Below are positions 1 through 64,000 of a stretch of 64,000 bases of DNA, piece by piece. A program made the position numbers and the translations under genes. The first letter of the stretch is position 1. Each line of letters begins with the position of its first letter. Under the pieces are notes generated by a model that was not told the DNA's origin, ran no database searches, and saw only the letters and a program-made list of their open reading frames with translations. Source of the stretch: Bolinopsis microptera (taxonomy: Eukaryota > Ctenophora > Tentaculata > Lobata > Bolinopsidae); NCBI RefSeq assembly GCF_026151205.1, contig NC_087072.1:1321375-1385374 (forward strand), written 5' to 3'.

Positions 1-217
1 ATGTATTAAAAATCAGCTGCAAGATATTAGCTACCTGTGAGACACGCATATAATACGGTTCGACCTACTACTATACGAAATGTTTAAACTTGGGGATTTT
101 TCGATATATTATATATAATATATATCTCTTCGTTGACCAACATTTTGGCTACCGAATCCTTCAGGGTATTTTTCGTACTTAAAACTTTTATACATAGGGC
201 GATAAACAAATAAACAT
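1..217. other. no supported gene
   Basis: AT-rich sequence with no coding signal I can support. It probably belongs to the intron downstream of the minus-strand exon at 398-576. Confidence 0.4.
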
Positions 218-452
218 ACCACAAATAATTGCATAAGTTATTGGATGAATGGATGCATCATATTAAAGTAATAACGGACTATACCTGTTCAATTCAGCAA
301 TAATCTGACTTAGGTTTTCGTCTTCAAAGTTAACAGCTACCACATATAATTGCATAAGTTATTGGCTGCATCATATTAAAGTAATAACGGACTATACCTG
401 TTCAATTCAGCAATAATCTGACTTAGGTTTTCGTCTTCAAAGTTAACAGCTA
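218..452. repeat. tandem duplication (~117 bp x2) including an exon end and its splice donor
   Basis: Positions ~218-338 and ~339-452 are nearly identical; the second copy lacks about 7 bases after the start. Each copy carries, on the minus strand, the last ~50 nt of the exon at 398-576 followed by the same GT donor, at 397/398 and again at 284/285. The arrangement is direct head to tail. Confidence 0.85.
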
Positions 453-576
453 TCAACGCATAATCCAAATGTTGCTTTGAAACATTCTCAAAGTCATCTG
501 CTAGCTTGGTCTTGTGATGATGGAATATCTTGTTCGTTATTCTCAGTACACAGTTCTCTGTGGACCTTATCAAACC
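398..576 (-). CDS. internal exon of an unidentified protein-coding gene
   Basis: On the minus strand an open stretch of 59 codons begins right after a TTTTCAG acceptor (at 579-577) and ends at an AACAG|GTATAG donor (397/396). It enters at phase 0 and leaves at phase 2. The peptide begins GLIRSTENCVLRITNKIF and ends ENLSQIIAELNR. It looks like ordinary helical protein with balanced composition, not repeat translation. I do not recognise the family. No partner exon was found: the next downstream exon would lie before position 1, and the upstream one would lie between 580 and COQ9 or be absent. The 3' half is duplicated just downstream. It could be a pseudogene fragment. Confidence 0.5.
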
Positions 577-579
577 CTG

Positions 580-2010
580 AAAACATTGTCATCTCACTGA
601 CACTACTAAAAGGAAGCTAATGACTTAATAAACGACAGTAGTAGTAGTAGTAGTATAGACTACAAATCGTGCAACGTAAAGACCAACACATCAAATATTG
701 GATGGATCCTGTCGTGCAAGAAATATCATAATAAAAAGTCTTATACAATATTTATTAGTATATTTAATATTGCTACTTTTGATCACTTCAATTCAGCACT
801 ATTACACACAATACTGTACTAAGTAATGAGTGTTAAGCAGTGTTATTACAGCTGACAGCACTATTACACATTACGGTGATTGTAATCTAAACGATGACAG
901 TATGAAAACGTAAATTATAATGAGCAGTTTAAAAAAGCTAACAGAGTTAATCTTTTGCAGCTGGAGATGGGGGAGATGAGGAGGGTGGAGTAACTGTGAT
1001 ATTTGGGAGTGAGTGCTCCCTCCAGCTCCCGCTAGTAGGGAGTGTAAACCGCTTCCTACACAGTACGGGGAGAACACTGCATTAACTTCTCCTGTAACAC
1101 AAACAATTAATGCTTAATTTAATTCAGTAGTTCATTTGTCAGTTTAAGAATGTGATTTATTTACGAAATTTGGAATCTGATCCGAGCAAAAGTCGACAAG
1201 AAAGCAATGCTACGATACAAATATAAGTAGTACAGTAAACAGATCATTGATTAAAATTGATTAGATTTTAGAGATTTGGGTTGAATAAAACCTTCCTCAA
1301 GTACGTTATGAAAAAGTCTCAATCCAGCGTTGTTTATTCCACTAGTGATTGAGTTGGTGGGGGGAATCAGCTGGAACAGAAACAGGAAATATAACATGCT
1401 ACCTGAAAGATAATCGATTTATTAGTAAATGTAATTTTAGTGATGGTTCTAGAACCTTTAAACTGACAATCATAAGATCTGAAAAGAGGGTATACATACT
1501 GTATTATAGCTTTTAACAAAACTATTTTTCTACTCCACTTTTAAGTGAAAATGTATTGGTATAATATATTATATTTCATATGATTTAGAAGTGCTCAGAA
1601 TAATTGCTGTGCATATTTACTTAGATGAGGAATTTGACACACTCTTGACCTGACACAAGAATTTGCTACAAAATATGTCGGAAACTGTAATTATTAGAGT
1701 TGTGTGCTCAATTTTAGAATGCTATATTTTCTATGTGCCAGCAATGCAAATAATTGTACCAATAGAAAAAGTTCACATATTTCATCACATTAAAAATCTT
1801 ATAAATCATTAAGAGGGTCATAAATTAATAATTTAACAAAATCATTTCTTCGTTTCCAAAAAATACCTTATCATACGACATACGATACAAATTTGCATTT
1901 AACCAGGATCTGAATATTTCCATGTTCAACTAGGTGTTACGCACACGCACATTCGATTGACATAACAAAGAGTTTAATATGACTACAAATTCTGAGGAAT
2001 CTTAGACTAT
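580..2010. other. intergenic, no gene recognised
   Basis: AT-rich with a short AGT microsatellite near 637-655. The only open frame of any length (minus, 871-1077) looks like chance. The part just below 2011 would be the COQ9 3' UTR. Confidence 0.5.
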
Positions 2011-2835
2011 TTATCGACCAAGCATATTTCTTGCAATGATAAAAGCTGCTTTGGTGATATCACCGACATTGCTTAACTCTTTTTCAAGTTCCAGACGATT
2101 TTCTCCCATTTTCTCCAAATCTGCTAGTCTTCTATCTAGGAATGCCCACGTCTCAGTAAAATCAGGACTTTCGTCTTGTATCATGAAAAGTTCTGTCATA
2201 CTGTAAACAGCAGCAACAGTGGCTCTACGAGTGTACCAGTTTATGTCAGTAGATTTATCTCCAGCATAAAACCAGATGTCATCAATGAAACGGGCATATT
2301 GTTCTGAAGCCCTTGGAATTACCTTAGGATCAACAACAAGTGCCAGAGCTTCTGCCCAACGATCATAATAGGGAAGCTGCAATTCAAGCCTAGTTTTAAT
2401 GGCATCTTTTAAGAAATGGGCAATTGGGGGTGGTTCACTTCCAGGAATTCGATCATCTTGCTGTTGGGCCATCATATCCTCAAGCTCCTCATTTAATGTT
2501 TTATCATAATGCAAGGCTATTTCTACACCTCCAAGATTAAACATGGAGTTGCACGCTTCGGAGAGTCCCATATCTGCTATACCCAGTTTCAATGATGTGT
2601 CTGACCATCCATGATTTTTAACATGCTTCAGAGAGGCCTCAAGGATATCATATTTTACATCTTCTCCTTTTTCTGAATTGTGGGTTTGAACTGAGCGAAT
2701 CACACTCTTTGATGAACAGTTTTGACTCTTAATATTTTTGTTAAGTGATGAGTAATTCCGTACCAATCTTGGAAGATGCTGTGAGGTACAGACTTGGCAG
2801 CTTTTCATCCTCAGCAACCATTGCGTACCAAACAT
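2011..2835 (-). CDS. COQ9: ubiquinone biosynthesis protein COQ9, mitochondrial
   Basis: COQ9 is a lipid-binding TetR-fold protein of the mitochondrial matrix. It partners COQ7 and presents coenzyme Q intermediates for hydroxylation. The 274-aa product matches the family from about residue 60 to the end. Residues 62-110 carry the ILEASLKHV..HGWS..SLKLGIADMGLS block. Residues 185-204 hold the hallmark DDIWFYAGDKSTDINWYTRR segment, followed by the TELFMIQDESPDF block. Residues 1-55 are rich in R, K, S and N with few acidic residues, as in a mitochondrial presequence. Length is slightly below the vertebrate form (about 318 aa). The frame is a single uninterrupted exon ending in TAA at 2011, whereas animal COQ9 genes usually have several introns. 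No poly-A tract follows it, so a retrocopy is not obvious. The ATG at 2835 is the only good start. Confidence 0.95.
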   Translation of the reverse strand: MFGTQWLLRMKSCQVCTSQHLPRLVRNYSSLNKNIKSQNCSSKSVIRSVQTHNSEKGEDVKYDILEASLKHVKNHGWSDTSLKLGIADMGLSEACNSMFNLGGVEIALHYDKTLNEELEDMMAQQQDDRIPGSEPPPIAHFLKDAIKTRLELQLPYYDRWAEALALVVDPKVIPRASEQYARFIDDIWFYAGDKSTDINWYTRRATVAAVYSMTELFMIQDESPDFTETWAFLDRRLADLEKMGENRLELEKELSNVGDITKAAFIIARNMLGR

Positions 2836-2858
2836 TCCTAACAGAGGATTATAAGTAA
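2836..2858 (-). promoter_or_regulatory. possible splice or spliced-leader acceptor 2 nt before the COQ9 ATG
   Basis: On the minus strand the sequence reads TCCTCTGTTAG|GA followed by the COQ9 ATG. This resembles a 3' splice site with a pyrimidine-containing tract. It could accept a 5' UTR exon or a trans-spliced leader. No upstream exon was identified. Confidence 0.35.
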
Positions 2859-3060
2859 ATCAATTCAAATAAACTGAAAATAGAATTTATCTGTAACCAG
2901 AATTTCACAATTAAACAGTATGCATGAATTGCAAAATGCAGGTCAATACATCTTATTGTACCATATTCATTAACTTATAACTTATTACATACTATGTGTT
3001 TTGATTTTATGTCCTTAAGGCTTAGAAGGGTATTCTTCTAACAGTTTTTATGAAAACAAA

Positions 3061-3206
3061 TTAGGAAAACAAATTTAAATTTTGGTATTTATTAATAACA
3101 ATCAAAACATATCATATCATAAAAATAAAGCCGCGCGTTGGTTGACTGCCTCATTAAGGTAAATATTTTAAGCTTGAAGGTGCCCTGCGCATTACAGAAC
3201 CTCATG
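3061..3206 (+). repeat. dispersed repeat, copy 1
   Basis: The first part (3061-3120) is almost identical to 4842-4901. The second part (about 3124-3206), containing GCGCGTTGGTTGACTGCCTC and GGTGCCCTGCGCAT, recurs at 8391-8475. The composite suggests a short interspersed element that exists whole here and in pieces elsewhere. It has no coding capacity. Confidence 0.7.
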
Positions 3207-3448
3207 CAGGGCTGACTTAAATGTCCTGCACAGCAGTTTGAAGCTTCTTTAAATTATTTTTATTCTTATTGTATTGCTGTGTAAATTTAATTCTAATCCT
3301 AATTCTAATAGTTGTTGGATACCTTTAGGCAACATCCAGTATGTCTTTTATGTGAGAAAAATAACAAAACCTTGAATCTTTCATTCAGTAACTAGTTGGT
3401 CACTGAAATATCAGTTACCAACTAGAACTATGTTTCAGGTCTGTTAAG

Positions 3449-3649
3449 ATGACACCAAAATGTGGTGAAATAAGTTTTACCATCAAGCCCTATAGGAGGA
3501 GGAGAGTCAGGGCAGAAAAGATATCTGACACTGATTTTGCGGATGACATTGCTCTGGTAGCGGATACTGTAAAGGAGGCAGAGACACTGATGCAAGAGGT
3601 ACAAAGGGTTGCTGCTACAGTGGGACTTAAAATGAATGAAGGTAATTAA
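3449..3649 (+). pseudogene. reverse transcriptase fragment (FADD block)
   Basis: A 66-residue open frame contains DFADDIALVADTVKEAETLMQ and then VAATVGLKMNEGN. This is the catalytic FADD block and following helix of a non-LTR reverse transcriptase. No upstream or downstream RT motifs remain, so it is a small relic. The ALVADT..EA pattern is typical of the RTE/Ingi/R1 side of the tree, but clade assignment is uncertain. Confidence 0.75.
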
Positions 3650-3759
3650 CCAAATCCATTACTCAGAACATCAAGAATCCTGATACAACCAAGTCCCTGG
3701 GTAACAGCACAATAGAGCATGTGGCACAATTTTTCTAGAACTTAAGTTAAGTTTTTCAA

Positions 3760-4080
3760 CCAATTTTAAACATTCAAACGACGATTTGACGATTTAATCG
3801 ACTCAAATTGTACAGACCGAGACCCACAGAGTCTTTGACCCCTTCGCCTATGTTTATCACGGGTCGGATCCTCCTGGCTTGCCAGAAAGACCTTTTAATT
3901 TAATCCAAAAGTAAGCATCTTACAACTTAACTTAATTAACATTAACAATGCAGTACATCCGGTGAAACAGTATATATACATTCAATTAAATCAAGTGATG
4001 CAATTGGCAGAGCACAATCAAATTTTAATTGTTGCAATTGGCAGAGCACAATTCATTGCTACCAATAATTTTTTCAAAAA
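3760..4080. other. non-coding stretch with a small direct repeat
   Basis: GCAATTGGCAGAGCACAAT occurs twice (about 3999-4017 and 4034-4052). Nothing else was recognised. It may be part of the same element as the fragment at 4103-4441. Confidence 0.4.
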
Positions 4081-4102
4081 ACATTTTAACAAAACACATG
4101 AT

Positions 4103-4441
4103 CTACTCCATTATAGGGGCAGGGATGAGATTGTATGAAACTTCTGATAGCTGAATCTCACGTTTGGTGTCCACCTTCTTTCCTCGGTACCCTCGTAGAG
4201 CAATAAGAGTTGTTCTCAACATTGCAAATCTTATCCTAGTTCTCACGTGTCTCACTACATTGCAGTACCTCTCCTTCCTTTTTCTTGCAATGAGGTCTGC
4301 TACTCTGTAGTCAGGGTGAAAAGTCAGGGTAAGATGTGCTGACAGCAGAAATTGAACCCAAAAATACTCAGAAGCCATACCCTTTGATTTTTTATTGACG
4401 TTGTACTGTAATTTTGAATTTCCCACCCACAACACCCCCAC
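4103..4441 (-). pseudogene. transposable-element ORF fragment
   Basis: The 112-residue frame contains RKRKERYCNVVRHVRTRIRF followed by AMLRTTLIALRGYRG. From memory, a basic helix of the form 'R..R..F..LR..L..LRG.R' appears in hypothetical transposon proteins of cnidarians. I cannot assign it to a superfamily. Its 5' part and upstream flank (about 4370-4600) recur in opposite orientation at 16390-16620, which supports its being part of a repeated element. It is probably truncated. Confidence 0.45.
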
Positions 4442-4600
4442 CCTCCATCCTTTACACCACTACATCACATATAAGCATTGTCCACCACATCACCTTCAGC
4501 TGACGACGATTAACACATGTTTAATGAAAGCTTCTACAAGATAAACTATCGTATCACTTATATGTTTTTAACCCAACTCCATTCACATTTGATTATCTCA
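4370..4600 (-). repeat. dispersed repeat, inverted relative to 16390-16620
   Basis: Read on the minus strand, the segment from ACTCCATTCACA-side sequence through CATGTGTTAATCGTCGTCAG to the GGAGGGTGGGGG run corresponds to 16390-16620 read on plus. The two copies are clearly homologous but diverged. Confidence 0.75.
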
Positions 4601-4841
4601 ACTCGCTTAGACCCAAAAGTGGTTTAATAGAACCACAATGTGTAATAAACACAGTAATTTTGTGAAACACAATATTTACAGGTTTGAAACCATTAACCTT
4701 TATATATACAAACAACAAAACAATCAAATAAATTAGTGAAAAGGTCAAAATAGACATTTATTTGATCAAATTTATGGCGGCTATTAAATGGATGCACAAT
4801 TAAGTGAGTCTCAAAGCAGCAATCTTCCAGGGAAAACAAAT

Positions 4842-4901
4842 TTAGGAAAACAAATTTAAATTTTGGTATTTTTTAATAACAATCAAAACATATCATATCA
4901 T
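4842..4901 (+). repeat. dispersed repeat, partial copy 2
   Basis: About 60 bp nearly identical to 3061-3120 (AGGAAAACAAATTTAAATTT... ATCATATCATA). The second half of the repeat is absent here. Confidence 0.75.
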
Positions 4902-5025
4902 AACAAGAATTGCGCCCGTTGTTTCGTTTTGGCGGACGCTAGATTTCCATTTCACTATAACTATTAATATAAGCTCTAATCAGCTCACCTTATAATAATA
5001 ATATTGAAACATCAGTAGACTACGC

Positions 5026-5838
5026 GTGCCACATTCAAGTTGGGCTTATTACAAAATACTATACATTACTAGTACTATAGACAACTTTCCAATCAAAAAG
5101 GTTTCATCCGCAAAATTTCTGGGTGTTATAATTGACGAGAACCTATCATGGGAAGATCACATCAAAGCACTTAAGCGAACTCTAAATCATTCCACATCCA
5201 CTTTATGTAGACTTCGCTGCTCCCTTCCAGAATTTCTACACCAACAATTATATTATACCCTGTTCGAATCACATCTTTCCTACTGTATATCTGTATGGGG
5301 TGGGGCAGCGAAACAACGTATAAGCTCATTATTTACTGCTCAGAAGTACTGTCTCAGAGTACTATTTGGTGACAGGCTGACGTACCTTGATAAGTTTAAG
5401 ACTTGTGCACGTACTAGGCCTATAGGACACCAGAAACTTGACCAAAAATTTTTCATAAAAGAGCACACCAAACCGATATTTAAGCATAATAATATTCTAG
5501 CTATACAAAATCTCTATACATACCACAGTTACCTCGAGCTCTACAAGATAATGAAATTCCGTGCTCCAATATCCTTACATGAAGGTTACACGTGTTCCTC
5601 GAGGAAACCCTGCCTTCTAATCTGTCAGGCAGACCCACCTGACAATCACAACACTAGATCAACCAAAATTTTTAACATTTTAACCCCAAAATTCAGAATG
5701 ACTGACTTTACTACTAGTGTAATGTGCTTGCGAGGTAAGCTAAAACGTGCGCTATTAACGAATCAACATAATCACGCCCTGCTTGATTGGACTGTCAAAG
5801 ATTTTGACTGCGCAAATCTTATTTCCCAAACATTATAA
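5026..5838 (+). pseudogene. 5'-truncated non-LTR retrotransposon, C-terminal RT region
   Basis: The 270-residue frame starts inside a reverse transcriptase, after the catalytic core. It has KFLGVIIDENLSWEDHI, the post-RT 'thumb' segment ESHLSYCISVWGG and a C-terminal tail. The same order (FLGVIIDDKLNWSHHI ... SHLNYCSLVWG) is present in the full-length element at 36388-39861, so the two belong to related lineages. Endonuclease and YADD are missing. This is a typical 5'-truncated insertion; the truncation point lies near 5000. Confidence 0.85.
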
Positions 5839-6124
5839 CTGGCTGGTCACACACATCTCAATTAAAATTACCCTAGGCTACTGTTTTCCAAGTCTTGTCC
5901 TGTGAGTAAAGTATGTGTGAGAAAGTTTTAATAAAATTATTGTATATTTACTTTTGAATTTAAAAAATCTAATTTGAGAATGAAGTTTAAAGAAATTTTA
6001 ATTAGCACTGTATAGTTTAAGATATTTATAGATTATTATAACCATTGATACAAAGGCCATAATCTTTCGCCAGCTCTCCAATATCGACCTTGAAAGCTTG
6101 AAGCTGCATTTTATATCCTTGAAC
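5839..6124. other. 3' flank of the truncated element, nothing else seen
   Basis: AT-rich. It probably contains the 3' UTR of the preceding retroelement. No clear tail or target duplication was found. Confidence 0.3.
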
Positions 6125-7780
6125 TACGGGTATATGGCCCCCAGAATATAGGTGGCCCCCAAAATATAGGTCATGTTAGTGGATACAGTTCTAACCAAGA
6201 TAAGCGATACTAATGGGATCTGTTACTGCTAGGTTGGAGTAAAACATGTAACTTATGTTTCTGGATAAAAATTTTGGACCTACATGAGGTATTTTGGTAT
6301 ATTTGGTCATGACAGCGAAAGATTTAAACGATGTTGTCATTTTCTAGAGGGGTAAATATCGCGAAAAATTGTCATGACAAAAATCTGTCCAACACATGCC
6401 ATTAAGACTACTGGTATGAGTATAAGTATTATTTTAAGCTATCTTTTCATCGAGACATCTGCAAACTGACAATTTGGAAAAAAGTTATGGCCACCACAAT
6501 TTTACGGGCCCCCAGAATATAGGTCTATACGACCCCCAGAATATAGGTTGGTCAAAAACCCTGAACATGCCCAAAACCATGCTTTGGGATGCTCTACTTG
6601 TAGCTACTAGTCTCCTGAACCCACATATCAAGTTTTATCAAAATTGGATAAAAATTGGCCGAGTTATGGGATAAAAACAAAAACCATATGCCCATATTTG
6701 GGCATACGCACCAAATTTGATCGATTTTGGTCCATAAATTGGTCTAATATCAATATTTTTGAATGAAACCAACTTTATATGGAAGGTAAGCATATATTAC
6801 ACATTCTCTATGATTATCAGCTCAATATCTACCTAACTGTGGATTCTGTGTTCAAATAATCGCAAAAAATGAACAAAATCGCCCATATCTCAAACTGACT
6901 TCGCTCAAAACAATAGAACTCAATAGGGTTTCAATATTTTCACATGAAATTTTCAGAATCAACGTAGAATTGTCTCATGACCTTAAGTTTTGGGACAGAA
7001 TTTTGAGTTAGGCCTTTAAAAAAATTTGGCGGCCAAAAATGTCTGATTTACAGTCATTGAGGTGCACATTGTATTGATACAGATAAAAACAGCCCCCCTC
7101 AATCATATCTAGGGACACTCCTTCAATCTTATTTAAGTATTTAGTTAAGATCCCTACTAAATGAGTGCATGAAAGCTTTTTAACAAGTAAAATTAAAGAT
7201 TTTACTCATTACGGGTATATGGCCCCCAGAATATAGGTTTTTAAAAAAAAATAGCGACCAAGATTCTGCATTTTCTCTGTCACCCTGAGCATTAAGGAAT
7301 GTGGGGTAGTGATGAGAAACAGTTAAAGAACATATGCTGAAGAGATGGCATCATCAAAATGTATGAAGGTGGAGTATTTGAGGACGATTTTTGCATACCT
7401 ATATTCTGGGGGCCGTAGTTTTTGATTTTTTGCTATTAAGTATACTCTAAACCTTTTCAATTTAGTATCTGGAGCCATTGGCATCATCAATACAGTCTCA
7501 GCAACATATTCTGACTGCATATAACTGTCTGTGACAATTTTAGAACAACTTAGGAACAGATGTTTGGACCTATATTCTGGGGGCCCTGTTAAAAAATGGT
7601 ATTTTTACAGGTGAAAAAAAAGTACACTTAAAAACCTAATAATTATTTTCAACTACCCAAGAAACATTTAAAGGGTTATTATGTACATATTTACAGCCCT
7701 AAACATGCTTAGAAGTAGTTTTAACACCTGTTTCTAAGTGCTCAAAAAACGACCTATATTCTGGGGGCCATATACCCGTA
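6125..7780. mobile_element. 1.65-kb inverted-repeat DNA element with repeated end motifs, no transposase
   Basis: Positions 6125-6153 and 7752-7780 are perfect 29-bp inverted repeats (outer part TACGGGTATATGGCCCCC). If TA is the target duplication (6125-6126 and 7779-7780), the ends are CGGG...CCCG. The 18-bp inner motif GGCCCCCAGAATATAGGT occurs eight times. It is in plus orientation at 6136-6153, 6154-6171 (one change), 6507-6524, 6531-6548 (one change) and 7221-7238. It is in minus orientation at 7397-7414, 7568-7585 and 7752-7769. The plus copies all lie left of the minus copies. The whole 29-bp end also recurs internally at 7210-7238. No open frame resembles a transposase, so it is non-autonomous. 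TA duplication is compatible with several superfamilies. Confidence 0.85.
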
Positions 7781-8390
7781 CACAATATAAACCAAAGAAT
7801 GTTTTAGTGTAGACTTTTTGTCACAACAAGACTGCAACCTATAATAACAACTATAAACAGAACCCCTAATGTCTGCTTACAATTTTTCTTCTAGTCCTAA
7901 TCTGAGCCTTGTCTCTATAAACTTAACTGAACTAGCGTTTCGGTGTGTGCAAAAGCTTCCAGGCACGCGCATTCCTTGCCCCGTTAGTTACCTGTCCTTC
8001 CAAAACCAAACTAGCAGTCAAGGACAAAAAGTCATACACCAAATGGGCATTATATTTTATGAATTGTTTTACATCTTTTTATTCTGTAAAAATGTGCTAA
8101 AATTAAATTTCTTGTTTCATTGAAAATTTCTTGTTTCATTGACTAGTATACATTAAAATACGCTAGTGCCGCGCATTCATTGACCACAGACTAGCTATAC
8201 ACCACATCTCCGCAAGCAATCCCCGTGCGCGTGCGAGCGGCAAGTTGACATGGAAACGAACGGAAGCAAGTAAGGAACACGACATATATTTGACCCACCT
8301 ACCGCTATTTCCAAAATCCACGTTTTTCTGCAAAAACGTCCATTCGTAACCTTTCACTATTGCCTTTTTTCAAAAGGGTGAAAAGGAAAA
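7781..8390. other. no gene recognised
   Basis: Open frames here (7869-8123 plus, 8163-8357 minus) show no recognisable domain and are probably chance. Confidence 0.4.
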
Positions 8391-8475
8391 AATAAAGCTG
8401 CGCGTTGGTTGACTGCCTCAGTAAGGTGAATAATATATAAGCTCGAAGGTGCCCTGCGCATTTACAGGACCATAC
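8391..8475 (+). repeat. dispersed repeat, partial copy 3
   Basis: Matches about 3124-3206 (GCGCGTTGGTTGACTGCCTC, then GGTGCCCTGCGCAT). It lacks the AT-rich first half present in copy 1. Confidence 0.75.
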
Positions 8476-10000
8476 GCGGCGATCACATGATCATGAGGAC
8501 CTATGAGCGCCAAATTTAATTTAAAGTTTCTAGAAATCATACATCACTACGAGTTACTCATGCTTTTTTAATTTTTATAGGAGTGTAGATTGTCAGGTAT
8601 TTCATTCATTCATACTTAGTCGGTTTAAAGCTGTATATTTAGAACTCACTATTGTTTAAACTATGAAAGCAGAACGTAGGTAATGGACAATATACCGACG
8701 ACAATACCAAGGACCCGAGTGCCACAATGACTTTTCCGGATCCGTTTTTACCGAGGGCTTATCCACCAGTTACTCATGCTGCATGTATAGTCTGATAATA
8801 TTTATTTGCTTTATTCTATAGCAGGCATTCTGTAAATTGGAGTGTCGTATTTATTATCAAAGAGCCAGCCAACCTCCGCATTATAATCTTTTGTGTGCCA
8901 AGTTCGTTTGTAAAATCTTATCATATAATAAAATTGATCCAATAATATAAGATGAAAGGTATATATCATAGCTCATTGTTATTAAAATCCGATGGATGAA
9001 TTAATCAAGTAATGTTCCCTTTCAACACAACTAAACAACAAACAAATGCTTGCTCACCAGTGGTGACGCAATCGTAGGGGCATGCAGTTATTTCGGATAA
9101 CTCTCACCCCGACGACGGCGTCGAAAAATAATCAAATTATGCATTTGCGCCATACTGGGCACATTTTATATTTAATATTCTACAGTTTGTAGAAATTAGT
9201 GTTATCTACAGTATAGCTTAACTGGCGAGCAAGCATCGTCCCACTCGGCCGGGACGAAAATACCGAGTCCAATCACAAAAAGTTAACCATAAACTAAAGA
9301 TAAATATAAGAGCTCGGACATCGACAAAAATCACACACTCCAGACGACGGGGGAAGAGAGGAAGGAAAGCTGCTGGGCTCAACAAATTTTGATAATTGTA
9401 AACAAATTTGTTCTTGTGCCCTATAATAATTTGGTATTGAGGTATGACCCTGTACTGTGCGTGATGGTGAAAGTGAATGTGAATCTATAATGCGAACGAA
9501 GTGAGTTGTGGCCAAACGATTCTTCAATTTTAAAATAACAAAGTCAAAGGACTCTGTTTTAAAACACAAGCTCATTCTTATCGAAGTTTAATTCTGTCCA
9601 TTCTAATTCTTCGTACCTGGACTGTATCTTGAGTAGCTCACTTTTCAGTGTTACTTTAACTAAGTTTGGTGACTTAGTAAAGCTTATCAAACTGTCAATT
9701 TTTCGACAGTCGTTCCACATTTTTGTTGATTGATAAATGAAAGAGGAGGATGGGTTCGGGATGATGAACTGGTCTGCACGTCTTTGTGATGGTGATCTGT
9801 GGAGTAAAGATATGAGTGAGATTGGAGATTCTAATCTGACAATTTTGAACAGTTCTAATAGACATGTGTATTTGTACAGTTGCAGTTACAAGACACTTTA
9901 GGAATTGAACTACATGACTATCAAATTTAAGATTGACTTAGATTTGCCTTTCGACAAAAAATGATAATTCATTAAACTTTACTTTACCCCGTTTAATTTA
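8476..10000. other. no gene recognised
   Basis: Mixed AT-rich sequence. The minus frame 9294-9575 shows no domain. No repeats or RNA genes seen. Confidence 0.4.
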
Positions 10001-10059
10001 TAGAGTTTTGGCGGAATGTCGAATGACAGGCTAAGCGCCACCCAGTAAACTTTACTATA

Positions 10060-10205
10060 CGGTGCTTAGCTTGGCATTCCGTTGTAGCGCGATGCGTTAC
10101 TGTGCCGCGCCGCGCACTTAATAAGGCTTCTCACTGGCTAGATCGGCGAGATGCGCTACTGTGCCGCGCCGAGCTGCCATGAATTGACATCGTCAATTAA
10201 GGCAT
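10060..10205 (+). mobile_element. MITE-like GC-rich repeat, copy A
   Basis: The segment with GTAGCGCGATGCGTTACTGT, a GCCGCGCCGCGC run and GACATCGTCAATTAA is present in reverse complement at 33050-33181. Weaker relatives occur at 26880-26940 and 29185-29310. It is short, non-coding and multi-copy. Confidence 0.7.
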
Positions 10206-11325
10206 TCCGCTGCAAATCGCAACTTCAATTTTTTATGAACAAAAAAGTTTAAGTCCCATACCAAGTTCACCTAACTAAAAGTTTAAAAATGTATGACATA
10301 ACATCATCATTCATCATTGATTCACGATGTCAATCCTTCGCATCTCGCCGATCTGCATACGGATTGATGCATTCCAACAAGACACGCGCCAAAGACGCGC
10401 AGTTTACTGAGTGATGCCACCGATTTCTTTAGACACATTGATGTCATTATAATTTAGCGTGACCGGTAATAGTCTGGAAATCAGAAGGAGACAACAGACC
10501 AACACATGTATAAATTACTAAAAAAGGAGTATCAGTTTACAGGATTGACTTCGAATAGATGTTCGATAGGAGATTAATAACTCTCGTGCCAACTTTAGAG
10601 ACGGTAACCACATTAAACACACATTAAACCACATTAAACTGATTGGGCGACATCTGTCCGACTCAGAAAATAGGTTATTCGGACAATAGTTTATTCGTAT
10701 CCTACTGTACGATTTTCTTGAAACTTTCCATTAAGTATGATGGTTTGAGGACGGATAATCTGTGTAAGTTTGAGCGAGTTTCTATGTGCCAAATTTGAGA
10801 TATCACTTCAAACACAAGGAAAAAGTGCTGTCAGACAGATGTGCTGTTACCTAAATTGAAATGGCGTGTGAATTATTCATTATCATATTAAATCATGACC
10901 TATATCTCCTCCGTATAAGTTTTCCTAATCAAATCGTCGTTTACACACGAGACTGCGAGACAATTAAACTTATGTAGGTTAGTATGATATCTAGAGTTGA
11001 AATTTCTGCATCCACACGTGTTGATAGATCCAACGAAATAACAAAATATACAGATATACAATTAGTGAACTGACAAATAATCCAATGGGTGAACATAACT
11101 TGGACAACACAGACACGTAGCAAACTTTTCTTTTACCACAAACTTTTCGAGCAACAGAATTTAACTTCCCGGTTCATATGCAGTGTTGCTGGTCATTTAA
11201 TTTTATTCCCATGTGTAGCAATGTCACGGTCGTGTTTTACCCAGGTGTATCTATCACTCAGAATTTACTTTTTATTACATCTAAATAATTTATCTAAGAA
11301 AATGTGAATCATACTTATACCGATC
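10206..11325. other. no gene recognised
   Basis: Contains another CATCTCGCCGATCTG-type motif near 10340, related to the MITE family at 10060-10205. The short frames (10941-11123 minus, 11089-11307 plus) are unsupported. Confidence 0.4.
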
Positions 11326-11930
11326 TTAGTAACCCAACGGATTAAACCATGTTGAGTGAATGAGAAAGATATAGTGTCTTGCTAACACACCCATACCACT
11401 AGCATTGGCGTGAATATCCCACTTCTTCGATTCTAGACTATACTTAGGAAATAACTGGTAGTTCCTGTCGCCCCATGAACTAAGGAAACTACTAAAGACA
11501 TCAAGGTAAAATAATTTAAATTTGGAACAAAGACTAAAGAGTAATTTGTTCATAGAGACCACATTTTGTTCTCCTTTGGGGGTTACCGTTAGCAGGTATA
11601 GGGAGAAGGGACTGGACAAAGATATTTGCTGAGGGAGCTAAGGATTTAATTTTGGACATAAAGTTCTGCAGAGGGCTTTTAAGGTGTATAATGCCAGTCT
11701 GGCAGTATCGTATGTCGTTAGTTCCTACACACACAAACAGTTTCTTAATCTCTAAATCAGGGTGGTCTCACAAATTGCTCGATTAAGTGTAATACAGCAT
11801 CAATCTTGCGACCACCCTTGGCGACTTTGAAAACTGTCTGTTTACCCTTGGTGGGTTTTTATATTTCCAGTCGCTCGAAGTATCTCCAGCGAGGAGTATG
11901 ATCTTCTTCTTAGGGGGGCTAACGGGAGGC
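11326..11930 (-). pseudogene. SGNH hydrolase-like domain of a decayed retrotransposon ORF1
   Basis: In two minus-strand frames, joined by a frameshift near 11580, a GDSL/SGNH-type domain can be followed. A block resembling the first strand (KKKIILLAGDTSSDW) lies near 11900. The VGTNDIR block (glycine-asparagine of SGNH) is near 11720, the FVQSLLPIP block near 11610, and the closing DIHANASGMGVLARHYIFLIH block with the D-x-H pair near 11400. Stop codons interrupt the segment around 11760-11800. SGNH 'esterase' domains are a known ingredient of CR1-type ORF1 proteins. The AlkB-like part lies just upstream at 11936-12361, giving the same domain order as the intact ORF1 at 40491-42260. Confidence 0.75.
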
Positions 11931-11935
11931 CAGTG

Positions 11936-12361
11936 TTAGGAGGGGGAGGATGATGAGGACGGGTAGAAGGATGATGAGGAGAAGGACGAGAAGAGGTAGG
12001 AGTGGTGTGGGTCAGTTAGGTTCCTAAAGGAAAGACTGTATCTAACACCACCCGGAGGAATTCTATGCAGTAGTCTGGATTGACAACCAGACTTCATGAT
12101 ATTGAGAGACTGGTCTGTCGCTGGCACAGATAATTCTGGGGAAGAAGGGGTACCTTTCCTGCCTGTAGGGTTGTTGTCGTTCCTTATAAAGTCCAGTGTT
12201 CTTGCTGCACCGAACGACACCGTACAAATGTCACTGTCCTGATCAATCAATGGTTCGTTGTCGTCATGGTAGTTCAGGTTAGCTCCTTTACAGGACATAC
12301 AGCTGACAAGACAGGCTGTCATGTTTCCAGAGGTGGCCTTATTGCTGTTAACAAGGTTCAT
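11936..12361 (-). pseudogene. AlkB-like 2OG-Fe(II) dioxygenase domain of a decayed retrotransposon ORF1
   Basis: The 141-residue minus frame carries YHDDNEPLIDQDSDICTVSF followed by GAARTLDF. This is the AlkB H-x-D metal-binding block and the strand after it. Further on, SRLLHRIPPGGVRYSLSFRN supplies the second histidine and the R-x5-R-like end used for 2-oxoglutarate. A serine/proline-rich linker follows, then the SGNH segment. The frame upstream is broken, so this is a relic. It is only distantly similar to the ORF1 at 40491-42260, which implies two lineages with the same architecture. Confidence 0.75.
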
Positions 12362-12545
12362 CAGCTCGACAATTTTGGGGAACTCGTTGATCGGCTCGGG
12401 CTAGTTGACCACCCTTCCATACTTATACGAATCATTGCGGGGACTCAGCCACAAGGTCTTTACTTTTTTTACTGTTTAGTTGTGCGGTCTTCATCGTTAT
12501 AAGTTATTTCATTACCCCATCAACCAGGGGCTCTGGAAGGTCAAG

Positions 12546-12755
12546 CTAGACGTGTTTCACAAGATCCGAAAAATGCTTAGGCTCAGGAGAAGTTGACGGT
12601 GATATAGGTTTGGGAGTGAGAAAGGACTCTGTAGAGGGAGTGGTAAGGGGTTCTGTCGGATGATCTTCCAGAAGGATTTCAATGGCATCTTTGAAGTCTT
12701 CTTCATTGTCATTAATGAGGGAGAGAATGTGATTTTTTCTGCTCTTGAAAGGCAC
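12546..12755 (-). pseudogene. possible N-terminal piece of the same decayed ORF1
   Basis: A 69-residue minus frame with an acidic helix (LINDNEEDFKDAIEILLEDH) and then a proline/serine/threonine-rich stretch. It lies directly upstream of the AlkB-like segment and in the same direction. The link is by position only; the frame between 12362 and 12545 is broken. Confidence 0.35.
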
Positions 12756-12759
12756 TGAG

Positions 12760-13900
12760 AAGAAATTCAGTGATGAAGGTAGGTAGAAGTGGGGTTGGGT
12801 TAGCTTGCATCAATGGACAAAGTTACACCAAATGATCAGGATGGCAATCAGGGTACTAGGCAGCAGTCATCAGACATTCCCCGTAAAATGGAATGTAACG
12901 GCCTGAAAATAGAGACGGGCAGAGGGGAGTTAAACTTGTCTGCGGGTAAATTAAGTACCAATAAAGATCAGAGGGAGAGAATGGATCAATGATAACAATT
13001 TAAAGTTATAAGGTAAAATGTGAATCTAAAATGGACTATATTCAATTACTAGCCTGATTGAGAAGTTTAGGACTCCAGACAAGCGGGGGGATGCTAGGAG
13101 AGCTGCCGCTGCCTACCCTTTATGCAAATTTCACAACCCCGGGACTTCGGCTGGCTTTTACTCTGACATCGGCTGACTTCCATTGCCATAGTTTTTAAAT
13201 TATGTTTCTGATCGAAGCTGCAATGATGCTAATAGATTTGATACAGCTCAGCAGTCACTGTCTTCAAATAAAGAATGTTCCAGTTCTGCAGTCTCAAATG
13301 TTTTCGCCCAGCTTTTCTTTTCATCGTGGTTATAGAAGACAGACCTGAAAAATACTTGTATTATGATAATATAGGTAATATGCCCAGAATGAGTAAAATT
13401 GTATTATCGGCAAATTTACTTATGTGAAAACTCCAAACAGAGTTTTCAGAAGTAACCGCACACGAGCAACTGCACGTAATTTGTGTGGAAATATGTAACT
13501 CATTTAACGAAGTCAGTTAAATGAACCTACCTTATTTACCGATGGCAATTTTTTTGCTTGTGATGAAGTAGTCCTCTCAATATATGTATGTAATTTGTTA
13601 AAAGAGTAGGATTGTAGACTGTAGTCATAGTCCATGTATAGCGACGGTAGTTTACCAGCAGCTCCCTGTACAAACAGAAATATGGTTGTTATATAATACT
13701 ACTTGTTAAATTATTGAGTACAATGCAGGAATACACTAACGTGTCTTATATTAACAACTAATAGACGTATAATATGTACTCATAAACAATGATAGTCCCA
13801 ATTGTTTGTAATTGCTTATAATTTAAACCTTCTTATTAACTCATTTTGATGACTGTGTCTGACCTAAAATTGCACGAGAAATAGATAAAATTATGCGTCA
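12760..13900. other. no gene recognised
   Basis: No domain, RNA or clear repeat found. Confidence 0.4.
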
Positions 13901-14400
13901 GACAGGGCTCGACCAGGATACCGGCGCAGCCGGAATTTTTTAAAAGAATATCAACACTTATTTTACTTCGGACATTCCAACAGCCACATTGTTACACAAG
14001 TGTGTAACCAGCCAATTGCAGGAAGCCGAAGGATTCAATTATACGTTAGGCCAGTGACGGTTAAGGTAGTGTGTACCGTACTTTCTTCGCCCGAGACTTT
14101 GCTGCAATGGGCAGCTCCTCATTTAACCCTCACACCCGATTTCTCGAATATTTGGCAGAGTGGACCGGGGGGCTGCATAGACCACTCAGGATCCTTAGCT
14201 GAGCGTCGACGACGCTCACCCCACGGCTAGTGACAGAGTCGGGAATCGAACCTGGTACCTCAAGCAATACCAGGCCCGGATTAACCAACTGAGCCACTAA
14301 GGCCGGTATTCGGCAATTTTGTACCGGTACCGGCCGGGATTTTGGTTTGAGCCGGGATTTTAGCCGGGATTTTTCCAAAATAAATTCAGTTTTTTTTTCA
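13901..14400. mobile_element. CCGG-rich DNA-element remnant, split by a SINE
   Basis: CAGGGCTCGACCAGGATACC near 13903 looks like a hAT-type terminus (CAGGG start). CCGG/CCGGGATTTT motifs lie on both sides of the SINE (13918-13935 and 14322-14375). They resemble motifs in the hAT-like element at 56897-57796 and the cluster at 23155-23270. The other terminus was not found. Confidence 0.4.
13943..14305 (-). mobile_element. tRNA-headed SINE, copy 2 (minus strand)
   Basis: Read on minus from 14305, a tRNA-like head carries an A box (TGGCTCAGTTGG) and a perfect B box (GGTTCGATTCC). It is followed by a body (GGGGTGAGCGTCGTCGACG, CAGCTAAGGATC, GGGTGTGAGGGTTAAATGAG) that matches the SINE at 53568-53924 nearly throughout. 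It ends with a CCGAAGTAAAATAAGTGT tail. The head differs clearly from the other copy's head, while the body is the same. Pol III transcription is implied by the boxes. It does not encode protein. Confidence 0.9.
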
Positions 14401-14608
14401 ACGTAAATTTGAGTCCAAAATTCGCAAATCTGTTAACATTTTCCTAAAAAATTTTGATGAAATCATCGAACAATGGAGACTGGAGTCAATCTAGATTTAA
14501 AATAATCATGGGTTTCATGACGTCGATTTTATATTTTCGTTTATGAATAATGGAAAATGCTAGAAATATGACTCATGACTTAATTATTGTGACTAAGTGT
14601 CACGGCTC

Positions 14609-15528
14609 CCCATATCCAAAAAATTTGTAATTTCCTACATTCTCAATTTTTTCGTTTTCTGTGGCCCGCTCGCTTCGCTCGCATACAAAGTCTTTGTATT
14701 CGCGCGGTTCAAAGATTTTTCATGGCGGATTCCAGATTCTCAATTTTACTTTTTTAGGGCCCGGAATGCTTTTTAATAGATAATCCTAGGTTACGTTTGG
14801 GGGCGAAGCCCCCGAAAATTTTGGAAATTTAAACTAGATTTGGCCTCCTGGAACGAATCTGACAATGGAGAACGATTTTAGCATACTATTTTCTGATTTC
14901 AATTTTTATTGGGATAAATTGTCTGGATTCTAGAATCCCTAAACACTTGGCTTAACTAAAGCACGAAATAGGAGACAGCATGAAGTATCAAGAGTTTATA
15001 ATTTTGGCAAAAATGTTTTCTCATCTACTACCATCACTTTCTGCTTTCAAGCTATAAACTAATACAGGGTTAAGGGAATACATTGAAGACGTGATGTGTA
15101 TATGCTACTGCTTGCCAATACAGATATCGGGTGACACTGTAGACATATCCGGTTTCATAGACTAGATAAGTAGATAGTAAAATGTTAATAAAGTAATAAT
15201 GACAACTATTTATGTCGTGTACGCGAAAATGCCCCAATAATTAGCATCTGGTTAGTGGTTACTTGATGCACAGATTTTGTAGCTAATAGCAACAAACTTT
15301 GGTCTGTGAAACGAAATTTGATAGACTGGATCAGTGGATCCATGACTGAGGACATTTAAATAACGGTCCAGCAACTTTTAGTCTGTTCTTTCACTTAAAT
15401 TCCTACTGAAATATTATCGAAAATTCTCAGAGTTGCCTCTCGAATTTCCTACTTTTTGTCAAAAATTTCCTACTTTTAAAAATTTCCTACATTCTTAGAA
15501 TGCGAGAATGCGGGTTTTTGGATATGGG
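14609..15528. mobile_element. 920-bp non-autonomous DNA element with 8-bp target duplication
   Basis: The ends CCCATATCCAAAAA (14609-14622) and TTTTTGGATATGGG (15515-15528) are perfect 14-bp inverted repeats. They are flanked by identical 8-bp copies of CACGGCTC (14601-14608 and 15529-15536). Sub-terminal AATTTCCTAC motifs occur near both ends. An 8-bp duplication fits hAT, P or Merlin. The CCC start is not the usual hAT CAG, so I leave it unclassified. No transposase is present. Confidence 0.85.
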
Positions 15529-15536
15529 CACGGCTC

Positions 15537-17029
15537 ACGGTCTTGTGTTACCGAGGGACAAGTAAAACAGAGTTCTCCGGGTAAATAAAGCATTAATAAA
15601 TGCTATTCAGTATTCACTATTCACCCTATTTAATTATTCAGGTAAGGTTATTTAAATTGTAAAGTATAAAGCTCCAACGTCAAACTCCATGTTCAATTAA
15701 ATTAGTTTAAGGACACGTTCATTTGAGTTTGAGAATATTGGTAAATATAAGTGACCCTATTAAAAGGCACAGTGTAGTTGACTTTGTCACACTATGAAAT
15801 AACACAAACCCTTGATGGTTAGGATAATCGTCTCATCCTCTAGGCTAGCTTTGTCACTTAACCATATCTTAATCAGGTGATAAGATATCGCTTAAATACG
15901 GCCGGCACGGAAATGGTTACATTGTCACATTATAAACATGTGACGGAGTAAATATGGACCCCTTGCTGCCGTTTTTGACCAAATTTTTGAGTGTCCAATT
16001 GATTGGATGGGTACATATAACCATTACCTACATATTTGAAGACTTTTTTCGTTAGATGGTGCACTCAGGTTTACTCTGTCACACATTTAAGAAAACATTT
16101 GAACAATGTTTAGGGCACCCTGATAAGCAATGCTGAGTAGTGTAGGTTTATTTGATGCCCTGGAAGTGCTAGGAATTGTTATTATATCATATAGTCGTAA
16201 GGAATTAAAACACAGAAGGCACAAACAAGTTTACTTTGTCACATAATCTTGATGATATCTGAACATGTGTGAAATTGAACAAATAATGATATACCAGCTT
16301 AAACCCCTTATATTATGTACTATGGATCAAACAACACTGCTAGTACCACGCACAAGTCACATAAATCATTATCCGGTGGTAATATGTTAACAGTGAAACT
16401 GAGTGGAGTTGGGTTAGAAACATATAAGAGATACGATGATTTAACTTGTAGAAGCTTTCAATAAACATGTGTTAATCGTCGTCAGCTGAATGTGATGAGG
16501 TGGACAATGCTTATATGTGATTGAGTGGTGTCAGGGATGGAGGGTGGGGGAGGTGTGGGTGGGAAAGTGAAAATTACATTACAATGTCAATAAAAATTTA
16601 GTCTTCTGTTGAGGTTGAGAAGGAAATGCCAGCTGGTCTGGACTTTAAGGATTTGGCAATTTTAGGAAGGATGGGGTCCCATATGTTAACAGTCCCATAA
16701 TATGTTAACAGTGTCACAATTAAACTACCGCAACATGGTCAAAAATAGGGTAATTTCGTCACAACAAAATTATTATAATTCTGTTAGCTCCTTGCTGGCA
16801 AAATAACTAGTTGATTGATGATAAAGTTACATAGTATTCTAATAGAGGTATAGCTCTTCAAAATAGGGGCAAGACATGTACATGTTTACTTTGTTACATC
16901 AGTAATTATTATAAGAGTAATAATCATCAGATTAACCGATCTTTTTCGTAGTTTGGATCGATTGATATAGGCATTAAAGCATACTACGCCAATTTTAACA
17001 CACTATCTTGATATTGTTGGGGCAGGGAC
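15537..17029. repeat. diffuse degenerate repeats with a recurring TTTGTCACA motif
   Basis: GTTTACTTTGTCACA-like or GTTAATTTTGTCACA-like phrases recur about every 100-250 bp from ~15780 to 17400. This suggests an ancient, degraded tandem array. The copy of the inverted dispersed repeat at 16390-16620 lies inside. No gene was recognised. Confidence 0.5.
16390..16620 (+). repeat. dispersed repeat, inverted relative to 4370-4600
   Basis: Homologous to the reverse complement of 4370-4600, including the region of CATGTGTTAATCGTCGTCAG and the GGAGGGTGGGGG run. Confidence 0.75.
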
Positions 17030-17390
17030 AGTTAATTTTGTCACATTTTCAGCGTCTTTGACAAATTAATCTAAAATTGTTAAACTTGAGCTCTGATGTT
17101 CTGGACAATATTCTACCAATCGTTTCTGAAAGAATGTTGAATTCTAATAGAGTTATAGATCTTCAAAACAGAGGCAAGACATGTTTACTTTGTTTGTTGT
17201 GGCAGGAAAAGTTAATTTTGTCACATTTTTAGTGACTTTGAAAAATGTAACCTAAAATTGTTAAACTTGAGCTCTGATGTTCTGGACAATATTCTACCGA
17301 TTGATTTCTGAAAGAATGTTGAATTCTAATAGAGTCAAAGAATATATAGATCTTCAAAATAGGGACAAGACATGTTTACTTTGTCACATC
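17030..17390 (+). repeat. tandem duplication, ~180-bp unit x2
   Basis: About 17033-17192 and 17206-17380 share GTTAATTTTGTCACATTTT, then a long common stretch (TTGAGCTCTGATGTTCTGGA, GAATGTTGAATTCTAATAGA) ending with AAGACATGTTTACTTTG. Confidence 0.85.
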
Positions 17391-17818
17391 AGTTATTATG
17401 AGAGTTATTATAACAGACTATTTCATTCTATAATCATTGTTTTTAACCTATTTACGATTTCGTATCATTTTTGTGACAATGTAAACATCAACTGATCTTA
17501 ACTGATCAACTACATTGTCATCATGTAAAGTTTTCCCGCCTTTCAAACCAAAATCAGTTATAAATAATTCGCCCAAAATTTAAAATTCCATATATTGTGA
17601 CAGAATTGACCTCATTTCCAAATAACCAAGTGCAGTTATTATGACAGACTATTTCATTCTATAATCATTGTTTTTAACCTATTTACCTATTTTTGTGACA
17701 ATGTAAACATCAACTGATCTTAACTTGCATCAACTACATTGTCATCATGTAAAGTTTTCCCGCCTTTCAAACCAAAATCAGATATAAATAATTCGCCCAA
17801 AATTTAAAATTCCATATA
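17388..17818 (+). repeat. tandem duplication, ~240-bp unit, second copy interrupted by a retrotransposon
   Basis: 17388-17635 and 17636-17818 share the region from AGACTATTTCATTCTATAAT to AATTTAAAATTCCATATA. Copy 1 continues into TTGTGACAGAATTGACC; in copy 2 that continuation is found only at 22535, after the element at 17819-22534. Copy 1 therefore preserves the pre-insertion sequence. Confidence 0.85.
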
Positions 17819-17984
17819 GATAGATGACACATTTTACACATTGGTTTGGTTGTATTTTTAAGTGCTCCCTTATCAGTTATTTGTTGCTAAATCGCGATAA
17901 GCGAACGCGTGCTATTGTACATTTATTGTACATTGCTTGTATAAAACTCAAATAGTGTGTGTAACTGACATTTAAAGGTTCAAT

Positions 17985-19436
17985 ATGCAAGACAAGGAAA
18001 ACCTGAAATCAGTAAGCGATGATGCTAAGAAACGTGTACTTGGAAGCCTACTTAACAAAGCTGATGCCCCCAGCAAGAAGGTTCTCAGTGTGTATAGTTT
18101 CAGTGCAAGTTATAAGACCAATCTGAAAGATATGAAATCACTCACCGCAGTTCAACTAGAACCCTGTGCAATATTTCTAGGTTTTAATGTCAGAGATGGT
18201 GTGAAGAAACTGTACACGAATAAACAGACTCTATGTGATAGAATGATTCTCAAGATCGAGTCCTTGTTCGACATAGAATGCGAGGACTGTAACGATGTGT
18301 ACTGTAATGAACTGGGAAAAGAACCGCTCTTAAGATGCCGGCTATGCTTACAGGGCTCCCACGATTGTGAAGCCATGGCCGAAAAAGCCAAGACCTTCAA
18401 CGACCTCATTCAGAAAGGACTGCTTCCTTTAGGAGGATCTTGGCTCTGCTACGAATGTTCAAAAAAGAACGAAACACGCTCACTTCAACCTCCCCAGAAA
18501 CCTACCAAGAAAAGGAACACAGATAGTATAACAGATCTATCCACTATTAAAGAGGTTGAATCTGAGGTAGAGGGCGAGGGAAACGACGATGAAGATGAAG
18601 ATGAGGATGAGGATGAAGACAGGGAAAGCCCTAGAAGAGGTAGACATAATGATACCGAAAATAACCCCCAGATTTGCCGGGAATACACTATGAGGAAGTG
18701 TCCCCACGGCCTCACTGGCAAACGTCTCATTGGTGGTAAGAAATGCTCATACCAGCACCCCATCAGGTGCCGCTTTTACTCCAATTTCGGAGACGACAAA
18801 CGCAGAGGATGCAGGAATGGGAAGAAATGCACTTTTTTCCACCCTAAACTGTGCCGTAATTCAGTTGCGAATCACGTATGTTTAAACAGCGATTGTGGCT
18901 TCCATCATCTTAAAGGAACGGCCAGAAAGACTGTTGGAAACGTGAATCTCACTGACAGAAATCGCCTGCCTCAGCAGCAGCAGCCCAAAGATACGAGAAG
19001 AATAGAATTCAACACGAACAGAAGTTCCTGGCCGCCTCCTGGTGGTTATGATGTGGACAGAATGGGTAGTCTAAACTCCCTCAACACCCCCTACCCACCC
19101 ACTGTTGAATATCAGAAACCCCTCAGACAACGTAAAGACAGTACATCTGAGAGGGATAGTGCTTTTTTAGAGAAGCTCATGGAAAACATGAAAAACGGAA
19201 TTATAACCCAGATGAACTCCAAAATGGAGGAACTTCGAGGGCAAATTCCAGCCCTTGTCCAAGAGACACAACGGAGCCAGATGGACCCGAGATCACGCCA
19301 AACATCCTCTCAGCAAATCTCGACACAGTTCCCACCACCAGCACAGTTCTCAGCCCAAGTGCCACTCCCAAACCAGCCAATGCGGATGCCGATGCCACTA
19401 AACTTCATTCCCAACTATCAAGGATCTTGCTACTGA
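17985..19436 (+). CDS. retrotransposon ORF1: PHD-like plus CCCH zinc-finger nucleic-acid-binding protein
   Basis: ORF1 proteins bind element RNA and act in RNP formation. This 483-aa product has a PHD/treble-clef-like cysteine cluster at about residues 99-158 (C..C at 99/102, CRLCLQ, H..C, WLCYEC). An acidic run sits at about 198-213. Three CCCH-type zinc fingers lie at about 231-308 (CREYTMRKC..H..KCSYQH; CRFY..C..KCTFFH; CRNSV..CGFHH). A Q/P-rich tail follows. Cysteine/histidine spacing is intact and the frame is uninterrupted. PHD domains are known in CR1-type ORF1s, and the CCCH triplet is plausible for RNA binding. The first ATG, 166 bp inside the element, is the natural start. The stop TGA (19434) overlaps ORF2. 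Confidence 0.88.
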   Translation: MQDKENLKSVSDDAKKRVLGSLLNKADAPSKKVLSVYSFSASYKTNLKDMKSLTAVQLEPCAIFLGFNVRDGVKKLYTNKQTLCDRMILKIESLFDIECEDCNDVYCNELGKEPLLRCRLCLQGSHDCEAMAEKAKTFNDLIQKGLLPLGGSWLCYECSKKNETRSLQPPQKPTKKRNTDSITDLSTIKEVESEVEGEGNDDEDEDEDEDEDRESPRRGRHNDTENNPQICREYTMRKCPHGLTGKRLIGGKKCSYQHPIRCRFYSNFGDDKRRGCRNGKKCTFFHPKLCRNSVANHVCLNSDCGFHHLKGTARKTVGNVNLTDRNRLPQQQQPKDTRRIEFNTNRSSWPPPGGYDVDRMGSLNSLNTPYPPTVEYQKPLRQRKDSTSERDSAFLEKLMENMKNGIITQMNSKMEELRGQIPALVQETQRSQMDPRSRQTSSQQISTQFPPPAQFSAQVPLPNQPMRMPMPLNFIPNYQGSCY

Positions 19437-22400
19437 ATGCTCGGTCCATCTCCCCAGCCGCAACCAGCACTGTAAAATGGAAGATTCCATTCATCCAAGA
19501 CCACATACTTGACGACCTAGGAAGACCCCCGGTCCCTATTCTCGCTATCACTGAATCATGGTTGAAGCCATATATCAGTGATGCTCAAATAGCTATAGAT
19601 GGGTACAACAGTCTTAGAGCAGACCGTCATAGTCGAAAAGGTGGTGGTTGTGTGCTTTACGTTGAAAACTCGCTGCTAGTATCAGATACTGTAAATTTTA
19701 GTGACAAACACTGCAGTATGCTGCATTGTTTCATAGACTCTATGAACGCCCTTGTCTCCGTGATATACCGCCCACCAGATGCTCCTCCCGGATCCTTCAA
19801 AGCAGTCCTGGACCAGGTGCAGGAGAAACTAAATAACTTGACATCGAACGATAGATCACCTGACATCTACATTATGGGGGATTTCAACCTCCCAAATATA
19901 GATTGGGACTCTTGCCAAGCTTTACCTGGTCAACCGCTTTGTGACCAGCAAGCTTGTTCCGAACTAATTGATTTCATGGAGAGAAATTTCTTGACACAAA
20001 TGATCTGTAAGCCAACGAGAAATAACAACACCATCGATCTCGTCCTCACAAATAAACCACAGGACACAGTTGAGACAAATATCTCCGAATGCCAACTATC
20101 TGACCACAGGCTAGTCGAGCTCGTTCTCGGACATAACCCGCTCTGCCCAAAAGAACATACTCCTATATCTTTCGACAGAAACTCTTTTCGGGCGACTGAT
20201 TTTCATAGAGCAGATTTTGAAGCAATGAACGACTGTTTAGAAGCTGTTAACTGGATCTCTTTGAGAGAACTCTGTTATGAAGATGAAGATGGAAGTGCCT
20301 TTCTGGAGCTGATACGCCTAACTGTCCTCCAGATAACCCTCCTAAACTCGCCTTCTAAAGACCCTACTGGATCTGGCCCTTCCCGCCCCCGTAGAAGTCG
20401 CCAAGTCCGTGAAAAATACACAATGAAGAGGAAAAGAAGAAAACTCAATGCCCAAATAAGTGCACTTACTCAAAACAACCCAACTTCGAGAAAAATCGAA
20501 AAGCTGAAAACCGAAGTGAATCTTCTGACCTTCGAAATAAGTGAACTTGTGATCAAGCAACTTAACGAAAAAGAAGTTAAAGCTGTAAGTACAATAAAGA
20601 CGAACCCAAGATTCTTTTATTCTTACGCTAAACGATTTGCAAAGGTAAAATCATCCGTCGCCCCAATTAGAGATAAAAACGGAACTCTGAAAATGGACCC
20701 AGCGGAAAAAGCAGAAATTCTCCAGACTCAATATGTCACAGTCTTCAGCAACCCAAATTCTGCAAATGTTGAAGAATGCCTCGCCGGATTAGATCCTCAT
20801 CCAAAAGAAGATCTCAACACATTCACCTTCACAGCAGACGACATATCAGATGCCATAAAGGAACTGGACCCGTATGCCTCCACCCCTGATGGTGACATCC
20901 CGGCCAAGATCCTAACTAAATGTCGAAGGACAATCGCTGAACCAATTTATCTACTCTGGAAACGCTCATTTGATAACGGAGTCATACCATCTGGCATGAA
21001 GACACAGTACATCACGCCTGTGTTCAAGAAAGGAGACCGAACATCTGCCGCTAACTATCGCCCTGTCTCGATAACCTCTCACATTATTAAGATATTTGAG
21101 AGAGTGGTCAGAAATCATCTTGTGGAACATATGGAGTCAAACAGCTTTCTCTCCCCCCATCAGCATGGATTCCGCAAGAAAAGAAGCTGCTTAACTCAAC
21201 TAATAGACCACGTAGATAACATCCTGAAAACTCTCAACGACGGCAACGAGGTTGATGTTATATACCTTGATTATGCCAAAGCGTTCGATAAGGTAGATCA
21301 TCAAATATTACTTGCAAAGGCAAAACGCTATGGAATAAAAGGAAAGACTCTGCAATGGCTGACTGAATTCCTGAAGGATCGCCTGCAAACTGTGGTCGTG
21401 GAAGGAACAAAATCATCCTTTCAGCTAGTAATCAGTGGGGTACCCCAAGGAACAGTATTGGGACCCATTATTTTCATTCTATACATTGACGACCAACTTG
21501 ATACATTGGTTACCGCTCTGGGAAAGGTGTTCGCTGACGGCACCAAGCTCATTGGAAAAATCATGGACTTAGCTACCAAAAGCCTACTTCAAGACGACCT
21601 CCTAAATGTAATCGCTTGGGCCCTGAAGAACAACATGCAACTAAATGAGGCCAAATTCGAAATATTGAATTACAGCTTGAACAATTCATTACTGTTAAGA
21701 GAATTGCCCTTCACCAGTCAATATTCCTGTTACAATTTAACAAATGGAAGAACTATTGACCAGCCAAAACTGTGAGGGACCTAGGGGTTCTCCTGTCAAA
21801 TGACTGCTCCTGGTCTTCTCACATACAGCAGATGGCTAAAACAGCAAGGACGATGACGTCATGGGTCCTTAGCGTATTCAGAGATAGGTCACGCTTCCTC
21901 ATGCTCACACTCTACAAAACCATGGTGAGAAGCAAACTCGAATACTGCTGCCCGGTGTGGAACCCTGACAAGATCAGCGATATAGAAGCTATTGAAAGCA
22001 TCCAACGACACTACACTCGTCGAATCAGTGGCTGCCAGAACCTTGATTACTGGGAACGCCTGCAGAACCTGAATCTTCTCTCATTACAAAGACGCAGAGA
22101 ACGATACATCATAATCCATACATGGAAGATGATGAATGGATTAGCTCCGAACGACATCAACATGCAGTTCAAGGAAAGCTCCCGACACGGTGTAAAGGCC
22201 ACTGTGCCTGCATTTAACAAAAAGGCACAATGCTCAATCTCGACCCATTATGAAAACTCTTTTGGAGTAAAAGCAGCCAAACTATGGAACCTGCTCCCCA
22301 AGGAAGTTAACACAATCCAAGTCTTGGAAACTTTCAAATCCTCCCTTGCTAAATTCCTGAAAGGCTTCCCGGACACCCCGCCCACAAAAGGGTATACCGC

Positions 22401-22458
22401 CATCACAAATAATTCTCTTCTGGAATGGACTCTACAAAAAGATCTAAGCCAGGAGTGA
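19427..22458 (+). pseudogene. retrotransposon ORF2: AP-like endonuclease plus reverse transcriptase, frameshifted
   Basis: The first part (to 21775, 782 aa) has the endonuclease blocks: LLNARSI at the start, TESW about 42-45, RKGGGCVLYV about 70-79, YRPP about 114-117, GDFN 151-154 and a later SDHRLVEL. The RT follows: YRPVSI, HGFRKKRSC, YLDYAKAFDKVDH and GVPQGTVLGP. At residues 702-705 the catalytic box reads FADG instead of FADD (codon GGC at 21539), removing one catalytic aspartate. A frameshift near 21770 then moves the C-terminal part into another frame (21772-22458: LGVLLSNDCSWSSHI, YCCPVWNP, SFGVKAAKLWNLLP). ORF2 overlaps the end of ORF1 in the -1 frame and has no in-frame ATG near its start. 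This copy cannot make a working polymerase. Confidence 0.9.
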
Positions 22459-22534
22459 TTGGAGGACGTACTTGATACTGTTGTCCAGAAGCGATCCCTG
22501 CCGAACCTACCTAAAGTAACCTAAAGTAAGTAAG

Positions 22535-23150
22535 TATTGTGACAGAATTAACCTCATTTCCCAATAAACAAGTGCCTGTATTAGCTAACTATTCGACACA
22601 ACATATTTTAGGGCTATGATTGGTAGATCAACTATCAAATAATGAGTTAAAAGGTTTTTGAGGACACCTCACAATAGAATAGAGGTATGGTATTCTGAGT
22701 GTGACAAAGTTACCCTAATATTGCCTTGTAACCGTTCGATCCGTGCCCTTTAACCAATGTTGTGTCATAATTGTTAGATTAACCTAATCTACTATATTTC
22801 AGACCAAGGAATGATAATTAGACAACTGCAGTTAACTAAGTCACACAAAATGTGACATTTGAACCATTATAGTGCCTAACAACAATAGATTTTCTTTCTG
22901 AGCAGTGCATATGGGAGTATGGGTTACCTCGCTAATGTTCAGAACTTCTGAACGTGCTAGGTTAATAGATGTCAAAATTAAGCCACTATCGTCGAAAACG
23001 CTATCATTTTTGTTTACCAATATCCTCAAACTCATATGAACGTGTCCTTAAGTAACCAATACTAGATCACAAATATGAGTTCTGTGTCAGTTTTGACTTA
23101 TATAAACATAATTCAGTTTGTCATTCTAAAGAAGTAACGGAGAAATATAG
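22535..23150. other. continuation of the duplicated host segment, no gene
   Basis: TTGTGACAGAATTAACCTCATTTCC continues the interrupted duplication (compare 17595-17636). TTTGTCACA-like phrases recur. No coding signal found. Confidence 0.5.
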
Positions 23151-23154
23151 GAAA

Positions 23155-23275
23155 AATCCCGGTACCGCTCCCGGAACCGGCCGGTATGACGCTGATCCCG
23201 GCCAGGTTTTCATTTTCATCCCGGTCCCAGCCGGGATGGAGGTAATCCCGGCCCGGTACCGGCCGGGACAAAATG
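23155..23275. repeat. CCGG/CCCGG-rich cluster (DNA-element remnant)
   Basis: Dense ATCCCGG, GGCCGGGA and CCGGTACCGG motifs, both orientations, in an otherwise AT-rich region. They resemble motifs in 13918-14375 and in the hAT-like element at 56897-57796. No termini were recognised. Confidence 0.5.
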
Positions 23276-24091
23276 TCGATCAAATGGTCTCAGAACTCAC
23301 TAACACTTCCTTCTTACTCAAAATTGATGTTTTACATTATGACGAGCAACAAGCAACATATATTTTGATCCTTCGGTTCTAAATCTAAGGCAATCTGAGG
23401 TTATTTGAAAGCTTTCGTTCAGAAAATAAATAAAACCTTCAAATGGGGGTAACAAGGAGTAACAAGCGTTGCAAGTGTTCCATAATACTAAGATCTTTCT
23501 CCTACTGAGCAGAACCTTCCCCTTAAAAGTAAACAAATCGCCTCTCTACGACAATCCAGATCTATTAAGTAGCAGAGACGATCATTTAAGGAGACTTCGA
23601 TATCTATCAGGATCATGATTATACTGCCGTGAGAACTAAGCACTCCGGGATTTAACACATAATATTTGGTTTTCTCGATTTCATTCATATTTAGACATAA
23701 GTCGGTGTAGATAATTGGTTATACGTAGAATAATTGGACATAATTTTATGCTAAGTTGTACTTGCGTCTGCGGAAATATACGTGTGAACTGGTCATACCG
23801 CAAATGCTGAAAAAAGTAGATCTTACCTATCATAAAATCACCGCCCGTACCGTACACGACTGAGTTATGACTGCGTCAAGAAATTCTGTATCATAATGAT
23901 GTATTGCCATGGCAACCAAAACTCCATCGGGAGATCGGCTAGTAACGCATAATATACCTACAGTATCAAAACATATCATAGCAACATTCCAGAGATTCTG
24001 ATTAGCTTATGTGCGTGTGTGTGTGTGTGTAAGAAAATGTATTATACAGTCTGCTAGAACATTCCGTTTACACATGGTAAGATAGTAAATA
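23276..24091. other. no gene recognised; GT microsatellite at 24013-24030
   Basis: Short unsupported frames only. A (GT)n run of about 8 repeats lies at 24013-24030. Confidence 0.5.
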
Positions 24092-24975
24092 GGCCGATAA
24101 TAACTGCCCATTGCATTAACAAGTTGTTCAATTTATCTCCGAATTACACACAAATTTCAGAAATGATAGATCTGTGCCGAACTAAGATTTTCTGAAAGTC
24201 TCGTAGACTTTAATCAATTACAGAGGGTGTGGACACTGGCCACCCCCTCTATTTCACTATTATAGTTGAAACTAGTATAGATTACAATAATTTTACAAAA
24301 GTCGAAACAGTAATATATATAATATAAACACCAATTTGTAGGATACTTTAAATCACACCAAAATTGTTCCCAGATTAATGCAATGAAATCTGATGATGTC
24401 TTTTCAGTGAAAAAGAGGCCACACTGTAATTGATTAAAGTTTACGAAACGTTTAGAAAATGAGTTATATTACTTGCAACTATAACTAAGATAAATTGAGT
24501 ATCAATATCCGGCCCAGTAAAGGCTTACTGGGCTTATCGACCTAAGAGGACAGCCCCCTGAGTGGATTGCAAGACAGTCTCAATTGTGATCTGATGGGCC
24601 CAGTTAGAAAAGCCTGATTGTGCACAGAACATCAGCTGTATTTGTTCTTAATAGCTTGATCTGCAAGAAGAAGCAAGGCGCTTTAAACTGGTGTTGAGGT
24701 TGAGGGTAGATAATAGATTTCGCCAATCTCTTCCTTCAAACCATTTCCGATGGTTTGATCGATGGTTCCTGTTATATATGACAATCAAGGCTAACCAGCC
24801 TGAAACGATAACACCGCAAACGTTTGCTATACATTGAGTGATGCATCACGTTTCCATCCAACACATTTTAAAACGGTCATAAACCGGCTAAATTTAAATA
24901 ACCAACTTCAGATTTTACAAGGGCCGAACAGGGTTTTAATATTAAATCTGATAAATTTAGTCAAACATATTTCTG
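24092..24975. mobile_element. foldback/MITE element, diverged copy
   Basis: It contains the left-arm sequence of the family at 42871-44145 (TAACTGCCCA near 24100; ATTTCAGAAATGATAGAT; GAGGGTGTGG) and a right-arm-like segment near 24410-24465 (GTGAAAAAGAGGCCACACTG, TTACGAAACGTTTAG). It also has the internal 'GGTCATAA.CGG.TAAAT...ACCAACTT' stretch near 24875-24910. It is diverged and its ends are unclear. No coding capacity. Confidence 0.6.
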
Positions 24976-27258
24976 TTAACACAGTTATATAACTATAGAC
25001 TTAGTCGGCTGCTGGACAGTTCCGCCTAACCTAGATCAAGCTACCACGAGAAGATTCAAGATTTAAAACCAATTGTGAGCTTAAGATCATAGCAGTTATA
25101 GACTTAGAACCAAATTATATTGGCAGATTATTATCTCTGTAATAACAGACTTTACGATATCATGGAATAAAGTAAATCATGAAATATCTCTTTTACGACA
25201 CAGGACTCCGTGTTTAAAGAAGGATTGATTAACGGCTGGAAAAAATGTAACTGGATATCTGCCACAGTGCTGCTTTTATTAAGGTTGAAGTAACTTTTAG
25301 CACATAAAGAAGTCTGGTTTGCTAGGTTTTAATTGATCGTATAATAACAAATAAAAATAAGTTAAGACTACAAAAACGGTCAATAGAAACTAATTATAAT
25401 ACCTGTATCGAGAACTCGACTTCAAAGTACTATCATTCTGCCAAATTATGTCATATCTTGAGACTATTGATAGCTTCCTGAAACAGTTTTGAGTCAACAT
25501 TTTCGTGATATTCTAGAAATTGAAACCAATTCTCATCTTTTAAAAAGTAGATTGCATTAAATGCCATAGAATGGAATTTATTGAAATCTACTTTTTTAAA
25601 TTCTAAGAATTTGTTGATTTATTAAAATTCTGTCTCAATTAAGGGTACACGCAATGTAGTTCGACACACGTTCATGCTAGGCACCCTTTTAACCCCCTCT
25701 ATGGTGAAGATGAGGATGGTAAGTACAAGTAATGTGAGGAGAGGATGGGTACCATTTAGTACATTTAAGCTGTAGGTGTAAAGTAGCTCTTAGTCGAGGA
25801 GTATATAAATGACGGCACGACAAGGTTCTGCAACAGATCTCTGAACATGTTATCTTGTGAGCGCCGAGTGAACACTTAAATAAAAACACTTATAAAAACA
25901 AGGCCAGCGATGGAAGACAGTTCATTGACTGCTAGGCTGGGAGGGAAAAAGCAGGTACAGACGACCGAAAGGAGTCGTGGTTTGGGATCCTGAGTGGGTC
26001 TCGATATTGGATAGTGTTGTCATATATCGGGCCTTATAATATTCTCAAGGTCACCAAGACGGCACAGTCTTATGGCGGGAGGTAACGGTACCATCTAAAA
26101 AACAGATTGCTGAATCATACGAGTAAAAACTCTACCTGTACAGCAGTCTTACAGCAGACTGAGATTAAAGCGCAAGAATGGTGCTGTTATAATTTTGCGT
26201 TTAAAGTTTTAGCACCTGGAATCTGTTAACAGTTTTTAGAGAGCTGAGTAGGCTAGTACGGGATAGTAGGGAAGAAGTAGCTCACTGTTCCAGATGGATC
26301 TACTTCTCATCAAGGAAGAGGGAGTGGTAGGTTTTTGTGAAAAATCATGATACGAACTTTGATGAACCCATAATAATATAGTGCAAGGATAGCATTCTCA
26401 TAAGTTCTACCCTTGCTACAGTGCACAATGTAAATACTTAGTGATATCAAGCTGCAATCTAAAATTTATTAATTGAATCTCATTATCACTTCAAATCTTA
26501 CCTGTGCAGTCTAGCCTGATTGCGACATCGTTAGAAGTGAGAGATAAAAGACATTCAATTGTAATCCAATTCTGCGAGAGAAGATTTGCCCAGACAGCTG
26601 ACAAGAATGTATTACCATACTTCCTGTAAATGTGGTAGTTATTAAGTCCTATCAACCTTGGATATTATTTCAGTATGTTGTTTTACGTGGGCAACATCGT
26701 AAATTACACACACTATAAACTATAGCACTAATCCTATGCTGCAGTGTCAATAAAAATGGAAGTACAAATCACAACAAAATGTAAACGAGCACACAAATTC
26801 AGGTTAATCCATGCTAGTATAGTTAGTTAATCTAAAAATAACCATAAGACAAATTAACCAATCTCCAAGCCACATTCTTGGTTGTAGCGAGATGCACCAC
26901 TGGGCCTGACATCGTGAATCAACATTCTTGGTAATTACGTAAGACACGAAGGAAACGTTTATAAAAGTTCACTAAAAGAGAACTAAGTGACTTATACCGG
27001 CGCCTCTTCACTGTAAACAACACTGGAAACTTTTCCCGTGCCATCTCTGCTGCCGGGTCATCCCAAGACTCTCCTAACCCACTGAAGGAAGACCAACGTC
27101 ATGTCTCAGAGTACGGTCTAAAAAACTTTGTGTTAACATAAAACTTGGCCTTTATCGTGCCTTTGGTATGAGATCCCATAGAATGCAGCCCTCTACAGAG
27201 CGCTAGAATAACCCTAAAATTCAAAAACAAACAAGCCTCACGAGATCAAGTCGCTGTA
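24976..27258. other. no gene recognised; MITE fragment near 26880-26940
   Basis: No coding domain found. Near 26880-26940, GTTGTAGCGAGATGCACCAC followed by GACATCGTGAATCAA is a weak relative of the repeat at 10060-10205. Confidence 0.4.
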
Positions 27259-28085
27259 ATGTCCTGGAACATTCAGGACAGTACAGGAGACGGATCTAAC
27301 AAATTTGAAAATAACGAATTTCTGACAATCCTCAAACAAGCAAACATTCTGTGTCTCCAAGAAACTAAGAAGCAGGTTAAAATCGAAGGATACCTTTCCT
27401 TTAATAGCAACCGCAAAAACTCTCGCTCAGGAGGGGTCTGCATTCTTGCTGAAAATGATTTAAGAAAAGGTGTTTCCTGTGTGCCTTGTAGTGAATCTGA
27501 CGATATTATTGTTGTTAAACTTGACAAAAACTTTTGTTAGCTTTATTTTGATCTATTTTTAGTATGTTATTATATTAGCCCTGCATATTCGTCCTATGTC
27601 AAGAAATATCCAGACTGTACTGCTAAGACCTTCTCTGCTCTTGACACCCTCTGTATTAGACTACGTCAAAAAGAGGCATATCTACGAATTATCAAAATAC
27701 CTGATGTTCGAAAAAGTCTGACAAGGTTTCGTATCAGCTGCCACAACCTCTACATTGAAAGTTGCAGATACGAAACCCCCCTTGTACCAAGTGAAGAACG
27801 TTGGTGCACCTACTGCTTTTTCAGCAAAGGGCTCAAGCCTATTGAGGACGAAAGTCACGTATTGATTGACTGTTTGCTCTACTCCTCAGTTAGGGAAAAA
27901 TTCAATTTCCATCCCCAAAACATTGTTGACCTAGTCGGTTTGCTCTCCAACAAAACTTTAGATCCTACCACACTCACTGCCACAGCAAGAGCAATCCATT
28001 CATTTCTCTCTGTGAACGAACATTATACAGCCTATTATAAGAGCCCAGACTTCCACTCAAATACTGGCAAGTGCATAATGCTATA
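27259..28085 (+). pseudogene. internally deleted non-LTR retrotransposon: endonuclease start fused to the C-terminal zinc-knuckle region
   Basis: One reading frame runs from MSWNIQ at 27259 to TAG after 28082, interrupted by a single in-frame TAG at 27538. The N-terminal part is endonuclease-like: SWNIQ, ILCLQETK and SRSGGVCIL, then YYISPAYSSYVKKYPD after the stop. At about 27655 the frame jumps from endonuclease (FSALDTLCI) directly to the extreme C-terminus. There it has the FRISCHNLYIESCRYETP and C-x2-C...H...C knuckle (WCTYCFF, ESHVLIDC) that ends many LINE ORF2s. The entire RT is missing. A partial second copy with the same C-terminus lies at 35600-36000. Confidence 0.8.
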
Positions 28086-28300
28086 GGACCTTAAAATAAA
28101 ATTGAACCATACAAACTCGATTTATCTATTTTTCTAAAACTAGCATTATATAACATTTCTAAATTATCCCTACACACTTGTAAATAATTAGAATTGTGTA
28201 ACCTAAATTATTTCAGAATTACAACTATTGTGTACTCAGTAAAGTAATTATCACTTTTGTATCCTTTGTATCCTTGTATCCTTGTATCCATGTCTTTATA
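28086..28300 (+). repeat. 3' part of the LINE-derived repeat, ending in TATCCTTG repeats
   Basis: 28146-28260 is nearly identical to 42383-42495. It ends with a short TGTATCCT-type tandem tail (about 28254-28294), which may be the element's microsatellite tail. Confidence 0.75.
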
Positions 28301-29184
28301 AAATCACTCACTCACAAAATTGCCGACCCAATATCTATTGAAGTGGCGAAGATCGGCCAGACCGAGTATTACCATCCCATCCTTCTAGAGTTCATCACAA
28401 GTAGCACCCACCTTGAAGATTTTTGACACCCAGACACACCCCATTGGCACACCCCAGCTCAACAAACTTTGGATATAATCTTACATGCTCCCGATTGTCC
28501 CGAAGGAATCCCTGTTTATCATCAGCACTTTCACTAGGTCACCAGCTTTTTCACTGAAATCATCAGCCTTTTCACTGAAGTCATCAATCAGCCCTTTCAA
28601 TAAAGATTTTAGCTCGTGTTCTAAACTACAAAACTTATCAAATTGTTCAAGTTCTAATAAAGCGATCACGACTGTTCTGTCAAAGCACTAGCAACTACTC
28701 AACTAGGAAGGTTCTTTAAAATTCTTTGAAGGGTCATAATTACTCAAATCTCTTGCTAACAATCAAGTTGTTGTTCCTAGTTCTACAATTAAACGAATAC
28801 AAAATTACAGCCTTTCAGGTTTACATTTTTTGATATCCAGCTCAACATACGGCTTTGATACCAATAATGGGTATATACCGATGATCGGTGTTAATAAATA
28901 TTTGATTATATTACCATGAAACTTAGTATTGAAGTTTAAACTCTTTCTTGTGTAAGAATAACCTAAAGAAAAACGTACTAGTGTACTGTTACCAGTTACG
29001 GAAAGCAACTATTTAATTAAATTGAAGATAAATAAACAGAATACAGATGCACGATCCACAATACAAATACCAACTTAATCGACGGACAAATTGAGGAATG
29101 AAAATTTCGTTTGGAAACGAGCTATATATAAGGCTAGGACGTAGCGCTCGACTCCAAATTGAAGTAAAATTAATACGCGATCTA
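28301..29184. other. no gene recognised
   Basis: A minus frame at 28481-28669 has a duplicated DDFSEKA heptad-like phrase in a helical, coiled-coil-prone peptide. It could be an ORF1 relic, but I cannot support it beyond composition. Confidence 0.35.
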
Positions 29185-29310
29185 ACGAGTTGAACTGCCA
29201 CTTTTTTTGGCAGTTCGAATGTTGGAATTTCCACTACTGTGGTTGCGAGAAGCATTATTGGATGCGCGCGCGCGACCCAGTAGTGCATCGCGCTACAACA
29301 TTCATCACAC
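29185..29310 (+). mobile_element. MITE-like GC-rich repeat, diverged copy
   Basis: GATGCGCGCGCGCGACC and GCATCGCGCTACAACATTC resemble the family at 10060-10205 and 33050-33181. A small hairpin (AACTGCCA...TGGCAGTT) precedes it at about 29191-29217. Confidence 0.55.
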
Positions 29311-29335
29311 ATGTTTACAAAGTATCAATTATTTG

Positions 29336-30640
29336 TCATACGTTGTATGACCCGCCGCGCACGAGTGCGCGGCTCCCTAGCTCCCCCTGTATCGTCAAGA
29401 CCGTGGGGCTCACAACGTGATACAATCAATTATCAAATCACTATATGGAAAAATATAAATATAATAAACTTGCTAATTTATTGCTGCTTCTTTCATTACC
29501 TTACACGTATAATTTGTATGCGAAATGCTGATCAGACAACTAAAAACTAAAACTAGCGCCGCACGCACATTGGGATTTGATTGGCATTGCATGCCAAGTA
29601 ATAAAACAAAAGTTTTAATAAAACAAAAGTTAAATTTATTACCAATTATTCAATCAATACATATCATAAATTCTAATATTGGAAACACAATGCAGAATGG
29701 ATGTTTTAAACTATAATTTGTTGTCACTAATAATCTATTTACTTTCAAAGTTGAAATTTAGTTAAGTATGAAATGCCACCACATCATAGTTAGGGTAAAA
29801 TATAATTCTTAAAAATTTTAAAATTAAGAAGATTGCTCTATGACTTAAAATTTAAAATTTAGCTAAAGATGTCTAATTTTTAAATAGTTGGTTACAGTTT
29901 ATGACAGTACTGGCATGACCAATTTTTAAGTACGTAAGTCCAAAATAATAATATAATTTCTAAAAAGATCAAACATTTAACTTTAAATGTTTTGATTCAA
30001 CTCGGCGTGCGTTTTGTGGTACGTAAGTTAATTAAATTATAAATTTACAATTTGGCTTCGAAGCAAAGAAAACATAAAACGCGCGCAATGCGTCAAAGCG
30101 GCGACGTTTCCAAAAATGATTTATGTTTTGTGTTTGTTATCTTCAATATTTGACTTTTGTTAAATATAATTTTAGAGCCGAAGATGCCTTTCTTACTTGT
30201 GAAATATGTGCGTCAAATAGTGTAACGCCGCGCGAAGACTCATGTTTATGTAAACATGTGAAATGACCTTGTCATACGTTGTATGACCCACCGCGCACGA
30301 GTGCGCGGTTCCCTTCTGTATCGTAGAAACGTTCACATAGCCATGTGTATAATACGCGTACTGCGTGACGCGCTTGTTTCACAAGTAGAATATACTCCTT
30401 TGCCGCCTTCGGCGGTCGCGCGCTACTGCAAGCGAGAGGGCTCTGGTTAGAGCAAGTAGAAACGATACATGAGGGTCACGTAAAATGAAACAAAATTGAC
30501 CTTGCTAGGAAATCATTGAAAAATTTAGCTCAGAACTTCACCTAACCATGTGCTTTCGCGCCACTGCGGGCGCGCTTGTTTTACCGCCGTGAGGCGGGCG
30601 CGCGCTACTGCAAGCGCAAGGGCTCTGGATAGAGCAAGCT
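29336..30640 (+). repeat. two sets of dispersed direct repeats
   Basis: Set 1: GTTGTATGACCC.CCGCGCACGAG to CTGTATCGT, at 29341-29398 and 30277-30325. Set 2: CGCGCGCTACTGCAAGCG with GGGCTCTGG.TAGAGCAAG, at 30412-30452 and 30598-30640. The GC-rich blocks stand out in an AT-rich stretch. There is no coding signal between them. Confidence 0.65.
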
Positions 30641-30823
30641 CAGAACAGTAAAATTAGGGTATTTGCACAATACAAAGCTTAAATATAAAAAACGTCCTAG
30701 GAAGACATTTTCAAAATTTTGATTACATCAAATTATCAAACATGTCAATCTTACAAATGTCAACAATCCTAAAATAATTTAGAACCGAAACGTGATCCTT
30801 TGTAAAATTATATGTCCCAATAA

Positions 30824-31138
30824 TCAAATTGACTTGTACTCAAGTATAAAGTTAAACAATTTACTCCAATAACCACGGTCACTAGCAAGTTCTCTCAAAT
30901 GGAGAATATCATCATTCGACTCCAGCAAGATGAAGCGCTTCCAGAGGTCAACCTTCAGGTGGTGCAGGAGGTTACGTCTGTGAGCCCCGAGTCTACCAAC
31001 TTCACTACACATCTCGACAGCAAAACACAGCGCAGCTTGAGCTGGTGATCTTTCATCAAAGCTAAGTTTTCTTTGATATACAGCTTCCAATACCTTGATG
31101 TCGATTTGTATCACTTTCACCGATTGATCACTAGCCAA
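30824..31138 (-). CDS. hypothetical 104-aa ORF in a repeated segment
   Basis: The ORF starts MASDQSVKVIQIDIKVLEAV and ends with ELASDRGYWSKLFNFILEYK. I recognise no domain. The sequence is helical and of normal composition. Its start and upstream flank belong to a segment (31060-31260) that recurs diverged at 33300-33490, so it is more likely element-derived than a host gene. It could equally be an isolated exon of an unidentified gene. Confidence 0.3.
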   Translation of the reverse strand: MASDQSVKVIQIDIKVLEAVYQRKLSFDERSPAQAALCFAVEMCSEVGRLGAHRRNLLHHLKVDLWKRFILLESNDDILHLRELASDRGYWSKLFNFILEYKSI

Positions 31139-31265
31139 AAATTAAGTAAAAATTGCGACATTTTATTCAAGGAGACAGCAGAAAAGTTTTTTTGTAAAAT
31201 CTTCCAAAATCTTTTTTTATATTCTGATGATTTTCCGTTTATCAGATCTTTCTTAGGCAATAGGA
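31060..31265 (+). repeat. dispersed repeat, copy 1 (copy 2 at 33300-33490)
   Basis: Both copies share ATACTGC/ATACAGCTT..CAGTACCTT, then CAAAATCTTCCAAA.TCTTTT and GATTTTCCGTTTATCA. The preceding GACATTTTCA.AATTTTGAT phrase is also shared (30703-30725 and 33276-33298). The LINE at 31341-33050 and the MITE at 33050-33181 lie between the two copies. Confidence 0.7.
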
Positions 31266-31340
31266 ATCTGAGTACCTCAATCGTGTCTTGTGCCATGTTG
31301 AGTGACTTGAGTATAAATACTTCAATCGTGTCTTGTGCCA

Positions 31341-33050
31341 TCCTGAATGACTTTAATTGATCTTGACCCCATACCTACAAAGATTCTCATCAAGTGTCTC
31401 CCAGAACTCCTTCCTCTGATCTCATTTATAGTCAATGAATCATTAGTTAAAGGTGAGTTTCCTATAAAACTTAAGGAGGCTCTCATTCGTCCAAGTTTGA
31501 AGAAACGTGGCCTTGACGGTGAATTACTATCTAACTATAGGCCTATTAGCAATCTCTCATTCTTGTCAAAAATCATTGAGAAGTGTGTATCTATACAGCT
31601 CACCAGTTATCTTGAGGATAACAACTTGCTTTCTAAAGTTCAGTCCGGCTATAGGAAGTTTCATAGCTGTGAAACTGCAACAACCAGAATCCATAACGAC
31701 ATCTTGATAACTATTGACAAGAAAACTAAAGTTGTTCTTTTACTTCTAGATTTGAGTGCTGCCTTTGATACTGTCAATCACCCAAGATTAATCAAGAAGC
31801 TAAGATCTGCTTATGGCATTACAGGCATTGCTCTTACATGGATCAGGTCCTACTTGGCTAACCGTTCATTTTGTGTCAAAGTCAAGGATTCGTCTTCCTC
31901 ATCAACTGTTCTTGAGATAGGTGTGCCACAAGGTTCAATCCTTGGCCCCCTGCTATTCATATTGTACACCAAAGATCTTGAGAACATTGCAAGTATGCAT
32001 GGGTGCTGTATTCATTTGTATGCTGATGACACCCAGCTGTATTTCACTCTTGATTCTGATGACCCATCACAGCTAGAGCACAATATGGAACACTGTATGT
32101 CTGATATCAAGAAATGGATGACAAACAATTTCCTTCAACTGAATTCTTCTAAGACTGAAGTCATCGTTATATCCTCTAAATTTGACTCAAAAAATATTCC
32201 AGCCTCTCTACAGATTGTTAAGGATCAAGAGCCACATGTTGTTAGCGGAACTGTGAAGAGTCTTGGGCTGTATTTGGACAGTTATCTTTCAATGAGTGAT
32301 CAGATTACGTCAGTGGTTCAAGCATGTAATATTCAGATCAGAAATTTGTGGTTTATTGCATCAAAACTGTCTTTTAACCTTAAGATTCAGCTTGTTCATG
32401 CTCTAGTACTCTCTAGAATTGATTATTGCAATAGCGTATATTTTGGACTGAGCTCTTATGATTTAAGTCGTTTACAGAAGGTGCAAAATTCTGCTGTAAG
32501 ATTTATTTTCGGGAGAGGAAGAAAGGCACACACTACTCCACTACTTAAGAAAGTTCATTTTCTACCAGTTAGATTTAGAATAGATTTTAAGATTGCCCTA
32601 CTTGCCTACAAGTGTTTAAATAATATAGCTCCTCCTTACTTAAAAGAGTTGATATCTCCTAGGCAGCAAAGTTTTAAAAATGTACGTCTTGATAATGATT
32701 ATTTTTACCTTAGTTTTCCGCCCTCTCCTAACTATGTAAACACAGAGAAAGCTTTTAGTCACTGTGCAGTTAAAGTATTTAATTCCTTGCCATACGACAT
32801 AAGATCAGCTGAGTCAGTTACATCTTTCAAGACCAAACTTAAAACATACTTCTTTTCTCTAGCATTTGATTGATTTTGCATTTACATAGGTAAAATGAAC
32901 TTGTCATGTCTAATTTTCAATTAAACTAAGCTCAGTTAATGTAAGAGCCGCTTTAGAAAGCACTGGAGTTTATCTCCAGGATTAAATTATATCGAGTTAT
33001 ATGATTTAGCTATAAGGCGGTTTATAAAAGTTGTATTTATTATTATTATT
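31341..33050 (+). mobile_element. 5'-truncated CR1/L2-like LINE with (ATT)n tail
   Basis: The insert begins inside an RT at about 31341. It carries one intact RT frame to 32873 and a 3' UTR of about 175 bp, and ends in an ATT microsatellite tail (about 33030-33050). A microsatellite tail without poly-A is typical of CR1/L2 elements. Confidence 0.82.
31347..32873 (+). CDS. reverse transcriptase (ORF2 C-terminal part) of the truncated LINE
   Basis: The 508-residue uninterrupted frame starts just before the first RT block (DPIPTKILIKCLPELLPLIS). It continues NYRPISNLSFLSKIIEK, SGYRKFHSCETA, LLLDLSAAFDTVNH and GVPQGSILGPLLF. The catalytic YADD is intact in CIHLYADDTQLYF. The thumb and C-terminal segments follow (KSLGLYLDSYLSMSDQI, SRIDYCNSVYFG, VFNSLP). 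The endonuclease and ORF1 are missing through 5' truncation, so the copy cannot move alone. Absence of stops over 1.5 kb indicates a recent insertion. The annotated start is only the first usable codon, not a real initiation site. Confidence 0.9.
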   Translation: MTLIDLDPIPTKILIKCLPELLPLISFIVNESLVKGEFPIKLKEALIRPSLKKRGLDGELLSNYRPISNLSFLSKIIEKCVSIQLTSYLEDNNLLSKVQSGYRKFHSCETATTRIHNDILITIDKKTKVVLLLLDLSAAFDTVNHPRLIKKLRSAYGITGIALTWIRSYLANRSFCVKVKDSSSSSTVLEIGVPQGSILGPLLFILYTKDLENIASMHGCCIHLYADDTQLYFTLDSDDPSQLEHNMEHCMSDIKKWMTNNFLQLNSSKTEVIVISSKFDSKNIPASLQIVKDQEPHVVSGTVKSLGLYLDSYLSMSDQITSVVQACNIQIRNLWFIASKLSFNLKIQLVHALVLSRIDYCNSVYFGLSSYDLSRLQKVQNSAVRFIFGRGRKAHTTPLLKKVHFLPVRFRIDFKIALLAYKCLNNIAPPYLKELISPRQQSFKNVRLDNDYFYLSFPPSPNYVNTEKAFSHCAVKVFNSLPYDIRSAESVTSFKTKLKTYFFSLAFD

Positions 33051-33185
33051 ATTAATTGACGATGTCAATTCATGGCAGCTCGGCGCGGCACAGTAGCGCA
33101 TCTCGCCGATCTAGCCAGTGTCGCTGTGAGAAGCCTCATTGAGTGCGCGGCGCGGCACAGTAACGCATCGCGCTACAAGAATGAC
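33050..33185 (-). mobile_element. MITE-like GC-rich repeat, copy B
   Basis: Reverse complement of 10060-10205: TTAATTGACGATGTCAATTC, CAGCTCGGCGCGGCACAGTA, then GCGCGGCGCGGCACAGTAAC and GCATCGCGCTACAA. It abuts the ATT tail of the LINE directly. Confidence 0.75.
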
Positions 33186-33859
33186 TTTGCTGGATGATCA
33201 TCAAAGAAAAATTCAGTCAAAACAGTGAAATTTGGGTCGCAGAATACTTAAATTTGAAAAATCCTACCGGTGGGACATTTTCAGAATTTTGATTCCATCA
33301 AAGTTTTTTTCTGGATATACTGCTTTCAGTACCTTAATGGCGAGTTGTGTCATTCTCACCGACCCCACTGATTGGTCACTGTTCGAAAATTAAGTCTAAA
33401 CTGCAGGACGGTAGAATAGCTTCTCTTCAAAATCTTCCAAAGTCTCTTCTCATATTCTTGCGATTTTCCGTTTATCAAAGCTTTGTTTGGTATTCTATTT
33501 GGGATGCATCCTTTACGACGTGTAGTCAATTAACTGTCTTAACATAATTTTAACCATGATTGGAATACACCACTACTAATACAAGGTCACAACTACTAAG
33601 TCCAATCTATGCCAGAAAACCCGCTTCATGATACACCCCCAGTCCTATGAAACATTCACATTGCATTGGGAGGGCAGCCCATCCAGCACACCGAAAATAC
33701 TGCTATTTTTATTTGCATACTGAAACTACTAGGTTCCGTACAGACTCAACTCTGCACCCGTGTCAATATGTTCATTATATGCAAGCCTCTTGATTTATAA
33801 TATTCCACAAAAATGGATCATTCATAGCAGCAAATACTGAGCTGAGGGTCAAGGCTCTC
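33186..33859. other. second copy of the 31060 repeat, otherwise nothing seen
   Basis: 33270-33490 is the diverged copy of 30700-31260. No gene found. Confidence 0.5.
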
Positions 33860-34316
33860 CAGTGGCGTAACGTTGCCTGTTGGCGCCCCCCACCGAAAAT
33901 GCGCCTCCCTGTTGGCGCCCCCTCCCCTTTTGGCGCCCCTCCCTAAAATTGAACAAACTAGATGATTTAAGAGGATACGCCGGTAAAATCTCTAAAAAAG
34001 TTAGTACCTCGTTAAGTTTTTCAAAATTGTCCAACATTCAAACGAAGATTTTGCCCCCCCCCCCCCGCACAGCGGAGTCAGTGGGGCCCTTCATTACGCC
34101 ACTGGGCGCCCCTACCGAAAATTCGCCCCTGTTGACGCCCCTTACCCTTTTTGGTGTCCCTCCCTAAAATTGAACAAATTAGGTGATTTTAATAAATTAG
34201 GTGATTTTAGAGGATACGCCGCGCCAGTAAATTGTTGCTTTCTTGATTTTGCGCCCCCCTAAGATAGTCCCCCCCCCTGCACAGCGGGGTCAGCGGGGCC
34301 CTTTATTACGCCACTG
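33860..34316. mobile_element. hAT-like MITE, internally duplicated
   Basis: It starts CAGTGGCGTAA (33860) and ends TTACGCCACTG (34316), giving 11-bp inverted repeats with the hAT-type CAG...CTG ends. The flanking octamers AGGCTCTC and GTGCTCTC match at six of eight positions. A second internal end (TTACGCCACTG near 34095) and the repeated TTGGCGCCCC / CCCTAAAATTGAACAAA blocks show the body is present twice in tandem. Runs of C up to about 14 lie near 34054-34067 and 34271. No transposase. Confidence 0.75.
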
Positions 34317-35095
34317 GTGCTCTCTATGCTATGGCCTCAATGCAAAGGCAATATAGTTAAGGATGCCCTCTCTCACTGTGCCCTCAATATTCTATTTGAC
34401 GCCTTCATAAAACCAATCCTGCTTTATGGCTGTTAAGTTTTATGCCTCCACTCAAAAACCATGAGATACCTTTATATGACATTTAGCTAGTCCCCAGCAT
34501 ACCCTGAAGTACATTGCTGGGGCGAAAGCGGGCGCTCCCCCTATTCTTTAGCCTGAAAAGCCTGAAAACTTGCAATATATTACTTTTATAGTTGCCTTGA
34601 AAGAACTGAAAACAAACTACTCTGTGCTGCATTTCACGAGCAGATCATGCTGGGCTTCCCTTGGTATACCAACATCTCAATTCTCAAAGCTTCTCACCAA
34701 ATACAACTTCCCCCGCTCATCTTTCTCAAAATTTATGCTCACCACCCAAATCAGTCATAATACGAGGGAAGAATTCGTGAATGCCTGGAAATCTGCCAAG
34801 GCCTCCTTGCCAAAACTAGAATTCTATAATCTAATTAAACATGATTTTGAACGTGAGGCATATCTATGAATTATTAAAAGTACTACTGTGCCCTGCTCGG
34901 ATGCCTTCCGGAATAGCTTCTTTCATAGATCTATGCTGAAATGGAATAGTCTACCAGTATGTATCTGGTAGTCAGAGCGGATTTCTACTTTTAAGGCCAA
35001 ACTGATCAAGTACCTCTGGGCTGCCGATACAGTCTGTCCGTCCAATTTCATATCCGCTTGTCTTCTTTTTCTTCTATTAGTTGTGACAGAATTTT
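34317..35095 (+). pseudogene. degenerate non-LTR retrotransposon fragments
   Basis: A broken frame contains IKPILLYGC-like and FVNAWKSAKASLPKLEFYNLIK followed by HDFEREAYL (about 34770-34868), which resembles the region just before the C-terminus of the LINE at 27259-28085. From about 34900 a different fragment (NSFFHRSMLKWNSLPVCI...STFKAKL) matches the extreme C-terminus of CR1/jockey RT proteins. Two different old elements are therefore joined here. Confidence 0.6.
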
Positions 35096-35599
35096 AATGA
35101 ACAAAATCCTTATAATTATTTATGATATGTTTGATTTCTTGTTATTAAGTAAAACAAAATTTAAGTAAAACAAAATTTAAATTTTATTGCCATTACAATG
35201 AATAATGATATCATAATAAATATAAGTAGACATCCGATAATAAACTTGTTACATCCAGTACAACCCAAGATGTCAGCCGACGCGACTTACAAAAATAAAG
35301 AAAGCTAGCATGTTATGTTCATTGTTCATTGTTTGTCATTTTAAATTTGGTAGACGGCCCCAACGTTAATGTGGCTCTTGCTATGTGTTGGTTCAGCCGA
35401 ATTAATTATTATGTAATCAAGTTTATTTTTCTCTTTTAGTTAGTTGTCATCCGGCAAAACATTAAGCAACTTATATTGCAGTACCATTTATCAATTAGTA
35501 TATCAAAATATGTCATTGTAATTTTGCATGGCTGAAATGTAATGCTTGATTTATATATATATATATAAAAATTAATTGAATTTTCAAATTAAAAAAAAC
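35096..35599. other. no gene recognised; short AT runs
   Basis: TAAGTAAAACAAAATTTAA is duplicated near 35148-35178, and a TA microsatellite lies at 35553-35567. Nothing else was seen. Confidence 0.4.
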
Positions 35600-36000
35600 T
35601 TGATGTTCGAAAAAGTCTGACAAGGTTTCGTATCAGCTGCCACAACCTCTACATCGAATTTCGAAAGGGGTAGATACGAAAGCCCCCGGCCCCCTTGTAC
35701 CAAGAGAAGAATGTTGGTACACTTACTGCTTTTTCAGCAAAGGGCTCAAGCCTATTGAGGACGAAAGTCACGTATTAATTGACTGTTTGCTTAACTCCTC
35801 AGTTAGGGAGAAATTCAACTTCCATCCCCAAAACATCACTGACCTAGCCGGTCTGCTCTCCAACAAAACTCTAGACCCTACCAAATTTACTGCCACAGCA
35901 AGAGCAATCCATTCAATTTTCTCTGTGAACGAACAATATACAGCCTATTATAAGAGCCCAGATTCCCACTCAAATACTGGCAAGTGCATAATGCTATAGC
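35600..36000 (+). pseudogene. second copy of the LINE C-terminal region, interrupted by a retrotransposon
   Basis: Closely matches 27694-28085: DVRKSLTRFRISCHNLY, the C-x2-C knuckle region and HSNTGKCIML. A small insertion and a frameshift lie near 35660-35700. After 36000 the similarity stops. It resumes at 42383-42510 with the same 3' part found at 28146-28260, so the 6.4-kb element between them landed in this copy. Confidence 0.85.
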
Positions 36001-36387
36001 ATAGTATCATATATTTTTTTTTTTGTTGGGGACTGGCCCGTGGTACCAGCCAATGTTTACTCAAAAAATATATATAATATCAATGGTAATAAGAAATTCA
36101 TCCCCGTGGGGCACATGCATAAATATAAAATGTAAAGGAAATCTCAAACTATTCAATTTAGATTCTACCGGTAAAGTATGCAATGAAGGTTTATAATTTA
36201 AAGTTTTATTTTCCAATGGTTAATAGGTAAAGATAAGAAAAGTAAAACAAGACTGAGCACTTCAAAATTTGTAGAATTTGTAACTTGATTTGAAATCGCG
36301 GCGATAAAAAAGAATGTCCTATGTTGGCAGTGTAATTGATGAGATATGCGACGTTTATTGAGTGATGCATAAGTGTGTGCATATAAT

Positions 36388-39300
36388 CTAAGATGTAGAG
36401 ACAAGGTTATTATCGGCATTTTGGTTTATGTTACGCTTTGATTTTCTTAGTCCTGTTATACAATATAACATGAAATTAGGCCAATCGTCTTCGATGTTTT
36501 CATTTTGCTGATCGATGAGCATAGTTTTTATACAAGTTTTGTAAATGTTCAGGTTAAATAGACTAGGCGGGGAAGTTGCTGCAACATTATATCGGTTTAT
36601 TGCTAATAATGGACCTTTAAAAAATACTGAGTTGTTGTAAGGGTGTTGACCATACTTTTCTGACCATTGTGTAGTGAGAATAGAATCCAGGTTAGTATTA
36701 AATAATGGTGCACTTTTGGGAATTGTTTTCTTGAGAGACAATGGTACTAGATTAGGAAAGTTTTTCAATTTATGCATTAAAATGAGTGCGTTCTTTACAA
36801 TGATACTGTGTACTGTCAATATTTTATGTGAATAAAAGCCAGACTTGGTACTTGCTGGGGGGATACCGTCCTTGTACCAGTAATTGACGAAACCAGGTAA
36901 TACTGCTCGAAGGCCCATTTTCTGTTTTACAAAAAGCGATTCAATATGAGACTTGGCAGCAAAACCCCATACAAGGCTGCAATAATTAAGGTGTGACTGC
37001 ACAAAACTTTGATAAATTTGAAGACGTGCTTCGAGAGGCAGATATTTTTTAAGTTTGTACATGACTCCTATGTATCTGGACATTTTCATTTTCATGGCAG
37101 AAATATGATGGGACCAGTTTAGTTTATCATCTATTATAACTCCTAAAAAACGGGCTTCTGTTTTTCTCTCAATTGTGACACCAGAAATTGCCACATCACG
37201 ATAATTAAGATTTCTTTGTCGAGAGAAGATCATATAATTTGTTTTCTTAAGGTTGAGAGCTAAACCATTATTATCTACCCATTTAACTAAAGCATCGCTA
37301 AGAGTTATTAGTTTATCGTAAACTTCATTAAGATTTTCTCCTATCAGGAAGATGTTGGCATCATCTGCGTACATAATGAAATTTGCTATATCTGATATTT
37401 GAGGTAGGTCGTTTATGTAGATTATAAAAAGTAAAGGTCCTAATATTGACCCTTGAGGCACGCCGTATAAAATTTGGTTGGTTGAAGATTTTGACGAGCC
37501 AATTGATACAAACTGTTTCCTGTTAGTGAGATATGACTTAAACCAGTTTAAGGCTTGACCCCTTATGCCGTAATGGTCCAGCTTGCGCAAGAGTATGGAA
37601 TGATCCACAAGGTCGAAAGCTTTGCTGAAGTCGATTAAAAGAAGTAAAGTTACCTGCTTTTTAGACATTGAATTAAGAATGGTGTCTTTTGCGTTGAGAA
37701 GAGCATGTTCACAAGACCTACCCGGGCGAAAACCGTATTGGTTTTCACATAGTATGCTGTATTTATCTAAAAAACTTATAACTCGGTTATGCATAAGCTT
37801 TTCAAATACTTTAGAGAAAGAAGCAAGAAGAGATATTGGCCTGTAATTTTTTATGTCAGATTTAGATCCACCTTTGTGAATTGGGACCACCTTCGCTTCT
37901 TTCAAAGCCTGTGGAAAGATCCCCTGTTCAAAAGAACTGTTGACAACGTGGGCTAGTACACTAGTAAAACTGGGACAGCTGTTAGCGATTTTTAGAGGTT
38001 CAATTTTAGTGTCTAGTGTGGCTTTATTCTTAAGCAGGTTTATGACGTCCTGAATTTCTGTGGCAGTGACTGGCTTTAAGTAAATACTACTTGGAGTGGC
38101 GTTGCGAAGTGTGCTATGGGTTCCACCAGGATCAAAAGTGGTCCTACTACTAATTTCAGACTTAATTTTAGGAGCGATGTTTGAGAAGTAATCGTTAAAT
38201 TTTTCTGCTACAGCTGCCGGAGTGCTGATTGAGCCGTCTTCGTCAGTCAGTTTAATTGAAGTAGGTTTAGATTTTTTCCTATTAAGAAGACTGTTTATCA
38301 TTTGCCACTGCTTCTTAGAATTTTCTTTGTTTTGCTCAAAAAATTTTTTGAAGTGCTTGTTTTTAGCTTTATCGATGTGTTTATTACAAAACTTCTTCAG
38401 ACGGTCATATTTACTGCGGTTACTATCAGATGGTTCCTTAACAAAATCATAATATGACTCATTTTTACGTTCTATAGCTTCTTCGAGCCAGGGCAGCATC
38501 CATGGTTTCGGATTAACACGTTCATTTTGTCTTCGTGATTGTCTTTTTGTGGGATAGGCAGACTCGTAAATCTTATTATAAGCCGTATTTAAATTATTGA
38601 ACTGTTCGTTGGCATCATTGGTATTGTTAAAAATTTCTGACCAACTTTCATCTGTAATTAAGTCTCTGAATTTTTGATTGTTGGTGTCGTTAAATCTACG
38701 TGTTTCAGTTTGAGATACATTTTGTGAGTTAGACGCAGAGCGGTAGCTGCTGGTTGGCGTGTTATCAAGATTTATTGTAGTGACTATTGCTAAGTGATCA
38801 GACATATCTGTCGTTAAGACGTTACAGCTTATTGTATCCTCAAGATTGTTTGTGTAGATGTGGTCAATAAGCGTGGCACTATGGTCCGTTAGGCGAGTTG
38901 GGCGTGATACAATTTGAATAAAACCGTAAGAGGACGCAATATCTATAATGTTCTGACATGCTTGGTCGCTGCTGTGCTTCAGTAAATCAAGGTTGAAATC
39001 TCCATGAAGCGTCATATGTTTACGGGTGTGTCTCCCTAGGTTGTGCAGCGTATTTTTGAAAATTTCTAGAAACGCTTCAGGTCTCCTAGCGGGAGAACGG
39101 TAAACATTGCCAATTATTTTCGTTCTGTTGTATCCTTTGCACTGATGGAGCTTGATAAATTGGAATTCGCCACTAGTATTAGTTGGTTCAGGGTTTGGAG
39201 TGAAAATATCAATTTTATCATAATCGACTACACGTTTGTGTACATAAGTGGCTAGCCCCCCACCTTTTCCAGATGGGCGAATTGGATCCTGGATAAATGG

Positions 39301-39861
39301 TTCATGAAATCCATCTAAGGTAACGTCGTTTATTCCGTTCGGTAATTTCCCTAAAGTGCAATTAGTTTCGTTAAAACACAATATATCATACTTATCATAA
39401 GTCTCAATATCATCACGTAGTTGATCTATATTCTTAATAAGGGATCTTATGTTCATAGAAAATGTTTTAAGTTGAGAGCAGGTAGATTTTTTCACGTTAC
39501 GTTGTTGTTTATACTGACAACTAGTTAGGAAAGATGAAATATTGCTCCAAGTTGAATCTTGATGCTCTTCGTTGGTCATGGCGTCGCCAATAAGATTAAA
39601 TCGACTATTCTGATCGTACGGATTAAATATGTCACTATTAAGTTTACTGTAGTCGTCATAGATTTCATAGTAGGTTGCGTGAAATCCAGGAATGATACTT
39701 TCACAGCAACTCGTACAGCCTAGATTATCCTTAAAACATTTGACATGGACATTACTTTGACACCATGAGCATGTGCGAATATTTCTAATAGAGTAACACC
39801 AGCCGCTGCAGCTTGAACATTTGATCTTTACTTTGTTTTCAGATGTAACAGTGGGTTCCAT
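36388..39861 (-). CDS. retrotransposon ORF2: zinc-binding N-terminus, AP-like endonuclease, reverse transcriptase
   Basis: The 1157-aa product nicks target DNA and reverse-transcribes element RNA. Residues 14-53 form a cysteine/histidine cluster (CSSC, CSWC, HVKCF, CTSC) resembling a degenerate PHD or treble-clef zinc module; its function is unknown. The endonuclease follows: N137 in SMNIRS, E165 in CFNETN, GDFN at 287-290 and SDH at 354-356. The RT has NYRPISLLA, YGFRPGRSCEHA, LIDFSKAFD (about 742-750), GVPQGSILGP (800-809) and YADD at 831-834. The thumb FLGVIIDDKLNWSHHI and SHLNYCSLVWG complete it. All catalytic residues I can check are present and there is no stop. The C-terminal tail continues about 250 residues past the RT. 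The ATG at 39861 lies directly before the zinc module and is the natural start. Confidence 0.93.
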   Translation of the reverse strand: MEPTVTSENKVKIKCSSCSGWCYSIRNIRTCSWCQSNVHVKCFKDNLGCTSCCESIIPGFHATYYEIYDDYSKLNSDIFNPYDQNSRFNLIGDAMTNEEHQDSTWSNISSFLTSCQYKQQRNVKKSTCSQLKTFSMNIRSLIKNIDQLRDDIETYDKYDILCFNETNCTLGKLPNGINDVTLDGFHEPFIQDPIRPSGKGGGLATYVHKRVVDYDKIDIFTPNPEPTNTSGEFQFIKLHQCKGYNRTKIIGNVYRSPARRPEAFLEIFKNTLHNLGRHTRKHMTLHGDFNLDLLKHSSDQACQNIIDIASSYGFIQIVSRPTRLTDHSATLIDHIYTNNLEDTISCNVLTTDMSDHLAIVTTINLDNTPTSSYRSASNSQNVSQTETRRFNDTNNQKFRDLITDESWSEIFNNTNDANEQFNNLNTAYNKIYESAYPTKRQSRRQNERVNPKPWMLPWLEEAIERKNESYYDFVKEPSDSNRSKYDRLKKFCNKHIDKAKNKHFKKFFEQNKENSKKQWQMINSLLNRKKSKPTSIKLTDEDGSISTPAAVAEKFNDYFSNIAPKIKSEISSRTTFDPGGTHSTLRNATPSSIYLKPVTATEIQDVINLLKNKATLDTKIEPLKIANSCPSFTSVLAHVVNSSFEQGIFPQALKEAKVVPIHKGGSKSDIKNYRPISLLASFSKVFEKLMHNRVISFLDKYSILCENQYGFRPGRSCEHALLNAKDTILNSMSKKQVTLLLLIDFSKAFDLVDHSILLRKLDHYGIRGQALNWFKSYLTNRKQFVSIGSSKSSTNQILYGVPQGSILGPLLFIIYINDLPQISDIANFIMYADDANIFLIGENLNEVYDKLITLSDALVKWVDNNGLALNLKKTNYMIFSRQRNLNYRDVAISGVTIERKTEARFLGVIIDDKLNWSHHISAMKMKMSRYIGVMYKLKKYLPLEARLQIYQSFVQSHLNYCSLVWGFAAKSHIESLFVKQKMGLRAVLPGFVNYWYKDGIPPASTKSGFYSHKILTVHSIIVKNALILMHKLKNFPNLVPLSLKKTIPKSAPLFNTNLDSILTTQWSEKYGQHPYNNSVFFKGPLLAINRYNVAATSPPSLFNLNIYKTCIKTMLIDQQNENIEDDWPNFMLYCITGLRKSKRNINQNADNNLVSTS

Positions 39862-40490
39862 TTATAACTAAATATTATGATTATGTTACTGATAGTATAT
39901 ACAACTATAGTTCAAATCAGATTCTTTCACGAGAACCGGAGGTCCTGTATGCTACAGAATCGTGATATGATTTAAAAGTAAATTATATTAAAATCGGATA
40001 ATTAAGTGAAATAAAGTGTCTTTATCTAGGGCCTTATCAGTATGATTTAAGTAACTGATTTGGCTAAAAAATAGAAATCGAATAAAGTGGTTGCTTTTGT
40101 GTTGTGTAGTTTTGTGAGGTGTTATTTGTATTTGATTTGTTTGTAGCGTTTACGTAATAAGGGACTATCGCACTGAACTTGAGTAATACTGAAGAGAACG
40201 CACTTGATTATTTATAGATTTGTATGTGAATTTTGAATGTTGTATAGAGTTATGAAATCTCATTGATTTAGGATGATACAGATTTGTAGAGTAAAATGTT
40301 TTGTGTGCGATCGGGTGATAAGAGATACTGATAATGGATGAACTTATCAGATAATGAGAAATATTCCACCAATCAGATCATTTCATTATATGATCTATCT
40401 TGGTAACGATCTGTTAAAGGTGGACTGGAAGTTGAGAAAAAATTGAATCGTATTTTTTAATCAAAATGGTATCAATGATTTGTAAAGCGC
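39862..40490 (-). other. inter-ORF spacer of the retrotransposon
   Basis: 629 bp without an ORF between ORF1 and ORF2. This is unusually long for tightly spaced CR1-type ORFs. It could hold an internal promoter, splice site or ribosome entry signal; no specific motif was recognised. Confidence 0.5.
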
Positions 40491-42260
40491 TCAGCTTCGG
40501 TTATATCTGGAGAGACTGTTAGGCTTGTGGTGATAGAGCCACTCACAGTTCCTGTGACGTCTCTGTTCAGATCCACATAACTTGCCAACGCAGTTAACAA
40601 GTTCATGTGCCATTACCCTTTGCACCTCGTGATATAAGTGGATGCCATGTCTGTCGTTGCAGTCCCATACGTAGTATGAGTTAACACGCTTGATCACGGC
40701 ATGGGCATCGAAAAAACTCAGATTTGGAATATCCTTAGCCAGGTTCAACATTATGATATTAAAAGCGTCAATCTCTGCATTCAACCAGTTAAATTTAGTC
40801 ATAGATAAAGCACAAAACATAAACTCGGTATTCTTGTTATTGTTACAAGAGTCTATAAAACGGGGACAGAAATTGTCCGCAAGACTCCTGGCCGACTGCC
40901 CATACCTAGCTAGGTCATTAATGCCGCAGGAAAGTACGACTGCTTTAGAATGTTTGAACTCATGTTGATGTTCCAGTGAGTTCACTAGTTGATAGTTAAG
41001 GCGCTTTTGACATCGGTGGCCAGGTATCTGGTCGAACAGCCATTCTGGTGTTTCTCGGTGTATTGAGTCGTGAATGAAGAGGACTCTGGAGTGACGGGAC
41101 GTTGGTGACTGTATCTGTGTAGGTGGTGCAACAGGCGGTACCCGAGTAGGGGCTGCAGGTGCTGGCAAGGCCGTGGGATCAGGCTGTTTCAACTTGCGAA
41201 GAGTGAACGAGATTCGTGGCTGCCTTAACATAGGATCACGTTCAATGCCGTGCTGCCAGTGGTTCTGATCAGATCGAGACATTGCAAAGACAGAGCCGTG
41301 CTCAAGCGGGATGTTATGCTCAACGAAAGGGCCTGTCGACGTTGACATTCTCATAATTCTGGTAGAGCCAAATGATGCAGTGTAAATCAGACTATCTTCT
41401 ACAATGCTAGATTCGCTGTCACTATGCAATGGAATACCAACTGACCCGTCCTTATAGTAAGTACAGAGGCAGGTGTAGTTCGTGGGTGTAATGTCAGGAT
41501 CGGATTTATGCAAACAATCAAAAATGCGCTGTAGGACAGGTGGCAAGGGCTTATCATGGGTTGCACGGTGGTTGGTTCTGCCATAACTGTAAGGTACCAA
41601 GCCAAAATATGACGTTGAACGGCCCCCCGGGTGTTTCATGTTAAAGTCAAGCTCGCGGTAGATTTCATCAAAAGAAAGTTCACCAAAGTCACAGTCCAAA
41701 AATCTTACCGGAGGTGGTGGGTTAGGTATACTTTCTACTTCACCGGAAGGGGAGAGAGTCTGTGGAGAACTACTGCTAGCTGCTTCAACGATGAGAGAGG
41801 TCTGCTTCCTGGACTCTTCAGAGACTTCCTGGATCACAGTGCAGGCTCGTTCCGTGATGCTGTTGACCGCCTTCTCAACCTCTTCATTAACGGTACATGA
41901 AATGAGTTTTAGACTCGCAGTTAATTTGTTCATTGTCTCGTCAGCGTCTAGGGCACATTGGCCTAATAAATGTTTCCGTAAAAAAGAAATTTTGTTGTCC
42001 GTTGTGCTTGCTTTAGTAGCACTTTTCGAAAGGAGGCGGAGTCTTTCGAACTCAAAATCTAAATCGGGAGCAGGCAGTAAGCTTAACAAGTGAAGGCATG
42101 TTGTTGCTGCAAACGTGTAATTCCCTGACACCCCAAGCCCCAACATACCGATAGGAGGTGCTTCTGAGTCAGCGATTGACTCAGAAGCAGCTTTAGAAGC
42201 TAGTTTCTTCCTCTGGGATGATGTAGGTGTAGAGGTATTAGGTGTAGAATTTCGTCGCAT
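40491..42260 (-). CDS. retrotransposon ORF1: AlkB-like 2OG-Fe(II) dioxygenase fused to an SGNH hydrolase-like domain
   Basis: 589 aa. Residues 1-190 are low-complexity and helical, probably for oligomerisation. Residues about 205-358 match the AlkB fold of ALKBH2/3 type: the substrate-side FGLVPYSYGR motif (219-228) and the iron ligands H279-x-D281 in GIPLHSDSE. The strand TASFGSTR and the GSVFAMSRSDQNHWQHGIE segment with the third ligand H337 follow. R349-x5-R355 (RISFTLR) serves 2-oxoglutarate and substrate binding. A proline-rich linker follows (360-390). Residues about 391-565 are SGNH-like: LFIHDSI (397-399 in place of GDS), GIND (446-449) and D536-x-H538 in NDRHGIHLYH. SGNH domains are established in CR1-type ORF1s. 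AlkB demethylates or repairs alkylated nucleic acid in cells and in some plant RNA viruses. Repair of the element's RNA is my inference. Confidence 0.88.
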   Translation of the reverse strand: MRRNSTPNTSTPTSSQRKKLASKAASESIADSEAPPIGMLGLGVSGNYTFAATTCLHLLSLLPAPDLDFEFERLRLLSKSATKASTTDNKISFLRKHLLGQCALDADETMNKLTASLKLISCTVNEEVEKAVNSITERACTVIQEVSEESRKQTSLIVEAASSSSPQTLSPSGEVESIPNPPPPVRFLDCDFGELSFDEIYRELDFNMKHPGGRSTSYFGLVPYSYGRTNHRATHDKPLPPVLQRIFDCLHKSDPDITPTNYTCLCTYYKDGSVGIPLHSDSESSIVEDSLIYTASFGSTRIMRMSTSTGPFVEHNIPLEHGSVFAMSRSDQNHWQHGIERDPMLRQPRISFTLRKLKQPDPTALPAPAAPTRVPPVAPPTQIQSPTSRHSRVLFIHDSIHRETPEWLFDQIPGHRCQKRLNYQLVNSLEHQHEFKHSKAVVLSCGINDLARYGQSARSLADNFCPRFIDSCNNNKNTEFMFCALSMTKFNWLNAEIDAFNIIMLNLAKDIPNLSFFDAHAVIKRVNSYYVWDCNDRHGIHLYHEVQRVMAHELVNCVGKLCGSEQRRHRNCEWLYHHKPNSLSRYNRS

Positions 42261-42382
42261 GATCAGTATAAATCACAAGCTCAGTGCGATAAGAAAAGGT
42301 AGATTACAGAGGAAAAATATTGATGCGTAATGAAAGTAGTAAAATGATAAGTGAAAATGCGTAATGAAAGTAGTAAAATGAT
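42261..42382 (-). promoter_or_regulatory. 5' UTR of the full-length element with a tandem repeat
   Basis: The ~32-bp phrase containing GCGTAATGAAAGTAGTAAAA occurs twice in direct tandem (about 42327-42348 and 42359-42381) at the element's extreme 5' end. Tandem 5' units often carry the internal promoter of LINEs, but no promoter motif can be named here. Confidence 0.45.
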
Positions 42383-42510
42383 ATAACATTTCTAAATTAT
42401 CCCTACACATTTGTAAATAATTAGAATTGTGTAACTTAAATTATTTCAGAATTACAACTACTGTGTACTCAATAAAGTAATTATCACTTTTGTACCCTAT
42501 CCTTGTATCC
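42383..42510 (+). repeat. continuation of the interrupted LINE repeat
   Basis: Nearly identical to 28146-28260. It resumes the repeat broken off at 36000. Confidence 0.8.
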
Positions 42511-42870
42511 TTGAAACCTACACCCTGTCCCCCATCAGGGTTCGCAGTTCCTCTTTAAAGTTTGTCCCAACTTCTCTCAGTAACATAGACAAATAGCTTT
42601 GGCTCAGTCGGCCTTGCTGTGCTCTACCATGCATTGGTTCGCATAAGACTAAATCACTGGCAAGCAGGATGCCTGATGCAGTGTCCCGCCATTTTTAATC
42701 TCATGCTCCGTAACTTGTTTGACAGCTTAGGTAGGCTACCATACAAAGTAACATTGCTGACCTTGTCCTTTAAAGGTCAGCAAACTTTTCTCTTGAGCCT
42801 TTGTCAGGGTTTCTGAACTGTAGAGTAGTACCGATTTGCAAGCCACAATTTAATATTCGTTAATTATAAA
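42511..42870. other. no gene recognised
   Basis: A frame at 42619-42816 shows no domain I can name. Confidence 0.4.
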
Positions 42871-44145
42871 GGGTGGCCCAAAAGTAACTGCCCACATGCA
42901 ACCCTTTAATTACTCACGTAATTCTTCTTAAAATTGCACAGAAATTTCAGAGATTATAGATATGGGTAAAACTTAGATTACCTGAAAGTTTCGTCAAATT
43001 TAATTAATTACAGTGGGTGTGGCACGCCAATCCCTCTTTTTCGCTATTGTCACCATAAAGTGATAACGATTTCAGCTAGGAACTTCAAAGTTTCTAGACA
43101 CATTTGAGATTACTGATTGGGTGACGAAATCACTGATTATGTGCCAAGATCACATATCTGCAATATCTTAAAAGGGTCATAACTCGGTTAAATTGTGAAC
43201 AACCAACTTGAAATTTTGGGAAAGCACTTCAATTATCAAGCCAAATGTGTCTAGAGACTTTGAAGTTCCTAGCTGATAGCGTTCTTACTTTATAATTACT
43301 AGCAGGAAAATAATTATTACCTAGTATTTAATTCGCGTTTTTGACACCACTTGGGGGTCCAAATTTTGGGCTCTAAAACCATTATTCCTTGGCCAATTTT
43401 TTATTTTTTCATGCTGATTCGGAGGCCATTAAAGCATTTGACCCAGTTAAAAAAGTTTCAGTTGTATATCTTTTACGGTTTTTGCGGAAAGTCGCGTTAA
43501 AGTTGATGCCGTGGTGTAAGTAAAATGGTACGGATATACACGCTAACACCTTACTCTTGATCAGATTGGGTGACGAGATCACTGATTGAGTGCAGAGATC
43601 ACTGACTGAGTGCTCGGATCACGTATCCGATGAATTTTGAAATGGTCATAACTCAGCCAAATTTTGAACAATGAACTTGAAACTTTGGGAAAGGTTTTAA
43701 ATTATCAAGCCAAATGTGTGCAAAAAATTTGGAGTTCTTAGCTTAAAGCGTTCTCATTTTATGAAGACAATAGTGAAAAAGAGGGAGTGTCACGCCACGC
43801 CCACTGTAATTGGGCGTGGCTTACGAAACTTTCAGGAAATCTAAGTTTGACCCATATCTATAATCTCTGAAATTTTGGTGCAATTTGGAGACTAATTACG
43901 TGAGTTATTAAGAGGTTGCGTGTGGGTAGTCACTTATGGGCCACCCTGTAGTAAGATGGTAACAATAGTGAAAAAGAGGGAGTGGTGTGCCACACCTAAT
44001 GTAATTAATTAGATTTTACGAAACTTTCAGGAAATTTAAGTTTAACCCATATCTGTAATCTCTGAAATTTCTATGCAATTCTAAGAAGAATTACGTGAGT
44101 TATTAAAGGGTTGCGTGTGGGCAGTTACTTCTTGATCACCCTGTA
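42871..44145. mobile_element. foldback/MITE cluster with long inverted arms (mariner-like ends), just upstream of AK7
   Basis: The left arm starts GGGTGGCCCAAAAGTAACTG (42871). An inverted right arm ends GGGCCACCCTGTA at 43950, and a second right arm (43963-44145) ends ATCACCCTGTA. The arms are homologous for about 190 bp (AATTTCAGAGATTATAGATA and CCTCTTTTTC blocks). Inside, about 43105-43305 and 43560-43765 are direct repeats (GGGTGACGAAATCACTGATT; AATTATCAAGCCAAATGTGT). ACAGGGTG...-type ends next to TA are mariner-like. There is no transposase. AK7's ATG lies 144 bp after the second right arm. Confidence 0.75.
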
Positions 44146-44288
44146 TCTTGGCTTATTTGAATTATATGAAGGTAGTTTCAAATTGTAGAAATGGGAACAT
44201 TAGTCGTGTTCATTATGTATTTCTTTTCGTGATTATCAAGTATTTACAATTTAAACATTTGAATGCTTTTAGGGGCCCTTGTAACAAA

Positions 44289-47200
44289 ATGGCAAGAGTT
44301 TTCATCAACAATGTTGACAGTTACACTGGAGAGCAGCTTGCTAAGGTACTTTCAGAAATATTTATTTTCTCTCCTACAAATTACAATCTATATTATCAAG
44401 ATTCACCCAAATAACTTATCTATAGTTTTAGATATTTCGTCTGCTTGTGCTTGACATAACATTAAAATAGTAAAGATGCTTGACTGACTTGTTTGTTTGT
44501 TCAGATATTTTCGAACACTGTAGTTGGTTCAACTGTAGAGGAAGCTGTTGATGACGATGAGGTCTCACAACGTGCCCAAGTTAAATACGAAGTAGTTGGT
44601 ACTCTCTCAGACAGGACTGCTGCGAAACCATCTTGTGTCACCGAGATTGTTGAGGTAGGTTGCTCTTTCAGAGCAATAATCATTTTTGAAGTCTATGTCA
44701 CAAAATTTCGGTGTCACGTTCTCTAATGAAATAGTCAATTAGGAGGGGAAGTAGTGGTAGATACGACTAAGAGGAGGGAAGAAGTAGGAGGGGAAGTAGT
44801 GGTAGATACGACTAAGAGGAGGGAAGAAGTAGGAGGGGAAGTAGTGGTAGATACGACTAAGAGGAGGAAGAAGTAGGAGGGGAAGTAGTGGTAGATACGA
44901 CTAAGAGGAGGGAAGAAGTAGGAGGGGAAGTAGTGGTAGATACGACTAAGAGGAGGGAAGAAGTAGGAGGGGAAGTATTGGTAGATACGACTAAGAGGAG
45001 GGAAGAAGTAGGAGGGGAAGTAGTGGTAGATACGACTAAGAGGAGGAAGAAGTAGGAGGGGAAGTAGTGGTAGATACGACTAAGAGGAGGGAAGAAGTAG
45101 GAGGGGAAGTAGTGGTAGATACGACTAAGAGGAGGGGAGAAGTAGGAGGGGAAATAGTGGTAGATACGACTAAGAGGAGGGGAGAAGTAGGAGGGGAAGT
45201 AGTGGTAGATACGACTAAGAGGAGGGAAGAAGTAGGAGGGGAAGTAGTGGTAGATACGACTAAGAGGAGGGAAGAAGTAGGAGGGGAAGTAGTGGTAGAT
45301 ACGACTAAGAGGAGGGAAGAAGTAGGAGGGGAAGTAGTGGTAGATACGACTAAGAGGAGGGAAGAAGTTGGAGGGGAAGTAGTGGTAGATACGACTAAGA
45401 GGAGGGAAGAAGTAGGAGGGGAAGCAGTGGTAGATACGACTAAGAAGAGGGAAGAAGTAGGGGGGGAAGTAGTGGTAGATACGACGCATTTATCTAAATA
45501 TAGATATCTCGCAGGCTAAGAATGTAGACGACCTCCTTACAGCTCTCATCCAGTGCGATGTTGTTGTGTACGATGTTTCAACTTCTGAGTCCGAGGTTGA
45601 GGACTGCTTGCTGGCTTGTAATGGTATGCTTATCACAGAAACGTGATATTTGTGTTTCTTGATTTCTATTTTTGAGACTCTAGAAAATGTCCACTTTTAA
45701 CCGTATTTTACTTTCTAATTATTTTCAACTTCAGCCCTTCATGAGCAGATTGCCAACTTCAAAAGCCCAAAAACTTTTATCTGTTTATCAAGTGTTATGA
45801 CTTGGTGCAAGACGAAACCCAACGAACCGGTTAGATTGATGCTACAGCTTATTTTCTTTTCCTATTCAATCAATAGTTACAACAAGTATTGAAATTCCTC
45901 ACAAATTTCCTGATTTTCTTACATTTCCTATTAAAAGTTACTCATCTCTCTGTTTTAGGCTATCGAGGTTAGTGTATTTGACAGGTAAAACGTTCAGTGG
46001 CGTAAAATAAAATGTGTTGCTTGTAAAAACAAATTGCAGCAGTTTCTAACTGTAGTTATTATTTGTATATTACTATGGTTTACAGTGCATTATTTGTATA
46101 TTACTATGGTGTAAAGTGCATAAAAATTGCACTGAAGGGGGCCCTTAGAAAATTCAGATATGGGTCCCTCATTTGACCATCAATTACGGTTTCCTGATTA
46201 TTCGGCTGAATGAAGGAGATTGTATTATAGAAGTCCTTTAGAAGTGTTAGCGCACCATCTTTGTGAAATTCGTCCGTGTTGCATTAACACATGTTATGTA
46301 AACAAAGCACTGATAACTGAAACTATTTTCAAGCTTTTTTGTGAGACTGAAATGATTTAGGACGAACCGGAACAGCCATTCACAGAAGAAGATTATCGCA
46401 GAAGAAAACCCCATCCTAATTTCAAGAGCGAGATTAAGTGAGTTGAGAAAACTGATAATAATTTTTTGAATCCAGTATGACTTGATCTTTTTTCTGATTC
46501 ATTTTAATCCAAATTATCTCTAACTACTTCGCTCATTTCAGTGTCGAAAAACAAGTTATCAAGTTGGGCAAAACGGTGAGTTCGATCGGTCGCCAATTTA
46601 ATACTGTGTTTACGTGGGACGCGAAGATAATTTTGTGCATATTATTGTTTGTCTAAATGCGCGGTTACCTAGCAACCTGACGATAAACTGCGGACGCGCG
46701 CAGCATCGAGATACAACTATCTTTTTGCCTTCAAATAAGTAACTAGCTGTGAAAACATACTAACATGATAGTGATAAGATTGAGAAATAAGAGAATTATA
46801 TAGAATCCTCGGCCCTCGCATGTCAGCTTCAAATACATTTCGGATACTGGATAGTCACTGTTTTAAGTGAACGGAATACGACGATGAATATTGAATGAGT
46901 TTGTCTTATTATGTTTTATCTCAGGACAAAACCAGGTTCCTGACTTATGTTGTGGCTGCGGGACTTCCGTACGGAGGAAAAGAAGACATTTTCCATTACT
47001 TCTTCAAGGTTCTTCATCTCAATATTTCCTTTTGTTTCATGGAAATTATGATATCGAAATAATGACTAGAGTCTAGACATCATTTTCAATATATGATGAA
47101 TTGTCTACGATTAATCATTAATGTTTCTGTTAACAAAACAGCATTTAACTCTCCTAACCCAAGGTGGCTTGGCACGGTGACACAGAGGCTCTGAACATCA

Positions 47201-50200
47201 TTGGAACAGGAGAGAACATCATCCCCTCAATACATGTCCAGGATCTCAGTAACATTGTTACCTCTGTTGCAGATGCTAAACCCAAAACTCGTTATATTGT
47301 AGCTGTTGATGATTCGATGAACTCTATGACTGATATTATCACTGTAAGTCGCGCTCATTTGCACGGTTCTACTGATATTACTAGCTTATGATATACATGG
47401 AACATTAACAGTTCCGGCCTTTGGAACACCAGCATTTTCATCGGATAGAGTTAATAGAAACCTTGCGTGTCAAAACTATAAATTTTAGCAAAACTAATTC
47501 ATGAAGAAAACATAATGAAACCTTTGACAGTGTATAAGCAAGAACCTGGGGACGGGAAACGTGATGAACATAACCCGAGAAGAAGCGCTTCTAATCCCGG
47601 AGATTAGTCAGAGAGTGTTTGATATTCTCTCTGTCAACTTAAGAATGGAGGGTACCTGGATTAAAGAGGGGGCAAAGTTTGAGTGGGTATCAGAGGTAAG
47701 CTAACTGGTTAAAGAGAAATTGTAAAAAGTGTGATTAATAAATTGCCGAGTTTAGGTTTTAAAGTGGGATTGTTCGGAGTTCACTAGTATTCATACGTAT
47801 TTCAGACAGGAATCCTTGAGAATATAACAACAGTTGTAGACGAGTACAAGAGATCACGAGGACTTCTGCCAATAAGACTGTGTGTAATGGGACCACCAGC
47901 TGCAGGGAAGTCTCTGATAGCCTCCCAGCTCTGCCAACACTACAAACTGCATCACCTCAAGATAGCTGACGTTATACAGCAATCCATAGAAAAGCTGGTT
48001 AGTGTGCCTACATTCATATAGCTGGGTGTTTAAACTTATAGGTCCCAACCACTGCATGACTGCAGGGTTAAACATTTCATATCAGCAGTAACTAGACAAG
48101 TTTACTGTAATGAAAAACGGCCAGTTCTGGCGTCTGGACTTGCAATCAGCTTACACAACATATAACATTAATGCCCTCAGAAAAACATCACGCTAGCTCA
48201 TGTAGGTATACTGGTAGCCAGTTGTGTACAGTAAAACCCCGATTTACCGCGAAGTTTGGGGGAAAGAAACAACCGCGGTAAATCGGGGTTCGCAGTAATT
48301 TGGAGGTTTTGATTGTTCACATTGTGCATGTTAAGCCCAATTAAATTTGGGAAAAGGAAATAGCCGTGGTAAATTGTGGTTTACGGCAAATCTGGGCACT
48401 GTAAATCGGGGTTTTACTGTAGTTCATCGTGATGTAAAATGTATGGAAGCAGTCGTGGAAACTTGTAGTGCAAGCACTGTGCACTGTGCTGTACGAATAG
48501 TGAATACCCATGTAACATTGTACCCTGTTCAGGAGAAGCAGGCAGCTAGAGCGGAGTCTGAGGAAGGAGAGGAGGATGACGAGTCAGCCCAGCAGGCTCA
48601 GGAGACCCTGGACTTGCTGAACGAGAGTAAACAGGAGAATAATGGTAAGAGTACTGAGGAGTGAGGTCCTACATGGCAGGTTAACTTCCAACACTTTATC
48701 TGGAATTGATTTTATGTGATTTACCTACTTATACTTCACTTTTAGATCGATACGAAGACCAGTACATTATCCAGTTCTTCACGGAGAAGTTGCTTTCTAT
48801 GCCGTGTCAGAACCAAGGTTTTGTGATGGACGGGTTCCCCAAGACCTACAGTCAGGCTAAAGAGCTGTTTGGAAATAAGGAGGAGGCGGAGGACGAGGAC
48901 GCACCCAGATTGGAATTCAACTCTAAAATCATGCCAGGTCAGTTAGAGAGACTATATTATCAAGTAGAGTTTCCAGTTAGGTTTAGTGTTTTCAACTCTA
49001 AGATCATGCCAGGTCAGTTAGAGAGTATATATTATCAAGTAGAGTTTCCAGTTAGGTTTAGTGTTTTCAACTCTAAGATCATGCCAGGTCAGTTAGAGAG
49101 TATATATTATCAAGTAGAGTTTCCAGTTAGGTTTAGTGTTTTCAACTCTAAGATCATGCCAGGTCAGCTAGAGAGAATATATTATCATGTAGAGTTTCCA
49201 GTTAGGTTTAGTGTTTTCAACTCTAAGATCATGCCAGGTCAGTTAGAGAGAATATATTATCATGTAGAGATTCCAGTTAGGTTTAGTGTTTTCAACTCTA
49301 AGATCATGCCAGGTCAGTTAGAGAGACTATATTATCAAGTAGAGTTTCCAGTTAGGTTTAGTGTTTTCAACTCTAAGATCATGCCAGGTCAGTTAGAGAG
49401 ACTATATTATCTTGTAGAGTTTCCAGTTAGGTTTAGTGTTTTCAACTCTAAGATCATGCCTGGTCAGTTAGAGAGACTATATTATCAAGTACAGTTTCCT
49501 GTTAGGTTTAGTGTTTTCAACTCTAAGATCATGCCAGGTCAGTTAGAGAGAATATATTATCAAGTAGAGTTTCCAGTTAGGTTTAGTGTTTTCAACTCTA
49601 AGATCATGCCAGGTCAGTTAGAGAGAATATATTATCAAGTAGAGTTTCCAGTTAGGTTTAGTGTTTTCAACTCTAAGATCATGCCAGGTCAGTTAGAGAG
49701 ACTATATTATCAAGTAGAGTTTCCAGTTAGGTTTAGTGTTTTCAACTCTAAGATCATGCCAGGTCAGTTAGAGAGAATATATTATCAAGTAGAGTTTCCA
49801 GTTAGGTTTAGTGTTTTCAACTCTAAGATCATGCCAGGTCAGTTAGAGAGACTATATTATCAAGTAGAGTTTCCAGTTAGGTTTAGTGTTTTCAACTCTA
49901 AGATCATGCCAGGTCAGTTAGAGAGACTATATTATCAAGTAGAGTTTCCAGTTAGGTTTAGTGTTTTCAACTCTAAGATCATGCCAGGTCAGTTAGAGAG
50001 AATATATAATCAAGTAGAGTTTCCAGTTAGGTTTAGTGTTTTCAACTCTAAGATCATGCCAGGTCAGTTAGAGAGACTATATTATCAAGTAGAGTTTCCA
50101 GTTAGGTTTAGTGTTTTCAACTCTAAGATCATGCCAGGTTAGTTAGAGAGAATATATAATCAAGTAGAGTTTCCAGTTAGGTTTAGTGTTTTCAACTCTA

Positions 50201-52002
50201 AGATCATGCCAGGTCAGTTAGAGAGACTATATTATCAAGTAGAGTTTCCAGTTAGGTTTAGTGTTTTCAACTCTAAGATCATGCCAGGTCAGTTAGAGAG
50301 AATATATTATCAAGTAGAGTTTCCAGTTAGGTTTAGTGTTTTCAACTCTAAGATCATGCCAGGTCAGTTAGAGAGACTATATTATCAAGTAGAGTTTCCA
50401 GTTAGGTTTAGTGTTTTCAACTCTAAGATCATGCCAGGTCAGTTAGAGAGAATATATTATCAAGTAGAGTTTCCAGTTAGGTTTAGTGTTTTCAACTCTA
50501 AGATCATGCCAGGTCAGTTAGAGAGAATATATTATCAAGTAGAGTTTCCAGTTAGGTTTAGTGTTTTCAACTCTAAGATCATGCCAGGTCAGTTAGAGAG
50601 ACTATATTATCAAGTAGAGTTTCCAGTTAGGTTTAGTGTTTTCAACTCTAAGATCATGCCAGGTCAGTTAGAGAGAATATAGTATCAAGTAGAGTTTCCT
50701 GTTAGGTTTAGTGTTTTCAACTCTAAGATCATGCCAGGTCAGTTAGAGAGAATATATTATCAAGTAGAGTTTCCAGTTAGGTTTAGTGTTTTGTTCCTGA
50801 AACCGATCAGCGAAGTATTTTGCTATCTTTTGTAACTAATAAACAAGAGTCTGGTGTTAAAATTAATATTTCAGAGGTGGTAATCTCGCTGGATGCGGAA
50901 GACGACTTCCTGAAAAAGCGAATTATGAACCTGCCGGAATCAGTTGTAGCAGGAACTCACAATACAGAGGACCTGTTCCTAAAGCGACTAGCTGAGTTCA
51001 GGGCCATCAACACAGACGATCAGACTGTGCTGAACTACTTTGACGAGCTCGAGGTTCACCCTGAGCATCTCAATATTGCAGCTGATACTTCCTCTAACAT
51101 GTCCCAGGTTATACACATCACATATAATATGTTACACATAACATAACATACACACATCTTTGTTATAGACAAAGATCGGACGATAGTTTTTTTACTCGAC
51201 AACAAGATTTTTATAGAAATAGAATTCTACAATGATATAATCCATCGATTCTTTCTGGTTTGACAACTGATATCCCAGGTGATGGAGAAAATTGTAAAGA
51301 CTGTTGGTAAGCCCAGGAACTATGGTCCTACTCAAGAAGAGCAGTTAGAACTTGAACGGCTCGGAATGGAAAAGAAAATCAAGAAAGAAGCTCTGGAGAA
51401 GTTGGAACTTCAGAGGAAAGAAGAGGAGGAAAAGAAGGAGACACAACGCAGAAAAGAAGAGTGGGTGAGTGGAAGATCGCGTGTAATCTTTTGTTGGAAT
51501 TGGATGAAGTTGAATATTGCTAGATGCTAAATGTACCTGATTATATAATTGCACATATTATTTCTCAGTTTAAGTTGTGACAAATAAATAGTCACCTGAT
51601 ATGATATTATGTCTCCTGATAGGATATTATCACATCAATGTGCTGTATAGTAGTGACGCTAAATTGTTTCCCAGGCAACCCGTGTAAAAGAGGTGAAGGA
51701 GCAGGAGGAGGAAGTGCTGCAAGCTCAGAGCTACCCTCTGAGAAACTACCTGATGAAGCATGTCATGCCCACTCTTAACCAGGGTCTTATTGAAGTGTGC
51801 AAAGTTAGACCTGAGGACGCTATTGATTACTTGGTAAGTTGGTAGAGCAGTTTTCTAACAGACACCCACTTATTTGTTAAGTTATAGATAAAAAGTACTA
51901 CTATCTTATCTGTACGAGATGATAGAGTAACCTTACTGAATACTGATAACGTATTCCCACCAGGCGGAGTATTTGTTCGAGCACAACCCACAAGTGGATT
52001 GA
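44289..52002 (+). CDS. AK7: adenylate kinase 7 (axonemal), 16 exons
   Basis: Complete gene, about 687 aa. Exons: 44289-44345, 44505-44654, 45515-45623, 45735-45829, 46361-46437, 46542-46575, 46925-47008, 47164-47343, 47531-47695, 47806-47997, 48533-48644, 48746-48937, 50875-51107, 51279-51464, 51675-51833 and 51964-52002. All introns are GT-AG and the phases agree. The N-terminal half is the epimerase-like region characteristic of AK7 ([39 protein letters not shown]). The kinase has a P-loop GPPAAGKS, then [11 protein letters not shown], the lid-side [12 protein letters not shown] and [16 protein letters not shown] charged coiled coil follows. The C-terminus is a Dpy-30 motif ([20 protein letters not shown]...[12 protein letters not shown]). 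AK7 acts in nucleotide balance of motile cilia and flagella. Introns carry a 45-bp minisatellite, a Tigger-like MITE and a 75-bp minisatellite. Exon 12 plus its array forms a long open frame that is not itself a gene. Confidence 0.94.
44741..45484 (+). repeat. 45-bp minisatellite in AK7 intron 2
   Basis: About 16.5 tandem copies of a purine-rich 45-bp unit (GGAGGGGAAGTAGTGGTAGA + TACGACTAAGAGGAGGGAAG...). A few copies lose one G. The + strand is almost pure purine apart from the ATACGACT segment. It ends 30 bp before exon 3. Its open frames ([15 protein letters not shown] repeats) are a by-product of a unit length divisible by three. Confidence 0.95.
48229..48419. mobile_element. pogo/Tigger-like MITE in AK7 intron 10
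   Basis: Inverted ends CAGTAAAACCCCGATTTAC and GTAAATCGGGGTTTTACTG are perfect over 19 bp. TA flanks both sides (48227-48228 and 48420-48421). It is 191 bp, non-coding. A further CGCGGTAAATCGGGGTTCGC copy lies inside at about 48273-48292. End sequence and TA duplication fit the pogo/Tigger group. Confidence 0.88.
48916..50792 (+). repeat. 75-bp minisatellite carrying an AK7 exon end and its 5' splice site, ~25 copies
   Basis: Each 75-bp unit holds the last ~22 nt of AK7 exon 12 (TTCAACTCTAAGATCATGCC + AG) followed by ~53 nt of intron starting GTCAGTTAGAGAG. The CAG|GTCAGT donor therefore recurs every 75 bp from 48937/48938 to 50737/50738 (25 sites). Units stay in frame with exon 12 until a TAG at about 50140; another TAG lies near 50682. 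Two main unit variants (GAGACTATATT and GAGAATATATT) are intermixed. The true exon 13 begins at 50875. Confidence 0.95.
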
Positions 52003-52189
52003 TGTGTAACTGAGCGACACCACACTGCCGGTTCGGACATTGAGAGAACGGATATATCCTGTCACATTCCTTGGATTCCGGACCTGGAGACCCCAACCTC
52101 CGAACTGGCCGCGGTGGAGCATGAGATACATGTGTGTGCTCCCCGAAGTCGAGACAGTTTAGAAAGAGGACAAGGCGGCCCCATCTCAA

Positions 52190-52515
52190 GAAACAAATAT
52201 TGGGTGGGGCCGCAGCTCCTTCACTCTAGATGTTGAATAGTATGGTGTCGTTCTTTGCCTTTTTCGAACAATTTACAGGGATCTAGATTTAAAGTAAGAG
52301 GCAGCTCTGGAGTGTCGAGTTAGCTGTCGCTTGAAATATGCTGAGATTTATCTTACATTACACGATCGAATCCAAAATGTATGTAGTATAATTTGTAATT
52401 ACGTAGAGTATTTTATTACGTCAGAAATATTTTTGTTGTAATTAAAGCCTTTCACTGACTAAAGGAAACCAGAAAATTGTTGGCCAAACTTCGTGAAAAC
52501 TAGAAAGGTAGCGCA
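52190..52515 (+). repeat. AK7 3'-flank segment, duplicated at 53460-54175
   Basis: From AAATATTGGGTGGGGCCGCA through GAACAATTTACAGGGATC to GAAAACTAGAAAGGTAGCGC. The second copy follows the same order but has a SINE between ACAATTTAC and AGGGCAC. Confidence 0.85.
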
Positions 52516-52701
52516 AAGCTAAGGAGTAAGGGGTAGTTCACATATTACGTACCGGTTACGGAGGGGGAGGTTAACAATTATCCAAAAGGTGAACGACCTC
52601 TAAGAGAGTACGTACTGATCGTGTGCTAAACTAATACCCGCAACCCAGAGTGGGCCCTGGAGATTTCAGTTTGTAAATTTTTGGTCTTTTCGAGAAAATT
52701 T

Positions 52702-53225
52702 GTACCCAGATACCCCTGGACAATGAACATGGACCGAAGTAGCCATGCAGTTGCAGCTACACGATAAATTGGAATTATAGCCTTGAGGAAACTAATTAAA
52801 ATGTCTGAGTCATGTTGCAAACACTGCCAACCCCTGAGTAATCCTAGAGGTGTCAGATCTCAACCAACTACAAGGATACTTAATAATTGTGTCCCCATTG
52901 CCCCAGGACCTATGTCTACTACTAAAGATCTAGCCTCAGACCATTCAGACCCTGCCTTAGTACCCAGATACCCTGATACCCCTGGACAATTAACATGAAC
53001 CGAAGTAGCCATGCAGTTGCAGCTACATTGGATAAATTGGAATTATAGCCTTGAGGAAACCAATTAAACTGTCTGAGTCATGTTGCAAACACTGCCAACC
53101 CCTGAGTAATCCCTGAGTCATCAGATCTCAACCAACTACAAGGATATTTAATAATTGTGTCCCCATTGACCAAGGACGTACGTCTAGCCTCAGACCATTC
53201 AGACCCGACCATTCAGACCCTACCT
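52702..53225 (+). repeat. ~266-bp tandem duplication
   Basis: 52702-52967 and 52968-53225 share CCTGGACAATGAACATG-like, CATGCAGTTGCAGCTAC, GAGTCATGTTGCAAACACTG and CCTCAGACCATTCAGACCC. No coding capacity supported. Confidence 0.85.
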
Positions 53226-53459
53226 ATAGCCATCCTTTAACAGTACACGGGACGTGTTAGTCGAATTAACAGAGGAGACATCCTAAACGAAGTATGTGAA
53301 CGGTTGAAATGGAGTAGAATGGGCTTATAAAAGAAACAAAGTCTTGCGGAGGCTTGGTTCGTGGTCCCTAAAATATCTTACTGGGGAATAGGGATCTCAA
53401 TTCTCAGCAGTGGCGTCATGCCACTGATTCTCAGGCTTCTTTACTTTTTACTTGCAGTG

Positions 53460-54175
53460 TTCATAAAGCAAATATTGGTTGGGGCCGCAGCTCATTCACT
53501 AAATCTGTTGTATAGTGTGGTCTTCAGGTCTTGTTCTTTGCTTTTTTCGAACAATTTACTTTTTTACGGCCAGGTAGCGCAGTTGGTTAGAACGCCTGTC
53601 TTACAATCGTTAGGTTGCGAGTTCGAAACCCACTGACTGCCTGGTCGTGGGGTGAGCGTCGTCGACGTTCAGCTAAGGATCATGAGTGGTCCATGCAGCC
53701 CCCCGGTCTACTCAGCCGAATACTCGAGAAATCGGGTGTGAGGGTTAAATGAGGAGCTGCACATTGCAGCAAAGTCTCGGACGAAGAAAGTATGGTACAC
53801 ACTACCTTAACCGTCACTGGCCATAAAGATCCTTCGGCTTCCTGTAATTGGCTGGTTGCACTTGTGTAACATTGTGGCTGTTGGAATACACCGAAGTAAA
53901 ATAAGTGTCTAGATTAAAAAAAAATGTTAAACAGGGCACAAGATAAAAAGTAAGGCGCAGCCGGCAGCTCTCGAGTATTGAGTAAGCTGTCGCTTTAACA
54001 TGTTGAGATTTATATTACATTACGAGATTGAATCCAAAATGTAGTAGTATGTAATTACGTAGAGTTTGGTGTTACGTCAGAAATATTTTTGTTGTAATTC
54101 AAGCCTTTCACTACTAAAGGAAACCAGAGAATTATTTACCAAACCTCATGAAAACTAGACAGCGCAAAACTGAGA
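53460..54175 (+). repeat. second copy of the AK7 3'-flank segment, split by a SINE
   Basis: 53465-53559 and 53930-54175 together match 52190-52515. The SINE at 53568-53924 lies between the halves. Confidence 0.85.
53568..53924 (+). mobile_element. tRNA-headed SINE, copy 1
   Basis: The head 53568-53646 folds as a tRNA: the acceptor arms GGCCAGG and CCTGGTC pair with one G-T, the A box is TAGCGCAGTTGG and the B box is GAGTTCGAAACC. The body is the one shared with the SINE at 13943-14305. The tail is CCGAAGTAAAATAAGTGTCT followed by a 9-base A run (53916-53924). The head is distinct from that of the other copy. No clean target duplication was found, although the empty site is known from 52275-52285. 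Confidence 0.92.
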
Positions 54176-54179
54176 AAGT

Positions 54180-55258
54180 ATTCGCGTGATAATTGAAGTT
54201 TGCATTGATGGATGGCATCCGCGCGTTCCGTAAAATAACACTCATGCGTTCTAGAGCAGTTAATGTTCTAACAGTGTTACTATACAATGAGTTCCTTTCA
54301 TTATGTGAATAAGAACCAGCCCAAATAATTACAGATCAATTATCTTGTTTGGAGAATAAAGCAGTTTAGATTTGAACCATGTTTACAATAAGACGTTTTA
54401 TCGAGTCAATGTGTCACACAGTATTGCATTAACGCAACAAGACATGTCACATGGTATTAGAAGAGATGGAAAATAATTTCCTTGCAATTTTGCAAGAACA
54501 CCTCCTCTTCTAGTTACTGGGGTTGTAAGAGGGTCGACCTTGTACACTCCAGGTCTAATTGATAAATTGGAGCTCATTAATAATATACATCCTTCTAGGA
54601 CTGGAGGTAATTTGATACCACAAATGTAGTGGACAAGAGTATAGAAACTTCGGATTGATTTATAGTTGGGATAAAAAGATACAAAATCTTTTAAACAACA
54701 AAGAATTCTGAAACTAATCTACGAACAGAAACTGCTTCGAATAATTTCATGTTACCGGTCGGTAACAAAGATTGAGGTGCGAAGTGATTGGCTAAAATAA
54801 ACTATAGACTGTAAAACATCGAGTTCTGCACAGACCACAACTAATATCGTAAGGATAAATTGTCGAATAGACATCGCAATTTGAGTATTTTTGGTTTTTG
54901 TATGTGTGTTAATTGGATCAGAGATTCCAGCCGAATACTTACTCATTAGTCATTATGCACATTGCACACATCAATCGATGTTTTACAGTTGTTTACCTAA
55001 AAGTAATCAGTCAACACCGACAGTTGCCCCCACATAAAAGCAAAATCCATTCCGTCAAAAAGTCAAACTTGAACTAAAACGGGAACATCGGTCAGAACAA
55101 TATAACAATGATTAAACAACAGTATTCATTACAACACTATGTACATCTTGCCCCCTCTATCTGTACAATCGTCAAATTTCCCGAAACCTTGTTTCGAACA
55201 TTCCAACACATTCTAGCAAACACTCTTAATAACTCGTGATCTTCTCCCATCTGATCAT
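54180..55258. other. intergenic between AK7 and the Hippo kinase, no gene
   Basis: No coding domain recognised. The right-hand part probably contains the 3' UTR of the minus-strand kinase. Confidence 0.5.
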
Positions 55259-55260
55259 CT

Positions 55261-55304
55261 GTCACGTGGTGTGATGACGTCACGTGGTGTGATGACGTCA
55301 CGTG
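55261..55304. promoter_or_regulatory. tandem CRE/E-box repeat (TGACGTCA and CACGTG)
   Basis: GTCACGTGGTGTGATGAC is repeated in a 20-bp tandem. This gives two TGACGTCA (CREB/ATF-type) and three CACGTG (E-box) palindromes within 44 bp, just 3' of the kinase stop codon. Binding is not shown by sequence alone. Confidence 0.5.
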
Positions 55305-55410
55305 AATATCTCGCTACAACTTTATCTACCTTTTAGCTCTCTCTGTACATTCTTCACGTGTCTAGAGTGGCTTCTTCTTCCTTATCTTCTCTTATCCTCT
55401 TCTCTAGTGC

Positions 55411-55808
55411 TCAAGTAGGCTGTCTCTTATCATCCATAGCCTTCAGAATAGGCTGTCGTTTAGCCTGATATCTCTGTCTTAGGGCTGATATCTCTTGTTC
55501 CATTTGATGGTCCAAGGTAACTAACTGCATTCTCAGATCCTCAAGTGACATTTCCTTGAGGAAGTTAAAATCGTTTTTAGGGTGTGGCTCGGGCTGAGGG
55601 CTGGTTTCCTCATCGTCCGGTTTTTCAGGCATAGTAACAGGTTTCCTTACTTGGTAGTGCTTCATGAAGTCAGGTACGTATTCCTGGGTGCCGCTCACTT
55701 TGATTGTACCGGAGTCTGCTATGAACATTGTGTCGTTACTGGCGAAACTGTTCATTGTACCGTTCAGTATCATTGTACCGTCTGAGACTATGGAGCCTGA
55801 ATCCTTGC
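55411..55808 (-). CDS. STK3/4: last exon of Hippo/MST serine-threonine kinase (SARAH domain)
   Basis: Reads from a TTATTTTCAG acceptor (55811-55809) to TGA at 55411. The peptide includes TMFIADSGTIKVSG and YVPDFMKHYQ (compare PSFMDYF of vertebrate MST). It ends with the SARAH domain from DFNFLKEMSLEDLRMQL through the helix to RQRYQAKRQPILKAMDDK. The SARAH helix mediates homodimerisation and binding to Salvador and RASSF. The match to MST1/2 is near residue-for-residue in RQRY.AKRQPIL.AMD. It joins in phase 1 to the exon at 61577-61722. The intron of about 5.8 kb is full of minisatellites. The kinase domain lies outside the window. Confidence 0.92.
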
Positions 55809-56240
55809 CTGAAAATAAGGAACAATTAGGAAACAGATCCTAGGAACATACACGCAAATAAGGAACATTTAGGAAACAGATCACAACATACACGCAAAGC
55901 GATTAGACAGGTACGTGGTTTATAATTCATCGTTTAAACCAAATCCCGAAAAAGCAGTGCAATAGATTTGTCAAGTATTTGGGCTCCAAGAAGGAGGGAA
56001 ATAATAGCTATCGACTATCGTCCTCAGAAATTAATCACACAACAATTACATAATTGTATTTACATAGTATTCAGTTATTTACAACGTGGTTTTTACATAT
56101 TATTCACTTGCCTAACGAGCTTATTATCATATAAATTCCTTTCCAGGCACCTTGTAAAAGTAAATGAATAGTGTATAAGTAGAATGTTACTTTTAACTTT
56201 TAAGGATTATGTGTCGCACAGCTGGAAAGACAGCTGTAGT

Positions 56241-57830
56241 CGCGTGACACGTGATGCCCATATACGGAGTCGTGACATTACACGTGATGCCCATATAAGG
56301 AGACGCGACATTACATGTGATGCCAATATAAGGAGACGCGACATTACATGTGATGCCAATATAAGGAGACGCGACATTACATGTGATGCCAATATAAGGA
56401 GACGCGACATTACATGTGATGCCAATATAAGGAGACGCGACATTACATGTGATGCCAATATAAGGAGACGCGACATTACATGTGATGCCAATATAAGGAG
56501 ACGCGACATTACATGTGATGCCAATATAAGGAGACGCGACATTACATGTGATGCCAATATAAGGAGACGCGACATTACATGTGATGCCAATATAAGGAGA
56601 CGCGACATTACATGTGATGCCAATATAAGGAGACGCGACATTACATGTGATGCCAATATAAGGAGACGCGACATTACATGTGATGCCAATATAAGGAGAC
56701 GCGACATTACATATGATGCCAATATAAGGAGACGCGACATTACATATGATGCCAATATAAGGAGACGCGACATTACATGTGATGCCAATATAAGGAGACG
56801 CGACATTACATATGATGCCAATATAAGGAGACGCGACATTACATGTGATGCCAATATAAGGAGACGCGACATTACATGTGATGCCCATATAAGGAGCAGG
56901 AGGTGACCGGGAATCCCGGTACCGGGATTGGCAATTTTGAGCTATCCCGGTCCCGGTCCCGGTCCCGGTCAACCGGGTCAAGTCACATTTTTCATCCCGG
57001 TCGCGGTCCCGGTCCCGGTCAAATGCTGATTTATGATCCCGGTCCCGGTCCCGGTTAATTCAGGATTCTTGGTCCCGGTCCCGGTCAATCACTCAAATTT
57101 GCTGGGATTTTGACCGGGATCTTTTACATAATTTCATTCACTGTGATTTTACGTTTTTACTTTCATTCATTGTGAATTTCATCTTTAAACAACCTCTGAG
57201 CCAAATAAAACAATGTTTAAAATTGCTAAACAAGTTTAGGTAACTAATATCGTTACATAACTCATAAGTGCAAACTAACATCAAGTTTTCAACTCGGGCT
57301 ACGCCCAATTGTCAATTGGAATTGGAGAATGAAACTGTTGAATAATTTGAGGGATCATTGATTGAGGAATGAGGAATGAGGGTGAACTTGAGTAATCAGT
57401 ACATGAACATTATTGGTGTAGTACAATAGGCCCATGCCCCATATTGACGGTTTCTTTTTAGTTTTTTCTAATTTAATATTCTAGTTATTACTTATTCAAA
57501 TTGTTCAATTATAATGTAAATGAAAGTTGCAGCTTTCAATATGAGAATACCAGTTTTGGTCCCGGTCATCCCGGTCAAATCCCGGTCAAATCCCGGTCAA
57601 ATCCCGGTAAAATTGGATTGTTGGTCCCGGTCCCGGTCCCGGTCCCGGTAAGATAGAAATCCCAGAAATTATTGGTCCCGGTCCCGGTCACGGTAAATTG
57701 ATAATCTCAGTCCCGGTCCCGGTCCCGGTCCCGGTCAAGTCACATTTTGTATCCCGGTCCCGGTCAGGCCTAAAATCATGTCCCGGTCACCTCCTGATAA
57801 GGAGACGTGACATTACACGTGACGTCACGA
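56241..57830 (+). repeat. 33-bp minisatellite (~20 units), split by a hAT-like element
   Basis: The unit is GGAGACGCGACATTACATGT + GATGCCAATATAA. First and last units are variants with CACGTGATGCCCATATA. The array stops at 56896 and resumes at 57797 (ATAAGGAGACGTGACATTAC) after the inserted element. A lone inverted unit (TATATGGGCATCACGTGTAA) sits at 57963-57982. The open frames across it are repeat translations. Confidence 0.95.
56897..57796. mobile_element. 900-bp hAT-like non-autonomous element full of CCCGGT repeats
   Basis: Ends CAGGAGGTGACCGGGA (56897-56912) and TCCCGGTCACCTCCTG (57781-57796) are perfect 16-bp inverted repeats starting CAG. They are flanked by identical 8-bp ATAAGGAG (56889-56896, 57797-57804). 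Both sub-terminal zones carry arrays of CCCGGT (four or more in a row at 56944-56969, 57634-57659 and 57711-57737). The middle (57100-57550) is AT-rich and non-coding. It is inserted in the minisatellite. Confidence 0.92.
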
Positions 57831-58157
57831 CACACGCTTACATTACACGGATATAATAAACACCACTGTACTTACTACTTACTTACTGTACGTGACACTA
57901 TTATGGGAGTAGTTCATTAGACTTGACTGGCTTGTACAATCTCACTGCTGGTGATAATACCTTATATGGGCATCACGTGTAATACGCAACCAGACTGCAC
58001 AATGATCGCTAATAAAAATCTTGCACAATTTCTGATATTTCTTAGCACATTGTGTAGTATTTTCAGCTCATTTACTTTTGCACGGTTGGAGAAATTTAGC
58101 CCATCATGTCTGTTAACCCAATTTAAACGTTTTACAATTTCTTTGTTCAGTTTACAG

Positions 58158-58232
58158 GTAATATGTCAAGAAATATTGCAACATCTGCAGAAAGCCTGTA
58201 ATCTAGTTCCTGATAATGTTGCAGAAATTGCG
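58158..58232 (+). CDS. candidate 25-codon exon of an unidentified gene
   Basis: On the plus strand, CAGTTTACAG|GTAATATG at the left and ATTGCG|GTGAGT at the right bound 25 codons (VICQEILQHLQKACNLVPDN then VAEIA). The peptide looks like real helical protein. A possible next exon in the same phase starts after ATTAG at 59044 (VAGSYSDRSCV) but runs into the 19-bp minisatellite. The family is unknown. It would be nested in the intron of the opposite-strand kinase gene, or be a relic. Confidence 0.35.
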
Positions 58233-59078
58233 GTGAGTTAAGAAATAGTCGCGTCACAACCGTAAAAGTCGGCTTTTACACGGCTTCAGATAGTAATTAA
58301 CAAATACTGTTTCCTTAAACACACATATTTTCAACAACTAGATTTACACTGTCGTAGACACATAGATCATTATGTTTGTTCATGAAATGTATGTCATCCA
58401 ATACTCTTGTACCTTGATGCATATAAAGTTGGCATGAAGCCAGAGTTTATCATCCACACTAACTCGAACTAGTTATGATGCAAAGCACAAATAACATAGC
58501 TTAATTGAGGGTAATCTTTCATAGTGTTACAGTCATGTTTACATCTGCTTCCTTCACTAGTGTTACAGTCATGTTTATATTCCTTCACTATTAGAGAGAA
58601 AACCTAGAAATCCTTTAGATAGTCACTGTGTTCCTCATCAGATTCCTCTTTAATTTCCCAGAAATCTTACACTGCTCCGTCACTGGACAGTTGGAAACCC
58701 CAAATAATCACCTGCCATATAATATGTACATTCCAGCTTGGTGTAGAATTTACGTTAACCTGGCAAATTTACATTATAGAATCTTTCTCTATTCCAGCTT
58801 CACAAACACTTACATTTCACGTTTCATTCACTTAAGCTCTTTAGGGCAAAATCAATCAAAACAACCCTCTAATAACCCTCTAATAACCCAAACATTGTTG
58901 TGGTTTGAAAGATTGCGGTGATCTGTTCAATATTACCAGAGTTAGAAACTCAGTAGTGTATAGTTACTGTGTAGTACTGTGTAGTTACTGTGTAGTTTCT
59001 GTGTAGTTGTGAGTGTAATAAGAAATATATCCCTACTCATTAGGTGGCGGGGAGCTACTCAGACAGGAGCTGTGTTAC

Positions 59079-60183
59079 ATCCTACACTCCATCCTACACT
59101 CCATCCTACACTCCATCCTACACAGTACACTCCATCCTACACTCCCTGACTCATCCTACACTCCCTGACTCATCCTACACTCCCTGACTCACCCTACACT
59201 CCCTGACTCATCCTACACTCCCTGACTCATCCTACACTCCCTGACTCATCCTACACTCCCTGACTCACCCTACACTCCCTGACTCATCCTACACTCCCTG
59301 ACTCATCCTACACTCCCTGACTCATCCTACACTCCCTGACTCATCCTACACTCCCTGACTCACCCTACACTCCCTGACTCACCCTACACTCCCTGACTCA
59401 TCCTACACTCCCTGACTCATCCTACACTCCCTGACTCATCCTACACTCCCTGACTCACCCTACACTCCCTGACTCATCCTACACTCCCTGACTCATCCTA
59501 CACTCCCTGACTCATCCTACACTCCCTGACTCATCCTACACTCCCTGACTCATCCTACACTCCCTGACTCATCCTACACTCCCTGACTCATCCTACACTC
59601 CCTGACTCACCCTACACTCCCTGACTCACCCTACACTCCCTGACTCATCCTACACTCCCTGACTCATCCTACACTCCCTGACTCAGTCTACACTCCCTGA
59701 CTCATCCTACACTCCCTGACTCATCCTACACTCCCTGACTCATTCTACACTCCCTGACTCATCCTACTCTCCCTGACTCATCCTACTCTCCCTGACTCAC
59801 CCTACACTCCCTGACTCACCCTACACTCCCTGACTCATCCTACACTCCCTGACTCATCCTACACTCCCTGACTCATCCTACACTCCCTGACTCATCCTAC
59901 ACTCCCTGACTCAGTCTACACTCCCTGACTCATCCTACACTCCCTGACTCATCCTACACTCCCTGACTCATCCTACACTCCCTGACTCATCCTACACTCC
60001 CTGAATCATCCTACACTCCCTGACTCACCCTACACTCCCTGACTCACCCTACACTCCCTGACTCATCCTACACTCCCTGACTCATCCTACACTCCCTGAC
60101 TCATCCTACACTCCCTGACTCACCCTACACTCCCTGACTCATCCTACACTCCCTGACTCATCCTACACTCCCTGACTCATCCT
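59079..60183 (+). repeat. 19-bp minisatellite (~55 units)
   Basis: Unit CTCATCCTACACTCCCTGA, with frequent CTCACC and a few CTCAGT/CTCATT variants. A shorter 13-bp CATCCTACACTCC form opens the array at 59079-59136. Strand asymmetric: the + strand is pyrimidine-rich. Confidence 0.95.
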
Positions 60184-60366
60184 CCAGTCAGTTACATTAA
60201 TGACAAATTCACCGGAAATGTGACTGTAATAATAACACGCAAGCTCTCTGTTGAGAAAGCTGGGAGTTATAATATATACTGATATATTATATAGTATATA
60301 TTATATAGTATATAGTAAGAGTAGTAGTCCCGGGCATGAACATGGGAGTTTTAAATATAGCTCCGT

Positions 60367-60474
60367 GGTACTGGGTATTGTACAGTGTACCCAGTACCAG
60401 TAAATAGTATTGTACACTGTACACTGTACAGTTGCAGTGTACGCTGCGCGTGTACGCTTTACAGTGTACAGTGT
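60367..60474. repeat. two nested-type hairpins built on TGTACAGTGTAC
   Basis: Hairpin 1: GGTACTGGGTA / TACCCAGTACC, perfect 11-bp arms with a 10-nt loop (60367-60398). Hairpin 2: ACACTGTACACTGTA / TACAGTGTACAGTGT, perfect 15-bp arms at 60414-60428 and 60460-60474. A TATATAGTATAT run lies just before (60273-60316). No RNA gene is recognised. Confidence 0.8.
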
Positions 60475-60529
60475 GTGTATCCTGTATGATTGTGTGGTAT
60501 AGAGTGTACAATGTACACGTGACATATGT

Positions 60530-61490
60530 TATTTAAACAATGTTTCGTGTATTTTATCGTACAAAATCATACTCCTGACACCTGGCCTGGTAGACACAAA
60601 CTGAACATTATTCAGGGGGAGAACTTTAAGGTCACAATTTTGATTTAGGCCTTCTAAATTAAAACGCTGAAAACAATGTACTTTATCAACTGTGACATAA
60701 AATCAACCAGTGCAATATCATGTGTGTTTACCCAGGAATGTTAGCGTATCACATCTAGTGAGTTAACTCTCACACACGGCTCTATGAGCTCACTGTTTAT
60801 TGTATACACTTTATTTACATTTACTTGTTACTGGTACAGTGAGGCATGTACAATAGTAGTGTACAAAATGTAAGCAATATCACACTCACACACACGTGTA
60901 CAACTACATACATTCTTACACAACACAAATATACACATACACATTACACTTATACACAAGGCAGAGGGGTCTATATAAGGTATGTTACACAGCCTGTCAA
61001 ATACCACAGTTAACTCACATTAACAAACTCTAAGGGCGTGTGAAATGTTGGCCAAAGAGCCGAAACTCGCAAATTTCGAGTTTTGCGTATAAGTTACGCT
61101 CAATATGCGCATAAGTTATTACATCGCAATATCTAACACAGTTCTCGAAAAGTAGTTGAAAAATAAATCCTTTTATGTATTTATAACTGTTGGAGATGAT
61201 GAAAATATGGGTCGAATAGTTAAAGATAATATTACTAGTTATTAATAGTTGAACAAATATTTAATAAAGTAGTAAGAAGAAGCCATAATATATAGTAGCT
61301 AGCAGCTACAGCTCTAGCCTCTATCCTAACAAATGTAAATATAAATGTAAATATATCCGGATGTAAGTAGGCACTTTACAGGTGTGTCCACTATACTATA
61401 GAACTAAGTACGAATACACTACAGTTACAAATACACTATAGTTATACACTATAATAGTTACAAACCGACAAATATCATTGTATTAAAATA
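60530..61490. other. intron sequence, nothing recognised
   Basis: Contains a CACACA-rich stretch near 60880-60960 and no gene. Confidence 0.5.
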
Positions 61491-61492
61491 TT

Positions 61493-61569
61493 TAAGTAAG
61501 TATTAAAATAAAGTAAGTATTAAAATAAAGTAAGTATTAAAATAAAGTAAGTATTAAAATAAAGTAAGT
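61493..61569. repeat. 17-bp tandem repeat, ~4.5 copies
   Basis: Unit TAAGTATTAAAATAAAG. It lies 7 bp inside the intron from the kinase exon donor at 61576. Confidence 0.9.
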
Positions 61570-61576
61570 GGATTAC

Positions 61577-61722
61577 CGTGTATGATCATGGTGTCAACTT
61601 GTTTTGACATAGCGGACACCATAGTGTCATACTCTTCGTCCTCTTCCTGGAAGGTAATAGCTCCGTTATCCATCAGGTCTATAGCTTCCTTTACCATCTC
61701 CTTCATTCCTGATAGGTTCGCT
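61577..61722 (-). CDS. STK3/4: penultimate exon of Hippo/MST kinase (acidic linker)
   Basis: Minus-strand exon between CCCCCAG|A (acceptor at 61725-61723) and CACG|GTAATC (donor at 61576). It encodes ANLSGMKEMVKEAIDLMDNG then AITFQEEDEEYDTMVSAMSK..TMIIHG. The acidic EEDEEYDTMV stretch followed by repeated TM motifs is the linker between kinase and SARAH domains of MST/Hippo, where TM sites are autophosphorylated and recruit the MOB/STRIPAK partners. Phase 1 at the 3' end fits the exon at 55808. The upstream exon must lie beyond the minisatellite at 62577-64000 or further. Confidence 0.85.
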
Positions 61723-62372
61723 CTGGGGGAGAGGTCAATTAGGATCCAGTTTTAATCACAATTGTAACCAGGTATAATTATAGATGTGGGTGGTGGTGAG
61801 ATATAGTTTACGACAGCTCAAAAGTCAGCGCTTATAATTATGTGTGATTATATTGCATAATATAAGCGATTTTTCAATAGCACGCCCTGAAAATCGAGTC
61901 TAAAATCTAAATTTTTTTAGCAATCACCTTGAAACTTTCAGGATATGCTTTTAGAATAATTTATATTATGAGAAGAGAGCCACAATTTAGAACTAAGTCT
62001 TTTATTCAAAAAATTGTTCGATTTTGAAAATCTTGGGTCTCGTTTTTTGACGATTTTTAGACATGACCCAGATTTTCAAAAAAACTATTATATATATAAC
62101 GTCACGTTTTAAGCATCATATTATTTATATAGATAGTTGGAATTGAACGAGGTTAGATAGCTATAGGAGCCGATTGCTGGGAGAAATTAGAACATTTTGT
62201 AATGGATTTCAAAGTCTTGCTTTTGGAAAATTGGGTTTCGTGAGCACTCTTATCAGGTAAAACCAGGTAACTCGTGCCATCTGATTCCAAACGTCCAGAC
62301 TATAGAAGTGGGGCGACATTTCACCAATTTAGCTGAGTATACAAATTGAGAGCTGAAAGGGAGTGTAGTGAG
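61723..62372 (-). other. kinase intron, nothing recognised
   Basis: AT-rich sequence without a coding or repeat signal. Confidence 0.5.
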
Positions 62373-62456
62373 AACAAAGTCCCACGTGTCACTAACAAAG
62401 TCCCACGTGTCACTAACAAAGTCCCACGTGTCACTAACAAAGTCTCACGTGTCACT
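62373..62456. repeat. 21-bp repeat x4, each with a CACGTG box
   Basis: Four tandem copies of AACAAAGTCCCACGTGTCAC + T (the last with TCTCACGTG). Each centres on an E-box palindrome. Confidence 0.9.
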
Positions 62457-62576
62457 ACACAGTACACAGAATGTCCAATGTACGGATCATTTATAACCTA
62501 TCTTATGTCAGGTGTTGTGGTGAGGGGGTGACATGGAATATTATCAAAGGTGATGACATCATGTTGAGAGAGATCT

Positions 62577-64000
62577 ACTCACACATCCCCCACTTTTAGT
62601 GTCCCAACCAACCTAGTTATAAACTCAACTACTCACACATCCCCCACTTTTAGCGTCCCAACTAACCTGGTTATAAACTCAACTACTCACACATCCCCCA
62701 CTTTTAGCGTCCCAACTAACCTAGTTATAAACTCAACTACTCACACATCCCCCACTTTTAGTGTCCCAACTAACCTGGTTATAAACTCATCTACTCACAC
62801 TTCCCCCACTTTTAGTGTCCCAACTAACCTGGTTATAAACTAAACTACTCACACATCCCCCACTTTTAGCGTCCCAACTAACCTAGTTATAAACTCAACT
62901 ACTCACACTTCCCCCACTTTTAGTGTCCCAACTAACCTGGTTATAAACTCAACTACTCACACATCCCCCACTTTTAGCGTCCCAACTAACCTAGTTATAA
63001 ACTCAACTACTCACACATCCCCCACTTTTAGCGTCCCAACTAACCTGGTTATAAACTCAACTACTCACACATCCCCCACTTTTAGCGTCCCAACTAACCT
63101 AGTTATAAACTCAAATACTCACACATCCCCCCACTTTTAGCGTCCCAACTAACCTAGTTATAAACTCAACTACTCACACATCCCCCACTTTTAGCGTCCC
63201 AACTAACCTGGTTATAAACTCAACTACTCACACATCCCCTCACTTTTAGCGTCCCAACTAACCTGGTTATAAACTCAACTACTCACACATCCCCCCACTT
63301 TTAGCGTCCCAACTAACCTGGTTATAAACTCAACTACTCACACATCCCCCACTTTTAGCGTCCCAACTAACCTAGTTATAAGCTCAACTACTCACACATC
63401 CCCCACTTTTAGCGTACCAACTAACCTAGTTATAAACTCAAAGCTACTCACACTTCCCCCACTTTTAGTGTCCCAACTAACCTGGTTATAAACTCAACTA
63501 CTCACACATCCCCCACTTTTAGCGTCCCAACTAACCTGGTTATAAACTCAACTACTCACACATCCCCCACTTTTAGCGTCCCAACTAACCTAGTTATAAG
63601 CTCAACTACTCACACATCCCCCACTTTTAGCGTACCAACTAACCTAGTTATAAACTCAAAGCTACTCACACATCCCCCACTTTTAGCGTACCAACTAACC
63701 TAGTTATAAACTCAAAGCTACTCACACTTCCCCCACTTTTAGTGTCCCAACTAACCTGGTTATAAACTCATCTACTCACACTTCCCCCACTTTTAGCGTC
63801 CCAACTAACCTAGTTATAAACTCAACTACTCACACATCCCCCCACTTTTAGCGTCCCAACTAACCTAGTTATAAACTCAACTACTCACACATCCCCCACT
63901 TTTAGTGTCCCAACTAACCTGGTTATAAACTCAACTACTCACACATCCCCCCACTTTTAGCGTCCCAACTAACCTAGTTATAAACTCAACTACTCACACA
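62577..64000 (-). repeat. 54-bp minisatellite (~26 copies), running off the window
   Basis: Unit CTCACACATCCCCCACTTTT + AGCGTCCCAACTAACC + TAGTTATAAACTCAACTA, with TAGTT/TGGTT, AGCGT/AGTGT and ACATC/ACTTC variants. Variant pairs recur as blocks (for example AAGCTACTC near 63440, 63660 and 63715), suggesting multi-unit duplications. It lies in the kinase intron upstream of 61722. Confidence 0.95.

Follow-up and report, generated by a model that had tools for sequence, protein, structure and literature searches.

Introduction

A stretch of 64,000 nucleotides from the genome of the ctenophore Bolinopsis microptera, hereafter the window, contains an open reading frame (ORF1) in which an AlkB-type oxygenase domain is joined to an SGNH-fold domain beside a reverse transcriptase gene. 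Does such a frame really belong to a retrotransposon, and what could an oxygenase do there? The initial annotation took it for the ORF1 of a LINE and suggested the removal of methyl marks (m1A, m3C or m6A) from the element's RNA or cDNA. The AlkB–SGNH fusion indeed lies within ORF1 of a multi-copy LINE, the parts of which are listed in Table 1.

Table 1. Positions of the LINE and its parts in the window
Feature	Position	Strand	Basis
Whole LINE insertion, A-tail included	36014..42383	minus	7 other whole copies with different flanks, read ends
5′ end, 27-nt unit twice	42323..42383	minus	direct repeat 42323–42349/42357–42383, 100%
ORF1, 589 aa	40491..42260	minus	frame, protein relatives, genome copies
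Predicted long helix, residues 87–157, possible coiled coil	41790..42002	minus	AlphaFold model
AlkB (2OG-Fe(II) oxygenase) domain, residues 180–360	41181..41723	minus	profile match, residues, predicted fold
SGNH-fold domain, residues 390–567	40560..41093	minus	predicted fold, block residues
ORF2, 1157 aa, with endonuclease and reverse transcriptase (YADD); N-terminus Cys-rich by eye	36388..39861	minus	
ORF2 endonuclease, residues 136–356	38794..39456	minus	Exo_endo_phos 7e-07; GDFN, SDH motifs
ORF2 reverse transcriptase, residues 667–910	37132..37863	minus	RVT_1 1.8e-36; YADD at 831
3′ A-tail, 11 A, after ...GTACCACGGGCCAGTCCCCAAC	36014..36024	minus	3′ end reading

The LINE insertion and its copies

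About 6.35 kb at 97.8–99.8% identity is common to the window LINE and seven copies (L009, L011–L015 and L017) with different flanks; three more copies, L010, L016 and L018, are incomplete. The 5′ end was placed within 42377–42383 by comparison of copy ends, and the number of 27-nt units varies among the 11 copies whose 5′ ends were compared. The 3′ end, readable in 10 copies, is ...CCACGGGCCAGTCCCCAACAA in all of them; in seven, a run of at least eight A follows directly. Dispersed A-tailed copies with different flanks, together with an ORF2 carrying endonuclease and reverse transcriptase, are features of a LINE. Long direct or LTR-like repeats at the ends were found neither by the repeat comparison of the window nor by that of the copy ends, and a Pfam search of ORF2 gave endonuclease and RVT_1 and no integrase; the window element does not have the LTRs and the gag-pol with integrase of Ty3/Gypsy elements.

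The flanks of the window LINE align with another copy of an older repeat, located within 27501–28400 and free of the LINE. Compared with this copy, the insertion site is devoid of 58 bp of target and has 14 extra bases beside the LINE tail. Words of 7 bp, candidate target-site duplications, were found at both junctions in two of 10 copies (L015 and L017), a length covered by chance expectation in that search. The older repeat itself is represented in the window by two fragments, 27541–28086 and 35604–35999 (plus strand). The LINE was inserted where the latter fragment ends; by eye, the first resembles ORF2 of the L054-type LINE considered below.

A search of 264.65 Mb of the genome (232 contigs) gave at least 76 ORF1 matches, a lower bound with 74 of 789 candidates scored. 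Among them are at least 10 full-length or nearly full-length stop-free copies at 97–100% identity, including that of the window, at least 10 copies of a second subfamily at 61–62% (8 of 10 without stops) and many further matches at 33–39%. No related loci were found in viral_contigs and genome_contigs.

Of the 23 loci L009–L031, all but L025 (22 of 23) have an ORF2 match downstream of ORF1 and on its strand. This, together with the whole-element copies, confirms that ORF1 adjoins an endonuclease/reverse transcriptase frame within one insertion. The order of the two frames, ORF1 upstream of ORF2, was annotated correctly; the strand was corrected, as the element is on the minus one. ORF2 is broken or cut short in several loci, for example, L010, L013, L014, L016, L018 and L024. 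Among ATG-begun frames of at least 250 aa, which the listing covered, six of the 11 loci of subfamily A (the window and L009–L018) retain ORF1 and ORF2 at full length, namely the window, L009, L011, L012, L015 and L017. Judging by these loci and by the near-identical stop-free ORF1 copies, the family is young. Protein P0122 of another ctenophore, Mnemiopsis leidyi, is among the 120 ORF2 relatives listed (55%). An indirect linkage of ORF1 and ORF2 through P0009 and P0070, found on contigs of the same size (8,339 bp), is superseded by these direct loci; two other same-size pairings (4,376 and 4,389) were coincidences, as neither length would accommodate ORF1 and ORF2 together.

Just upstream of the LINE, a MITE-like DNA element with long terminal inverted repeats (191 nt, 89%) occupies 42866–44146, and long tandem arrays are situated at 44642–45575 and 48685–50682 (built of a 45-nt unit and of a coding-like one). 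Another LINE at 17976–22458 (plus strand) has a Cys-rich ORF1, CCCH-like by eye, with no Pfam match at 0.1 and no AlkB; its ORF2 is divided between two frames. A host gene frame, COQ9 (Pfam 8.2e-32), was recognised at 2011–2859 on the minus strand.

Domains of the ORF1 protein

The annotation of ORF1 as a single uninterrupted frame with all AlkB signature residues proved correct: the iron triad HxD...H is H279, D281 and H337, and the R-x5-R motif for 2-oxoglutarate is R349 and R355. An AlkB-type double-stranded β-helix, the fold on which that annotation depended, was predicted for the domain. The helical region preceding it was modelled with moderate confidence (AlphaFold pLDDT of 41–82 by 10-residue block).

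All five iron and cofactor residues are kept in 10 of 10 relatives of family 1, with identity down to 34%. The more distant family 2 (120 proteins listed of 152) has H279 and D281 in 119/120 and H337, R349 and R355 in 120/120. The active site is also kept in one representative from each of six subfamilies and in a seventh. When compared with AlkB entries, the family-1 profile (10 relatives) matched ALKBH3 at 1.2e-23, ALKBH2 at 3e-18 and, among the others listed, a DNA 6mA demethylase at 4.5e-06 and ALKBH8 at 0.042; ALKBH5 was not among its matches at E <= 0.1. The family-2 profile, built from 40 of the 120 listed proteins, gave 3.9e-25 for ALKBH3, 1.9e-23 for ALKBH2, 5.7e-05 for E. coli AlkB and 0.012 for ALKBH5.

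ALKBH2 and ALKBH3 are m1A/m3C demethylases, and ALKBH3 prefers single-stranded DNA or RNA. Because of the affinity to these enzymes, m1A and m3C fit better than m6A as substrates. The ORF1 domain differs from both in its fusion to SGNH, with 22–28% identity over the domain, and is separate in a phylogenetic tree from the cellular ALKBH2/3-like sequences of this genome. At the place of D194 of ALKBH3, 8 of 10 family-1 proteins have Ser or Asn and two have Asp, and the substrate choice may therefore differ.

The SGNH fold was predicted for the C-terminal domain, and the block residues S399, G446, N448 and H541 are present, but the Asp of the DxxH motif (position 538) is absent. Thus, the fusion claimed in the initial annotation stands, while the SGNH part of the window lineage is without a canonical residue. 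In family 1, S399, G446 and N448 are found in 10/10 proteins each, His 541 in 8/10 and Asp 538 in 0/10, being replaced by H, N or R. Family 2 is different: both the Asp and the His of DxxH are present in 120/120 listed proteins, and residues corresponding to S399, G446 and N448 in 120, 118 and 120 of them. Owing to the loss of Asp, the window lineage was not accepted as having a proven active SGNH esterase, and its SGNH domain probably serves for binding or for contact with a membrane or partner rather than for classical triad hydrolysis. The family can evidently retain the fold after a classical catalytic residue has gone. At the same time, D536, two residues before position 538, is nearly invariant in family 1 and might stand in for the missing Asp, so that inactivity is unproven.

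A comparison of the window copy with subfamily B speaks for constraint on AlkB and so for the demethylase function: dN/dS is 0.086 for AlkB, 0.086 for SGNH and 0.27 for the N-terminus, at dS values of 1.6–2.8 that are near saturation (2.8 for AlkB). For close copies (a set without L018, the ORF1 of which is broken), where all counts are tiny, AlkB values are 0.14 (window and L009), 0.34 (window and L012) and 0.48 (L012 and L017), but also 1.29 (window and L017; nine nonsynonymous and two synonymous changes) and 0.90 (subfamily-B copies L019 and L025; nine and three). Such values are mixed, not low throughout, and count against the demethylase function discussed below.

AlkB and SGNH domains in other mobile elements

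The fusion is no isolated oddity of this ORF1: it recurs in ten LINE lineages and, with its domains the other way round, in a Helitron-type element. The ten lineages of this genome with an AlkB ORF1 and an ORF2 are A to G, L052, L053 and L054. ORF2s of lineages A to G have 30–84% identity between lineages, and those of L052 and L053 about 28% to their best ORF2 relatives. Lineage E (L030) has a Pfam match to AlkB and none to GDSL at 0.01, the SGNH residues being present nonetheless. The three loci L052–L054, picked from the list of AlkB matches in the genome, all have an AlkB and SGNH ORF1 followed by an ORF with similarity to endonuclease or reverse transcriptase; the GDSL match of L054 is weak (0.0077), and its downstream ORF contains the endonuclease part alone within the piece examined. 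The ten include a lineage found inside L016, where an AlkB-GDSL ORF1 adjoins its own ORF2 and also continues, without a frame change, a truncated ORF2 of subfamily A.

The L054 element (L054:1252-5401) has an 843-aa ORF1 in which AlkB, located in the first half, is separated by a long spacer from a weak SGNH match at the C-terminus; the endonuclease-type ORF2 follows. In the tree, its AlkB type, near-identical in L040, L041, L042 and L051, clusters with cellular ALKBH2/3. The window itself harbours a degraded second AlkB–SGNH ORF1 of family 2 at 11350–12430 (minus strand): the best tblastn match of its AlkB part is P0187 (30%), and P0249 and P0247 match its SGNH part, though in different frames.

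At least 151 matches to PF13532 were found in the genome (a lower bound with 150 of 587 candidates scored). Many are in open frames of about 370–890 aa, among which certain lengths recur (551, 611, 646 and others); six others are in frames of 2,200–3,400 aa. Inspection by eye and the tree both suggest that three of the 19 short loci examined, L033–L035, are cellular ALKBH2/3 genes. This tree (144 columns, 41 rows, many weak inner nodes) comprises 8 LINE ORF1s, the 19 short loci, one Helitron piece, four family-1 and nine family-2 proteins; a bootstrap of 99 separates cellular ALKBH2/3, represented by three sequences, all from this genome, together with the L040 type from the remaining mobile AlkB domains.

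The Helitron piece, L032 (G000:C10:16874500-16880500), is 6 kb of a giant frame that spans at least 1,999 aa and has the order SGNH – AlkB – DUF6570 – Helitron_like_N; near-identical AlkB domains occur in L037, L038 and L043. Judged by these domains, L032 is a putative Helitron-type element carrying AlkB and SGNH in an order reverse to that of the LINE ORF1.

Comparison with known systems

Some plant RNA viruses contain AlkB domains in their replicase polyproteins. They resemble the window LINE as genetic parasites with AlkB and are set apart from it as RNA viruses. A closer case is that of Ty3/Gypsy (Ogre-related) elements of Phalaenopsis orchids, retroelements that have likewise acquired an AlkB-type demethylase domain (PMC9289625). 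These plant LTR elements measure about 25 kb and encode AlkB in an extra ORF (PMC9289625), whereas the window element is a 6.4-kb LINE with AlkB of ALKBH2/3 affinity inside ORF1 and fused to SGNH.

Types of ORF1 described in two papers on LINEs include RRM, zinc knuckle, PHD, coiled-coil and esterase (PMC3905857, PMC4120745). According to these papers, Type IV ORF1s of CR1/L2-type LINEs, such as zebrafish ZfL2-1, have a coiled coil (or a zinc finger/leucine zipper) and an esterase, and share with the window element a helical N-terminus and an SGNH-fold domain (both predicted for the latter), poorly conserved linkers and an ORF2 with endonuclease and reverse transcriptase (PMC3905857, PMC4120745). 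Unlike them, the window ORF1 has AlkB ahead of SGNH and, in its lineage, no DxxH Asp. Neither of the two mentions an oxygenase, and PMC4120745 does not mention AlkB. The initial remark that no described LINE ORF1 with AlkB was known holds for the best matches listed in the open-licence PMC literature. Within this scope, we regard the AlkB–SGNH ORF1 as a new ORF1 type in a known kind of element.

Probable function of the AlkB domain

LINE ORF1 proteins bind the RNA of their element. Common reverse transcriptases are hindered by both m1A and m3C, and the reverse transcriptase of R2 comes from a non-LTR retrotransposon. This enzyme is impeded by m1A, and treatment with AlkB stripped m1A and m3C, after which most 3′ tRNA halves were captured better and intact tRNAs changed modestly (PMC12140624).

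In our opinion, there is about an even chance that the AlkB domain of this multi-copy LINE, a predicted oxidative demethylase of ALKBH2/3 type, removes m1A and m3C that block reverse transcription from the RNA template and from single-stranded cDNA. The ORF1 protein would multimerise through its N-terminus and bind the element RNA like other ORF1 proteins, which would bring the enzyme onto the template while ORF2 copies it at the target site. With Fe(II), O2 and 2-oxoglutarate, the domain would convert m1A and m3C into A and C, and the reverse transcriptase could run on past the demethylated bases; both the template RNA and the new single-stranded DNA may be cleaned in this way during target-primed copying.

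Erasure of m6A, a host regulatory mark, from the element RNA with escape from host RNA surveillance seems unlikely. The orchid AlkB protein binds RNA and demethylates in vitro, and its role in a host–element conflict was proposed (PMC9289625). However, the profile matches are to ALKBH3 and ALKBH2 and not to the m6A eraser ALKBH5, and human L1 retrotransposition is promoted by m6A and suppressed by ALKBH5 (PMC7873242), a gain that weakens the m6A reading. On these two grounds, m6A was rejected as the first-choice substrate.

Less probable still is action on DNA, when 6mA or alkylation damage would be removed from cDNA, new insertions or target DNA and the copy would be protected or kept unsilenced. 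Structures of ALKBH2 and ALKBH3 were solved with methylated DNA, as their titles indicate, the DNA 6mA demethylase is the next-best match of the family-1 profile, and the same AlkB domain is present in the Helitron-type element, the class of which moves as DNA. Knockout of Alkbh1 in mouse cells increased 6mA at the 5′ ends of young L1 along with other repressive marks, as summarised in a review (PMC4982230). LINE ORF1 proteins, by contrast, mainly handle RNA before target-primed copying.

We assign a slim chance to the view that the AlkB fold is a mere module for binding RNA or single-stranded DNA in place of the missing RRM and does not need catalysis. It agrees with the structure of ALKBH3 solved with single-stranded DNA, with the neighbouring SGNH domain, which kept its fold after losing the canonical Asp, and with the esterase-containing ORF1 proteins of RepBase, none of which has RRM or other structured RNA-binding domains (PMC3905857), but the invariance of the five iron and cofactor residues in all 10 close relatives, and their near-invariance in the 120 distant ones listed, argues against it. 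Finally, since AlkB domains normally occur in cellular proteins, putatively including L033–L035, ORF1 might be taken for a cellular AlkB gene of the host or for a frame that adjoins the LINE by chance. This is refuted by the near-identical whole two-ORF copies at different sites and by the adjacency of AlkB ORF1 to ORF2 in ten lineages.

Conclusions

Returning to demethylation of m1A and m3C as the preferred function, we find it quite possible, though slightly less so than for the single element, that the AlkB–SGNH ORF1 represents a distinct and widespread class of LINE ORF1, an RNP protein with its own template-cleaning demethylase. At least ten LINE lineages would be armed with it and, as the AlkB and SGNH pair is common to Helitron-type elements, demethylation may be a general weapon with which mobile elements in this genome counter blocking or marking by methyl groups.

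The intact AlkB active site in a LINE ORF1 makes a role of ORF1 beyond RNA coating testable in vitro and raises the question of whether the element repairs or erases methyl marks on its own template. If this is true, the case of the orchid LTR elements would be extended to animal LINEs and to many of their lineages, and it would suggest that the limit set on retrotransposition by base methylation is strong enough to favour elements encoding their own eraser.
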